Source of the DNA: Loripinus fragilis
Lineage: Eukaryota > Mollusca > Bivalvia > Lucinida > Lucinidae
Direction of reading: 5' to 3'
Assembly (NCBI GenBank): GCA_964019695.1
Contig: OZ026514.1
Span: 9,548,751 to 9,612,750, forward strand
DNA: 64,000 nucleotides
Both the position numbers and the translations under genes were made by a program. The notes beneath the pieces are model-generated. The model was not told the origin of the DNA. It worked only from the letters and a program-made list of their open reading frames with translations, and did no database searches. Shown here piece by piece: positions 1 through 64,000 of the stretch (the stretch's first letter is position 1; each line of letters starts with the position of its first letter).

Positions 1-880
1 TACACACTAGATGTCAACTAATTCTTTGAGTGGTGGTGTACCTGACTCTTTTTGACTTTATTTCACCAAAGTGTTGGCGATTGTTGCTTGTGTAGACAAC
101 CCTGACGCTTCTGACTTGACCACCGGAGGTTTTGAGAGTGCAGTAAAGCGTTACAATAAATGGGCAATGTCATAAAAGTTGTTTTTACAACACAAATTGG
201 CCCACTCTGCAAACAGGTAAAACAATATGTAATTTTATTTGCCGAAATGAATAAATTATTTTATTTTCTGAAACAAATAATATGTAGCTACCTAAGTAGT
301 TATATGAAAAAGCGATTCGATATTCCAAAGAAGCTCATTAGAGGAATCTCTTATTTGAAAAATATAAAATAATTGTCACAGCCGAGTTATAGCATGTGAT
401 CTCCAATAAAGGTGTTCACAATATGAGCTACAGCAGCTCACTGACTAATTACTATTAGGTCACTGCAAACCTCATTTGATTCCAGAAATATAATGGAGTA
501 ATGGAATGACCCATTTCTGCAGTCAATCTGATATGATATTAAACACTATTTAATTGATTGTTATTTCCTTATTTGAACACTAATGATGTCATACACTGTG
601 GGATTAGAGGTCTAATTTTGGTCCGTCTACCTCTACTTCCATACTTTATGTTAGTATTTGCAAACATGTTATGTGCTGCCTCTATATCTATAATCTTATA
701 TCATTGATACTTAATAACACAACCCTTGGGTCTGCACTATGATGGAGATGATGCACTGTGTGTAAGGGGTCGTTCATGCAAACCAAACATCTATGTGTCT
801 GGATCCACATCTGAACTAAGGGTGAGGTTGGCAAGCCGTGAAACTGGTTTAAGCCCTCCAGTAAAATATTTTACTGACCG
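1..880. other. Stretch with no supported gene
   Basis: AT-rich sequence. The only open frame (160-372, 70 codons) has no recognisable domain and is judged to be chance. No repeat partner was seen elsewhere in the window. Confidence 0.5.
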
Positions 881-1118
881 TTCCAAGGCGGTGTTTCTTT
901 TGTGGATCATTTATGTTATTTCTGTTTTGCTTTTGTTATGCTTTCATGCCCGTCTGTTTGTTGATGCCTTGTGGTCACCTGCTGGGAAAGGGTTGACCTC
1001 TTTGCTCTCGTTTGTGATATCTAAATTATGACGTTGTCACTTTCCCATTGGTATCCTGGGTCAGGTGTGGTGCTTGATTGTATCGATTCCTGATCTTTGT
1101 CCTCTTTCTTACTTTAAG
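881..1118 (+). repeat. Dispersed repeat family R1, copy 1
   Basis: This stretch is closely matched by 27293-27536 in the same orientation. Both contain a run beginning near 'TTGTGGATCATTTATG' and ending near 'CTGATCTTTGTCCTC'. The small open frame covering it (726-1031) exists only because of the repeat. The opening (GTCCGTTCCAAGGCG-like) resembles the start of family R2 at 28100, so R1 and R2 may be related. Class unknown. Confidence 0.75.
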
Positions 1119-1680
1119 TCGAAACCGTCATATAGTCTGAAGTCCGACCCACCAAGAGGAAAGCAAAGTTGCCAACCATGATTGGTTTGACCACCAAGCA
1201 TGCAGTCTGTCGCAATAATTTAATGTTATAGCCAATCGTTTAATAACGTGAAATTATTTTAATGAGCTGCGCTGAAAAAAATATTAGAACCAATAAGATC
1301 TTCAATTTATACACCAAGTCACCATAGAATTCAGGTTCCGAAAGTCCTTGGCGCAAGAATAATTTAAGTCCAATTTGGTATTTAGATATCAAATCATATT
1401 CTAACACACCTCGCCTATAGAGCCAACGGTAACAAACTGTGATATATCGGACAATAATTCACAGCTAAAGTTTGTGATAGCTGACGTCACTGGAAAATGA
1501 CGTCATTCATGGCGTTAGACGGTGTAACGTCGTTTTTACACTTCCAAGACGTTACAATTACATGTAATTGTATGCGACGTAGTCTAAGTATTGGCGGGAG
1601 TTCTTCAGTGCAATGGCGGAAAGTTAGAAGAAGCTGAAGACTTCAAATGTGTTTTCGTCGTTTATTGTGTGTTAGAATCG

Positions 1681-1850
1681 AAATAGATCAGCTCCAGTGC
1701 GTGAATTGTTGAGTAATAATTCACTGTTTGTCGCTCAGTTGTAGGAAGATAAATCACTCGCGCTGCGCGCTCGTGATTTGATCTTCTTTACAACTGACCT
1801 CCAAACAGTGAATTATTACTCAACAATTCACTGCTGGAGCTGATCTATTT
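1681..1850. repeat. 170-bp foldback (long inverted repeat)
   Basis: The left arm starts AAATAGATCAGCTCCAG at 1681. The right arm ends with its reverse complement at 1850. The arms are about 70 bp each, nearly perfect, around a GC-rich centre (near 1758-1775). They include a matching AATAATTCACTGTTTG segment. This has the form of a small MITE. No transposase is present. The sequence on either side (1119-1680 and 1851-1912) shows nothing I can assign. Confidence 0.85.
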
Positions 1851-1912
1851 CTTAAGTATAGTCTACAAAATTTAGAAAAGTTTTGCGAAGTTAAGGATAC
1901 CAATATCCTTGT

Positions 1913-2775
1913 TTAAGAAGTTTCTGGCTTTAACATTTTATTACAAGTGTTGAAGTCAGCAAAATAGCTAGATGCTCTAGCAAAACGAATGAGTTGAGAG
2001 ATATAGACTCCATAGGAAGAACAGCGAGGAACATCACCATCATAAACTAGGAAGTTGACAATTTCAAAATAAAAGTTGTCACGTTTATCAAAAATTTTGG
2101 TAAAAACAAAATCATCAGAAATTGACAAATGCAAGTCTAATAACGCGGTTTTGGTACCAGAGGTATTAGCTTTATTAAGTTTGAGCCCTGAAGGGTATAT
2201 TTGACTTACCATATTGTCAAATAAACAGTATCAATGTTTAAAGTATCGTCCAAATATCTGGATGTAGTGTTATAAGCATCAATGATATTGGCCTGCTTAT
2301 CATCAGTAAGAGACATCATAAAGTCCTTCTCATTACACCACTCAAAGAAGGCTGTAGTTTATAGGCATTGGTGTCAACAAGTTCACACTTAACAGTATTA
2401 ATATATTAGAATCGTCAAACAACTGCAATATTGTCAGAAGCTTTATCTGCTGGAATCAAAACATAGTTCATATGAAAATACTGGATACCTTGTTTAAGAT
2501 GACGAAAAGAATATAGGCGGTAAAAGATGTGTATTACGAGGGTAAAATGGAAGAAGAGTATCAATACTATTTGAAATGTTAATTTTCCATTCCTTCAAGG
2601 CATCAGGTTCAACATTTTCTTGTTTACACCAACGGTTACTAAAGTAATTTAAAGAAGCAGCGATCTCTCTATGACATTTAGGGAAATCGATATTAGAGAG
2701 TAATCTATATTTGGGACATTTAGAAATATTATTGCAAACTCTAGTGTCAGGAATGACATTTATATTACCTGACAT
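1913..2775 (-). pseudogene. Decayed reverse-transcriptase-like retroelement fragment
   Basis: Read on the minus strand, three pieces in successive frames form one degraded protein. The N-terminal piece is at 2494-2775. A middle piece at about 2220-2460 contains R-Y-L-D-D (near 2243-2257), the RT active-site motif. The C-terminal piece at 1913-2212 contains DLHLSISDDF and SYGVYISQLIRFARASS. Frameshifts (one near 2215), stops and an apparent internal deletion between the PADKAS-like stretch and the FFEWCNEKDF stretch (most of the RT fingers/palm is missing) show it is dead. I take it for a Penelope-like or related non-LTR element; the clade is uncertain. The Gypsy element inserted just upstream of its 5' side. 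2776-3183 has no further readable coding. Confidence 0.65.
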
Positions 2776-3799
2776 AACATGCCCTGCAGGGGGATATAAC
2801 TAATTAGAATTTTGACAATCTCAGGAGTCAGGAATATTGGAATCTATATTTATATCAGTTACAATTTCATTTAAGTTAAATATAGTAGACCTAATTTGTT
2901 TGTTATATTTATAGAAAATGATAGGAGTTTCAGAATTATTAAAGTAATTTGGAATAGATGTAATCACTAAATTATCCTTAAAGACACTATAGTCAGGGCC
3001 CTTAGGGACAAAAAATAGGTCCCATGCAAATTGTGTGCCAATTTATGGTGACCTATATCACAATCTTCAATGGAGTCTTACCTTTAATTTGAAGGTGGTA
3101 ACCCATCTCAAATTGTAACAATGTACTGAGAGGTCTACCTGATCTGGCAAAAGAAAATTATCGAAAATCGTGATAAATTGAAGATATTGTAATACATTGT
3201 GCACTACCCTAGACGTCGCCTAGTAACCCCATCATTAATTCTTTATCGCTACCTTTGGCTTAACTAAGCGATAGTTGCCTTCGCAAAATATGTAAACTTT
3301 ATCGTCTGTCATTCGTGTTATCGTTGACCTATTCTTGGGCCTATTTGAAGAATATACGCAGACATTGAAGATAAATGACGAAGAGACAGTTAATACAAGT
3401 TGATTGTTTGATGGTAAGATGTTAAGTACAGCTCTTCCTAAGTACCATGCAAATGGCGATACATCCATGGTTACAGAAATCGTAAATTTGTGTCCTATCG
3501 TGTAGTACTTGTCACCAAACACAGACTGGTACAATATTTCTTTGATTGGAAGCTCGTTGCCATGGCAACCAAATTTTTTCAATTTTACCTCATTTTCCAG
3601 TGTAAATGCTACAAAAAAGCTGATTTTTTGTTATTTTGATTTACCAAGAGTTTGTGCCATGGTAGTAAAATAGTTAATTTGGTATATCAGTTCTGTAGAT
3701 TGATCTTGGCTTTAATAAATGATATACTAACAATTGTATTATGATAAGTCGTACACGAAAATCAAACTAGTATTGGGAGGTGGGGTACTTATAATCTGG

Positions 3800-4770
3800 A
3801 TTTTAGCAAAATTATGAAAAATCAGCAAATTTCAAGATAATTTTTCTCCCATGACCATCCTAATGTAAGACAATGATGTATTTAAATCAATAAAGTGATA
3901 TATGTTCTCAAACAAAAATGGAAGAAACCCGTGTGTTTTTTTCTTCTCTAACATGCAATTGTGTTAAGGTAGCAGCAACCGTTTTCAAAATCTTAGAAAT
4001 CGACAAAAAAGGCACATTTAAACATAATTTTTCTCCCATGACCATCCTAATGTAAGACAATGATGTATTTAAACCAATAAAGTAATGTATGTTCTTAAGC
4101 AAAAATGCAAGAAACCCGTGTGTTTTTTCTTCTCTTGTGTGCAATTGTGTTAAGGTAGCAGCAACCGTTTTCAAAATCTTAGAAATCTGCCAAAATGGCA
4201 CATTTAAACATAATTTTTCTCCCATGACCATCCTAATGTAAGACAATGATGTATTTAAACCAATAAAGTAATGTATAATCTTAAGAAAAAATGCAAGAAA
4301 CCCATGTGTTTTTTCTCTCTGTTAAGGTAGCAGCAACCGTTTTCAAAATCTAAGAAATCGGCCAAAATGGGCACATTTTAACATAATTTTTCTCCCATGA
4401 CCACGCTAATGTAAGACAATGATGTTTTAGAACCAAAAAAGTAATGTCTGCTCTTAAGTAAAAATGCAAGAAACCCATGTGTTTTTTCTTCTCTTGCGTG
4501 CAATTGTGTTAAGGTAGCAGCAACCGTTTTTAAAATCTAAGAAATCGGCAAAAAATGGCACATTTTAACATAATTTTTCTCCCATGACCATACTAATGTA
4601 AGACAATGATGTTTTAAAACCAATAAAGTAGTGTATGTTCTTAGACAAAAATGCAAGAAACCCATGTTTTTTTTCTTCTCTTGCGTGCAATTGTGTTAAG
4701 GTAACAGCAACCTTTTTCAAAATCGAAGAAATCAGCAAATTGACACATTTTAACATAAAATTTCTATGAT
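3800..4770. repeat. Tandem array, about 5 copies of a 187-bp unit
   Basis: The marker CTCCCATGACC begins at 3846, 4033, 4219, 4392 and 4579. Spacings are 187, 186, 173 and 187, and a sixth, decayed unit ends near 4760. Each unit also contains GTTAAGGTAGCAGCAACC and AGACAATGATG. Minus-strand open frames across it (3908-4246 and 4565-4789) are repeat by-products with no known domain. Confidence 0.93.
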
Positions 4771-5062
4771 GTGAAATGTTAAAGTACAAGTGTAAACAAA
4801 ATGATTAGTTTGACCACGGTGAGGGGCGGGGGAGCACTTCAGTAAAACTTTTGATATTTTCTATATGTTGAATATGTGTAGCAAAGACAGAGTTTTTACT
4901 TATATCTTTTAATTGTTGGTTGTCCAATGAGAAAAACACTTTTGTGGAAAATTCGACGGTTGAACCTACTATCTTTTTCATTGGAAAAATTCATTTTCTT
5001 TGAAACTTTTATCCGGCCATTTTATGGGCAGTCCTTCATTAAGACTGTCCGAGGTCCTTTAA
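4764..5062. repeat. Right half of a GGACCTCGGACAGTC-ended MITE
   Basis: Matches the right parts of the elements at 51787-52829 and 61417-62238. It contains the shared blocks GCACTTCAGTAAAAC, TATATGTTGAAT and TTCTTTGAAACTTTT, and ends AGACTGTCCGAGGTCC. The left half with the opposite terminus is absent, so this is a truncated copy abutting the 187-bp array. Confidence 0.85.
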
Positions 5063-6529
5063 AAGCATGCATGCATTTTGTGTGCAATTGTATTAAATTT
5101 AAGGAATATGTATTAAACCACTTTCAAAATCTAAGAAATGGGGGAAAAGGCACATTTCAAGATATTTTTTCTCGTATAGTGGATAAACCACTCGGTTATA
5201 AACCAGGGGTTGTTGGTTTGATTCTTGGCTTCTCCAGTCTTTCCATGACCGTTATTGCTTAACTGTTGGTTGAACGCTAAACAGAATCACACTGTTTCAT
5301 ATTGGCGATCGATAACACTATAGTTGCGTTCTACTATACTATCGTTATGACAATCGAAAACCCTATTTTCGGCGATCGAAAATGTAGCTTTGATAAATCC
5401 GTGCCTTGGAGGTCGCCCTAACCCGTTGTGGTAAGTCTTGACATAGCTGAAAAAAGCCATGAAGAATGGAATTTTTGTGTTTAATGAGTTGTGCGTGCGT
5501 TTTTTTGGCATGCCTGTTAGGGATTATGTCAGGGGGGCTACATCTAGAATAATGAAGTTTGACGCAAAAGATAAATAAAATAAATAATACTCAGTGTCTC
5601 TGGGTCTGGTACTGGGCAGTCTTTGAGTTCGGTATCGGACCCCTAGACACAGAGTCTCAGAGTCAGATGCCAGACCCCGAGCCCCACCTATAAGGAGTGG
5701 CCAAAGGTCTGGTAGTATGTGTATTGTCCAGCACATTGTTGAATAACTGGCTCAACCCAAGGACTTGCCGTATTTTTTTTCTTTGCCACATTGCACTTTC
5801 AATAGTTAGCAAAAAGCGATTGCAGGCACATTGTTTAATTGCTATCGTACCCGTCAAAGATAATCCTAAAGTTGTGATACGATTTTTCGCGAACAGTACA
5901 ATTATACACAACTAACGACCAATCATCCTTGAAGCTGTGCAATTTTTCGAGTGAAACGCGCAGTCTTTGAAAGCTGCAAAGGGCAGAGTTTCTAACAAGA
6001 CAAGCTCTACGATATCATTAAGTATCTAACACTGTATTAGCGGCGGCATGAACATGAAATCCAGATGGATATGAAAGGAAAAAAAACAGGTATATTTGAT
6101 CGTCCGTCTGTCTGCCACTCCGCCCGTCCGTCTGCCAGGAACCTAGATCAGATTGCGTGATTGAAATATTTTTCTTTATTCCCAAGCAATGAAAATGTTC
6201 TTTTGAGCACCCAAAAGCTGGATAAGAAATTATTCACAGCATACCGAACAGCATGATTACAGTAATGCTTCAGTTTGTTGCATATACCTAAATCATCATA
6301 CTTTTAATATGTTCCGCCCGTCAATGAGACAGTTCTTTCGAGCATACAAAAGCTATGTCAAAACTAAGCATAAGACTCAAGAGTTGCCAATGTCGACCCG
6401 CCAGAGGAATGCCGTACTGGTGGGATGGGCCGATTTTTAGACAATACATAAACTTGTATTTGCCAAAATTAACTATTGACTTAGCAGACCCATATAACAG
6501 TATGCTAGCCCATTTAAAACGTCTTTGTA
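5063..6529. other. Interior of the nested element without recognised genes
   Basis: Only short open frames. 5697-5915 (+) and 5524-5911 (-) overlap one another and have no domain. A CT-rich run with repeated CCGTCTG units lies near 6103-6137. Nothing else supported. Confidence 0.5.
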
Positions 6530-6597
6530 GCAAACAGTGTGGACCTAGATCAGACTGCTACCATAGCAGCAGTCTGATCCGGGTTCACACTGTTTGT
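6530..6597. repeat. 68-bp hairpin element (GCAAACAGTG family)
   Basis: Near-palindrome beginning GCAAACAGTGTGGACC and ending CACACTGTTTG, with an inner stem AGATCAGACTGCT / AGCAGTCTGATC. Relatives lie at 6874-6923, 23519-23583, 38328-38394 and 38900-38967. A half copy starts at 47737. The shared layout is AAACAGTG, then a CCAGATC-type stem, then CACTGTTT. Confidence 0.8.
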
Positions 6598-6873
6598 CTG
6601 TGTACCGAAATTAGCTAATTTAAAACATGTAGCAGATGACCACAACAGACATCATTTTAGATCTATTTGCTGTATGTGATCGAGTCTTGCAACCATTATA
6701 GATCCAGTTTTAGCGTCTCTGTAGCACAAATTGTTGATCCTTTTCAGAGCAGTTTGATCTTGGTCAAGACTGTTTGCATGTATGCAAAGTAAGTCATTTC
6801 TGTTTCCGCCTTATAGTTTGTTAGTTACCTGAAAATTGGTAAATATCTTAATAAATGATATACTGACATACTT

Positions 6874-6923
6874 TACAGTGCAGACACTGATGAAATGCCA
6901 CTGTTTGGGTCTTCACTGTTTGC
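6874..6923. repeat. Decayed hairpin element (GCAAACAGTG family)
   Basis: ACAGTGCAGACACTGATG at the left faces GGGTCTTCACTGTTTGC at the right, with a shortened centre. The stretch 6924-8205 has no supported gene: AT-rich sequence, a short CTT run at 7387-7407, and a few chance ORFs. Confidence 0.6.
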
Positions 6924-8380
6924 CTAAGTACCTATGTGGTCAATGTTCAAACAGGGCTCATATTGTTCAGGCTTTATTTTGGTTGGATCCATTTTAGGAT
7001 CCATTTTGATAGATAGTAAACCTTTCCCATGTGTGGAACACCTCCATTCAGTATAAATTACCTGAACGTGAGAAGGTAATTATCTTAGCCCAATCCAACT
7101 TTTATAATGAATTAATATGACGCCAATTTAAAATATTATGGGTTTTTTATACTTCTTATATTTAATTATTGTTTTTAGTGATTAAAGGCTTGCAGTCAAT
7201 GGCATCTTTGGTAGAATATAAAATTATAAAATATTTAAAATAAAACTATTGTAATTTGGAATAAATATATATATTAAAACAAGCAAATAATCACATTTGA
7301 AATACAAAACTTGCGAATATAATTTCAACAAGGGAGCTAATTCAAAAACGGCAAGGGAGGGCAATTGCATAAATTTTACCGATATTTTCTTCTTCTTCTT
7401 CTTCTTTGTATTTAATGACACTCCCTCAATTGCTGAGGATTATCTGCCATGCGCATTATTTGCCTCATAATTATTTGTAATGGATGATTAGCAGTATTAG
7501 GGAAGAATTTTTAAATCATTTGTTATGTATTTGAAAAGAGGGAAGATCATCCTCTATAAAATAATAAAAAATATATATATTTGATAGATCTAGTAAAAGA
7601 TTTCTTAACTGGGCATTGTCGATTCGTTTAGGCGCAGACAATGGGGCATTTTCAGTGTCATGCTCTTTTAAAAAAGCTACCATACTTGTTAGGGATCCCT
7701 CATTTATTTGGAGTAATATAATTTAATTTTTGGATAATTAAGGAATTAAAATCTATATTACTGTGTTACAAATAATTAAAGAAATAAACTGTTGTTTTTA
7801 GCATAGTTCAAAGAAATTATTCTAAAATAGTTATAGAAATTATAATGTTTTCATTTTCAATTGACGATTTCTCCCGAATATTAAGGGAGGTATCTCCATG
7901 ACAACTACATTTTAGCCTTTTTACCATAGATAACCTAAAAACACACGGGTTTGAATTTTGAAATAAGAAAACAAAGGCCGTTGCCATATAATAGACCCAG
8001 TTTCATAATAATAACAGGACCATCATGAGAGAAAATTTAACTTCAAATTTCATAATGGAACCCTATGGGAAATTCATCTCAAATGATGATTTTTAATCCA
8101 TCGATAGCATTCTTCTACAAAATCGTTTACCAGTAAAAAGGGTCATTTGACTTATTTTAGGACATAATCAATTGGGAAAAGCAAAAAAGGTTCATTTTTG
8201 TAACATGCGATGTATCACCTTTTGCAGGTTTTGCATGGTTCTTAGCAAGAGCTGTACTTAAATACCTTTCCATATGTATATTCCAAGCTAAAATCCATGT
8301 TTTTCTGTCAACCACATAAATGTAAAAGTCATTTGTCGCCATCTTGAATTCTCCCGGTCTATCTTGATGTTTCGAGCCGG

Positions 8381-8475
8381 CTGATTGGTCAGCATTGACT
8401 AGCTGAACCAATCAGAGGTCTTGACAGTTATTATTGTATAGCTGCACGTTCGCTCGTGCCATAGCAGTATAAATA
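8381..8475 (+). promoter_or_regulatory. LTR core promoter: paired CCAAT boxes and TATA box
   Basis: CTGATTGGTCAG (8381) and GAACCAATCAG (8405-8415) are two CCAAT motifs in opposite orientation, about 60-85 bp upstream of TATAAATA (8468-8475). The same block is in the 3' LTR, with TATAAATA at 19203-19210. Transcription would start about 30 bp downstream in the GCG-rich stretch, defining the U3/R border. This is motif reading only; no start site is shown. Confidence 0.7.
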
Positions 8476-9221
8476 CTCGTGCGCGTTCCTAGCGTCCGCA
8501 CCCCGTCGCCTGACTTCTGTACTGACACGGTTAACAGGATTTGGTAAAAGACAAAGAAAGAGATTTTAATCATGATGAGAGAGGTATACAAACTCGGTTA
8601 TTAGTTATCTAGTTAGCCTAGTATATCATTGATGAAAAGGGCTTATAAAACTATTGTTTTTAAGTCTAGTTCTCTCAGATTTTACCGACTTTTGACTTGC
8701 ACTGCTTTTACCGATTTCTGTAAGCTTGACCGAATTTGATCCCTTGACCGAATTTAAGCAAAGCATTGTTCCCCTTTTATTAACTAGTGCATTTAGCATA
8801 GAATACTGGAGTAAGTCCAGTAAATTACATGCTATAGACATTGTTTACAGAACGAGATAGATCTGGAGAATTCTTGAGGCCCTTTACCGAATTTATGTCT
8901 GCTTAAGCCTTTACCGATTTTATGTCTGCTTAAGGTTGCTTATAAAATTCATGCCCAAGATATTTGAGTGAACTTGTTATCTATGTGTTTTTATACTAGG
9001 AAACCTATGTCATTTTTTTGCAATTTAAATACAAATTAAACCTTGTTAAAGTGCCATAATCTTGTCTCTCCCTTTACCCATTTATTGAAAAGATCCATAA
9101 ATCAGGCGAACCCCCTGATTTTCTTGTAGCGATCAGATTCCTTTGACCTGAGCTCGGCTAGCATAATCCTGACATTGAATACAGCTTTCTTACCAGGTGC
9201 AAAGGGTCAGAACGGTACAAC

Positions 9222-9239
9222 TGGTGCCAGAAGTGCGAG
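9222..9239 (+). promoter_or_regulatory. Primer-binding site (minus-strand DNA priming)
   Basis: TGGTGCCAGAAGTGCGAG begins two bases after the 5' LTR end. The leading TGG pairs with the CCA end of a tRNA, as expected for LTR elements. The rest resembles a leucine-type acceptor stem, but tRNA identity is uncertain. The untranslated leader continues to 9549 with several GATCTAGATC repeats and no ORF. Confidence 0.8.
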
Positions 9240-9549
9240 ATATAATTTTGAATAGAATTTTTGGGTCTGATAAATATTAGTAGATCTAGATTTATAAAAA
9301 ATTGAGATCTAGATCTATTAAAATTCGGTAAAAATATACATATATAAAATAATAGAACAAGGTTAATGATAAAGGCGTATTCACGCTAGTAAATAAGAAT
9401 TTTTATAGAGAATTGGTGAAACGAAATAGAAATTGTTCTGTGTAGATATAGACAGGGTGGCGATTTAAATTTTTTGTGAGATCTATTACTCATGCGCATA
9501 GTGCAGGCTTACTAATTTATTTATTAAGAATTACCTTTTTACAAAGAGA

Positions 9550-10857
9550 ATGGATTCAAGTCATGATTTAAATGTTTCAATGGGGGATAACGAAACTGCG
9601 CAGATTCCTTCCAGAAATAGTAGGGACGATGGTCTAGACCATAGTCTAGACAGACAGTCTAGACTATCTAGCCCTGAAAGAGATATACAAATCCAAATTT
9701 CGTCTTTGGCGACCGACGTAAAGAACACGGTTATGTCTTTGAGCGATACGATGCAAATTCGATTTGAAAGGTTTAATGAAAAGTTGAGCGATATACAAAG
9801 TCAAATAAGCAATTTAGAAAATAGAAATACAAACAACGAAACAGGGGGAACTTCAATTTTCTCATTTCCACCATCAAATACGTTTAGGGGTCAGGGTGAA
9901 TCAGCTATCCTGAGTACAGGGTCGCGCGAAAATAGTAACATAAAAGTGAGACCTCAACTGTATGATGGATTGAGCGATATAGACGAGTATTTAACACAGT
10001 TCAATATTGTTGCCCAAATTAATCAGTGGGGCAGTAATATTAAAGCATTGCATCTTGCAAGTTGTTTAACAGGCAATGCTCGATCTTTGCTTAGTGAATT
10101 AGATCTAGAACACCAGCGAAACTTTTCTTTCTTAGTTTCTGCACTCCAATGTCGTTTTGGTACTGTAAATAGAGCTGAGGTTTATAGGGCGCAGTTAAAG
10201 AATAGGGTGCGACAAAAAGGTGAAACAATTCCTGAATTGGCCCAAAATGTTAGAAAATTAACTAGACAGGCGTACCCAGGTGCAAATTCAAATTTAATAG
10301 ATACGCTGGCGTTGGATCATTTCATAGATTCATTGCTTGACTCAGAAACACGGTTAAGATTACGTGAGTGCAGTCCAAAAACTATTCAGGAAGCTGAAAC
10401 TCTAACAGTAAAATTAGAGGCTCAGAGAATGGCGGATAAACAGAGAAGTAAAAATGTAGGGTCATTAAGTGAGGCCTCTGAGAAAAGTGAGATAGGAAAT
10501 GATATGAAGAAGATTGCAGAGACTGTGAGCGGGTTAGTTGAGAGTGTTGAGAAGTTGCAGAATAGAAATGAAACTGAAAAGTTTCACCCTAGGGATAGGA
10601 GAGAATATAATAACGTAAATGAGGGACAAAACAGGTCGCACAGACCTAACTCAAATTTTAATAATAGAAATAGGCCTAGGGGTAATAACTGGTCTAGAAA
10701 TTGGTCACAGAATGGTCAGAACAATCAGAATTTTTCAGGACCACCTGATAGACAAAACTTTAACAGACGACCAATGGAACAGCAAAATAGCTCGTTCAGG
10801 TCACAACAGCAGGGAAACGAAAACAGGTCAAGTCTGGGGGTCTCAGCTCGACCTTGA
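9550..10857 (+). CDS. gag: Gag polyprotein of the Gypsy element
   Basis: 435 codons from ATG at 9550. Residues 1-60 are polar, and 45-100 form a likely coiled coil (heptad-like SLATDVKNTVMSLSDTM). Residues about 135-300 look like a retrotransposon Gag capsid region (YDGLSDIDEYLTQFN, LTGNARSLLSEL, FGTVNRAEVYRAQL). The last 90 residues are Asn/Arg/Gln-rich (NFNNRNRPRGNNWSRN). No CCHC zinc knuckle is present, unlike many Gypsy nucleocapsids, so RNA binding would rest on the basic Asn/Arg tail. The coding DNA near 9627-9672 repeats TCTAGAC in palindromic order. The stop TGA at 10855 lies beyond the slippery site, so most ribosomes would make Gag alone. The reading frame is intact. Confidence 0.9.
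   Translation: MDSSHDLNVSMGDNETAQIPSRNSRDDGLDHSLDRQSRLSSPERDIQIQISSLATDVKNTVMSLSDTMQIRFERFNEKLSDIQSQISNLENRNTNNETGGTSIFSFPPSNTFRGQGESAILSTGSRENSNIKVRPQLYDGLSDIDEYLTQFNIVAQINQWGSNIKALHLASCLTGNARSLLSELDLEHQRNFSFLVSALQCRFGTVNRAEVYRAQLKNRVRQKGETIPELAQNVRKLTRQAYPGANSNLIDTLALDHFIDSLLDSETRLRLRECSPKTIQEAETLTVKLEAQRMADKQRSKNVGSLSEASEKSEIGNDMKKIAETVSGLVESVEKLQNRNETEKFHPRDRREYNNVNEGQNRSHRPNSNFNNRNRPRGNNWSRNWSQNGQNNQNFSGPPDRQNFNRRPMEQQNSSFRSQQQGNENRSSLGVSARP
10812..10818 (+). promoter_or_regulatory. -1 ribosomal frameshift site GGGAAAC (Gag to Pol)
   Basis: The heptamer G GGA AAC matches the X XXY YYZ rule and sits in the gag phase (codons CAG GGA AAC). The pol frame is the -1 frame; it is open from about 10791 and has no ATG near its start. 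A weak stem is possible downstream (TCAAG near 10827 with CTTGA at 10853). GGGAAAC is an established slippery sequence in some retroviruses. Its function here is inferred. Confidence 0.8.
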
Positions 10858-12635
10858 AGGAGGTAAGGCCCGAAATTGTACAACTGAATAAGACGGGGAA
10901 TGATGATGATGGTTATTTTGTCTCTGCTAATGTTAATGAAAAGCCTGTAACATTATTGTGTGATTCAGGGGCGAATGTTTCAATCCTAAATAGTTCATTG
11001 TTAAATACATGGGGAAATAGTATGACACCTAGTCTTATTCCTGTAAACACTATGCTACTGACTGTAACTGGAGATAGTAAACCTTTTGAGGGTAAGGCTC
11101 TTGTTCAGATTAGATTAGGAAAATGCACGTTTCAGCATGAGTTTTTGTTTGCTGATATTACTCAGGATGGTATTCTTGGTATTGATTTTATGATAAAGAA
11201 CAAGTGTGATTTGATGATTAGTAGAAGTTGTCTTAAGGTGAAAGGAGAAGAGATTCCTTGCCATATGAGTAATGGCATTCAGCCAACATGCTGTAGAGTA
11301 GCTTTGGTAGAAAATGTGAGCATACCCGCTGAGTCCGAGATAATTGTTGCTGGAAAACCTTTAGATAAATTAGACAGGGGTAGATTAGGGATAGTAGAAC
11401 CCTCCTTGAAATTTGTGCAGAACACAGGAATTTTAGTGGCCAAGGTATTGATTGACCCCAAATTAGGAAGCATTCCTTTGCGTTTAGCGAATTTTAGCAA
11501 AGAGCCAATAACGGTTCATAAAGACATGGTGACAGCAGTATTAGAGCCTGTAGATTCAGTAGGAAATGAGAGTGAGAATGTGTCTCGAGTGTGTCAGCTA
11601 AATGAAACTACTGAAACTTCCAATCAGTTACCTGAACATTTAGTACCACTTCTTGAACGTTCGTCCGAAAACTTAGACAAAGCACAGGGGTCTAGGTTGA
11701 AGCAATTTCTTATTAAACACCAGAATATTTTTTCTAAATCATCCAGTGACATTGGCCATACTTCAGTACTTCAACATCATATTGATGTTCAGAATGCAAA
11801 ACCAGTGAAAAAGGTTCCGTATAGGATTCCCCTTGCTAAAAGAAAGGTTGCTGAACAAGAAATTAAGCAAATGGAAACTGACGGTATAATTGAGAAATGT
11901 CCTCAAAGTAGCTGGAATTCACCTGTAGTTATGGTGACCAAGCCTGATAAGTCCATAAGGTTTTGTTGTGATTTTCGTGGATTGAACGAAGTCACTGTGA
12001 AAGATTGCCAAGCACTTCCACGTATAGACGACAGTCTTGATGCTCTGTCAGGATCTAAATGGTGGAGTTGTCTCGATATGAAATCCGGTTACTGGCAGGT
12101 AGATATTGCTGAACAAGATAGGCATCTTACAGCTTTCTCTATACCAGGCGGTGAACAGTGGCAATGGCGGAAGCTTGCTTTTGGTTTGTGTAACGCGCCA
12201 AGTACGTTCACCCGATTAATGCAACTGGTATTCTCGGGTCTGATATGGAAGATAGTTATACTGTATCTGGATGACATTATCTGTCATTCAAAGACATTTG
12301 AAGAGCAGTTCACAAACTTAGAATTAGTGTTTGGAAGGTTGCGGCAAGCAAACTTAAAACTGAACCCTAAAAAGTGCTGTCTGTTTCAGAGAGAAGTGAC
12401 ATTTCTCGGACATACCATTAGTGAGCATGGGGTAGGCACACTTCCAGATAAGATAGATAAGGTTAAAAATTGGCCCACTCCACAAACAGCTAAAGAAGCA
12501 CGAAGCTTCATTTCTTTAGCAAGTTATTATAGGTCATATGTCTATCAATTTGCCACCATTGCTAAACCTATTCACCAATTAGCTGAGAAAGAGAGAGATT
12601 TTGAGTGGAATGAAGAGTGTGAAAAGTCCTTTTAA
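10818..12635 (+). CDS. pol: Pol, N-terminal part: aspartic protease and reverse transcriptase (ends at premature TAA)
   Basis: Entered by -1 frameshift; no native ATG is needed. The protease has the LLCDSGANVSIL active-site motif (D-S-G near 10959). It is followed by RT with RFCCDFRGLNEVT, DMKSGYWQV, AFGLCNAPSTFTRLM and the catalytic Y-L-D-D at about 12264-12275, then the connection region. The frame ends at TAA (12633-12635). The next open frame continues in the same phase directly after it, within the sequence where Gypsy RT normally runs into RNase H. The stop is therefore an internal nonsense codon, not the natural end. It would remove RNase H and integrase unless read through. The rest of the frame shows no frameshift. 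Confidence 0.9.
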   Translation, partial: RKQVKSGGLSSTLKEVRPEIVQLNKTGNDDDGYFVSANVNEKPVTLLCDSGANVSILNSSLLNTWGNSMTPSLIPVNTMLLTVTGDSKPFEGKALVQIRLGKCTFQHEFLFADITQDGILGIDFMIKNKCDLMISRSCLKVKGEEIPCHMSNGIQPTCCRVALVENVSIPAESEIIVAGKPLDKLDRGRLGIVEPSLKFVQNTGILVAKVLIDPKLGSIPLRLANFSKEPITVHKDMVTAVLEPVDSVGNESENVSRVCQLNETTETSNQLPEHLVPLLERSSENLDKAQGSRLKQFLIKHQNIFSKSSSDIGHTSVLQHHIDVQNAKPVKKVPYRIPLAKRKVAEQEIKQMETDGIIEKCPQSSWNSPVVMVTKPDKSIRFCCDFRGLNEVTVKDCQALPRIDDSLDALSGSKWWSCLDMKSGYWQVDIAEQDRHLTAFSIPGGEQWQWRKLAFGLCNAPSTFTRLMQLVFSGLIWKIVILYLDDIICHSKTFEEQFTNLELVFGRLRQANLKLNPKKCCLFQREVTFLGHTISEHGVGTLPDKIDKVKNWPTPQTAKEARSFISLASYYRSYVYQFATIAKPIHQLAEKERDFEWNEECEKSF

Positions 12636-14975
12636 GTGATAAAAGAAGCATTATGTAGTGCTCCTATTTTAGCTTTTCCCACTGAAACTGATCCGTTTAT
12701 TATAGACTGTGATGCGTCTAATGTTGGTCAGGGAGCAGTTTTGTCTCAAATTCAGAACGGTGAAGAGAAAGTGATATGCTATTTCAGCAGATGTTTTTCT
12801 CGGGCTGAGAGAAACTATTGTGTTACCCGTAGAGAGCTTTTGGCTGTCGTGAATGCCATCAAACACTTTCATCATTATATCTACGGAAATAGGTTCACAA
12901 TAAGAACTGATCATGGGAGTCTGAGGTGGTTATTAAACTTTAAGATATTAGATGGACAATTGGCTAGAATGTTAACTTTCTTGTCCGCATATGATTTCTC
13001 TATTCAGCATAGAGCTGGTAGATTGCACAGTAACTGTGATGCTCTATCCAGGAGGCCATGTGTAGAAGCAGACTGTAAATACTGTGAGAAAGTTGAAAAC
13101 AGATATGAAAGTGAGAATGAGGAAGGGAGATGTTCTGAAACTATAACAGTACACAGAATTAAGCAGATATATAGTAGTATTTCTAGTCATAGTAGAACTA
13201 GGTTGGTGCAGTTAATGCAAATGCTATTATGTTTATTTGTTACTGTAGTTTCCAATGTCAGTACTCTTTTAAGAAGTGTGACTGAGCGGATGGAGAAAGG
13301 TGTACAGTGCATGAAAGTGTACCTTGTGGTAAAAAGACAGTGTAAAGTAAAGAAGGTACCCCCTGATAAGAAAAGTAGAGTGTGTGAAATCACAGATAAA
13401 TTTAAGAGTGATGAACCTGACTTTAAAAAGCATAGAGAAATTAGTGTAGTAAGGGGTGAAATAGGTAGAAAGTCATGCAATGCTTGTAGTAACCTAGATG
13501 AGAAGGGGAAAGTAGAGAATTTTGAACCTAGACCTGGTACGTCCAGTGACGATAACCCCGATAGTCCTGATAATGACAACCGGTTAGGTAATAGTCCTAT
13601 TTTGCAAGCAGAGGAGTACATTGAAATTGATTGGGAAGAAGAGTTTGATAGAGGAAAAGTGAGAGAGTATCAATTGTCTGACCCTGTACTAAAGAAAGTA
13701 CATGAGTGGAAAGAAAGGGACAAAAAGCCAGAGTGGTGTGAAATAGCAGATCAGGGGGCTGAAACAAAATATTTTTGGCATCGATTGGAGCTGTTGGAAA
13801 TACGAGATGGTGTGTTATTTCGAAAATGGGTAAATCTGAATGGGAAAGAAAACAAGTACCTTCTGATTGTACCTAAATTTTTGCGTAGATTTATATTATC
13901 TCAGTTACATGATGGGGTAACAGGTGCTCACCTAGGTATTGCTAAAACATTGTTTAAGATAAGAGAGCGGTTCTACTGGTATGGTTTGAAGAGTGATGTA
14001 GAATCATGGTGTGCTAGGTGTGAGATATGTGGTTCCAGAAAGGGTGCATTTAAATCTGGCAAAGCTCCTATGAAACAATACAATGTTGGGTTGCCCATGG
14101 AGAGAATAGCAATTGATTTTATGGGACCGTTTAATAGGACAATTCCACAGAATGACAATGCTCCAAAGAGATATTTGATGGTAATTGGAGATTATTTTAC
14201 AAAATGGACAGAGGCTATACCCCTTGAAAATCTTGAAGCAAAAACGGTAGCGAGAGCTCTTATAGATAATTTTATTAGTAGGTTTGGTGTCCCTCTTTTC
14301 ATTCATACAGATCAGGGGGCTTCATTTGAAAGCAAATTGTTTCAAGAAACTTGTCAGATCCTTGGCATAAAGAAAACAAGGACCACAAAGGCTAGACCAC
14401 AATCTGATGGCATGATTGAGAGGGCAAATAGAACTATTATTAACATGCTATCTGCATTTGTTGCTGACCATCAGAGAGATTGGGATCAGTATGTACCTTT
14501 GGTGATGATGGCTTATAGATCATCAGTGCATGATTCTATAAATACTAGTGCAAGTATGATGATGCTTGGTAGAGAGATACAACTCCCTATTGATCTCATA
14601 TTCGGTAGTCCTGATAGTGAGAGGAATGAATATGTGTATGGAAGTTTGTATGCAAAAGAATTGCAAGAAAGGCTAATTGAAGTGCATGAGTTTGCACGAA
14701 AGCGAATGAAGATAGCGAGTGATGCAATGAAGAGAAAGTATGACTTAAAGTCAAATTTGAGAGAGTTCAATATAGATGACTCTGTTTGGGTATATGATCC
14801 TATACGAAAAGTAGGTGTGAATCCTAAATTACAAAGACCGTGGAAGGGCCCTTTTAAGGTGGTTGAAAAATTAAGCGATATTTTGTACATGGTTAAACAG
14901 TCGCCAAGACACAAACCACGAATTGTACATCATGATAAGCTTAGAATGTATAAAGGAAGGAATCTGACAGTTTAG
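12636..14975 (+). CDS. pol: Pol, C-terminal part: RNase H and integrase (downstream of the in-frame stop)
   Basis: 779 codons in the same frame as the preceding part. RNase H occupies residues about 1-145 (IIDCDASNVGQGAV, RRELLAVV, RTDHGSLRWL). A long linker of roughly 180 residues follows, with a hydrophobic stretch (LMQMLLCLFVTVV) and a charged region. Integrase has an H2C2 zinc-binding module (HDGVTGAH near residue 425, CARCEIC near 458) and a D,D35E catalytic triad (D494 in AIDFMGP, D559 in HTDQGAS, E595 in MIERANR). A C-terminal GPF module (WKGPFKVVEKL, near 737) follows, then HHDKLRMYKG. No chromodomain was recognised. All catalytic residues are intact, so the TAA at 12633 is the only lesion I see in Pol. 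ORF3 begins 52 bases after the TAG. Confidence 0.9.
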   Translation: MIKEALCSAPILAFPTETDPFIIDCDASNVGQGAVLSQIQNGEEKVICYFSRCFSRAERNYCVTRRELLAVVNAIKHFHHYIYGNRFTIRTDHGSLRWLLNFKILDGQLARMLTFLSAYDFSIQHRAGRLHSNCDALSRRPCVEADCKYCEKVENRYESENEEGRCSETITVHRIKQIYSSISSHSRTRLVQLMQMLLCLFVTVVSNVSTLLRSVTERMEKGVQCMKVYLVVKRQCKVKKVPPDKKSRVCEITDKFKSDEPDFKKHREISVVRGEIGRKSCNACSNLDEKGKVENFEPRPGTSSDDNPDSPDNDNRLGNSPILQAEEYIEIDWEEEFDRGKVREYQLSDPVLKKVHEWKERDKKPEWCEIADQGAETKYFWHRLELLEIRDGVLFRKWVNLNGKENKYLLIVPKFLRRFILSQLHDGVTGAHLGIAKTLFKIRERFYWYGLKSDVESWCARCEICGSRKGAFKSGKAPMKQYNVGLPMERIAIDFMGPFNRTIPQNDNAPKRYLMVIGDYFTKWTEAIPLENLEAKTVARALIDNFISRFGVPLFIHTDQGASFESKLFQETCQILGIKKTRTTKARPQSDGMIERANRTIINMLSAFVADHQRDWDQYVPLVMMAYRSSVHDSINTSASMMMLGREIQLPIDLIFGSPDSERNEYVYGSLYAKELQERLIEVHEFARKRMKIASDAMKRKYDLKSNLREFNIDDSVWVYDPIRKVGVNPKLQRPWKGPFKVVEKLSDILYMVKQSPRHKPRIVHHDKLRMYKGRNLTV

Positions 14976-15008
14976 GTGAATACGTTAATATTTGAACTAA
15001 AACTAGCC

Positions 15009-15021
15009 TCATATATTTCAG
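15009..15021 (+). promoter_or_regulatory. Candidate splice acceptor in front of ORF3
   Basis: TCATATATTTCAG ends at 15021, 6 bases before the ORF3 ATG, and fits a 3' splice site. A subgenomic spliced RNA, as used for env in retroviruses, would place ORF3 first. A strong donor-like GAG|GTAAGG occurs at 10860-10868, just after the gag stop; other donors in the leader are weaker. Inference only. Confidence 0.5.
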
Positions 15022-15027
15022 GCTACA

Positions 15028-17127
15028 ATGTATTTCTGTGGGATCTGTGATGATCTAGAATTTACAACAAAGGGTAGATGTCTAGGGCACTTGCGGGAGC
15101 AACATGCTGGGCTGCAATACAAGTGCCTGAAGTGCAGGAAATTGTTCCGGAGGAACGACAACCCCCATATTTGTGGAGCCAGGAGAGAAGATTACATCCC
15201 ATTCGTAATGTCTACAGGGGAAAAGGGAGAAGCTGCTTTAAGAGTTTTAAATCAATTTATGCAAAATGCTGAGGAAAATTTAGTCATTGTTAGAAATATC
15301 ATGCTAAATGAACATGAATTTGAGGAAAAATTTGAAATGAGTGCCGGCAGAGGCAGAGGTAGAGGTAGAGGGAGACCTTTTAATAGGATCAATGTAGTGG
15401 ATTACACTGCAAGAAAGAGGACACAACCTGCTTTGCCGTATAACGGTAAATGTCGGAGGTTGTCCTCTTCTTCAGTGTCGTCTAGGTCTTCATCTGCCTC
15501 ATCCAGCTCGTCATCTACATCCTCTTCATCAAGTTCCTCAACATCCTCAGCATCTTCCTCATCTTCCACTGCATCTGTCCAGACTAAGGCTTCGGCAAAG
15601 TTCAGTGAAGATGAGGAGAAGCTGATGGAGATCGGCATGGCCACCGCTAGCTTATATAGCTATGAAGAGATGACGGGCTGCGATGAGCCCTTTTTAGAAG
15701 AAATAATTGATGAGAGGAGAGTGATTGAGAATAGTAAGATAGAGATAGAAAATAAGGAGAAGGAGAGGAGAGTGCAAGAGAAAAGACAGAAAGAGCAGAA
15801 TGAACAAAAAGACCGAAGGGAGAGAGAGGAAAGAGAAAGAACTGAGAAGGAAGAAAAAGAAAGAAGAATGAGAGAGCAAAGAGAGAAAGAACAAAAAACA
15901 GAAAAAGACAGAAAGGAGAAAGAGGAAAAAGACAGAAAAGAGAGAGAAGAGAATGAAAGAAGAGTGAAAGAGCAAAGAGAGAAAGAACAAAAAGCAGAAA
16001 AAGACAGAAAGGAGAAAGAGGAAAAGGAAAGAAAAGAGAGAGAAGAGAATGAAAGAAGAGTAAAAGAGCAAAGAGAGAAGGAACAGGAAGAGCAAAAGAA
16101 CAAGGAGAAAGAAGAAAGGGAAAGGAAGGAGAAAGAGAAGAAAGAAAAGGAAATGGAAAGAAAGCTGAGGGAGGAGGAAGAGAGAATGAAGGTAAAAGAA
16201 AGAAAAGAAAGAGAGGAAATGGAAAGAAAGGAAAAAGAGAAACAAGAGAAGGCAGAAAAAGAAAAGCTAGAGAAAGAAGAGAAGAAAGAAAAGGACAGAA
16301 AACAGAAAGAGGAAAGAGAAAGGAATGAGAGAGAACAGAGAGAAAAAGAAGAAACAGAGAGAAAGGAGAAAGAGAAGAAAGAAAAGGAGAATGAGGAATT
16401 AAAGAAGAAAAAGGAAAAAGTAGAGAAAGAATGGAAAGAGAAAGAGAGGAAAGAAAGACAAGAAAATGAGTTAAAGGAGAAAAAGGAAAAGGCAGAAAAG
16501 GAAAAGAAAGAAAAAGAAGAGAAAGAGAAAAAGGAAAAAGAGAGGAAAGAGCAAGTGAGAAAAGAAAAGTCAGATAAGGAAAGAAAGGAAAAGGATCAGA
16601 AAGAGAAAGAGGATAAAAGAGAAAAAGAGAAGGAAAAGAAAGAGGAACAAGAGAAACAGATTAAAGAAAGTGCAAAAGAGAAGATAAGTGAAGTAGTGGA
16701 AAAGGGACAGGAAGTGAAGAAGCCAAGTAAAGTGATTAATAAAACTGTGAGAAAGAATATCAAACTCCACTCACCAACATTTCTTAAACTGCAAGCAATT
16801 AACACAGATCAATCTCAAAAGATCATTTTAGATGTGGGGGGTACAAAATTCCATACATGCATTAGGACATTAAACACGTACACCAGCATACTTTCAAAAA
16901 TGCTAGCACCCAACTCACCACTGAAACCCATGGACGGAATATATTTTTTTGACAGGGATAGCACATTATTTAGACACATATTGAATTTCATGAGAACTGG
17001 GGAAGTACCTTGTCTAAACATTAAACAATTACTTAATTTGAAAGGGGAAGCAATTTATTTTGAGTGTGAGAGGTTATTGATTGAAATTGAGAAGAGATTG
17101 AAAGGAGAAATTGGTCTGGAAGAATGA
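15028..17127 (+). CDS. ORF3: zinc-finger / charged-helix / KCTD-type BTB (T1) protein carried by the retrotransposon
   Basis: 699 codons, intact. Residues 1-50 hold a C2H2-like finger (C4, C7, H21, H26) and a C2HC-like one (C33, C36, H47, C49). Around residue 108 is an RG-rich stretch (GRGRGRGRGRPF). Residues about 150-185 are mostly serine. Residues about 232-565 are almost entirely Lys, Glu and Arg, a predicted long single helix or coiled coil. Residues about 597-690 match the potassium-channel-tetramerisation BTB family: ILDVGGTKF, then YFFDRDSTLFRHILNFMRTGEVP. Proteins with this domain oligomerise and often act as cullin-3 adaptors; no ion-channel segment is present. The position is that of env in retroviruses, but no signal peptide or membrane anchor is seen, so it is not an envelope. 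Roles could include nuclear or chromatin tethering, RNA packaging or ubiquitin-system recruitment; none is shown. Host capture of the BTB domain is the likely origin. Confidence 0.88.
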   Translation: MYFCGICDDLEFTTKGRCLGHLREQHAGLQYKCLKCRKLFRRNDNPHICGARREDYIPFVMSTGEKGEAALRVLNQFMQNAEENLVIVRNIMLNEHEFEEKFEMSAGRGRGRGRGRPFNRINVVDYTARKRTQPALPYNGKCRRLSSSSVSSRSSSASSSSSSTSSSSSSSTSSASSSSSTASVQTKASAKFSEDEEKLMEIGMATASLYSYEEMTGCDEPFLEEIIDERRVIENSKIEIENKEKERRVQEKRQKEQNEQKDRREREERERTEKEEKERRMREQREKEQKTEKDRKEKEEKDRKEREENERRVKEQREKEQKAEKDRKEKEEKERKEREENERRVKEQREKEQEEQKNKEKEERERKEKEKKEKEMERKLREEEERMKVKERKEREEMERKEKEKQEKAEKEKLEKEEKKEKDRKQKEERERNEREQREKEETERKEKEKKEKENEELKKKKEKVEKEWKEKERKERQENELKEKKEKAEKEKKEKEEKEKKEKERKEQVRKEKSDKERKEKDQKEKEDKREKEKEKKEEQEKQIKESAKEKISEVVEKGQEVKKPSKVINKTVRKNIKLHSPTFLKLQAINTDQSQKIILDVGGTKFHTCIRTLNTYTSILSKMLAPNSPLKPMDGIYFFDRDSTLFRHILNFMRTGEVPCLNIKQLLNLKGEAIYFECERLLIEIEKRLKGEIGLEE
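15720..16720 (+). repeat. 1-kb purine-rich tract within ORF3
   Basis: Nearly all bases on the + strand are A or G, encoding the Lys/Glu/Arg helix through repeats of units such as AAAGAGAGAGAAGAG. An internal duplicated block reads RRVKEQREKEQ at two places (about 15958 and 16057). The minus-strand ORFs here (15660-16103 and 15694-16245) are only the complement. Confidence 0.9.
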
Positions 17128-17138
17128 GTGAGTGATTT

Positions 17139-17606
17139 AACATAGTGTTTGTATGGAGGATATGTTAATCTTCTGTACACGCTATAGTTAGATATAAAAA
17201 CAGATAGTAAAAGAGAGAGAAAGTGAGAGAAATAGGAGAGAAAGAAATATGAATGAATAGTATTATACAGTTTAAATGGATTTAACATAGTGCTTGTATG
17301 GAGGATATGTTAATCTTCTGTACACACTAGTGTTAGTTACGAAAGCAGATAGTAAAAGAGAGAGGAATGGAAAGAAATATGTGAGAAAGTGATATAAAGA
17401 AATAGTCTTATAGTTATTTTAATTTAGCTCAACATAGTGCTAAGTGGAGGATATGTTAATCTTCTACATATACTATTGTTGATGATGTTGACCAGATAAA
17501 GAAATAAAAAATGTTTGAAAGAAAAATAATTAAAAGTATACTTTTCAAATAAAACTAACACAGTGTCATGCGGAGGACATGTTAGTCTTCTACATCTCAC
17601 TATGTT
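17139..17606 (+). ncRNA. Array of four structured hairpins in the element's 3' noncoding region
   Basis: Units at 17139-17189, 17284-17334, 17430-17481 and 17557-17606. Each has an outer stem (AACATAGTG with a 3' partner such as CACTATGTT), an inner stem and the invariant 6-base loop ATGTTA. In units 1 and 2 the inner stem is GTATGGAGGAT with ATCTTCTGTAC, 11 pairs including G-U. In unit 3 both arms lose two bases together (GTGGAGGAT with ATCTTCTAC). In unit 4 the loop-closing pair changes from T-A to C-G on both sides (GAC with GTC). Outer stems stay paired despite shifts of a bulged base. Changes that preserve pairing point to a selected RNA structure, for example for packaging, export or binding of an element protein. 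Intervening spacers are AG- or AT-rich. Confidence 0.8.
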
Positions 17607-17689
17607 GGTTTTGGTTAATGCCGAAAAGATATTAAATTTTATTATAAAAATAATCAAAGGTCTCCCTTTACTTGTGAAATGCATAAAAT

Positions 17690-17860
17690 ATATCAATCCC
17701 AGTGAATATAGTGAAAGTGTTATTCCAACATCCTTTTTGTTGGTATTAAAATTATATATCTATATATATATAATTGGAAATATATCAATCCAAGTGAATA
17801 TAGTGAATGTGTTATTCCAACATCTTTTTGTTGGTATTAAAATTATATAGCTCTATATAT
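17690..17860 (+). repeat. 92-bp duplication with CCAACA/TGTTGG hairpins
   Basis: Two copies carry GTGAATATAGTGAA, then a hairpin CCAACA (17725 and 17817) with TGTTGG (17738 and 17829) around a T-rich loop, then TATTAAAATTATAT. They lie just after the four-hairpin array inside the same 3' noncoding region. Confidence 0.75.
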
Positions 17861-18744
17861 AATTATGAAAACAGATTTAGTTCTTCAGTGAACAAATATA
17901 GAGACTGAAAAATGATATGAATCAGTCTTCATATGAAAATTGGTCTTAGACTGCAGATGTCGGTCTTTAAAACAGAGAACTGTAGATGGAAGACACTCGA
18001 CCCAACCAGATGTGGATACTAACATTTGCTGATTGAAAGTGAACAACACACACATTAAAGTGAACTTTATTAGTTTTATTAACATAAACAATTTATAGTA
18101 AATTACAAGTATGCTATGTAGGTATATCAGGGAAACCAAATAGAGATTATTACAATAGGTATGACTCAAATTGTCAACTAATTTCATGGTTTGTTGATGT
18201 AGTCTTTATTAACATGAGTTAATGTAATTACTATTCAGTTCGTACATTAAATTGTATTGTCATAGTACAATGTGATGAACAAACTGAATATCTTAAAATA
18301 TATAAAGCATACTTGTAATCAAGTTCATGAAGTAACATAAAAAAAAATAATATTAATTAAAAAAAAAATACTTTGACAGCATATATCCTTATACAATAAC
18401 ACCTTTATCTAGAGAGATAACCTGTGAAGCTTGGTATCAATCTTCAGAGATGATCTCTCTACAAAAATGTGTTCTGATCGAGTCAACTATAGAGGCTAAT
18501 GTGTTAATTGAGGATAAATTGTTTAATGTAGAGGTCATGAATTAAGAATGACCTATCTAGTGTGATTTAAAGAAAGGTGTGTCTTGAATTAAGGATGTAT
18601 GTGCATGATTTAATAAAATTTCTATTGACAGCCAACCCGTGAAAAATTGTCTATACAAATTTCAGGGGCTGACATTCAATGGAAAGGTCAAGATTTCAGA
18701 ATGACAGATTTTAAAATAATTTTAAATTGGGGACCAATTTTTAC
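17861..18744 (+). other. Remaining 3' noncoding region of the Gypsy element
   Basis: AT-rich sequence between the hairpins and the polypurine tract. The only ORFs are short and antisense (for example 17885-18187) with no domain. A small self-complementary AGAGATGATCTCTCT lies near 18446. No env remnant is readable. Confidence 0.6.
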
Positions 18745-18758
18745 GGAGGTGGGGGTAG
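18745..18758 (+). promoter_or_regulatory. Polypurine tract (plus-strand DNA priming)
   Basis: GGAGGTGGGGGTAG directly abuts the TGTAAT start of the 3' LTR, the expected position for the RNase H-resistant primer. Confidence 0.85.
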
Positions 18759-19956
18759 TGTAATACATTGTGCACTACCCTAGACGTCGCCTAGTAACCC
18801 CATCATTAATTCTTTATCGCTACCTTTGGCTTAACTAAGCGATAGTTGCCTTCGCAAAATATGTAAACTTTATCGTCTGTCATTCGTGTTATCGTTGACC
18901 TATTCTTGGGCCTATTTGAAGAATATACGCAGACATTGAAGATAAATGACGAAGAGACAGTTAATACAAGTTGATTGTTTGATGGTAAGATGTTAAATAC
19001 CTTTCCATATGTATATTCCAAGCTAAAATCCATGTTTTTCTGTCAACCACATAAATGTAAAAGTCATTTGTCGCCATCTTGAATTCTCCCGGTCTATCTT
19101 GATGTTTCGAGCCGGCTGATTGGTCAGCATTGACTAGCTGAACCAATCAGAGGTCTTGACAGTTATTATTGTATAGCTGCACGTTCGCTCGTGCCATAGC
19201 AGTATAAATACTCGTGCGCGTTCCTAGCGTCCGCACCCCGTCGCCTGACTTCTGTACTGACACGGTTAACAGGATTTGGTAAAAGACAAAGAAAGAGATT
19301 TTAATCATGATGAGAGAGGTATACAAACTCGGTTATTAGTTATCTAGTTAGCCTAGTATATCATTGATGAAAAGGGCTTATAAAACTATTGTTTTTAAGT
19401 CTAGTTCTCTCAGATTTTACCGACTTTTGACTTGCACTGCTTTTACCGATTTCTGTAAGCTTGACCGAATTTGATCCCTTGACCGAATTTAAGCAAAGCA
19501 TTGTTCCCCTTTTATTAACTAGTGCATTTAGCATAGAATACTGGAGTAAGTCCAGTAAATTACATGCTATAGACATTGTTTACAGAACGAGATAGATCTG
19601 GAGAATTCTTGAGGCCCTTTACCGAATTTATGTCTGCTTAAGCCTTTACCGATTTTATGTCTGCTTAAGGTTGCTTATAAAATTCATGCCCAAGATATTT
19701 GAGTGAACTTGTTATCTATGTGTTTTTATACTAGGAAACCTATGTCATTTTTTTTTGCAATTTAAATACAAATTAAACCTTGTTAAAGTGCCATAATCTT
19801 GTCTCTCCCTTTACCCATTTATTGAAAAGATCCATAAATCAGGCGAACCCCCTGATTTTCTTGTAGCGATCAGATTCCTTTGACCTGAGCTCGGCTAGCA
19901 TAATCCTGACATTGAATACAGCTTTCTTACCAGGTGCAAAGGGTCTGAACGGTACA
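18759..19956 (+). repeat. 3' LTR (uninterrupted)
   Basis: 1198 bp, TGTAATACATTG to ACGGTACA, followed by the target duplication ATAT (19957-19960). It preserves the pre-insertion sequence GATGTTAAATACC at the point where the 5' LTR carries the TTAA element. It contains a second promoter block (TATAAATA at 19203). Small ORFs in it (19361-19576 and others) are shared with the 5' LTR and judged noncoding. Confidence 0.96.
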
Positions 19957-19960
19957 ATAT

Positions 19961-20478
19961 TGAGTCACAAAATCTCTTTAAGAATGGTGGACCGGGTCAT
20001 GGTCAATCTAGGCTTATTATTTTACCATATTTTCTAAGGTCAAATATTCAAATGAGATATACAGACCCAACAACCTAATGCTACAAATCAAGTCCCAACA
20101 GGTTCCAGAAAATATGTTAAGTGTTTTACCATATATGGGCATGTTGGCTATTGTATGTAAAGTAGGTCTAGGTCAATCCAAAATCATAATTTGTGAGAAC
20201 TTGGTAGAGCCCACATTCCCAAAGATGCATACCATGTCCCAAACCCATTGGCCTTTTGATTTCAGAGATGATTTAAAGGGCTTTTAATTTGTATGGGCAT
20301 GGTGGCCATCTTGGTCATGTGACCATACACATTTGTAATACATTTCAAACTCTCAAATTAAGGAGAATTTATATGAAATTTGACTTCAATCAACCCAGTG
20401 GTTTCTGTGAAAAGTTGTTTAAAAAATGCATGTGGCAGTCAAAAATGAGCAACCTTAGATAAAAGTTCAAATGTCTTT
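19961..20478. other. Stretch with no supported gene
   Basis: Right flank of the Gypsy insertion. Loosely repeated phrases (TATGGGCATGTTGGCTATTG near 20134 and TATGGGCATGGTGGCCATCT near 20291) suggest an old degenerate repeat. No coding. Confidence 0.4.
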
Positions 20479-20690
20479 TTATTTATTTGATTTGATTCTT
20501 TAGGTTCAAGTCAACAATTTTTCAGTTATGTCGGGAATGGTCTGCCTGGGTAGAACCAGTCCTAAGCAAGGATTAATATGTCTTGCCCAAGGACACAACT
20601 CAGTGATGACGGTGAGTCTGGTGAGACTCAAAAAACGGCTGTCCTTCAGTTTGAGTCAAACACTCTACCACTGAGCTCCCTGCCTACCAA
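20479..20690 (-). mobile_element. tRNA-headed SINE (family S), minus strand
   Basis: Read on the minus strand it starts GAGCTCAGTGGTAGAGTG (A-box-like) near 20688 and runs through a middle shared with the copies at 23597 and 29938 (CAAGACAYATT, ACTGGTTCNACCCAGG, AACTGAAARATTGTTGA). It ends in an AATCAAATAAATAAA-type tail. More diverged than the other two. 20691-21361 downstream holds nothing I can assign. Confidence 0.75.
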
Positions 20691-22089
20691 ATATTATCAA
20701 ATTATCTCCAAGGATTTTATTGAGCGCACAGGCTTTTATCTACAGATGGACAGACAGGCATTAGACAGCCCGTCCATTCTACGAGGCCCCCGATGGACGG
20801 GGACCCGCATGTTTAAAGGAGTTAGTGGAATGGGTAAGATGCTGACAGACGTCACAAGGGTCTTCCATTATCAGGTAGGAGGTTGTTTTGGTGGTAACAT
20901 TTGCTTTCGATGTGATTCAAAGTTAACTGGCGCTTAGGTTTATTGCAAAGATATGGTAAAAGACAAAGCAAAAGCAAGTACTTTATAAAAGTGACTGTAC
21001 AAAGAAATTCTTGAAAATCACAGTTGTCAGTACGACAGCATACCAAGTTACTGTACAAAAATCTATTTATACAGTGTCTTGTAAAATGAAGAAATTTTCA
21101 TGATTTATCTTCAATGCTGATCCACTTCGAAAATGACATTCCACCAACAGATGGTTCTATAATGTGCTCCTTATGAAATTAATCCTTTTTATTTTGGATA
21201 GTGCGATCAATACACGTTTTGCCTATGATGCAATCATGCATATTTTGCATGCAAAAATTGAGACTTGTGCATTTCACTACGAACGCTTTATAACTGACAC
21301 TTGCCTTCTTGAGGTGTTCCAAGTATACTGATGCATCAAACGGACCAAAACAGTCTGGCTTTTTAACACGGGTGGGCATCAGCGGAACTACCGCGAAATC
21401 GCGTCAACGTAATTTTGTTCCTTCGTCACATCCGGGACCTTTCGCGGTAGTGGCAACGTCATGGAAAAGCCAAACAAAGGTAGGTACTCTCGCTTGTTTT
21501 GTTCTTTTGTAAAAGAATGGGCCAACTATGTAAAAATCTGGCAATGCTATTCCATGTAGATATGATTTACCTTGGTAAACAGGCCAAACGTGATGTTGAA
21601 AAAAGCTTTGCTTTGAGATGCGGACCGTAACCAAATCGAACACAGAACGGTATTTCTTCAGTTTATGTCAAAACGAAGAAAGTATGCAGATGTTTTGCCA
21701 CTTTTAGCTCAGAACAAGCGCATTTCACACATGACATGTTCATAACAGCCCTTATTCTTCCTTCGGACGTAAAAAAATCGAACCGATCATGCTCTATGAA
21801 GGAACGGTGCCAAAGTTTTCAGGCGCAGTAGCGCCTGCGCCATCGCGGTAGTTATAACGTCACGCTCTAGTTCCTTGGAGTATACCATGTCAGTACACGC
21901 AGTGCATGCAAGCGCGGAAAGAACTGTGTGTAATATCTACTGAAACACCCCAAACCACCACCAATCCATCTCAAACGCTCCTCCCAGTGTACAAACTAGC
22001 ACACTTACCCCTGCTCACCTCCAAGACCCCCACAACATTTAGCTCAGCCTTTTGCGCAGATGCGCTACAGATGTAAGCATATGGGTCCG

Positions 22090-22338
22090 GAATTACAATG
22101 CCTCCTTAGAGTTAAGGAAAACTAAAGTTAAGTATTGATTTTTCAGGATTCGAAAAATAACGTTTAAAACTAATTAAAATCACAATATTTTTATTTTTTC
22201 TGAAGATCACAATGATATCTTTGACCACAGATATCACATCGATCCAGGCAATTTATTTAGCTTTTAATATAGCATGTTGAAATATCAATACTTAACTTAA
22301 GTCTTGCTTAACTTTAAGGAGGCATTGTAATTCTGGGC
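22090..22338. mobile_element. 249-bp MITE at the centre of the inner palindrome
   Basis: GAATTACAATGCCTCCTTA at the left is matched by its reverse complement at the right, with arms of about 50 bp including TTAAGTATTGAT. It splits the loop between arms 21510-22085 and 22755-23330. Confidence 0.85.
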
Positions 22339-22419
22339 CCAGGTCTCGTCCACTGGCCCAAATATACTTGAAGTGTATATTATTTATCTGTGGTGTACCG
22401 AAAGGAGCAAAAAGATTAA

Positions 22420-22530
22420 TTATAGTATATACCATATTTAATTATGGTATATACCATAATAAAATATGGCATATACCATAATTAAATGTAGCACATACCT
22501 TAATTAAATATAGTATATACCATGACTAAA
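22420..22530. repeat. Short tandem repeat, about 21-bp unit
   Basis: Five or six imperfect copies of a unit containing AATATGGTATATACCATAAT, itself palindromic. It lies between related TATACTTGAAGTGTATAT segments. Confidence 0.8.
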
Positions 22531-23518
22531 TATACTTGACGTGTATATCATTTATCTACATGTATATATGTGTTAGTACATATAATATTTGGTCTTGTCT
22601 TTATCTACATCCATATTTTGCAGTGTGTGCGAGCAGCCGAAAAGGCCTGGTGAAACTTTAAAAATGCGCAAGCTAATCTGAGTCGAGGCACATGCGATAA
22701 GTGACAAAATCTCATGAACTGACACATATACGAGTATACATGTAGATAAATGATATACACTTCAAGTACTTACATCTGTACCGCATCTGCGCAAAATGCT
22801 GAGCTAAAGGTTATGGGGGTCATTGAGGTGAGGATTTAGAGTGGGGCAGGGGTAAGTGTGCTAGTTTGTACACGGGGATCAGCGTTTGAGATGGATTGGT
22901 GGTGGTTTGGTGTGTTTCAGTAGATACTACAATATTACACACATTTCTCTCCGAGCCTGCATGCACTGCATGTACTAACATGGTATACTCGAAGGAACTA
23001 GAGCGTGACGTTACAACTACGGCGAAGGCCCTACTGCGCCTGAAATCTTTGGCATAATTCCTTATAGAACATGATCGGTTCGATTTTTTTACATGCGAAG
23101 GGGGGATAAAAGCTGTTATGTACATGCCGTGTGTAAAATGCGCTTGTTCTGAGCTAAAACTGGCAAAACATTTGCATAGTTTCTTCGTTTTGACATAAAA
23201 CAGAAGAAATCCCGTTCTGGGTTCGATTTGATTACGGTTCTCATCTACAAACAAAACTTTTTTCAACACCACGTTTGGCCTGTTTAGCAAGGTAATTCAT
23301 ATCAAGATGGAATAGCATTGCCAGATTTTTACATAGTTAGCTCATTCTTTTACAAAAATCAAAACAACCAACATTTTTAAGGTCGGCCCTACATACATTT
23401 TGTAAAATTATGTCAGGATGGTCCATTGTATATATTTAGGGCATCAGTATTTATGCTAAAATCCCCCGTTCCCACAAAAATGTATTTCTTTCTCTGAAGA
23501 TTAATTTTGTTTTTAGAA

Positions 23519-23583
23519 GCAAACAGTGCAGACCCAGATGAAATTCTGCATAGTGCAGCATTTTATCTGGGTCTTCACTGTTT
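23519..23583. repeat. Hairpin element (GCAAACAGTG family)
   Basis: GCAAACAGTGCAGACCCAG faces CTGGGTCTTCACTGTTT around CATAGTG. It directly precedes the SINE target site. Confidence 0.8.
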
Positions 23584-23596
23584 ACCAAACAAGCAG

Positions 23597-23795
23597 TAGG
23601 GAGCGCAGTTGTCAGTGGTAGATTGCTTGACTCGAGACCGAGGGGTCGCGGGCTCGAGCCTCACCGGCGTCACTGTTTTGTAGTCCTTGAACAAGATACA
23701 TTTATCCTCGTTTAGTACTGGTTCATCCCAGGAAGACCCGCCCCTGTTTAACTGAAAGATTGTTGATGGGACGTAAAGAATCAAATCAAACAAAG
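23597..23795 (+). mobile_element. tRNA-headed SINE (family S), with 11-bp target duplication
   Basis: A-box-like GTCAGTGGTAGATTGC, B-box-like GGCTCGAGCC, then the family middle (CCAGGAAGACCCG) and an AATCAAACAAAG tail. It is flanked by CAAACAAGCAG at 23586-23596 and 23796-23806. The Pol III boxes are from a tRNA-derived head, not a functional tRNA gene. The ORF 23575-23802 is incidental. Confidence 0.85.
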
Positions 23796-24390
23796 CAAAC
23801 AAGCAGCTTAGGGTAACTCCCTCAGCAGGATGTGGAAATACAATGCCCGACGTGTCCGTCCTTATCCCATTTTATTTAGGACAAGTAAGACTTAGCAATT
23901 TATTTTCACTAATTTAAGTTCAAACAACTCTATACTTTGATTAATTACTACAAACTCACATGTAGTATGGAAATCATGTAGATCCTGATCAGGTGGTTTT
24001 TGAAGAAGCCAGCAGATTTGGATCGTCACTGTTTACAAAAGAGTTTATATCTGTTTTTACACATTGTTTCAGCAAAATTGGTGGTGGTTTGGTGTGTATC
24101 AGTAGATACTACAGTATTCAAAGTTTATTCAAATCACTCAGTACATGTTAACATGTAATATGAGGTAATAAATAAATATGCATATATTGATGCCCTTCAA
24201 TGCCCACTCAAGGTATTGCGGAAACTGAGTGTACACTCAGCCTACAAAGTCAGGAGCATGTGGCTTCTAATATACACAGTGGTCTGGTTCATTTTTAATG
24301 AACCAGACATTGTGGTATTGGGGCATCTCCGGGCTGATTGGGGAACACAGGCCGTATATATTCTAATATTTAACAACTATTATTTGTAAT

Positions 24391-24442
24391 CACACACACA
24401 CACACATACATACACACAGATACACGCGCGCGCGTGCGCGCC
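24391..24442. repeat. CA/CG microsatellite
   Basis: A run of CA dinucleotides interrupted by CATA, then CGCGCGCGTGCGCGC. The neighbouring 23807-24390 has one short block near 24078 shared with 22900 (GGTGGTGGTTTGGTGTG) and no gene. Confidence 0.9.
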
Positions 24443-24721
24443 CACCAAGCGGATGACATCATGAACAGAGAATTACATGAGATTTGCGTCTCCCCATGCT
24501 GCATTGATCATACATTTCAGGGCAAATGCTCAAAGAAAACGGGCAAGTATGTACAGAAGAGTATACGAATATATCAAGTTTTATTTTTTTCAGGATCTCG
24601 TACACCCGAATCGATATAAACTCATATACTGGTATTTAGTTTGTGTCCCATAAAATATGATGATTGCAGCACAAGGATATGCATGGAGTTAAATAAGTTT
24701 CTGAGAATCTTAAAGAGTATA

Positions 24722-26185
24722 TTAACGAGGACGTGACCTAAAGGTATCAATAACAATTTTCAAAAAGTTACACAGGCGTCTTAATCGCCTAAAGTTAGTA
24801 TCATTAAATATATTTGCATAGGTAAAGAAGTTAACAGGTTTCTTTTTGATATGTGGTAAAAAGATTTTCCTATCAAAGTCAAAGAAACAACATTCCAAAA
24901 CATAGTGAAACTCATCGCCAACAGTGCCAGAATTACACAGGTTACACTTTCTAAGGCTTCTATCAATATTGGCCCATCGGCCTATTTCTATTGGTAGTCT
25001 ATTATTACAGAGCCGATAATCTATAAAGGATTTACGCATTTTAGGTGGCATTCTTATTAAATAGTTTTCAAATTTATGCTCTGTCTTAATAATTCTGTAA
25101 TTCAGGCACTTCGGCGACTCGTTTAATGCTGCTGACCATGACTGCCTATACTGGTCCTGAAGCTTTTGATAGACGGTTTTCGATAGCCAAATGCTATTTT
25201 GAGGATGCTGATATGTCCAAATATTGCTCATACCTACTTCATCTAAAATAGATTTAACATTTTGCAGCCATGGGAAGTCATAGTGGTTGTTATTAAAATT
25301 ATTATACAAGACAGAATACAGTCTATGTGATAATTTTGAAGCAATCTACTACTTCTAATGGTTGATCATTGAAACTAATAGGGCTTCGATGTCTAGACTT
25401 ATCACCAAAAATTAACACCTTTGACTTTTCAGAATTCACTTTGAGTTTCCATTGTGAACAATAAATTTGAAATTTATCTATTAAATCTAGCAATTCTTCC
25501 ATACTTTCGGCAAACAATACCATGTCGTCCGCATATAGCAAAACCACAAGTTTTAAATAGCATTGCAACGAGTCATCAAAGATGCTCATACCAAAGTTAT
25601 TTCCCCTTAGAAGAAAACTTTCTAGATCATTTAAAAATAAAGAAAATAATATAGTTGATAAGTTTTCCCCTTGTCTCAGTCCGTTCTTGCAGTAGAAAAA
25701 TGTTGAGCAGTCACCATTTAATGATACACATGATTTGATATCAGAATACATATTTTTTATTATTGTCAGTATCTTTCCTGATAAAATTGTTCTAAAATAT
25801 CTGTCTGACTATAGTCTGTATATGCAGGTGGGACAAATACTGCTCCAAAGTAAACATCTTCCTCGCTCTGGAATAATGCTTTATCTAGTTTAAACCATAA
25901 TACATATTCACAATCTGTATCTACATACTCAAAATGCTTATATATATTCTTTTTAATCATAACAGCTATACCACCTGATTTTCTTTTGACTTTTTGCTTT
26001 CGGTTCTTTTGGACAACTACAAAATTATCAACGTTCACAATATCAAGATCATCTAATTTGGTTTCTACGCATGAAACAATATCATAAGTCTGAATAAGTT
26101 CATTAAACTCAGGAATGTTCAATTTGGGTTTAAGTCCACATACATTTAAATATAGAAAGTTAATATTTCTGTCCGACGCCTTCAC
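24722..26185 (-). pseudogene. Dead non-LTR retrotransposon (LINE): endonuclease start, RT and C-terminal part
   Basis: On the minus strand: 26185-25766 encodes the start of an APE-type endonuclease (FLYLNVCGLKPKL, SCVETKLDDLD, KSGGIAVMIKK). 25751-25323 encodes RT from GLRQGENLSTILFSLFLNDL through catalytic Y-A-D-D (LLYADDMVLFAES). 25309-24722 encodes the C-terminal part with a C-x2-C / H / C cluster (CNLCNSGTVGDEFHYVLEC). The endonuclease end and the RT N-terminus are missing between the first two pieces, so an internal deletion joins them. Frame breaks occur between all three. It sits inside the foldback element. Confidence 0.85.
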
Positions 26186-27292
26186 ATCCTTCTGACGCCC
26201 TTAGTCTCTAGACACACTCCCAGTATCAGTCGCTGTTCTCACTCTTGGATTGGACCCAGCAGAGACCTCCTTGCCTTACACGCATTTCTCTCCGCGCCTG
26301 CATGTACGAACATTGTATACTCCAAGGAACTAGAGCGTGAGTTACAGCTACCGCGATGGCGATGGCGAAGGCGCTATTGCGCCTAAAATCTTTGGCACCA
26401 TTCCTTCATAGAACATGATCGGTTCGATTTTTTTACGTCCGAAGGAAGAATAAGGGCCGTTACGTACATGCCATGTGTAAAATGCGCTTGTTCTGAGCTA
26501 AAAGTGGCAACACATCTGTATACTTTCTTCGTTTTGACATAAAACTGAAGAAATCCCGTTCTGTGTTCGATTTGGTTACGGTCATCATCTCAAAGCAAAG
26601 CTTTTTTCAACATCACGTTTGGCCTGTTTACCAAGGTAAATCATATCTACATGGAATAGCATTGCCAGATTTTTACATAGTTGGCCCATTCTTTTACAAA
26701 AGAACAAAACAAGCGAGAATACCTACCTTTGTTTGGCTTTTCCGTGACGTTGCCACTACCGCGAAAGGTCCCGGATGTGACGAAGGAACAAAATTACGTT
26801 GACGCGATTTCGCGGTAGTTCCGCTGATGCCCACCCGTGTTTAATCATAACTTGAGAAAATTACCGACATTACTTACCCTGCCAATGTACAGTGAGCCAC
26901 TTTCGTTACGCACCACTTTTTCAGGGCCAACATTTTTTGACGAAAATGCTGGAATCGAACATTCTATATGCCAATTTACTTATTTACATTTTATCTATTT
27001 GATGACATCGACAATATATCCGAATCACTCATGCGAATCATTCTGCTATGCCAAATGCAATTTTGACAAAAATGCACGTGCATTTTGAACGTCTATATTT
27101 TCTATTTGCGTTATACTAGGCTGGATTGAGTCGATATATTTCGCAGCTTATTCGTTTGACAAGAGTATGTTCTAACAGTATGTTTCTGTTAGTGAATTCA
27201 ACAATAGAAACCAAGTTTTGACTGCTAATTCACTAAAGAAAAGCCTATCGTTAGCACAAACTTTCAGTAAAGTATTTTTATGTCGGGACTGT

Positions 27293-27536
27293 CCGTTCCA
27301 GGGCGATGCATCTTTTGTGGATCATTTATGTTATTTCCGTCTTGTGTTGTTAGGCTTTCATGCACGTCTGTTTGTTGATGCCTTGTGGTCACCTGCTGGT
27401 AAAGGACTGGCCTCTTGGCTCTCGTTTGTGATGTCTAATTGTGACGTTGTCACTTTCCCATTGATATCCTGGGTCAGGTGTGGTGCTTGGTTGTATCGAT
27501 TCCTGATCTTTGTCCTCTTTCTTACTTTTTAAAGTA
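27293..27536 (+). repeat. Dispersed repeat family R1, copy 2
   Basis: Partner of 881-1118, same orientation, with only scattered differences. The ORF 27218-27532 over it shares residues with 726-1031 for this reason. 26845-27292 and 27537-28100 show nothing I can assign. Confidence 0.75.
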
Positions 27537-28100
27537 TTTTCTAACTTCTACAGAGACACTCAGAGTTGATTGTTTAATACAACGTTAGTGTATAACTTCT
27601 TATGCAACAAGGCATATCAGAACCAGGTATTTTATGCTGATATAGTCTATAAACTCTAAATCATTGGAAAGCCTAATCAGTCCAAAAATATAATCAAACA
27701 TTATAAAAAGTGGGATATAACATGGATTTAATGCGACAGTCTTCATGCCTGGTTATAAACCCAATTACGGTTTATAGCCAACGTGTCATCTTTGATTGCA
27801 CGACGGACGGTCAGGCCTCAGACACAATGTCGCCCTATACCTAAAAATATTGTTCGGTGAGTTGGTTCCTGACGTTTGTTTTGACTAGTCCCACCATTGT
27901 CCATCTTGAAGTTTGCTATAGGGCTGACTGTCTGTGAGTCAAAAGTATTTTTTTCTTGTTTTAGCATAGTTTGTTAATTTGACATGATTTTGTCTCTCTG
28001 TGATAATGCTTTGCATAAGTTAGAAATGATCAATGTGAGCTAAACAATCAGTGTGTATTTTAGCAACAGCAGAATATAGGGTCAATATTTAGCCAGTAAA

Positions 28101-28410
28101 ATGTATCTTAAGCCACCCCATCTTACGCTGCCTAAGGCTGCTGTCCATTCTAAGGCGGTGATTCCGTTGTTGTGTATTCATTGTCTGTTGTCGTTCACAT
28201 TGTGTGTAGGGGTTTGGTGTTGGGTCGATGTTTTGTGGTGTTGTTCTTGGTGCCTTTTCTAGTCCAGCAATCATCTTGCTGGAGACGAGAGAGCTGGTTG
28301 CTTTACATTAATCGCGGCGTGGCTGCCTGTATTTTGTGTCTCTTCCTCACGGTGCCGTGTGTTGATATGTAGTCTGTGATTGTCGTATTTCCGAGTCATA
28401 CTCACTCACT
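28101..28410 (+). repeat. Dispersed repeat family R2, copy 1
   Basis: It begins near TAAGCCACCCC / GGCTGCTGTCCATTCTAAG and includes AGAGAGCTGGTTGCTTTAC, CTCTTCCTCACGGTGCC and GTATTTCC. Relatives lie at 45550-45690 (+, partial), 60345-60572 (-) and 63415-63860 (+, interrupted). No tRNA head, inverted ends or coding capacity were seen, so the class is unknown. Confidence 0.75.
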
Positions 28411-28587
28411 GTTTTGCCTGGTCGCAAACCCAGATGATAGCCCACACAATCGTGTTCCAAGAGACACTACTGTTTCGTTTCAAGTTCATCTGTTTTGCAA
28501 TAATTGTCTCTTACCTTTTTAGAAACTACAATACGACCCATACACTAAACAAATAACATACTGTCAGCAATAGCACCGAAATTAGTG

Positions 28588-28642
28588 ATGCTTAATAATG
28601 TAACCGACTTGTGATACACAAGTCGGTTACATTATTAAGCAT
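28588..28642. repeat. 55-bp near-perfect hairpin
   Basis: TGCTTAATAATGTAACCGAC... is mirrored around ATA, with about 26 paired bases and no mismatch noticed. Solitary in this window. 28643-29547 contains no supported gene. Confidence 0.85.
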
Positions 28643-29640
28643 TACAAAGAATCGTGATCACAGGTTCGAGCCATTCTAAAAAGCATACCCACGTGGTCTA
28701 GATAAATAATAAGCAAAAATGTTCTGAAGTCTTTGCTGGAGCCACTCAAATTAGGGGCGTGTGTTACATTTATCATACATGTATCTGTCCACATTTGTAC
28801 AGAAGCCACTCTAATCTTCGCGACAATGATGAAAGATGCACAGCTTGAATAGATCACTTAAAATGGAACAGCAAATGCGACAATACGTCAATAATGTCAA
28901 TATGGAAAAGTAACTGAGTATGATCAAGATACCACTGGAAGACTGTCCGAGAAAATGTTGAACAATTCAAACCGTAGGCTACTCCCGCAAAAATTGTTTG
29001 GTTCCAAAGCAACCGTTTGGCTTAAAGCTGCATACTCTGTAACTATGAACATTATTCGAAAAATTTTATTTTCTTTTTAAATCATTTGTAAAAGCTGAAT
29101 CAAGTTATGTTTTCACAATAAATCTGTTCACTAGAGCGGAAAACTGCACGGAAAAGTGAATTATCCTATAAAACAGGTGTGTTTTACTCGTGTCGATAAT
29201 TATTTGCGTCCCTCCAATAATTATAGACAGTTAATTTTAATATAAATGCTGTTGTTTCGATACTGATAATTTGTGAAGATTTACGAAATTGGTAAAATGT
29301 ATACCCGAATTTTAGTTTTTTTACTGCGTTCTTGAAAAATAGAAACATTAGTTCTAAAATTAAAAGATCAAAAGTTACAGACTATGCAGCTTTAATAACG
29401 AAATAGTTTAAATTCTTATGGTAATATGCTGAAGACGAAGATTGCAATATACGAGGAAAAGACAACCGTACATATACACTTCCTATAATTTTCCTTGTAG
29501 CAGTGTCCCTTACATTAGAACTTTGGTTCATCAGGCTACGTTAGCACGAGTGGGCATCAGAGGAACATGTACACCGCGAAGTCGCGTCGACATAAATCTC
29601 TTCCCACGGGACATTTCACGGTAGTGCCAATGTAGTGCCG

Positions 29641-31137
29641 ATTTTAAAAATGCTATAGATTGGAGTAAGCCTAACAAAATGAATATTCACTATGGTAAAA
29701 CCACGTGTATGTTAGTTGGTACTAGACAACGATTGAATATATCCCGCGAATTAAATGTACAAATTGAAAATATCCGCATACAGAACGTGACTAAACAAAA
29801 ACTACTTGGTATTTATATTGATGAACATCTGACGTGGTCATCTCACATTGATCATCTATGTTCGATTCTCGCTTCTAAGATATCTCTTCTTAGACAACTA
29901 TCCAGATATGTTTCAATTGAATATCAAAAGATGTTTTGTTTCGTAGATTTAAATCATGGAAAATCAGTGGCTCAGTGGTAGAGTGCTTGACTCGAGACCG
30001 AAGGGCCGCGGGTTCGAGCCTCACCGGCGTCACTGCGTTGTGGTCCTTGAGCAAGACACATTTATCCTAGCTTAGTACTGGTTCAACCCAGGAAGACCCG
30101 TCCCGCATAACTGAAAGATTGTTGAGTGGACGTAAAGAACCAAATCAAACAAAAAAACAAAAGATGTTTTACCAGGGTTACATTCTCCCATTTATCGATT
30201 ATGGTTCCCTGACATGGGGGTCCGCGGCAGGCACACATATTGAACGCCTATCGAAATTACAAAAGCGTGCCGCTCGCATAATCTTGCACGCTGAATTCAA
30301 TACTCCATCTGACACTATGTTTAGAGAGCTTGGTTGGTTTTCAGTTCCAAACAGAATAAATTTCAATAAAGCTGTATTTACATATAGAGCTTTGAATGAC
30401 TTAACCCCTGAATACATATCAACTTTACTGAAACCGGTATCACAAGTACATACCCTAAACTTACGATCAACCGACAACGGATCATTGTATGTACCAAAAT
30501 CACGTACGACAATATACGATGGATCGTTTTCTTGTTCAGCGCCTAGGCTATGGAACACTCTTCCTCAGACAGTTAGAAATGCTGGCTCCCTAAACGTTTT
30601 CAAGAAAAACATCAAAGCTCATTTGCTTCAATGAATTTTAAACACACATGAACATTTTTATTTGATTTTAAACATTTATCAGTCTGGGTAAGCAGTCATA
30701 ATTCAGGGAGGTTAGTTCCGACTCTGCAGGACATGAACCATGCTGTGCGTCTACACGTACAGGGGCATGCTGTTTGGACATTGGTTTCCGCCACATGATT
30801 CCCTGTTCGGCTGTGCAAGGCATGGGTTCCGGACTGCTATTTTGCACTGATAGTCACAATAAATATGTTATGCCAATATTAAACGGTACATTCTTATGTT
30901 TTAAAATGTGTGCACACGTAGGCACGTATTTTAAAGTCACTACAATTTTATAATTTTACACTTTTTTATACGCTCCAAGTATATAACTATTTTTATCTCA
31001 TATTTACTATTCTATGTGATGATGATGTTGTTTTATTTGTATATATGTAATTATGTTACTTATATAGAGGGCCACAAGGTAGAATAGCTTACTAGCTAAT
31101 TGTGCTACCCTCTCAAAACAATGTATAAATAAATGTC
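29641..31137 (+). pseudogene. LINE 3' fragment (RT C-terminus), split by a SINE
   Basis: Before the SINE: MNIHYGKTTCMLVGT, KLLGIYIDEHLTWSSHID. After it: ILPFIDYGSLTWGSAAGTH, RAARIILHAEFNTPS, ending IKAHLLQ at 30634. These are the thumb and C-terminal parts of a CR1/Jockey-like RT. The coding reads straight through if the SINE and one target copy are disregarded. A 3' tail to about 31137 ends in AATAAATG. No endonuclease or catalytic RT motif is present, consistent with 5' truncation. Confidence 0.85.
29938..30157 (+). mobile_element. tRNA-headed SINE (family S), with 13-bp target duplication
   Basis: TGGCTCAGTGGTAGAG (29968-29983, A box), GGTTCGAGCC (30011-30020, B box), the family middle, then an AATCAAACAAAAAAA tail. 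CAAAAGATGTTTT flanks it at 29925-29937 and 30158-30170. It is inserted into the LINE coding sequence. Confidence 0.92.
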
Positions 31138-31307
31138 ACGGAATGGGTAAACAAATGAAGGTACTTTCGTATGTTTTGTACTCTTTTACAATAGAATATA
31201 ACATGCGATAGTACCTACATTTGATAGCAAATTCCGTGACGTTGGCACTACCGCAAGCGGTATCGGATGTGGCGTTGCAATATTTTTTACGCTAACGCGT
31301 GTGCTGT

Positions 31308-31336
31308 TAAGTAAGTAAGTAAGTAAGTAAGTAATT
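31308..31336. repeat. AAGT microsatellite
   Basis: About seven units of AAGT/GTAA. 31337-32046 has no supported gene. Confidence 0.9.
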
Positions 31337-32046
31337 TCTTTCTTTGACGAGGGTAGCTCGGTTGGCTAGGCCAATCTTCCCCGAGGCCCTCACAATTTGC
31401 ATTAAACCAAAAAAAAGCAAACAATAACAGCGAACACTGTAAATTTATGAGCGTTGGAAGGACTAGAGGAAACCTCGGCTTGTAAGGGGCAACGCATTTT
31501 GTCATGTCCTGACCGGCTACGTGGAACTATGGTATGTATTAGGGATCATATAATATATTTTCATGCATTAATTAGCGAGTTGCTGATACCTGTGGCTTAA
31601 TGTCAAAGAGTTCACCTCCTCACAAGAAATGCACACAAAGAAAGATTACGCCATATTACAGTAATACTTGACCTTTTATACCAACTCCCAGTAATGACGT
31701 CAACAAAATGCTGTAAGCTTGCTTGAAAAATCAAAGTTATTATATATAGACCCTGGTCAACCAAGTAGAGCTTTATTCCCACTAATCCTCTGTTGTGTAA
31801 TCGACCAATCTACGTGCGTATATGCAATGCACAGTTGATATATGAAATATTTCGGATACGTAATTCACGTATGTTTGCTAAATAAAGATCCTGCTAAAAA
31901 GAAATGATAACTTCTGATCTGTGTTTACACAGCCTACTACAGTCGTAAAACTTCCTAACGCAATAATCCAGACGGTCTTTGCTCAGTTAATCCGATGCAA
32001 TTTGAACCCGCTATGTAAAATAGTACTTTTCACAATTATAACACCG

Positions 32047-32229
32047 GATAGGCGGCAATCGAAAACGGTCTTAACAATCGACGAACGCGGATCAAAAATA
32101 GCTAGAAACAGTCTTTTTGATTGCCAGTTGCCGACAATCGGGCGACAAATGGCAATCGAAAAATCTGTTTCTAACAATTCTTGATATACGTTCGCCGATA
32201 GTATTAACGTTCTCGATTGCCGCCTACTT
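32047..32229. mobile_element. 183-bp MITE
   Basis: TAGGCGGCAATCGAAAACG at the left faces CTCGATTGCCGCCTA at the right. Inner segments also pair (CTAGAAACAG / CTGTTTCTA). A loosely related ATCGAAAA-rich stretch is at 5300-5390. Confidence 0.75.
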
Positions 32230-32605
32230 GGTGTGTTTATGATCAACGAAGACTCAGGCGAGCCTGCGCAGGATCTCCTGAGCCTACACTGATCCTGCGT
32301 TTAAAGTACAAACATTGATGAAAGATTGTACCAAACATTGGACATCGACCGCGATTGAATGTCTCGCATTCGTGATTTAAAATTACCTAAAAGTGGACAA
32401 AATAAACCATTTTTTATGAATGCCGCACTGCAATTAGGGAAAGAGCGCTTAGAAAGACATTTTAAACGGGTGTGAGCAGTTTTCCAGTTGATCTTAATAC
32501 ATGTATCTCTAATTTGGTCAGCGTCTTCCTCTACTCTCCTTTTTTGTATGTACGAGTGTGAACATGGTGAAAGCGGATTTGTATAGTTGCCGGTCCTCCT
32601 ATGCG

Positions 32606-32855
32606 ATATGAGCCGCGCTATGGGATTTCCAACAATGTGGCATGTGCGACTAGCAAAGGCTCAGACCAGCCTGCGCATACGAGCAGTCTGATCAGAACCT
32701 TTGCTAGTCGCTTGAATATTCTATGAGTGTTAATTAAGCTACTGACTCAACATCATTTGTAGTTTCTAAGCTTAAGAGGAGACTGTACCGGCTCGTCTGA
32801 GTCTACACTTGTCAAAATGTCACATTGTTGGAAATCACATGTCTTGGCACATATG
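32606..32855. mobile_element. 250-bp MITE, family M3 copy 1
   Basis: The ends contain GATTTCCAACAATGTGG and its complement. There is a central palindrome CTAGCAAAGG...CTTTGCTAG with a GCCTGCGCAT loop. The partner is at 54893-55134. 32856-33639 holds only an unconvincing ORF (33178-33600). Confidence 0.85.
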
Positions 32856-33639
32856 TATATAACTGTACCCATATCTCATGAGACGGCGTAATGTTTTCTA
32901 AACTTGTTAATCCCATGTTTTGCATAAAGTACGCAGATTAAGCGATTAAAAGGTGACTTGTTTTGCTGCTTCCTTTAGCGACCAATTGTGTATTGTTTTC
33001 AGACATATTCTACAAGAGAACAGTGTAAATAACTATAAACGTCAACAGAGGAGATACTTATAATGTGACAGAAACGTAAGCTATAATTAGATATCAGTTG
33101 TATGCGTGATAATGTTCAGATGCTTTCGTAACGACCTTGTATCATGCAATTAAGTACATTAATGACCGCACCCATATTTGATGAAAACAACAATCATACA
33201 GAAAGTCGGCAACACGACAAGTTCACAATACAACAGATGCATGAGCGGATATAGGCTGAAAATTCTGTCAGGTGGGGGAGGGAGTGTGGTCCTGGCGACT
33301 TTTTTTAGTCATCAACGTATTTCAAAGAGGGCCGTACGGAACTCCTTCGAGAAGCAATTAGACCCTAGAAGAATGCATCTTCTCGAAGTGTCCGTGTCAG
33401 TCACTTGTGATTTTCCCTCGGGGGTTCGGGGAGGGGGGTTAGAACTCCATATCCTCTACCCCCTTTGGATGACTTTTCTGATTTCTTGTGTAAGTGCTCT
33501 TTGGTGGCGTCTCTGGATATGCGTCCAAGCAAGGCCTAAACCAATGGGCCATTACATGAGATTTTGGTACTTATCGCATATGTGCAAACGCCTCCAATAA
33601 ACACCCGTGCTTACGTATCCATCTGAGTTTTCATCTACG

Positions 33640-33850
33640 TACAGTAAAACCTGCGTAAAACGGCCACTCAAAAATATACAAAACAAAGATCTTAATGACA
33701 AATAGCTTATATTACTAAAGGTCAAAAGTATTGCAGAATGCTCCCCCTTGGAGCATTCTGCAATATTTTAACCTGCATTAAGCGATAATTGGTCTTGAAA
33801 ACCAATTTTCTGTTTTTTTAGAGCGGCCGTTTTACACAGTTTATATTGTA
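33640..33850. mobile_element. 210-bp MITE, family M4 copy 1
   Basis: Starts TACAGTAAAACCTGCGTAAA, ends in a diverged complement, and has an inner palindrome GCAGAATGCTCC / GGAGCATTCTGC. Other copies are at 45251-45410, 45828-46029 and 62975-63183. TA at the ends suggests a Tc1/mariner-type target. Confidence 0.88.
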
Positions 33851-34400
33851 ATTTGGTTCTTCAAGCTGCGAAGCCTCTGGCGACAATGCGACAGGTACCA
33901 AAATCTCATATGCTGGTCAATAAATATTGCTTGTAGGATGCAGAATTGTAGAATGATGAATAAGCATCAACTATTTCCTATCCCAGGTCTAGTATGTAAT
34001 ATGGCTTTTTTGCAAGAACATGTTCAATGACGAGACCATGTTTGGCATCATATAACAGTATTTGTTATCTGACCGTCTCGGCATGACCATATAGTGGTAG
34101 CCTAGGACGTCAAGCATCACAAAGTAAAACGTTGTAATTGGCATGGAACATTTCTGTGACACATAAGCATACCGCAAATATGTTCATGTTCCATTGTGTT
34201 TTCCGTGTTCACGCTTAAGTGTATATCCACATGAAATGTACAAAATATGAACCTGTGCTAATTTGCACATGTTTAATATTTTTCACATTCCTTCAGTTAT
34301 ATGGAGAAAGAAAGTCACCATATTTGCATCAACTTTAAATATGTTCTAACATGTCTTATTTACACATTTTTTCTTTCTTTTCTATGAGAGGCGAAAAGTA

Positions 34401-35326
34401 TTTAAGCAATTCAACTAACGAATTGAGGGAATACAGTCAAGGCTACAGCCTTAAAGCGTTTCAACTAACGAATTGAGGCAATGCAGTCAAGCCTACAGCC
34501 TTAAAGCGTTTCAACTAACAAATTGATGCAATGCAGCCAAGACTACAGCCTTAAAGCGTTTCAACTAACAAATTGAGGCAATGCAGTCAAGTCTACAGCC
34601 TTAAAGTGTTTCAACTAACGAATAGAGGCAATACAGTAAAGCCTACAGCCTTAAAGCGTTTCAACTAACGAATTGAGGCAATGCAGTCAAGCCTACAGAC
34701 TTAAAGCGCTTAAACTAACAAATTGAGGCAATGCAGTCAAGCCTACAGCCTTAAAGCGTTTCAACTAACACATTGAGGCAATACAGTCAAGGCTACAGCC
34801 TTAAAGCGTTTCAACTAACGAATTGAGGCAATGCAGTCAAGCCTACAGCCCTTAAGCGTTTCAACTAACAAATTGAGGCAATGCAGTCAAGTCTACAGCC
34901 TTAAAGCGTTTCAACTAACGAAATGGTGCAATGCAGTCAAGTCTACAGCCTTAAAACGTTTCAACTAACGAATTGGGAAAATGCAGTCAAGTCTACAGCC
35001 TTAAAGCGTTTCAACACACGAATTGAGGCAATGCAGTCAAGGGTACAGCCTTAAAGTGTTTCAACAAACGAATCGAGGCAATGGAGTCAAGGGTACAGCC
35101 TTAAAGCGGTTCAACAACGAATTTAGGCAATGCAGTCAAGGGTACAGACTTAAAGCGTTTCAACTAACGAATTGAGGCAAATGCAGTCAAGGGTACAGCC
35201 TTAAAGCGTTTCAACTAACGAATTGAGGCAATGCAGTCAAGGGTACAGCCTTAAAGCGTTTCATCTAACGAATTGAGACAATGCAATCAAGGCTACATAC
35301 AGCCTTAAAGCGTTTCAAATAACGAA
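34401..35326. repeat. 60-bp minisatellite, about 15 copies
   Basis: The unit contains TTTCAACTAACGAATTGAGG, CAATGCAGTCAAG and CTACAGCCTTAAAGCG. Units are contiguous without unique spacers. Variants cluster by position: GGGTACAGCC dominates in the right third and CCTACAGCC in the left. Confidence 0.97.
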
Positions 35327-35633
35327 TTTGAACATTTCCGTGACACATAAGCATACTGCAGAGATATTCGTGTTCAATTTTATTTTTCGTGACATTATAG
35401 CAACCTATCCATCTTAACCCAGTTACATGTATGTCAAAAAGAATATCTATTGTGTAATTACCTTGTAAGAATGGTCCATTATTTGTAACAATAGGTTACT
35501 CGTCACCATTTCAAATTATTTCAGTACCTACTGTCGTGCCAACCAAGAGTGACAGTAACATAATACTTTGTTTATAATTGCTAAGTTAAACGCTAACGTA
35601 AACACTTCAGGTGAGCAAACGCGAATCGATAGA

Positions 35634-35690
35634 TCACATGTGTATTAATCCTATCCTGCGGATAGGATTAATACACAAATGATCTATCGA
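35634..35690. repeat. Palindromic hairpin
   Basis: GTGTATTAATCCTATCC and its complement around TGC, extended outward by ATCGATAGATCA / TGATCTATCGAT with one short mismatch region. 35691-36235 contains no supported gene. Confidence 0.85.
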
Positions 35691-36235
35691 TTATGAGTCC
35701 CTTATAATTTTGTAAACAAAACATGTCGTCACTGTCACTCTTGGCTGGCAGGATAGTTAAGGTAGCACACAGAGCCTCCAGATATTCAGTCTTTGTTGAT
35801 GTCCCACTAGCAGTACAACAGGTATAAACCGTCATGGTTAGGCAGTAAACATCAATGCTGGAAACGTGAGAAAGAAAGCCAGCTTTCAGTAGATGTGGAT
35901 TGATCAGTAATAGAAGTCTTTCCAACAATTGTTTTGAATTATGAATGACCGCGAAACATTGGCTCTGGTATACCATGTAGCAGAAGAGTTTCAAACCAAC
36001 ATTGCATTGAACAATAAACTCATTGTGTCTGCGATAAAAGTTAGAAAATACTTTATGACGTTTATGTATATCCTTAAATGCATACCCTTGTTTTAGTAAC
36101 TAAGCAGTCAAAATGTGTTTGTATTGATGAAGTCACTATCAATAGAACATCACTTAGCAAACCGAATAAGCTGTGAAATATGTATACCATCGCAACTATC
36201 CGCACCTACATTAAATACTGCACTGTATGGTTGTT

Positions 36236-37545
36236 TTTACCTTGACCTTGGTCTCTAAGTCATACTTAGTCTTGCAATCCAAACCCTTCGTTGACCTTGA
36301 TCTCTGGATCAAAGGCCATATTATCAGTCCAAAACAACGTTGACATTTACACTCCTGGGGCAATTAGTGTGCAAAGTATGAAACACCTTCACTAAAACGG
36401 GTAAGAAATATTTGCGTTACAAGCCATACAGCCAGAATTCCAAGTACGTGGAATCCAAACAATTTCCCTCATATACAATGTACACACCTGAGGCAAACAT
36501 TGTGTCAAATCTGAATGCCCCCGTCAAATGATTATAGAAGAGTTGGCATTACAACCATACAGCCTGATTTATGTATATTTGACCTTGAACTTTACTTCTT
36601 TCGAAAAATTGTAAAAGCAATATGCATTTGGAGCCCGGCAAACATTTCTTAAGCATATTTGACCTTAAACTTTGACTCCAATGTCATATTAGCAATCCAA
36701 AACTTCGTTGCAATCTACACACCATACGCAACTTTTGTACCAAATATGAACACCCCCCATCAAATAAATTTGAAGATTTTTAGATAATGAGCCAATAACC
36801 AGATTTTAAGCATAAACATGACCTTAACCGTTTAACTCGAACATTTTGACGATCCGACACCTATGCTGTCATCTGCATACTATCCGCAATAAACAAAAAA
36901 ACTTTGTTGCCATCTTCACACTATAAGCAATCATTTTGCCAAAATCCATCAACAATTTCAAGAGTTCGCGTTTCGAGCCATAAAACCAATCTATTTGAGC
37001 TTGACCTTTGTCTTTGTATTATATAAGTGATCTGAAACGTTTGTTGTCATCTACACACCATAAGCAACCATTTGTACAAAATATGAATACTCTCCATCAG
37101 AAGAGAACGAAAGAAGAGATTTAAAGAATGCATGTATTTGACCTTTGACTCCAATGCCATAGCGGTGATCTGAAACTGTCTTTGTAATCCACACACCCAA
37201 AGCAATAATTGTGTAAAAATGAACATCCTCGGTCAAAAAATGAAAGAAGAATTTGCGTTACGAGCCGTAAGACAGATTTTAAGTATACTTGACCTTGTAC
37301 TTTGACTCCAATATCAATGTAATATTATCAATCTGGTCCCTTGGTTGTTATCTACATGCCATAGGCAATCATTGTGCCAAAGATTAAGGCCATCGATCAG
37401 CACATGAATGATTATGGAGTATGTGTTATGAGCTGTAAGACAGCTTATAAGTATATTTGACTTTGACCTTTGAAACCAAGGTCCTAGCTGCGATCTGAAA
37501 TACAAACCATAAGCAATCATTGTGCTACATTTGACCACCATACAT
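36236..37545. repeat. Decayed tandem satellite (GACCTTGAC-type)
   Basis: Roughly seven degenerate units each carry TTGACCTTTGACTCCAA-like, CTACACACCATAAGCAA-like and TTGCGTTACGAGCC-like phrases, spaced about 130-250 bp. No coding. 37546-38327 shows nothing else. Confidence 0.7.
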
Positions 37546-38327
37546 CCTCAAGAACGGTATATGCTTTCGGAAAACCCGCATCTTGAGCTTATTGTGATCC
37601 GTGAATGTTTGACCTAGGCATAATAGGCAAACGTAAATTATTTTTAAAACTATAAAATTATAGAAAATGGTGCATAGGTTGGCTTTGGGGAGGCTTGCGA
37701 AACGAGAATTTTCGGAAATTCAAGGTAGACAACAAGGGTCTGTTGGTAGATACGGACAGACGGACGGATAGGAACGATTGCAATATATTCTACTATTTCT
37801 TTTTAAAAAAAGTGCGGATACGATCGTCTCGGTTATCGTACAATATAACTTAAATTATGCCATTTTTTATGGACAAGTCCACATCCAAAAAGGGGCTTTA
37901 GTTTCATAATTGTTTGCTTATTAAACTGAAAATCAGCGGGAAATAACTGACTAGCCCTTTGTTAATAATAAGAATTAGATTCGCCCAATAGATTGTGGCG
38001 GACGAAGATTTGAAGAGTGGCTTAACGCATGTGCAATAAGAAACATTGTCCCCTTGGCTGACCAATTTTATTTTATATACTGTATTTTCAAAATCAGCCA
38101 TGAACCGTTCTGCAGCCACCATTATAGTGATTTTATGTCATATATGGTATAGAAGGTAGGGGTTCATACTGTATATGGCATGTGTGCCTACATGCACGTA
38201 CGTACGTGTGCGTGCAGTTCTTCACAAAGTACAACTCGTTGTTCAATTTCCCTTGATTCGCTGTTACAAACGTGTACATGTTAATGCCTAATTCTTCACC
38301 TTCTAGTGTCGTCTGTTGATACCTTTT

Positions 38328-38394
38328 GCAAACAATATAGACCCAGATCAGGCCCGACACAACGTCGGGCCTGATCTGGATCTAAACTGTTTGA
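38328..38394. repeat. Hairpin element (GCAAACAGTG family)
   Basis: GCAAACAATATAGACCCAG with inner GATCAGGCCCGACAC / GTCGGGCCTGATC around AAC, closing with AAACTGTTTG. Confidence 0.85.
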
Positions 38395-38677
38395 CATTCT
38401 GATAGTGTTCCTGCCAGTGAAAGAATTTTTCGAAAAAGTTGATTTTGAAATAAAAATCAGCAGACGACAAAAGTATGCAAATACCCAGCATGCAAAGTGT
38501 TAACACTATTCTCCTTCCTACTCTCTCTTCACAAGACCAGCAATTGGTCAAATACAGCACCATTTTTCTACGATGATTACGGGTCTATGACAATCTTGAC
38601 AGACTTCAATGATTATGTAGTCACAATAGCATGTAATTTGTGTAATCTATCTTTCTCCTAGGTACTAATGGTCTGCC

Positions 38678-38896
38678 CCCTGTCAGCATCAGATTGCGAA
38701 GAAAGCTAAGGGCAACCGAATGTAATAAACACAAATTCATACAACTTGATATCGTTTCTACCCATATACATGTACGCCTGGCGTCCTTTTTATGGGCAGA
38801 ATCAGATTGCGAAGAAACAAAGTGCAGCCGAATATAATAAACAATAGTACATACATCTTGATATCGTTTCAACCCATATACGCATAGCGTCCTTTT
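38678..38896. repeat. Direct duplication, about 110-bp unit
   Basis: ATCAGATTGCGAAGAAA, CTTGATATCGTTTC and GCGTCCTTTTTATG appear in the same order twice. Confidence 0.85.
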
Positions 38897-38899
38897 TAT

Positions 38900-38967
38900 G
38901 TAAACAGCGGAGAACCAGATCAGATGTCGCATTATGTGGCGTCTGATCTGGGTTTTAGACTGTTTGC
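38900..38967. repeat. Hairpin element (GCAAACAGTG family)
   Basis: GTAAACAGCGGAGAACCAG and CTGGGTTTTAGACTGTTTGC flank the stem CAGATG / CGTCTG. Confidence 0.8.
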
Positions 38968-39548
38968 TTATAGCTCAGTTCTCACTGTTTGCTTGCGAAA
39001 TTTACTATTTAAATTTTGAATAAAAATAAATATACCAACCAATAACCCTTAAAATGGAAATGGAACTACCAAATCGATAAGGAATGGAAAGTTAATTTGT
39101 ATTAAATGGCTTATCATATTATTTTTGTTCAATATCTCAAGATAATGTTTAATGTGCTTATCATTGGAAACGTTCCATGTACATGTAATGCGATTGTCTG
39201 TTTTGTGCTCAAATGTGAAACCCGATTAGATGGCAATATTACCTACCAAGGGTGAACAAATCGTCATATCACTCTTACATACGTGTAAGGATTTCTTGAC
39301 AGAAAAAAATCCACACATATTGTTTTTATTAGGCTCGAAAGATACACCAGTTTCTCTTACAACAGTTAAATAAAATAAACCCTTTAATGACGAATGGACT
39401 GGCCATATTGATAGTGGCAAAATAGTTTATTATTATTTCTACTTTCTGTCATTAATGCACTCATCACGCGCAGTGACGTCAGATGATAATATTGCTTGTC
39501 AGGGTATAACAATGCGGAATGTAATCATAATTTTAAACTATCATCAGG

Positions 39549-40854
39549 TACGAGGGGCGTTCAATATGTAATGAAAACAGCCCAGTATTTACCAAAGTTT
39601 TATATTTACAAACTTCGTAATTACTTTAATTTAAAGGTCTGTTTCTTGGCTAAATACATGTAAAATTGCAGTTGTCCAGCTCTATATCTAATTTACACAA
39701 GCCACTGTCAAGATAGAGTGTTGAAGTACACTGCGTTATGAAATAAAACAATGTTTTCAAAAGCAGATAACTACATGAACGAGGGGTGTTTCAGTCTGCT
39801 TCTTCGTGCGGTAAATATCCACGTACTGGTGATTTATACCTGCAAAAAAATGGTGTTGATTCATAGTCTATGAAATACTGAGGCTGTCATTTTGGTTAAA
39901 ATCCTCCTTGATGCTACATTTTCTGGCATTCCATTGACAGAGTCGTTTTTGCGTGAACAAATACATAGTGAAAATTCATACGAAAATCATTTGTAACATT
40001 TTTCTGGTCGCTTCGATGTTCATTTGTAAGTGATAAAGCCGATTTTGAAATTTCCATATTTGATCTCACTCATAAAGTACCCCCAAGTACATCATTTGAA
40101 ATAAGAAAATTACTTAAAAGAATGCCATCATTGGCTAACACTGACATGGATCAGACAAAGTAACGCGTTTCAATGATGTTTGCATCCGGATGCATTATTT
40201 GGACATTATTACACGTATTTACGTGTACATAATCTAGCTGGCTAATTTCAGACAATAAAATTATAGGAAACGAAATGGTCTACCAATCAGATGAGATACC
40301 CCTAGATATTGGTTTCAGTTTAGCTGGTCTGCTGCCCATGTACTGTGTTTACTGAAACTTCGATACAATCAAAATTATCCTTTTCTGGTACAAAGCCACA
40401 TTTTCCGATTTTCAAGAACCGTGCGTATTTTAGTGTTACGTCCATTGCTTTAAACGACGTCAAAGTAAGAGGGGGTAACGTACTAAAACCGTTTGCAAGA
40501 GACATCGGTACTGGTCAAAAGTTTGTATCGTTATAGCAGATAAAGGGAAAATGAGTAAGAAAACTATGGATATGCGAATCATGCATGTTAAATGTTTGTT
40601 TTAGAAACTACAGCATGCCTTTCTACCTTTGTTAAAATGAGTCTTTTCAATTCAGAGGAAAATATATGCAGTGTATATTAGTGTGCTTTTTAAAAAGCCT
40701 GTAGCATATTGAATTTGGAAAGATAAAATAATGTTTTATGCACCATTTTAACGGCGACGCTTTGATCTTTCGTTTGGCATATGGCATTAAATCCTAACGC
40801 TTTTGTGGATGGAGTTATGAATCGGTTTTCATTACATATTGAACCCCCCTCGTA
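39549..40854. mobile_element. 1.3-kb mariner-like relic
   Basis: Terminal inverted repeats of 28 bp with one mismatch begin CGAGGGGCGTTCAATATG at 39551 and end at 40852. They are flanked by TA on both sides, as in Tc1/mariner. The 1302-bp length matches autonomous mariners, but no transposase reading frame can be recognised in either strand, so it is decayed or non-autonomous. Confidence 0.82.
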
Positions 40855-40919
40855 TATTAAACGCCATGAAACACTAGTGCATGACGTATTTAGTTAGTGT
40901 CATATGACCATACAGGTAT

Positions 40920-43900
40920 TAAAGTGTCCAAGTATGATTGAATCTTTTAAACCTTGCTTGATCTCATTCTTGTTTGTAACAAGGAACATTTAATTCTTCA
41001 TGGTGTTGGCGATCCTTTCTATGACCAGCAGCTGCGTTATCATTGTCCCATCTATGGTTTTTGTAAGTTCTCGAAATCAAAGGCCAAGGCTTTTACAAGA
41101 CATATTTGGATGTATAATAATGGGAATTTTGGCCTCTTGTGTGAAAAGGCGTCTTCTATTGACTAGCATGCTTTAGAGAACGACGATATCTCCCTCTATG
41201 CTTCTAACTTAAACTCCACTATTTTATCCTTGACAAAAGAATGTATCCCCAACAAGTCTATAAGGGTTAGAACCTCAGATCCACCATGGATAACAACACT
41301 TATGAAAAGGTAGATACGTAAACGAAAGCGACTGTATAGAAAAGCCAAGCAGACTAACTTAGAACGTCATTGGATTAAATTTAGACAGCTGCGCAATGAA
41401 ACTAACACAATGATTCGCAACTCTAAGCAGCAATTCTATGACAATATAGCTGAAAAGCTTAAATCTAAATCACTCTCTTCTAAAAACTGGTGGTCAACCC
41501 TTAAAACTTTTATATATCCTAACCTTAATTCTGCTATTCCTCCAATTGAATCTGAAGGGATCATATATACAGACGACTTTGAAAAAGCAAATCTTTTTAA
41601 TAATTACTTTCAAGGGCAAACAGTTCTTGACGACAGTTATTGCTGTCCTTCCTGAACTACCTGAACCTTCTTATCTTACAAGTCTTAACAGTATCGCTTT
41701 TGATCCTCAAGAAGTTGATGAAATTCTTAAAACTCTAAAAAACTGACAGAGCATCTGGTCCTGATGGTCTCACTAATGGCATTTTGAAGGAATTATCACA
41801 CGAACTATCATCACCTATGTGTTCTCTCTTCAACAAATCCTTATCCTTAGGGGAAATTCCCATCGCCCTACAAAGATGCAAATGTAACCCCTGTACATAC
41901 GAAAAGTGACCTGTCTCTTGTTTCTATTTATAGGCCTATATCTCTGCTAAATTCTGTAGCAAAATTATTTGAAAAACTTGTCTTTAAAATCTCTATAAAC
42001 ACCTCCGAGACAATAACATATTATCTTCTTTGCAGTCAGGCTTCATTTCAGGTGACTCAACTGTCAACCAACTTGCATATTTATACTATATGTTTACAGA
42101 AGCACTTGATGCTGGTAAAGAGGTACGGACTGTCTTCTGCGACATCAGCAAAGCTTTTGATCGTGTATCGCATGAAGGACTTATTTACAAACTTAAAGCT
42201 GCTAGTGTTTCAGGAGAGGTCCTAAGATGGTTCCAAAGCTACCTCTCAGGACGCCGTCAACGTGTAGTGCTTCCAGGCAGTTTCTCAGAATGGGTTTACA
42301 TCAAAGCTGGAGTGCCACAAGGCTCTATTCTTGGCCATCTATTGTTTTTATTATACATCAATGATATTGTTAAAAACTATTGGATCAATTATCCGTTTAT
42401 TTTCGGATGATACTAGTCTCTTCATCATAGTAGATAATCCTACAACAGCTGCTCTTTGTCTTAATTCTGATCTTGAAAAACTCTCTCGTTGGGCTGCTAT
42501 CTGGTTAGTCACTTTCAACCCTTCCAAAAACGAATCTCTTCTAATCTCTCGCAAAATCAATAAGCCAATTCATCCACCTTTATATTATAAAATGTCCAAA
42601 TTCAAGAAGTTTCCTCTCACAAACACTTAGGCTTATACTTCTCTAACGATTGCAGCTGGCATCAACATATTGATTATATTAAGCAGAAAGCTTGGTTCAG
42701 AATTCATATTATGCGCAAACTCAAATTCAAGCTGGATCGCAAGTCTCTTGAAACTATTTATTTAACATTTATCAGGCCACTTCTTGAATATGGGGATGTG
42801 ATATGGGGTAACTGCACCCAGTATGAAAAGAATGATCTTGACAAGATCCAAAACGAAGCAGCGAGAATCACTACTGGCACAACAAAACTCGTTTCCTTAG
42901 ACAATCTTTATAAAGAAGTTGGATGGCAGACCCTGCACAGAATCGAAAGGATCATAAAATTACCCTCTTTTATAAGATGTTTAATCAACTCACACCTGTA
43001 TATCTGTCTTCCTTAATTCCACAGCAAGTGAACGCTATCTCTCATCACTATCTTAGGAGCTCAAATGACATTCATACTATCAGGTCTAACACTAGCCTCT
43101 ATCACAATTCTTTTCTTCCATCGACTCTTAGGCAATGGAACAGCCTACCAGTTGAAGAAAGGCAGCTAAACACTCTCTCATCATTTAAAATTTTCCTTAA
43201 GAAAAGATCTTCAATCTGTCCCAACTTATTATTATAGTGTTTCCAGGAAAGCCCAAATCCTTCACGCACGCTTACGTACAATCTGCAGTTCTTTAAATAT
43301 GGACCTCTTTCACACAAATATTACTGAATCCCCACTATGTCGATGTGGAAGCATCGAAGATACACAGCACTATTTCTTTCACTGCAGATTCTACCAGGGG
43401 CCTCGCAAAACTCTTTTAAATGCCTGTACTACTTACCAGAATCCTTCCCTAAGTCTCCTCCTCTTTGGCAGTTCAACACTATCACTTGAAGCAAACATTG
43501 CAATTTTGGAACATGTTCACAAGTATATACTTGACACCAAACGTTATACCTAATCAAGTATAACGCTGCCTTAGGGCGATATATTCATATGTACACATGT
43601 ACTACAGGTTTTCAGCCTTCCAACTGGTCTGTGGTGTCTACTCATATCCCCCACCCCTACCCCAACCAAAGTGATATTCCTAGCCTTTACGATGATGTTA
43701 TCATTTTTTTATAATTATTTTATTTATTCATTATGTTCTCACAAAGCTGTATGTTTTTTTTCTTTTTTTTTCTGTTCTTGTACTTGTTTCGTTTTCAAAT
43801 GAATATCCACCGCTCAATATGCTAAACTAATACTCAACTTCCGCTAAAGCAAACAAATACATCGGATAGGGAGAAGAACTATATAAGCTTTGCTTTCGTT

Positions 43901-43985
43901 CTAATTCTTTATATTGTCTACAGATTTATGTATGTATACTGTAATTATTTGAGTGTTATTTCAAATAAAATATGTTTAAACTAAA
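40920..43985 (+). pseudogene. 5'-truncated, frameshifted LINE
   Basis: It begins in the C-terminal end of an APE endonuclease (LDLILVCNKEHLILHGVGDP, 40954). RT pieces follow: 41410-41746, 42030-42410 (FCDISKAFDRVSHEGLIYKL, GVPQGSILGHLLFLLYINDI) and 42331-42630. In the last, the catalytic box reads F-S-D-D (LFSDDTSLF) instead of the usual F/Y-A-D-D. Then come 42711-43016 (RPLLEYGDVIWGNC), 42923-43237, and a C-terminal zinc-like cluster at 43299-43553 (CRCGSIEDTQHYFFHC). At least five frameshifts. The 3' end is near AAATAAAATATGTTT at 43965. Confidence 0.87.
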
Positions 43986-45250
43986 CCTGCTTCGTAAAAG
44001 CGATCAAATGCCAGGCAAAGCCTCGCATATATTTCGTTCTCCTCAACTCGTTCAGTGATCCATATGCACTCATTTAGGTGCACTCATGTAAGTTCCTCAA
44101 TGTAGTAAATGAAGGCATTAGCTTGTTTAATGTCGTACCTACATGACTTCACTTGGTTAGGATTACCATTATTTTTTAGCATTTTAACATTTTAACAAGT
44201 TGTTTTTGTGCTCGCTAAAATATGCATTTATTGGTACAAGATAGAAAGCTTGAACTTCAAGGCAACAAAGACTTTGTTATAGGTACGGTATTCGGTGAAA
44301 ATCATGACTAAATATTCACACTGAGAGAGGTAATAGTTTTCATCATTTTAATTTTTCGTCCATCTTTCCATCAGTTTGAAGGGGCAATTTAACCTGAAAA
44401 AAAAAATAGTGTCTAGCCAACATCAACACTTAACTGTTTGAGTGCCAAAACCAAATTACGCAAGAAAGGGAAAGCATTTGCAAGCAAAATAGTCCCAGAC
44501 CAGACTGCAATCTTGGTAGAGACAACTTGTTTGCTTTCTTCAACAGATATGTGTTTTGATAACCAATAAGGATGGATAAGCACATCTCATCAACTGCATG
44601 AATCCATTTTACAAATCAAGCTCAACACTTGAAGAACTATAGCAAGTGCTGTGGTACAGTTGCTGCAGTCAGTCTCAATATCAAGCATTCGAGTAACGTT
44701 TCATCATAACATAAGCCAGTGGCCAACATTAGGTACAAATTTGCGTGTTGATACAGCGAAGATTGAAATCAGTCTGTGAATCTGTCCAGTCTGATCTGAG
44801 CCTTAGTTTTCCGCCTAACGAAACGTTGGACCCTTGGCTATTCATAGAGCGCCTATCCAAGACTCTGATCAGAATGCGCGGATGCGCATGCTGATCTGAG
44901 TCTTCGATTGGCGCACATGCCAATGTGTACCTTTTGCTGGACACGAGCTTGGTGATCATTGCGCACACTGTGACATGTCACCTACCCAATCCAATTGTGT
45001 AGAGTGTCTCATTAATCAGCTAATTACTAAAAGTCATAAAACGGTCAGCTATGTATCGTTAAGAGAATGGCATCAGGTCGCAGACCGCACTAATTTAATA
45101 GACTTCTTTAAATGTCTACGTTCAAGATGTGGCACCGAGCAATTTCTTACATACAGAGCTGTAAAATTGTCTTTAAGAGAAGTTAACGACCGTGCCAATC
45201 TGCATTTTGTTGTGTTATGGCCAGAACTATTGGCGACAAATGAGAGAACA
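43986..45250. other. Stretch with no supported gene
   Basis: No domain-bearing ORF. The frame 44975-45319 overlaps the MITE at 45251 and has no recognisable family. Confidence 0.4.
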
Positions 45251-45410
45251 TACAGTAAAATCTGTGTAAAACGGCCACCGAAAAGTAGACAACACAAAGA
45301 TCTGAATGACAAGTGGTAGCTTAATGCAGGTCGAAAGTATAAAATAATGCTCCCCTTGGACCATTCTGTAATAGGTTTGACCTGCATTAAACGACAATTG
45401 ATCTACTAAT
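45251..45410. mobile_element. MITE family M4 copy 2 (right end lost)
   Basis: TACAGTAAAATCTGTGTAAA start and TTAATGCAGGTCGAAAG interior match the copy at 33640, but the closing repeat is missing. Confidence 0.82.
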
Positions 45411-45549
45411 AATACATCTTGTTTCTCTTGTTTTTTTTCATTACTTATTAGTGCTGCTATTAAGTGTTTTTGGGTTTATTTTTGTACTTGTTTTGTTAAG
45501 TGTTTTGGGGGTTTGTTTTGTTCTTGTTTTGTAACACAGTACTAAATGT

Positions 45550-45690
45550 CCCTTTTATCGCCGAGGAAGAGAGAGCTGGTTGCTTTACCTTTATTGTGTT
45601 CTTGTTGTCGCGTGGCTGTTATTGCTCTGTGTCGCTTCCATGCGGTACCATTGGGTTGGTCTGTGATTGTGGCGTACTCATTTGCCTTTT
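45550..45690 (+). repeat. Dispersed repeat family R2, copy 2 (partial)
   Basis: Shares AGAGAGCTGGTTGCTTTAC and the GCGGTACC/GTCTGTGATTGT block with 28101-28410. Confidence 0.7.
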
Positions 45691-45827
45691 AAAGATGTAT
45701 AGCCGCGTGGAATGTACAAACTGTGAAATCCTAGATCTCGATATTGGTATCAACTCTTGAATAACTTACCATCTTTATATTCACAATAATTTCAGCTATA
45801 CTGTGAGAAGCGGCATATTAAGTTACA

Positions 45828-46029
45828 TACAGTAAACCCTGTGTAAAACAGCCACTCAAAAATAGACAAAACAAAGATCTTTATGGCAAATGGAAACTTA
45901 ATGAAGGTTAAAAGTATTGCAAAATGCTCCCTTTTCTGCAATACTTTTGACCTACATTAAGCGATCATTGGTCTTGAAACCCAATTTTCGGTATTTTTGA
46001 GATTGCCTTTTTCCACAGGTTTTACTGTA
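45828..46029. mobile_element. 202-bp MITE family M4 copy 3
   Basis: TACAGTAAACCCTGTGTAAA to CACAGGTTTTACTGTA with inner palindrome AAAAGTATTGCA / TGCAATACTTTT. 46030-47736 contains only short ORFs without domains (for example 46062-46340 and 47045-47275). Confidence 0.9.
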
Positions 46030-48458
46030 TAATAATAAATAGATATTTTCTTTGTCAAGTATTGATATTGAATTTTGATAGTTTTAGAATGCAACATATT
46101 AGGTTTACTGCAGTATATGTGGAAGAAGATGGCATTGAGATTAACAAAACGCTTAAAACAATTTCATTTTCAGTAAATTTCTTATATCATTTTTCGTGTC
46201 TTTACCTCAAAACCTTACTTCAGACATATTTCAAAAGATATTGTTTATCTCTTCTGGGCCAAAGTAATGCTCAATTATGTCAGTTTAGCTACAACGATCA
46301 CTACAATCCAAGGGTTTTTGTATGTAGCCTGCCTGTTTAGTATATACTCGTACATGTTTCCCATGACTTATCCGAGGGCGTAGCTAGTTTTTCATCTAAT
46401 GGCTTGACCAATGTGAACATTATGAAACAATTTAATCAATCTGTAAATGGAAATCAAAACAAAAAACAATCAATTATTTCTAAATCACGATGTCCCCAAC
46501 TCCAATATGTATTGCAACTGGACCCAGTAGAGTAAGCCTATCACCAATTAATCTGAGTTTGTCCTTTCTCTTTCTTGACTTAATCTAATCATTGTTGTCC
46601 TGGAATTTACATAAATCGCCGCTATAAGGTTAATTGCTAATTATCTGGCAAAAATAGAAAGATTCTCTATATGTCTAGAAAGCATTTAATATATTAACTG
46701 AGGCGGATAAGATTCCCTCTATCACAACAGAAAAATTGGTCGTGGTCCTAAAATAAACCGTCTCTATATGGCGGGTCTTTAGTTCCTTTAGTACTCATTG
46801 TGTGATAAATAAAGTACAAAGCTTCAACAGTGCCACAGTGTTTGCTTATACCATGGCAATAAAAATGAGCATGTTTTCAAATAATACGACAAATAATACG
46901 ACCGAATGTGTTTTTTTTTCTTTTTCGGAATAAACTTGGTACCCTCAATACTTTAATTAATGATCATATCTATAATATCAAATTTTCATTTTATTATATG
47001 AATCGGATTTAAAATACTCATTTTGAAGCAAGTGCCTTGTAGTTATGTTATGGACATATAATATCAACCAATGTAATAATCTGCTGCAATGTCAACGCAA
47101 TGTTCCGAAAAATAAAATAGTCAGACCAATACTTGAAATATGTCTTCAAAATACATACATAGTCTGTTTAAAGAGGAGTCGTATGAAATATCAAGTCTCA
47201 CGTGATGATAGACCATACATATTTGACGACCGATGGGATGTTCCCCTAGATGACACATGTATACACCTGATTTAAGGATACATGTAACAGATATTTTTTA
47301 CCAATTGCGTTAGTGCTCAACTTGAAATCGCAAGGTCCCTTGTTACAGCCTCGCCAGAGGCGCCGTTTTGTTCACATGTAACAGTTGGTATGAGGTATCA
47401 AACTCGTGCAATATAAGGTGTCAAGTTCAATTGCCGTTTTCAGATCTCGATGGTACTCTTTATTTCTGAAAGACCCGTTTTCAAGGTTATGCATGTGTCG
47501 ATGAATCGCTATCGCCTACAGCCTACTACATATAGTACATAGAAATGTTTCTGATTTTAAATAAGATTCGTTTTCTTTGTTAAAAGTTGAGTATATGTTA
47601 CCATCTGTTATTCAAACGCTTGTCTTTTTCTGGTAGTGCGTAATTAACCTTTGAACGGTATATGAAATGATTTTTTGTATTTTACACGTAGAACCCTTTT
47701 CATTCTAGATACATGGACATACAAACAAGTACTTTGGCAAACAGTGAAGACCCAGATGAAACACCGCATAATGTAACATTTCACCAGGGTGTGCATTTTA
47801 GTAGAGTTAAAAACAAAGCTTAAGGGCAGAAAAGCATCAAAATTAAGCATTTTCTACCTGGGACCACTCAAATACAAGATGCCCCGGAGTGACTCTACCA
47901 CCTTGCCGTGGTCTCTGGGGGCACACTTCACATTAAGGACGATATTAATTGTAATACTTGTCCCTATCCGGGAGTGCCAAGAGTAGAGTCCCACCTGTTC
48001 ACCGTGGGTGGCTTTCTCGGTAACTCGAAGGGGATGGCCTGGAAGACTGAGAGCATGCAGAATATGGGCGTATAAAATTCTGTATGACTCAACACGTCTC
48101 TTTGGCCTCTTTGACGGGGTAGACCCGAGGGGAAACACGACCTGGTGTTTCTAATCGGTCTTGTCAAGCTGAGCCCCAGGAAGCTGAAAATGTAAAAAAA
48201 AATATTTCTTATATCTTCGTTCTATAGTATCGTTCTGATGCCAACCACATGTCCACTATCTTATATATTCTTTCTTTTATAAAATATTCCTGGAAGGCAG
48301 TGGCTTAACGGGTCAATTGCGCAGATTTTATTTGTGCAAGTATAACTTCTATGTAACCCTAGCACTGGAGGTCGGAAACCCACTCCATCAAAGTGCTCCC
48401 TTGTTGGACTCCACGGTGGGTGGGGAGCATGGAGGCTGAATCTTAAAACCAAACACAC

Positions 48459-49772
48459 ATGGCTACAAAATCTAGAAAACGCCACGCACCGATTACAGAC
48501 ACAGATTCTGATGAATCATTAACAGCTTATCAATCTCAATCTAAGTCTTCTGTACCAAAAAAACCTTATGTACCTAGCTTTCTAATCATTCATTCAGAAG
48601 TAGAAGGAAAGGATATTTCTCTTCTTTCTCCTTTTCTGATACACAAGACAATAATGAGTATGGCAGGTGAGCCAAAAAGCATTAAGAATCTTAGATCAGG
48701 TGACCTATTAATACAATGTGCCAAAGAACCTCACGAAAAATGCCTTTTGAAATTGAAAACCTTTTGTGGACTGAAATGCTCCGTAACTCCTCATAAATCC
48801 TTGAATACATCCAAGGGCATTGTTTGCTGTCCTGCCTTAATCAGGCAGAGCAACGAACATATCTTGGAGTTCATGGAGGAACAGGGTGTAACGGAGGTCC
48901 GTAGAATCAATGTTTATCGTGATGGTGGTCTGAAACCAACTAATACATTTGTATTTACATTTAATACACCAGAACTACCAACCATTGTCAAAATAGGTTT
49001 CATTCAAGCGAAGGTTGATGCATATGTTCCCAATCCGCTTAGATGCTATCAATGCAAAGTGTTTGGCCACCATGAAAATAAGTGTAGCAGGCAGGCCATA
49101 TGTATCAACTGTGGTATGCCTGAACATTGCGCATCTGGCCAGTGTCAAAGACCTGCCAAATGTGTAAACTGTTCTGGTGACCATCCTGCCAACTCCAAAG
49201 AGTGTCAACAATGGGAGAAAGAAAAGAAAATCTTAAAAATCAAGTGTGAACAAAACATATCATTTCCGGAAGCTCGTTAACAATACGAACAATTCTATCA
49301 GGCTAGGACATATGCAAGTGCTGTGAAACCAGGCACTTGCAACAAATCTACAGAAACTGACAACAAGAGCACACAGACAGACGACAGCTTTACAGAATAT
49401 TTAAAACAACAGACCCCAGAAAAACAACAAGAACCCCCTAAAGAAAAAACCCAAAGAAAAAAGGTAATCCATCTCGTCCAGGGCAAACCCTTAAGCCAGC
49501 AACCCTCGAGATGATAAGGAAAGACGTAGAGAAGAAGAAAAAAGAAGAGAAAAACAAACTCAAAAAACAACAAAAAGATGAAAGACGGCAACAATATCAC
49601 AAAGAAAAAAGAAGAAGCAGAAAAAGCAATACTAGCTCAGAAGTATCCATTTTCTGTGTTTAAAAAGGATGATGAGGGAGAGGACATGGAGGATGATTCT
49701 GTGGTTTTCACAGACTCTTCCTCCAGTGATCACCTCCTTAAAGGCACACTTTCACGATTACCAACAACTTAA
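48459..49772 (+). pseudogene. LINE ORF1, zinc-knuckle nucleic-acid-binding protein, broken
   Basis: The first 273 codons (48459-49280) contain an RRM-like middle (PSFLIIHSEVEG, NTFVFTFNTPELP) and three Cys/His knuckles near the end (CYQCKVFGHHENKC, CINCGMPEHC, CVNCSGDHPANSKEC). A TAA at 49278 interrupts the frame, which then continues in phase (49323-49514, Thr/Lys/Gln-rich). It shifts frame around 49514 and again near 49575, and finishes at 49772 with an acidic tail (DDEGEDMEDDS). This arrangement matches the Gag-like ORF1 of Jockey/I-type LINEs, which coats the element RNA. ORF2 begins four bases after its final stop. Confidence 0.85.
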
Positions 49773-49775
49773 ACA

Positions 49776-52700
49776 ATGGAAGGTGTCAATCTAACCATTA
49801 TTTTAGTACCTCTTTTAATATTATTTTCAAGTATGGATTTTAAACATAAAATTATTCAATGGAATTGTCGAGGTTTGAAACCTAATTATAATGAAGTATC
49901 TCTATTGATTTCCGAATATAATCTATCTGTATTTTGTTTTCAAGAGACATTTCTTAAACCAGATGATAACATATCATTAAAAGGTTTTAATATATATAAT
50001 TATCTTGATACTGATTGTCTGAGGCCCTCTGGTGGTGCCTCAATATTTGTAAAATCATCTTTCCCACAAAGAAAGATTGATTTACAAACAGAACTGCAAG
50101 CAACTGCTATTTCTGTCACTCTTGACAGAGAAATAACCATATGTTCTGTATATATTCCTCCATCCTTTTCTCTCAACTCCCAACACTTGGACAATTTACT
50201 GCAACAACTTCCTTCTCCGTATATCTTATTCGGTGACTTCAATGGTCACAATATCCTCTGGGGTGGTCAAAATAATGATTCCAGAGGCGAACTTATCGAA
50301 AATTTCATTACAAAGAATGACATATGTATTATGAATGATAATTCTTACACTTATCATTCTCCAAGTACAAAGTCTTTTACATCTATTGATCTTTCCTTCT
50401 GTCATCCATCACTGTTTCTTGATTATAATTGGTCTGTATGTGAAGACCAACACAATAGTGATCACTTCCCTATCATCATTGAACAGAACACTTTTTCCAC
50501 TGAGGATCACAATCCAAAGTGGAAATTAAATAGAGCCAACTGGGATCTATTTAATACTCTATGCACTGGTAAATTGATACCAGAAAACTTCAAAGAATCA
50601 TCTGATCCTATAGCTGATTTTACCTATTCTCTTATCGAAATATCTAAAGAATGTATTCCTCAAACTTCGACAAATCCAACTAAAAGTAATCCATGGTACA
50701 ATTATGACTGTAAAGAAGCAATTAAACAGCGCAAACAAGCTCTATCAATTCCAAAAGATCTCCTAATACTAACAATTTCAATGACATCAAAGTATTTAGA
50801 GCTAAAGCCCGTAGAACAATTAAACTTTCAAAGCGTAAGTCATGGAGATCTTATGTTTCGAAAATCAATCATAAAACACCTATTAAAAAGGTTTGGGATA
50901 TGATAAGAAAAATCTCTGGAAAAAACAAATCCCCCATTTACACATTAAACATGGTGGGTACTAACAGCAAAGCAACTTCAAAAACAGACATTGCTGACAC
51001 TTTAGGAGAAACTTTTTGTCACAATTCATCATCATTCAATTACTCTGAATCCTTCAGAAAGATTAAAAGCGAACAAGAAAAAGTTAAATTGAATTTTAAA
51101 TCACAAAATAATGAAATTTATAACAAAGATTTTTATTTAGATGAATTAGTTGAAGCTATACAACTATCACATGACTCAGCCACGGGTCCTGATGAGATCC
51201 GCTATCAAATGCTTAAACATCTCCCAGAGAATTCTCTTGAAACCCTTTTGAATATATTTAATTACATTTGGACTACTGCTAAATTTCCAGAAGATTGGAC
51301 CTTAGCAACGATAATCCCAATTCCCAAACCTGGGAAAGATCCTGCGGAACCTAATAATTATAAACCTATAGCTTTAACAAAGTGTCTATGTAAAACACTT
51401 GAAAGAATGATAAATAAAAGACTTACTTGGTTTTTAGAATCCAATAATCATATATCGCGGTTCCAGCCTGGTTTCAGATCTGACCGCAGTACAACTGATA
51501 ATTTAGTTAGATTGGAAACCTTCATACGTGATGCCTTTATTAAAAAGGAACATGTAGTTGCTGTGTTTTTCATTTGGAAAAAGCTTATGATACCACGTGG
51601 AGATATGGTATTTTAAAAGATATCCACAAATTAGGATTAAGAGGTAGACTTCCTACATTCATTGAAAACTTCCTTGCTGACCGCACCATGCAAGTCCGAG
51701 TTGGCTCCTCTCTGTCTGACTATTATGACCAGGAGCAAGGTGTACCTCAAGGAGGCGTTCTCTCAACAACACTTTTTAGCATTAAAAGGACCTCGGACAG
51801 TCTCCTATTCAATCTGCCCAAATTTTGGCAGCCTGTGGCTAGGATAATGCATATCTGACAACTATAGTTTTGTGCTTAAATCAAACCCTCACATTTAGTG
51901 CACCTAGCAAGATAAAAATACTTTGAAAATATTGCATAATTATGCCAGAATTAAGGGTTTAGGGGGTGGGGGTATTTTTTGTGACCAAATTTTATTTCAC
52001 AGAAAGTCATAGATTCCTCTAGTATTCACCCAAATACATATAAATATTATGTTTGCGGCATAAAACTTGAGACGAAAGTGATGCGTTTGCATAAAATTCC
52101 GGTTGAGAAGATTACATTGTTTCATCTAAAGAAATGAGCTGTCAATGACTTTTGACTATTACCTGTAATGTTTCAAGTTCATCCAGTTGACTTGTGCACT
52201 GAGTCGTATCATATCTGCATACTGTATAAATCATAGTCTAGATAAACACAGATGTTGAGCGTAAAATCGTTAATATTTTTCTTACACATCAGATTTAATC
52301 TATAATTTGGTGCTCAAAAGAACCGTCTCATTGCGATGGTTCTTTTGAGCACCCACAACATATGTTTTGGTTGAGAAATGAGACAATTAATTACTTTGTA
52401 AGCACTCATAACTAAAGCCCTGATACATGCCATTTACCTACAGGTCTTTTACAAAATAAGTTTCTAATAAGGTTTTATAATAAAGTGTTTTTGAGCATTT
52501 TGACATCGTTCCCCCCCCCGTGACCAATCATGCCGTTTTTATATGATGTGTGAAATGTAAAACTACAACTGTATGCAAAAGGATTAGTTTGGTCACGGGG
52601 GGGAAAGCACTTCAGTAAAACTTTTTCAATTTTCTATATGTTGAATAGCAAAAACAGAGTTTTCAGCCCATATTTTTCAATAGGTACTTGTCCAATGAGA

Positions 52701-54559
52701 AAACGGCTTTTGTGGATAAGTTGAGGATTGAACCTACTATATTTTTCATAGAAAAAATATCATTTTCTTTGAAACTTTTCTCTGGTCATTTTTATGGGCA
52801 ATTCTTCATTAAGACTGTCCGAGGTCCTTAATGATATTGTGAAATGTTTAGGTAATCTTACTGATTGCTCATTATATGTTGATGACTTCTGTATCTGTTA
52901 TCGCTCAAAAAGCATGGCAACGATTGAACGCCAACTGCAACAAAATTTAAATAAGATTGAAAATTGGGCAACAAGCAATGGGTTTTAGTTTTCCAAATCA
53001 AAAACACAGTGTGTAAATTTCTGTCAGTTGCGCAAGCAACATGATGATCCGGTTTTACATTTATATGGATCACCTATTCCAGTTGTTGAGGAATCTAAAT
53101 TCCTTGGCATTTTATTTGATAGAAAACTCAGTTTTATACCCCATATTAAATATCTCAAAGCTAAATGTTTAAAAGCATTGAATCTTTTAAAAGTGCTTTC
53201 CCATACTTCTTGGGGTGCAGACCGAACTACACTTCTCAAGCTGTATCGGTCTCTAGTCCGGTCAAAATTAGACTATGGCTGTATTATATATGGCTCTGCA
53301 CGAAAATCATATCTTCAAATGCTTGATCCTATACATAACCAAGGACTTAGATTAGCTTTAGGGGCTTTTAGAACTTCTCCTGTTGCTAGTCTCTATGTGG
53401 AAGCAGATGAACCATCACTATTCTCACGAAGAGAGAAACTCTCTTTGCAATATGCTATAAGACTTGCTGCTAACCCATCAAATCCTGCTCATGAAGTTAC
53501 ATTCCCACCAAATTATATTAAAAAAATGAACAAAAACCTAAAGCTATTAAATCATTTGGAATCAGAATTTCACCACTCTTAGAATCTGCCAATATCAAAC
53601 CACAAAATATTGAAAAACATTTTACACCAAATATTCCAGCTTGGTGTATGAAACCTCCTGAAATACTTTTTGATTTACATTCCGGGGAAAAAATCTGAAT
53701 CAAATCCACACATATTAAAAGATGATTTCAGAAAAATGCAAAGTCGTTATAAGAATTACCAACAAATTTATACTGATGGGTCAAAGGAAGACTCAAAGGT
53801 TGGTTGTGCTGTTATATAAGACAACCATAGTAATATGCAACGTTTACCTGACGATTCATCAATTTTCACTGCTGAAGCCAAAGCAATTAATCTAGCTTTA
53901 GATTTCATCACCACTGGTGATGCTAACAATAAATTTTAATATTTTCTGACTCGCTTTCTGTATTGAAAGCAATGAACCATACCAGTTCAAAGAATCCACA
54001 GATTCAGAAACTTTTAGAAAAATGTCATGAGCATTTAGCTTATAAAGAAATTGCTCTCTGTTGGATTCCTAGTCATATAGGTATCCAAGGGAATGAGATG
54101 GTAGATAAGCAATCAAAAACATCGCTTTCATTAGAACCAACTTCTTTTAAAATTCCATTTTCCAATTTTAAGCCATCTGTCAATAAATATATCTTGGGAA
54201 AATGGCAAACTTCATGGAATAACAGCATTGGTAATAAACTTCTTGACATCAAACCAACTATTGGTGAATATCAATCAGTTGTTCGAAACATTAGAAGAGA
54301 AGAAGTAGTTTTAGCTCGACTCCGCTTAAGTCATACAAGAGTCACTAATTCATACTTACTACAAGGTGAAGAGCAGCCACAATGTGTTGGTTGCGACGCA
54401 CCATTCACTGTACGTCACTTCCTTTTTGAATGTGGCGACTTTGCACCAGTAAGAAATATTTGCTTCCATGTTGAGAACATGAAAGAATTATTTCAAGATA
54501 TACATATTGATAGTATTATGACATTTTTAAGACAAATAAATCTTTTTAACAAAATCTAA
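49776..54559 (+). pseudogene. LINE ORF2: APE endonuclease, reverse transcriptase, RNase H, broken
   Basis: Endonuclease: IIQWNCRGLKPN, FQETFL, LFGDFNGHN, HNSDHFPI (residues about 25-240 of the first 375-codon piece). A frameshift near 50745 leads to 50900-51616 (DSATGPDEIRYQML, IIPIPKPGKDP, GFRSDRSTTDNLV). Another near 51572 leads to 51574-51786 (GVPQGGVLSTTLFSIK), where a MITE interrupts. After it: catalytic Y-V-D-D (LYVDDFCICYRS, near 52880), a stop at 52988, then 53028-53582 (RSLVRSKLDYGCIIYGSA). RNase H motifs YTDGSKEDSKVG, EAKAINLAL, SDSLSVLKAM and IPSHIGIQGNEMVDK span 53770-54110 with further stops. The C-terminus has CVGCDAPFTVRHFLFEC. About four frameshifts and four stops; otherwise well preserved. 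Confidence 0.88.
51787..52829. mobile_element. 1.04-kb MITE (GGACCTCGGACAGTC family), inserted between RT motifs
   Basis: GGACCTCGGACAGTCT at the left and AGACTGTCCGAGGTCC at the right. It sits exactly between ...TTLFSIK and NDIVK of the LINE RT. Removing just this interval leaves an in-phase reading; the target duplication is ambiguous (TTAA or none). It also carries a 44-bp hairpin at 52310-52354 (GGTGCTCAAAAGAACC and complement). No transposase. Relatives at 61417-62238 and 4764-5062. Confidence 0.88.
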
Positions 54560-54892
54560 TTGCTATTTTTAAAATCATATTTTGTTTTACATTTGTATCA
54601 GACCATAATACAGATTATATTATGTTGTATTCTGTTCAGTTAAAGAACATGTACAGTTATCTGAATAGCTCTTTGAAACTGTCAGATATTGTACGTGGTC
54701 TCTCCTGTCAACAATCGTATTGAAACTTATTATCATTATACAAATTCATCATCATCATTCCTTTTATTTTATCTTACAAATTTTTACTCTTTCCAAGTTT
54801 AATACCGTCTGACGCTAATGACCCACAAGGGTTGATGCGTCGTTAAGCACCAAACAAACAAACAAACAAATACAAGATGGACAGTTCCATAT

Positions 54893-55134
54893 TTGAGCTG
54901 CGATATGAGATTTCCAACAATGTGGTATGTGCGACCAGCAAAGCCTCTGATCAGCCTGCGCATAAGCGCAGTCTGATCAGAGCCTTTGCTAGTCGCTTGG
55001 AGATTCTATGAGTGTTAAGCTCCTAACTGAATATCATTTGGAGTTTCTAAGCTTAAAATGTGGCTGTACAGGCTCGTCTGAACCTACACATATTAGAATA
55101 CCACATTGTTGGAAATCACATGTCGCGGCTCATT
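54893..55134. mobile_element. MITE family M3 copy 2
   Basis: GATTTCCAACAATGTGG and its complement near the ends, central CTCTGATCAGCCTGCGCAT palindrome, GCGGCTCAT at the far end. It lies 20 bases after the LINE tail. Confidence 0.88.
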
Positions 55135-55613
55135 TATTATATCAACATGCATGGGGAAATCCATCAGAATAAATAAGGTTTAAACCGTACTGAATGTCGC
55201 CCGTGCTGGAACATATTGATACGCCCTCGTTATCAAAGAAACGACCTGTAACAGTCCTTTTTATTATTCATTTTTCTTTCTCTCCAATGAAAATTTCTGT
55301 CGCAGATTTCTCAGTTCCTACTGGAGCCAGTATTCTCATATTTTGTGTACACCTTCAGGTAGGCTAATCTGCTGCCGGTTCATTATTTACAAGAAACATG
55401 TGTTTTCAAAGGGGATACTTTCATTTTTGCATGTTGCATTGGCTCATGGTCTCATGCAGGACCATGCAACTAACTCCATAAATACCAGCATTACATCTTC
55501 ATAAAAATTATAAAAATAGCAAAGAGTTAAAATTTTAACCCTTAAAGTGCCAATCACGACTGCAGCACACGACAAATTTTGCAACGTCTTTCCTAGTTTT
55601 CAACAAATAAAAT

Positions 55614-55664
55614 GTATGATATTTCATAAGAATCGTCTGCCAGCAGACGATTCTCATGAAATAT
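55614..55664. repeat. Palindromic hairpin
   Basis: ATGATATTTCATAAGAATCG with its complement around CTGCCAGCAG. 55135-55613 and 55665-56000 show nothing I can assign. Confidence 0.85.
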
Positions 55665-56000
55665 CATGCCTTATTTAACCCTTCTATGTGCTGAAACAAC
55701 GCCACATGTCAGTATTGGTTTTTGCACGAGTTGGTGGCTATTTTGGACGCACCTTATATAAAGTCTTGGACAATACTGGATCAAACAAGACCAGTCCTTC
55801 CCATAAATGTCATAATTTGATTGATGGTTCTGTAAATAGATGTAGGTTGGCTAATTAAAGAATCCAGTGCATTCTATGTCCGTAAATACTTGAGCCTAAC
55901 AATGTGAAAAACGTTCTTATAGCATAGGCGTTACGCCATTCGTTGCAGGTGTATGCGCTCTCTAGTGGCACGTACGGTAATTACGAAAGTTAGTTAACAT

Positions 56001-56210
56001 TTATAAACCAATATCTTGTAAACCAGGGGTCTCAGTCTGATTCCTGGCTTTTCCAAGTCTGTCGGGTGTGACTTTAAACCGTTGCCCAGTCCTCTGAGAC
56101 GCTTTAAAACCAGAAACAATGCCGGTTGAGCCTTCGGGTGCTCCTGGACATAAAACGATAAACCCTCCCGGCCAGTACTGGTTATAGTCAAGGAACACGG
56201 CCACAAACAC
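56001..56210 (-). repeat. Possible short interspersed element, weak
   Basis: A GC-richer block with overlapping minus-strand ORFs. A phrase AAACCAGGGGTCTCAGTCTG near 56020 resembles AAACCAGGGGTTGTTGG near 5190, followed in both by a CTGGCTT/CTTGGCTTCTCC-like segment. Identity as an element is uncertain. 56211-57538 holds no supported gene. Confidence 0.35.
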
Positions 56211-57540
56211 TATTTATGAGTTTCCGGGTACATGTTCTTAAGGAGGACGGGCTATACAATTGAGGTAGCACACGGGAGTATGTAACTCCTAGCATAGGCG
56301 AGTAGTGAAAGCTCAGGCGAGTGCGCATATGTACGGATGTATACATGGTATATATGGTAAATACCAAAATCTCGTGTCCTATCCTGACTGAACGAATTGC
56401 TTGCTCGTGATAAGGTTCGTTTAAGAATGTGAAGATGTCTCATGAAACGCAGACATTGAAAATTGATTTACCAATAATATATAAGAATATCTTTTATAGG
56501 CTATTATAAGGATGTTATGATGTTAAGCAGCTACGAATGCTTTCTCGAAGACACATTGCCAATACATTCATGACAGTCATTTCCGCTGTCTTATGCATTT
56601 TGAAAGATGTAAATGCATATAGGAAGTACATATATGTTTACAATAACACCACTACCATCAACATACTCGTATTCTATTAATGAGATCAAATGCTCTATAG
56701 ATTTTGTTTTCAAAAAAGCTCGTTTTAACGGAAATATTTAGGTTGCTTAAACAGTAAAACAAAATTAGCTAGGAAAGTAGATTGGTTCCCCACGTTGATA
56801 AAGCTCCACTTCCGCTACGCATATAACGTTTGGTAACTAGTAATTGTTTACAAGTAGAAAATCCTACTCATCCGACTGCGCATGCTCTAGAAAAGATTTT
56901 TCAACACAAACTTCAGTGTTTTTTCAGTTACTTTAATTTGATAATTAAGTAAAAGAAAAAAATATAAACTCACAGAACAAAATAAACTTAATAAAACGGC
57001 TTGTTTAAAAATGCACTTTATGCCAAGGGTATTTTCCAATACCACGTCACTCATTACGTCAGTGTGTATGCGATACGTAGGCGCAATGGCGGCTAGTAGT
57101 TACCTGTCATAATATGCTGACAAGCTATTAAAGGGAGAGAACCAGTCTACTAGGAAAGTCGATCTGTAAAATGAACAAAGATGGTTACATTGAGTTACTG
57201 CATGTATTCATGGGCAAATTCATGGGAATTGGTACTTGCCACATGCTTGAATGTACTTTGTTAGCTATCTAGTAAGATGTCCAAATGGTATGTGCTTTGT
57301 AGCCAAGGCTCTAACGAGACTCCCTCGAGCCTTCGCTGCTTGCCTGCAAGACATACCAAATCCTCATGAGCCGATCCATATGTAGGCCAGTGCATGAGAC
57401 GTTGGTTCGTTGCGCATATGCCTCATATAACGCTCGTGCTGACATATCCAGCAGGGCTCTGGGTCTAATGTTTGGTTTTAGCCTTTGTATACTACTATAT
57501 AATCTGTGTATGTGAGCCGCAAAGGCTCTAGCGAGTCAGG

Positions 57541-57839
57541 CCCCGAGGTTTGAAAATTTTTATTCATGCTCAATTCAACTGAGCACGAGGTTTCAACTTC
57601 TCATAAAACTAAAATGCCGACAAATGAAGACGTTCCTTGTATTCATCGTGCTGATAAATGTAAAAATTTCAACCATTGTTTGCATTTTAACATTTATGAG
57701 CAGCATAAATTTCCTTGTATTCATCGTGCTAATAAATGTTAAAATGCCAACAATTGTTGGCATTTTAACATTTATGAGCAGGATAAATTTCGTGCTCAGC
57801 TGAGTTGTGCATGAAAAGAGTTGTTATAACCTCGGGGCC
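57541..57839. mobile_element. 300-bp MITE with GGCCCCGAGGTT ends
   Basis: GGCCCCGAGGTT at the left, AACCTCGGGGCC at the right. Internal repeats of TTCCTTGTATTCATCGTGCT and a near-perfect palindrome at about 57735-57780 (AAATGTTAAAATGCC and complement). The last 60 bases of the window match its left part. Confidence 0.87.
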
Positions 57840-57927
57840 TGGGCGTGTTCGCAGAATCGCTTGAGCATTTGCTGCTCATTGATGCGATAAGTACCAAAGT
57901 CTCTAGTCCTAGTTTTCTCTGACGTTT

Positions 57928-57970
57928 TAGTGGCTTTTCTTTATTTTGAAAATATAGAAAAGCCACTTAA
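57928..57970. repeat. Small palindrome
   Basis: AGTGGCTTTTCT and AGAAAAGCCACT around an AT-rich loop, immediately upstream of the host exon. Confidence 0.7.
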
Positions 57971-58040
57971 ACATCAGCGAAGGCTCGGATAGAAAAGTCT
58001 CGTGTACTGGCACACATTGTTTAATTTCTTTATTTTACAG

Positions 58041-58822
58041 AGGTGATAAAACTCACACCAGAACCGATCATGACGTTACTACACAGCAGCTCTGGTCGTC
58101 CCTACTGTACGACTGATGCCAAGGTTCAGGTTGTTCTCCCACAACTGACAGAGATTAGACTGGTAGCCCTCACAAAACAACTCTCAAGAAACAGGAAACA
58201 ACTATATCTAACACAGGGCAACTGTATGACAGATCTGCGCCACTATGATAACTATGTAGCCAGAGAACAAAAACTCTCACTCGACAGACATACGTATATT
58301 AGTACACCTTTCAAAAAGTCTCTTGACCACATCAGAGGAGTACAGCAGTGTCTAAAGAGACGAAAATCAGAAACCACTATCGACCACGGACCTGTTCATA
58401 AATTTGGCATTTATAATGGTCTCTCCGTGAAATCACTTAAAGGTGAAATAGAAAAGATGCTAAAAGAAAATGACTACCAACATGTGAAAATGAGAAAAGC
58501 TAAACGACTGTTAGCTGACGGTAAAGCCGATGGTCGCGTTATGAACATAAAGATGTGTGTCCCAATGTTGGACGCTATCCTTAAGCGTCCAAGTATGCCG
58601 ATGCGCCGTGAGAAGGCCCTTTGGTTTGAGGTACCAGGTTCTGATGAGGATGATGATGATGATGAAATATCCGTGGATGAGGAGGTAGAGGAGAAGAGGC
58701 ACAAGACCAACTTCCATCTGCCTCCAGTCACAGCCACTAGGTTGTTCAGTCCATCCAAAAGTAAACGGGACTCGAGCTCAGAAAGTGTACGTGCCTTACA
58801 GAGATCAAAAACAATTGCATAA
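58041..58822 (+). CDS. Terminal exon of an unrecognised host gene
   Basis: A pyrimidine-rich acceptor (TTTCTTTATTTTACAG) ends at 58040. The frame is open from the exon border, with the first two bases finishing a split codon, and runs 259 codons to TAA at 58820. There is no ATG at the start, so earlier exons must exist; I could not find them upstream in this window. The protein is basic and helical in its middle (LTKQLSRNRKQLYL, VQQCLKRRKSETT, MRKAKRLLADGKADGR), then has an acidic run (DEDDDDDEISVDEEVEEKRH) and a Ser-rich tail (SPSKSKRDSSSES). No signal peptide, membrane segment or known domain. Codon usage is balanced and the frame is free of stops, unlike the mobile-element debris around it. 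I do not recognise the family. Confidence 0.75.
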
Positions 58823-58911
58823 TTACCTGATATTATACCACCCTTACCAACCTTAGCACGAACTATCTCATGATGTGCAAGGTTTACATTGATATAAGTG
58901 GTATTAGATAG

Positions 58912-59003
58912 TTATACCATGTTTGTCCACCTGTACGTGAGATAATCCACTCGCTAAAGCTCGTGTATTATCTCCACGTACAGGCGGACAAACCATAGTA
59001 TAA
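58912..59003. repeat. 92-bp palindrome in the 3' flank of the host exon
   Basis: GTTATACCATGTTTGTCC facing GGACAAACCATAGTATAAC, with inner CACCTGTACGTGAGATAAT / ATTATCTCCACGTACAGG. If transcribed in the 3' UTR it would form a long hairpin. Confidence 0.85.
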
Positions 59004-59409
59004 CTATTACTAATTTCGCTTTCCCATTGCTAGAAGATCAGTGACGGTGACAAAAGCGATTAAAATACCATGAAGTTTTGGTACATTTTTGTACTGATCA
59101 CATACGCTTTAATGACTCCTTTAAACGACAATGCTGGTGATTCCAGAAAGGTTAGCGGTCTAAATGGTGGCCTGGGCCTTTATCAATATCAATCCTTTAT
59201 GTACGCGATAATTATTCAATTATCATGTGCTGGCTCGATTTTATTGATCTCAAAGTGGCTCACGTTTTGATGAATATTTTGTGGAACAGCTTAAAAATGC
59301 ACGTTTTAGAGCATTTGAAATATTGAGTTAAAATATAAACAGATAAATGCAGTCCGCACTTCAGACACTTCACATAGTCCACATTAGTAACAACATTCTT
59401 GCCAAACTC

Positions 59410-59481
59410 CCCAACAGTGGTGTCCCCTACGGTCACCCTTACCTCTGAGGGCAGGGTGGCCGCTAGGAGACGCCACTGTTG
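59410..59481. repeat. 72-bp hairpin
   Basis: CCAACAGTGGTGTC and GACGCCACTGTTGG with inner CACCCT / AGGGTG. A candidate AATAAA at 59613 could serve the upstream exon, but this is not demonstrable. Confidence 0.75.
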
Positions 59482-59854
59482 GCCAGATAAACAAACAAAG
59501 AAATTAATTTAACATTTTGAATAGTTTCTTAGCCAGCAGTCTAACATTGCTTATGAGTATCCACAACATGTCGTCGCTTCAGTGCTATTGTGTTCTAAGT
59601 GACATTGTGGTCAAAATAAAGTTATGTATACCGTTGGCAAGGGAATCAAAGGTCCTACCTTGTAATGATTTCGTTGTCTATCTCCTCCCAGCAAGCTTAA
59701 ATTTGCTGTGCTTTTCTGTTCTATCTACCAAAAGTCCATTTCATTCAGTGTTATAGGGTTCTAAGTTATTTACATCCAATGACCGATGATCATTTTTGTC
59801 ACGTGACCAAATGAGTCATCAATCAATCACCACCCTTGGCAAAATCGGTTAACG

Positions 59855-60250
59855 TTGCAGTTATCTCCCTCACACAAGTTTTAAGGGCCTAAACCGAAAA
59901 TGTTTGTTGCTGTTATGCCTTACTATCGGTTACATTAGCTACAGTTAGGTCCAAATTATAAGTTCATATGGAGTCCATGGATAAATAATTAGCTGAAGAC
60001 AAATCATCTCCCTAACAAACAATATTACTGCTTAAATCGAAGCGGTTGGTTGTTTTAATGCCAAACTAATGACTTTTAGGCCCAAATAATAAGTTCATAT
60101 AAATTGACTCCATGAACAGAATAATAAGCTGTAGAAAACGATTACCTCCCTTACACAGTTTGTACGGCATAAATCCAAGCGGTTTGTTGCTGTAATGCCA
60201 AACTCAGCACTTAATCTGCTGCTTTTAGTACAAATAATCAATTCAGTCCA
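59855..60250. repeat. Degenerate tandem repeat, about 3 units of 140 bp
   Basis: TATCTCCCTCACACA / CATCTCCCTAACAAA / TACCTCCCTTACACA each lead a unit that also contains TGTTGCTGTTATGCC-like and CAAATAATAAGTTCA-like phrases. Confidence 0.75.
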
Positions 60251-60344
60251 AAATAAGGTACATTGAAGCGATGAGAGATTTCGGTCGCATGCAAAGACAT
60301 GACAAGAATGAAGTAATACTATATATGTTAGTTGCCCTATGAGA

Positions 60345-60572
60345 AAGTAAGTGAGTATGATCAGGAAATATCACAAACTGAAGACCAACCCATGGCACCG
60401 TGGGGAAGAGCTACAGGACTCTCTTCCTCGTCAAGATGATTGCAAAACTAGAAAGGACATAAAGTAATGCATACCTAAAGATAGACCAACACACCCGCCA
60501 ACCCCACAAACAATGGGAGATATCAACAACAACAGAACAACCGCCTTAGAACGGATAGCAGCCTAAGCCACC
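60345..60572 (-). repeat. Dispersed repeat family R2, copy 3 (minus)
   Basis: Its reverse complement begins GGTGGCTTAGGCTGCTATCC and includes TCACGGTGCC-like and ATATTTCC blocks shared with 28101-28410. It directly abuts a run of 16 G (60573-60588). Confidence 0.8.
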
Positions 60573-60684
60573 GGGGGGGGGGGGGGGGTCTTTAATGCAT
60601 TTACTGGTGCCAAATCTTCGCCCTAGATTGAGCTGTTGTTAATAACAAAAATTGTTTAGCCTGCATGGAGGCTTCCAAACTAAT

Positions 60685-60840
60685 GCAATACAAGCATAAG
60701 TCGATGCAAAATACTTAAATCAAATACATAAATAAATAATTATATATAATTAAGTTGGCCTATGAGAGGCTTTATTTAATTTAATACAAGCATAAATCGA
60801 TGCAAAATGCTTAAATTAAATACATACATAAATAAAAGAC
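60685..60840. repeat. Direct duplication of an AATACAAGCATAA-led 57-bp unit
   Basis: The unit at about 60687-60745 recurs at 60781-60838 with few changes, followed by ATAAATAA runs. 60841-61416 has one ORF at its edge (61112-61462) without domain. Confidence 0.8.
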
Positions 60841-61416
60841 AGTTCCTTATCCACCCTAAAGCTGTTTGATAATTTATCAGTGTGTGAAACAGAGGAAACT
60901 CGAGAATGGGAAAGGAACTTCTTCAGCCACATTCAACTATATACTGGTATAACTGACCAATCAGAAGCCCTTCTTCATATCGACATAAAAGTCAACGGGA
61001 ATACTATATTAGTGCTCCTGAAATAATTTAGGCATTTTGCAAAGGAGGAAAATTATGCTCTGTTATCTGAAGGTCTGATGTCAGTACATTTTAGGTTAGC
61101 TAAATTTAAACATGTTAACCGAAATCTTGCATCTCATGTCAGCACTTCTCACTCGAGGAACACTTCCTCCATGTGTTTTTCCACGTGAATGTGTCAATTT
61201 ACTCCAATTTGTGGAAGCAGTTAAATGTTTACCTGCTTATTCCACTGTCTATTGTCAGTCATTAAAGTTGCAATCTGCATGTGGTTTTCATAAACATCGT
61301 AATTACAAAATTATCGCAATATACTCGCCTCATGTCGACGACTTGTGTTGCATTGTGTGGATGACTGTTATTCCATCGTTTTGTATATTATTTTGTCTAT
61401 TTCCAACATGTCACAT

Positions 61417-62238
61417 AATAAAGGACCTCGAACAGTCTCAAGTTTTGAGAGCATGTGGCTAGGATAACATATAATTGACAACTGTACTTTTGTGCTTTAA
61501 GTAAAACCTGACATTCAGTGCACCTAACAAGACACCGAATTTGGAAAATATTGCATATTAATTACAGGATATTAGGGCTCAGGGGATGGGAGTATTTTTG
61601 CGACCTAAACATTTTTTGTAGAAAGTCAAAGTTTCATCAGGTATTCGTCTAAATACATCTAAATACATGGAAATAAAATGCTTGCAGCATAAAACTTAAG
61701 ACAAAATAACTCATTGTTTTTTGGTAAATATGTGTGTTGTCCATAGCTTTTGATTATTACCAGTAAATGTCTTACACATATATTATACCTATTCTGCTTA
61801 TAGTTCAAGCAGTGTGACCTGTTACATACTGTATACATGCCATTGTACAGAGATATTAAGCTACAGGTTTGAACAAATATCGAGACTAATAAACGCTTAT
61901 AATAATTTGTTTTGAGCATTTTGACAGCCCCCGCCCCCCATTGATCAAACATGTCATTGTTATATGATGAGTATAACTACAACTCTATGCAAAAGGATTC
62001 TTGACCAATGTGGGGCACCTCAAAAACGTCTTCCATGCCCTTTATATGTTGAATAACAGAAACAGAGTATTCAATCCATATTATTGGCACTTGTCCAATG
62101 TGAAAACCTTTTTGGGAATTATTTCGAGGGCTGAACCAACTATCTTGCCCACGGGAAAAAAAATATCGTTTTCTTTGAAACTTTTATCTGGCCATTGTTA
62201 TGGGCAATCCTCCATTAAGACTGTTCGAGGTCCTTAGC
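61417..62238. mobile_element. 822-bp MITE (GGACCTCGGACAGTC family)
   Basis: AAGGACCTCGAACAGTCT at the left and AGACTGTTCGAGGTCCTT at the right. Interior blocks are shared with 51787-52829 (TGGCTAGGATAA, TTGACAACT, TTTTGTGCTT). A shorter deletion derivative. 62239-62974 shows no supported gene. Confidence 0.87.
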
Positions 62239-62974
62239 TAATCAAAGATTTGATGAGACTGTATCTTGCTGAAATCAAAAATAGTATAGAATCAACATTG
62301 TATAGCTCGGCAAGATTAAACGCTTACAATCATATTTCTTCCAAATTTAAAAGAACAGAAGGCATTCAACGAATTGGTCATGGCGTTACTAGGTCTTTTG
62401 CGACGAAGTGGAATAGTTCCATGAAATGATTTAGTAAATAAATAAAAATTGAATTGAAATAATGATATGGTGTTTTTATTTTTGAATACATTAAATACTA
62501 TAGATTTATGTAAGACTATACATATAGTGTTTACTACTAGCCAATTTAGCGGTGCCAAATATGCCAGAGGCTGAGCTTGGTATTCATGAGTAATCTATAT
62601 GCCTACATCCCTTTACCATGGCGGGACAGACCGCTAGTTAGACCTTAACAATAAAGATAAGCATGTATAACCAACATGTATTAATATCATTGAAACCACG
62701 AACATCAAACATTGCAATACATATGAAACAGACCACGAAAATCGTATAGATGTCAGCTATTGAAAGATTGGTTTTATTCGATTTGGAGTCACAACGAATA
62801 ATCAGACGAGCGTTTGCATGTGCAAGTACAAATGCTCATCTGATCAATTGTTATGACGTCTATACGAGTCAGATACATTATTGTACGAGTCACTACTCGA
62901 ACGCGCAACTCATTTCTTCCTAAGTACATGTGGTTGCGTTTCAGACTAAGCGCGTGTTACCTAGCCTTACAGGA

Positions 62975-63183
62975 TACAGTAAAGCCTGTCTTAAGCGGCT
63001 ACTCAAAAAAAGTCAAAAAAATGTTTTTAAGACCGATTATCGCTTAATGCAGGTCAAAAGTATTGCAGAATGCTCCAATGGGAGCATTCTGCAATACTTT
63101 CGACCTTCATTAAGCTACCATTTATTATTAAGATCTTGGTTTTGTCTATTTGTGAGTGGCCGCTTAAGACAGGTTTTACTGTA
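62975..63183. mobile_element. 209-bp MITE family M4 copy 4
   Basis: TACAGTAAAGCCTGTCTTAA to AAGACAGGTTTTACTGTA, with TATTGCAGAATGCTCC palindrome at the centre. The best-preserved copy of the family here. Confidence 0.92.
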
Positions 63184-63414
63184 GCTGCATCTGCACGTTT
63201 GGACCAGCCCCATGAGAATGTGATAATTATCGCAGAGTAAAACGTTATCTAAAAAGTATGGAGAGCTATCACATAGGGAGTGTGTCCTTACCTTTTAGTC
63301 TGTATCTACTTCCATACGAGCAGTGAAGGCCTCTTGTGTGCAGGCATCTATGAGCGGATATTTGGCGCTATAGTACAAATCATTTAATGCATTTAAGCCC
63401 TATCCACCCCAGCG

Positions 63415-63860
63415 GCTTCAGCTGCTGTCCGTTCTAAGGCGATGCTTCTGTTATTGTTGATTCATTGTTTATTGTTGCTCCCATTGTTTGTGGGGGTTGT
63501 GCTTGATCATAGGTTTGTATTGCAGTACTAAGTCTCGTTTCTAGTTTTGCAATCAGCTTGCTGAGGAAGAGAGAGCTGCTTGCTGTACTCTAATTGTCTT
63601 CCTGAAGTTTTCAGTGCTTTATTTATTTAACGAGGATTACTATCAGCCCAGGGGTCACTAGTAGGCCTCCTCACAAAGAACATAAACATAAACAAACACA
63701 AGGACAATACGGATAAAACGCACAATAACATAAAAAATGAACATATTTACATCCTGAAGTTGTGACTGTTAGTGTTCTGTGTCTCTTCCTCGCGGTGCCA
63801 TGGGTCCGCCTGTGATGTGTGATTGTAGTATTTCCTGGTCATACACATTCACCTTTTGGT
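63415..63860 (+). repeat. Dispersed repeat family R2, copy 4, interrupted
   Basis: Runs from CTGCTGTCCGTTCTAAG through AGAGAGCTGCTTGCTGTAC. It is interrupted at 63610, then resumes at about 63762 with CTCTTCCTCGCGGTGCC and GTATTTCCTGG. Confidence 0.8.
63610..63751 (-). mobile_element. 142-bp insertion with 10-bp target duplication
   Basis: TCCTGAAGTT flanks it at 63600-63609 and 63752-63761. Read on the minus strand it ends in TAAATAAATAAAGC, a LINE/SINE-like tail. No family was recognised. The duplication length fits retroposition. Confidence 0.75.
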
Positions 63861-63934
63861 CACCAACCCATTTGTATGTATCAAAATAGAATACAAGAAA
63901 AACAGCTTTACGCAACATTGTCACCTTGGTCCTA

Positions 63935-64000
63935 GGTAATAAAACTTTTCTCATGCTCAACTCAACTGAGGATGTTTATTTATGCTCATAAATGTTAAAA
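63935..64000. mobile_element. Left part of a GGCCCCGAGG-family MITE, cut by the window end
   Basis: TCTCATGCTCAACTCAACTG and ATGCTCATAAATGTTAAAA match the element at 57541-57839. Confidence 0.65.

What the first reader, a model, noticed from the sequence alone, without database searches (positions are those of the whole stretch)
15028..17127. Gypsy retrotransposon carrying a zinc-finger / charged-helix / KCTD-type BTB protein in the env position
A full-length intact ORF inside the LTRs of a very young element combines two Cys/His motifs, an RG patch, about 330 residues of K/E/R helix and a textbook BTB/T1 domain (DVGGTKF, FFDRDSTLFRHILNFMRTGE). BTB/T1 domains oligomerise and can recruit cullin-3. 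I know of no described LTR-retrotransposon family with this third protein. It may replace the missing zinc knuckle of Gag, tether the element to chromatin, or manipulate host ubiquitination.
Basis: partly seen in the sequence, partly recalled or inferred. Interest (0 to 1): 0.93.

Follow-up and report, generated by a model that had tools for sequence, protein, structure and literature searches.

The report
Clam retrotransposons with a KCTD-like gene
A group of jumping genes related to retroviruses, in what looks like a clam genome, carries an extra gene kept by natural selection that joins zinc fingers to a domain apparently taken from an animal gene; its job is still unknown.

Summary
The ORF at 15028-17127 is real: the third gene of a Ty3/Gypsy LTR element (3188-19956). 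Its C-terminus matches Pfam BTB_2 (1.1e-17) and groups with KCTD-type host BTB domains. It is no one-copy accident. The same genome holds at least five diverged families with this gene downstream of pol. Of 95 integrase loci scored, 57 of the 61 at least 46% identical to the window's have it within 8 kb downstream, against 0 of 34 more distant ones. It accounts for 74 of 139 BTB_2 places listed. Selection is purifying: whole-gene dN/dS 0.11-0.17 in the window's family, 10 of 10 indels multiples of three. The zinc fingers, a short motif and the BTB are conserved; the RG patch and charged helix are not. Relatives occur in Ruditapes and Mercenaria under unrelated names. A phase-0 splice-acceptor-like site precedes the fingers in 7 of 7 lineages read, and three families lack an upstream ATG, so splicing is likely. 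No transmembrane segment was seen, so it is not an envelope. Best guess for function, inferred only: an oligomeric nucleic-acid-binding partner of a Gag without zinc knuckles.

The parts
3184..3187 (.). target-site duplication, left (ATAT)
   Evidence: direct reading; matches 19957-19960
3188..3425 (+). 5' LTR, first part
   Evidence: matches the 3' LTR start
3426..8257 (.). 4.8 kb insertion inside the 5' LTR, flanked by TTAA on both sides, short inverted ends GTACAGCTCTT (piggyBac-like by target and ends, family recalled; no transposase searched for or recognised)
8258..9219 (+). 5' LTR, second part (its first 4 bases are the duplicated TTAA)
   Evidence: blastn 99.7% to the 3' LTR
9222..9239 (+). 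primer binding site TGGTGCCAGAAG...; F2 and F3 have TGGTGTCAGAAGTGGGAT and F4 TGGTGTCAGAGAAGTGGGAT at the same place
   Evidence: the tRNA was not identified
9550..10857 (+). gag, 435 aa; no CCHC knuckle; R/N/Q-rich C-terminus
10812..10818 (+). GGGAAAC, -1 frameshift-type heptamer in the correct phase inside the gag-pol overlap 10791-10857
   Evidence: function inferred
10854..12635 (+). pol, first open part: aspartic protease and reverse transcriptase; ends at an in-frame stop
12636..14975 (+). pol, second open part: RNase H, integrase H2C2, rve, p58 C-terminal domain
15010..15021 (+). splice-acceptor-like site CATATATTTCAG, directly before the conserved part of ORF3, phase 0
15028..17127 (+). 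ORF3, third gene, 699 aa
15028..15240 (+). ORF3 conserved N-terminus: C2H2-like finger, second Cys finger, then the GxxGxxA motif
15340..15378 (+). RG patch, seen in this family only
15748..16700 (+). K/E/R-rich repetitive stretch, not conserved between the families aligned
16822..17082 (+). BTB_2 (KCTD-type) domain
18745..18758 (+). polypurine tract-like GGAGGTGGGGGTAG
   Evidence: direct reading
18759..19956 (+). 3' LTR, 1198 bp, TG...CA
19957..19960 (.). target-site duplication, right (ATAT)

Best explanation
What it is (about 0.95): a third gene, inherited with pol, of one large clade of Ty3/Gypsy elements in a bivalve-like genome. It encodes a protein with two zinc fingers, a variable low-complexity linker and a C-terminal BTB domain captured from a KCTD-type host gene, once or more than once. 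Expression (about 0.7, inferred): it is made from a spliced mRNA, because a splice-acceptor-like AG sits in phase 0 just before the zinc fingers in the seven lineages read, three families have no in-frame ATG before the fingers, and the pol-to-ORF3 spacing varies from 52 bases (F1) to about 1 kb (F2). Function (about 0.4, inferred): the BTB assembles the protein into a four- or five-fold ring, as KCTD BTBs do, giving a multivalent zinc-finger scaffold that binds nucleic acid (element RNA, or LTR or host chromatin). It acts with Gag, which itself lacks zinc knuckles, in packaging, trafficking or targeting. Shown here: gene identity, conservation, linkage to pol, selection, absence of transmembrane-strength segments. 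Not shown: any transcript, any binding, any oligomer, any effect on transposition.
For: Three full-length open copies in this family (window plus two at 95% and 96%) and several decayed ones. Distant relatives with open frames of up to 778 aa; of 20 stretches fetched, 19 hold ORF3 parts and pol was found upstream in 18 of these, the miss being L026; L025 was only a coil match. Census: 57 of 61 close-clade integrase loci have ORF3 or BTB_2 within 8 kb downstream, 0 of 34 distant-clade loci, and none within 6 kb upstream. BTB_2 is found in 6 of 6 family members tested, in 3 of 4 database relatives and in L035. dN/dS is 0.11-0.17 for the whole gene in the window's family, at most 0.065 for the first 130 codons and at most 0.027 for the last 115. 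ORF3 indels are 10 of 10 multiples of 3, against 5 of 24 in adjacent non-coding DNA (three overlapping pairs). Zinc ligands are invariant in 9 rows. Codons before the first ATG in F2, F4 and F5 change less at non-synonymous than synonymous sites in 7 of 7 pairs, with few changes each. Acceptor phase 0 in 7 of 7 lineages. The finger profile matches C2H2 proteins in the PDB (designed protein Aart 7.6e-8, ZBTB7A 1.7e-6). No transmembrane-strength segment. The BTBs group with host KCTD-type domains, 100/100.
Confidence: 0.5

Rival explanations
1. ORF3 is a viral-style Cul3 substrate adaptor: the KCTD-type BTB recruits cullin-3 and the zinc fingers hold a host restriction factor, which is then ubiquitinated and degraded.
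For: The family profile's best PDB matches include Cul3-linked KCTDs such as BACURD3, SHKBP1, KCTD5 and KCTD17 (their Cul3 link and chain names). Separate substrate-binding and BTB ends fit an adaptor. Poxvirus BTB/kelch proteins interact with cullin-3 ligases (start of an abstract in the listing).
Against: The nearest single-sequence match is KCTD1, whose clade was reported not to bind Cul3 (PMC4431850). A proline in the alpha2-beta3 loop may be the reason (PMC10856315), and what looks by eye like the matching region of the window's protein (APNSPLKPMDG) is proline-rich. Binders and non-binders are not well told apart by global identity (same paper).
Confidence: 0.22
2. ORF3 is a transcription regulator of the element: the zinc fingers bind LTR or host DNA and the BTB ring recruits a co-factor, by analogy with Tat/Tax-type viral regulators or the repressor role of KCTD1/15.
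For: The finger profile matches C2H2 DNA-binding fingers of ZBTB7A and others; weak structural matches to Kaiso and CTCF. KCTD1 represses AP-2alpha (PMC3212892, passage).
Against: Only two fingers, the second of unusual C-x2-C-x12-C form. No LTR motif shared between families was looked for.
Confidence: 0.2
3. ORF3 hetero-oligomerises with host KCTD proteins and poisons them (dominant interference).
For: The BTB groups with host KCTD domains. KCTD hetero-oligomers are described (PMC10531988, title and start of abstract in the listing).
Against: Does not explain the conserved zinc fingers. The ORF3 BTBs are strongly diverged from the host ones.
Confidence: 0.08
4. ORF3 replaces an envelope in function (cell-to-cell spread).
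For: Position between pol and 3' LTR, probable spliced expression.
Against: No hydrophobic stretch of transmembrane strength in 17 of 17 ORF3 open frames scanned, maximum Kyte-Doolittle window 1.54.
Confidence: 0.03
5. A one-off transduction of a host gene with no role, as in acute transforming retroviruses.
For: The BTB is of host type.
Against: Clade-wide presence (57 of 61 loci), purifying selection, integrase and ORF3 trees that do not conflict where resolved, relatives in other clam species.
Confidence: 0.01

Closest known systems
Third ORFs of bdelloid rotifer LTR elements (Vesta, Juno; GDSL esterase, DEDDy exonuclease), PMC5408684
   Same: LTR elements whose env place is taken by a non-envelope captured gene. 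The passages seen state that ORF3s are typically separate units expressed from spliced messages.
   Different: Those genes are enzymes, family-specific, and their intragenomic evolution showed no significant departure from neutrality. Here the gene is a zinc-finger plus BTB protein, nearly fixed in its clade and constrained. 'BTB' occurs 0 times in that paper.
Retand plant elements with TRP28 ORFs, PMC11963269
   Same: Conserved additional protein between pol and 3' LTR, thought to bind DNA (passages).
   Different: Antisense, plant-only, another domain.
MDG1-group sORF2 of Drosophila, PMC11952523
   Same: Accessory protein of an env-less LTR element under constraint (passages).
   Different: Upstream of gag, a short membrane fusogen; ORF3 has no membrane segment.
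Burro giant Gypsy-like elements of planarians, PMC6431247
   Same: Gypsy-like elements with host-like domains, including a MATH/TRAF domain (passage).
   Different: Domains sit in a giant polyprotein or an upstream ORF; 'BTB' occurs 0 times in that paper.
Animal KCTD proteins
   Same: BTB_2 domain of KCTD type, falling at 100/100 with six host KCTD-like domains apart from fourteen Kv or other T1 domains (host labels judged from sequence, one checked).
   Different: Here the BTB is at the C-terminus, behind zinc fingers and a long linker, inside a mobile element.
KCTD1 isoform b with a Crypton-derived domain, PMC3212892
   Same: Another meeting of a KCTD BTB with mobile-element sequence (passages).
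   Different: The opposite direction: a transposon domain joined a host gene, whereas here a host domain joined a retroelement.

Membership tests
Ty3/Gypsy LTR retrotransposon (Metaviridae) | LTRs with TG...CA ends and a 4-6 bp target duplication | tested here: met
   1198 bp LTRs, ATAT duplication
Ty3/Gypsy LTR retrotransposon (Metaviridae) | Domain order protease, RT, RNase H, integrase | tested here: met
   Pfam
Ty3/Gypsy LTR retrotransposon (Metaviridae) | Placement in a named Gypsy clade by an RT tree with reference elements | not tested
   No reference set of animal Gypsy elements was at hand
Env-carrying LTR element (errantivirus or retrovirus type) | Third gene with transmembrane or fusion segment | tested here: not met
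   Hydropathy scan, 17 of 17 open frames without one
KCTD-type BTB domain | BTB_2 (PF02214) above its cut-off | tested here: met
KCTD-type BTB domain | Groups with KCTD rather than Kv channel T1 domains | tested here: met
   100/100; profile ranking
KCTD protein (whole-protein layout) | BTB near the N-terminus followed by a family-specific C-terminal domain (layout recalled) | tested here: not met
   BTB is C-terminal in the seven ORF3s scanned
KCTD-type BTB domain | Oligomeric ring of four or five | not testable with these tools
   AF2 of the BTB alone was poor
Cul3 adaptor | Binding to the Cul3 N-terminal domain | not testable with these tools
   Sequence does not decide it
ZBTB transcription factors | Classical BTB domain N-terminal to C2H2 fingers (layout recalled) | tested here: not met
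   BTB_2 type at the C-terminus, fingers at the N-terminus
Bdelloid-type enzymatic ORF3 (GDSL or DEDDy) | GDSL or DEDDy domain | tested here: not met
   Pfam scans of seven ORF3s list no such domain

The most novel reading that the evidence does not exclude
The element makes two forms of Gag by splicing. In one, the knuckle-free basic tail is kept. In the other, capsid sequence is joined, at a phase-0 GT after an ADKQR-type motif, to the ORF3 zinc fingers and KCTD ring, so that a host-derived BTB oligomer becomes a structural part of the particle and replaces the classical zinc-knuckle nucleocapsid. Support: the Mercenaria gene model P0004 has Gag sequence up to that motif followed directly by the ORF3 fingers, and a GT in phase 0 stands at that place in all four families read (F1-F4). 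Against: those GTs are weak donor matches, they are also simply a conserved valine codon, and P0004 is an unverified gene model that skips part of the capsid region and lacks a BTB.
Probability: 0.22. Interest if true: 0.9.

Novelty: new variant of a known kind. Interest (0 to 1): 0.78.

Why it matters
Captured third genes are known in LTR elements, but the cases I found are enzymes, membrane proteins or antisense ORFs. A KCTD-type BTB fused to zinc fingers, kept by selection across many families, points to a use of host adaptor folds by env-less retroelements that can be tested directly. It also has a practical side. In this genome 74 of the 139 BTB_2 places listed belong to this mobile gene, and relatives sit in public records as 'trichohyalin-like' and 'scaffold attachment factor B2-like' genes. 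Counts of BTB or KCTD gene expansion in such genomes may therefore partly count retrotransposons (inference).

Tried and rejected
Single-copy accident or host gene: rejected. Envelope: rejected. Function carried by the RG patch or charged helix: rejected, since they are not conserved in the nine rows aligned. Single-sequence searches of the protein collection for the BTB and N-terminal parts found nothing at 0.001; the nine-row profile found 4 proteins among the 7980 candidates scored. Three scans of viral contigs found no relative. AF2 of the BTB alone was uninformative. Foldseek of the N-terminal model gave no match at 0.001 or better; VIA listed only weak matches, C2H2 fingers first. Splice donor: not found with confidence (the donor and acceptor weights were recalled, not from a tool). 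Host species: not identified. The alignment with whole P0001 and P0004 was too gappy and was not used. The ORF3 trees do not resolve F3 with F4, while the integrase tree does.

Literature: ten searches, nine of them on retroelements and one (29) on KCTD and Cul3. None of the listings seen shows a BTB or KCTD gene in an LTR retrotransposon. Most listings were the top of a longer list (for example 20 of 133 papers, 25 of 208). The library holds open-licence papers only, and Repbase was not available. 'BTB' occurs 0 times in PMC12440569, PMC8905726, PMC10294476, PMC5408684, PMC6338049 and PMC6431247. Of each paper cited I saw passages or listings, not the whole text.

Limits of the census: only the best candidates are scored by the genome search (64 of 17675, 96 of 4571, 74 of 878, 150 of 165), so the 95 integrase loci and 139 BTB_2 places are not the whole genome. 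ORF3 was sought with the F1 and F4 proteins and with PF02214 only. The 46% split was chosen after seeing the list. Six further loci were read directly over about 4.4 kb behind integrase: of three close-clade ones L034 and L035 have ORF3 and L033 does not; of three distant-clade ones L036 has a third ORF of another kind, and L037 and L038 show no ORF3 similarity.
Full report
Observation. Its C-terminus matches Pfam BTB_2 at 1.1e-17, aa 599-685. The surroundings fit a Ty3/Gypsy element. Gag is 9550-10857. Pol carries protease and RT up to an in-frame stop at 12633-12635, then RNase H and integrase to 14975. The gag-pol overlap holds GGGAAAC in the phase needed for -1 frameshifting. The 5' LTR was first seen only as 8258-9220. 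Repeat analysis showed its missing first part at 3185-3429, so a 4.8 kb element flanked by TTAA sits inside the 5' LTR. The whole element runs 3188-19956 between ATAT duplications, and its LTRs differ by one substitution and a 2-nt indel.

Other copies. The window's own genome could be searched: 1.99 Gb, 685 contigs. ORF3 has two more full-length open copies, 95% and 96% identical, several decayed ones, and distant relatives with long open frames (64 of 17675 candidates scored). I fetched 20 stretches of 10 kb. Nineteen hold ORF3 parts, and in 18 of these pol sequence was found upstream by tblastn; L026 was the miss, and L025 was only a coil match. Five families were named: F1 (window, L009, L010), F2 (L011-L015, L020), F3 (L016), F4 (L018, L019, L021, L024) and F5 (L022, L023, L017). 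Further kinds appeared later (417-aa ORFs, L034, L035). LTR pairs were seen in a second F1 copy (1203 bp, 99.9%), F4 (at least 1299 bp, identical) and F3 (about 1.4 kb, 96.5%). For F2 only a 79-bp match at the edge of the fetched pieces was seen.

Census. The window's integrase gave 97 matches, with 96 of 4571 candidates scored, which merge to 95 loci. Of 61 loci at least 46% identical, 54 have an ORF3 match within 6 kb downstream on the same strand. BTB_2 matches add three, 3.4 to 4.8 kb downstream, in a search set at 8 kb, making 57 of 61. The four without are C16:23045315 (a BTB 12.7 kb on), C18:16032125, C4:99688120 and C6:55028441. Of 34 loci below 46%, none has ORF3 within 6 kb or BTB_2 within 8 kb downstream, and no locus has ORF3 within 6 kb upstream. 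The split value was chosen after seeing the list. BTB_2 has 139 places listed in the genome: 71 overlap ORF3 places and 3 more lie behind integrase loci, leaving 65 others. Six more loci were read directly. Of three close-clade ones, L034 and L035 carry ORF3 and L033 does not within 4.4 kb. Of three distant-clade ones, L037 and L038 have no ORF3 similarity, and L036 has a different third ORF with a C2H2 finger and a proline-rich repeat and no BTB.

Conservation and selection. Nine ORF3 proteins share invariant C4 C7 H21 H26 C33 C36 C49, a GxxGxxA motif and the BTB core. The linker, the RG patch and the charged stretch are not conserved. In F1, dN/dS is 0.14, 0.11 and 0.17 over the whole gene, at most 0.065 for the first 130 codons and at most 0.027 for the last 115. 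Other families give 0.10-0.17 (F2, six pairs), 0.12 (F5, one pair) and 0.17-0.48 (F4, six pairs) over the whole gene. Higher local values occur: 0.36 in the first 130 codons of one F2 pair, 0.46 in the middle of F5, and 0.57 in the middle of one F4 pair (Nei-Gojobori, small counts). Within F1, ORF3 indels are 3 of 3, 3 of 3 and 4 of 4 multiples of three, against 2 of 8, 1 of 7 and 2 of 9 in the adjacent non-coding DNA; the three pairs overlap. The integrase tree is (F1,((F3,F4),(F2,F5))), midpoint-rooted. The ORF3 trees agree where they are resolved (F1 against the rest; F2 with F5 at 83/86 for both parts together) and leave F3 with F4 open.

Expression. The conserved part of ORF3 begins directly after a T-rich ...AG in F1 to F5 and in L034 and L035. 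In all seven the AG ends on a codon boundary. The F1 site ranks 99th of 3893 AGs in the window under a simple recalled score; two other AGs between 14400 and 15700 score higher. In F2, F4 and F5 no in-frame ATG precedes the fingers, yet those codons show fewer non-synonymous than synonymous changes per site in 7 of 7 pairs, some sharing members and most resting on one to three synonymous changes. So this stretch is probably translated from a spliced mRNA. The donor is unknown. A Mercenaria protein, P0004, aligns to F1 Gag over aa 243-302 (58% identity) and then to ORF3 from aa 2 (41% over 94 columns). A phase-0 GT stands at that Gag place in F1 to F4. P0004 is a gene model without a BTB and may be wrong.

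Origin of the BTB. With 20 host BTB_2 exons, all 12 ORF3 BTBs put in the tree fall with 6 KCTD-type host domains at 100/100, apart from 14 Kv-type or other domains. One origin is not supported: 0% of 200 bootstrap trees show the 12 as one side of a branch, P0003 falls among host domains, and without P0003 in a reduced set the figure is 4%. Nor is it rejected (p-AU 0.27). One of the six host domains, on C16, lies in a 552-aa open frame without the ORF3 fingers. Another is nearest to BACURD3, BACURD1 and KCTD7 in the PDB.

Beyond this genome. A profile of nine ORF3s found four proteins: P0001 and P0002 (ENA, unnamed), P0003 'trichohyalin-like isoform X2' of Ruditapes philippinarum and P0004 'scaffold attachment factor B2-like' of Mercenaria mercenaria. 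P0002 and P0003 start inside the first finger and so lack its first cysteines. The host is thus probably a clam (inference).

How it might work. KCTD BTBs form tetramers or pentamers (passages; listing). The N-terminal model is confident (pLDDT 84). Its profile matches C2H2 proteins in the PDB by sequence (7.6e-8 for the designed protein Aart, 1.7e-6 for ZBTB7A), while structure searches give only weak matches. Gag has no CCHC knuckle in F1, F2 and F4. From these I infer an oligomeric nucleic-acid-binding partner of Gag at about 0.4, with Cul3 adaptor and transcription regulator as the main rivals. Nothing here measures binding.

Novelty. Third genes in the env place are a known kind, with the bdelloid ORF3s as the nearest precedent. 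A zinc-finger plus KCTD gene of an LTR element was not seen in the literature listings (named under Tried and rejected), so I call it a new variant of a known kind.

Noticed in passing
3426-8257: A 4.8 kb element with TTAA target duplication and GTACAGCTCTT-type inverted ends sits inside the 5' LTR; it holds about five tandem copies of a 187-bp unit (3825-4765).
   Followed up: partly
L036 1315-2988: A member of the more distant Gypsy clade (integrase 44% identical) has a different third ORF, 558 aa, with a C2H2 finger and a proline-rich repeat but no BTB, also behind a splice-acceptor-like site; the finger part may predate the BTB.
   Followed up: partly
10791-10857: Gag-pol overlap with GGGAAAC in the phase for -1 frameshifting.
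   Followed up: partly
12633-12635: Single in-frame stop in pol of the window copy; in L010 a pol ORF is open over 408-4358.
   Followed up: partly
17134-17465: 145-bp tandem repeat in the non-coding stretch between ORF3 and the 3' LTR.
   Followed up: no
48459-54559: ORFs that look like a non-LTR retrotransposon: a protein with CCHC knuckles, then endonuclease- and RT-like parts and an RNase H-like piece (by eye, no search made).
   Followed up: no
34410-35328: About 18 tandem copies of a 50-bp unit.
   Followed up: no
21362-26844: Long inverted repeat, 303-nt arms 98% complementary, nearly 5 kb apart.
   Followed up: no
P0003, P0004: Public clam gene models named trichohyalin-like and scaffold attachment factor B2-like appear to be this retroelement gene.
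   Followed up: partly
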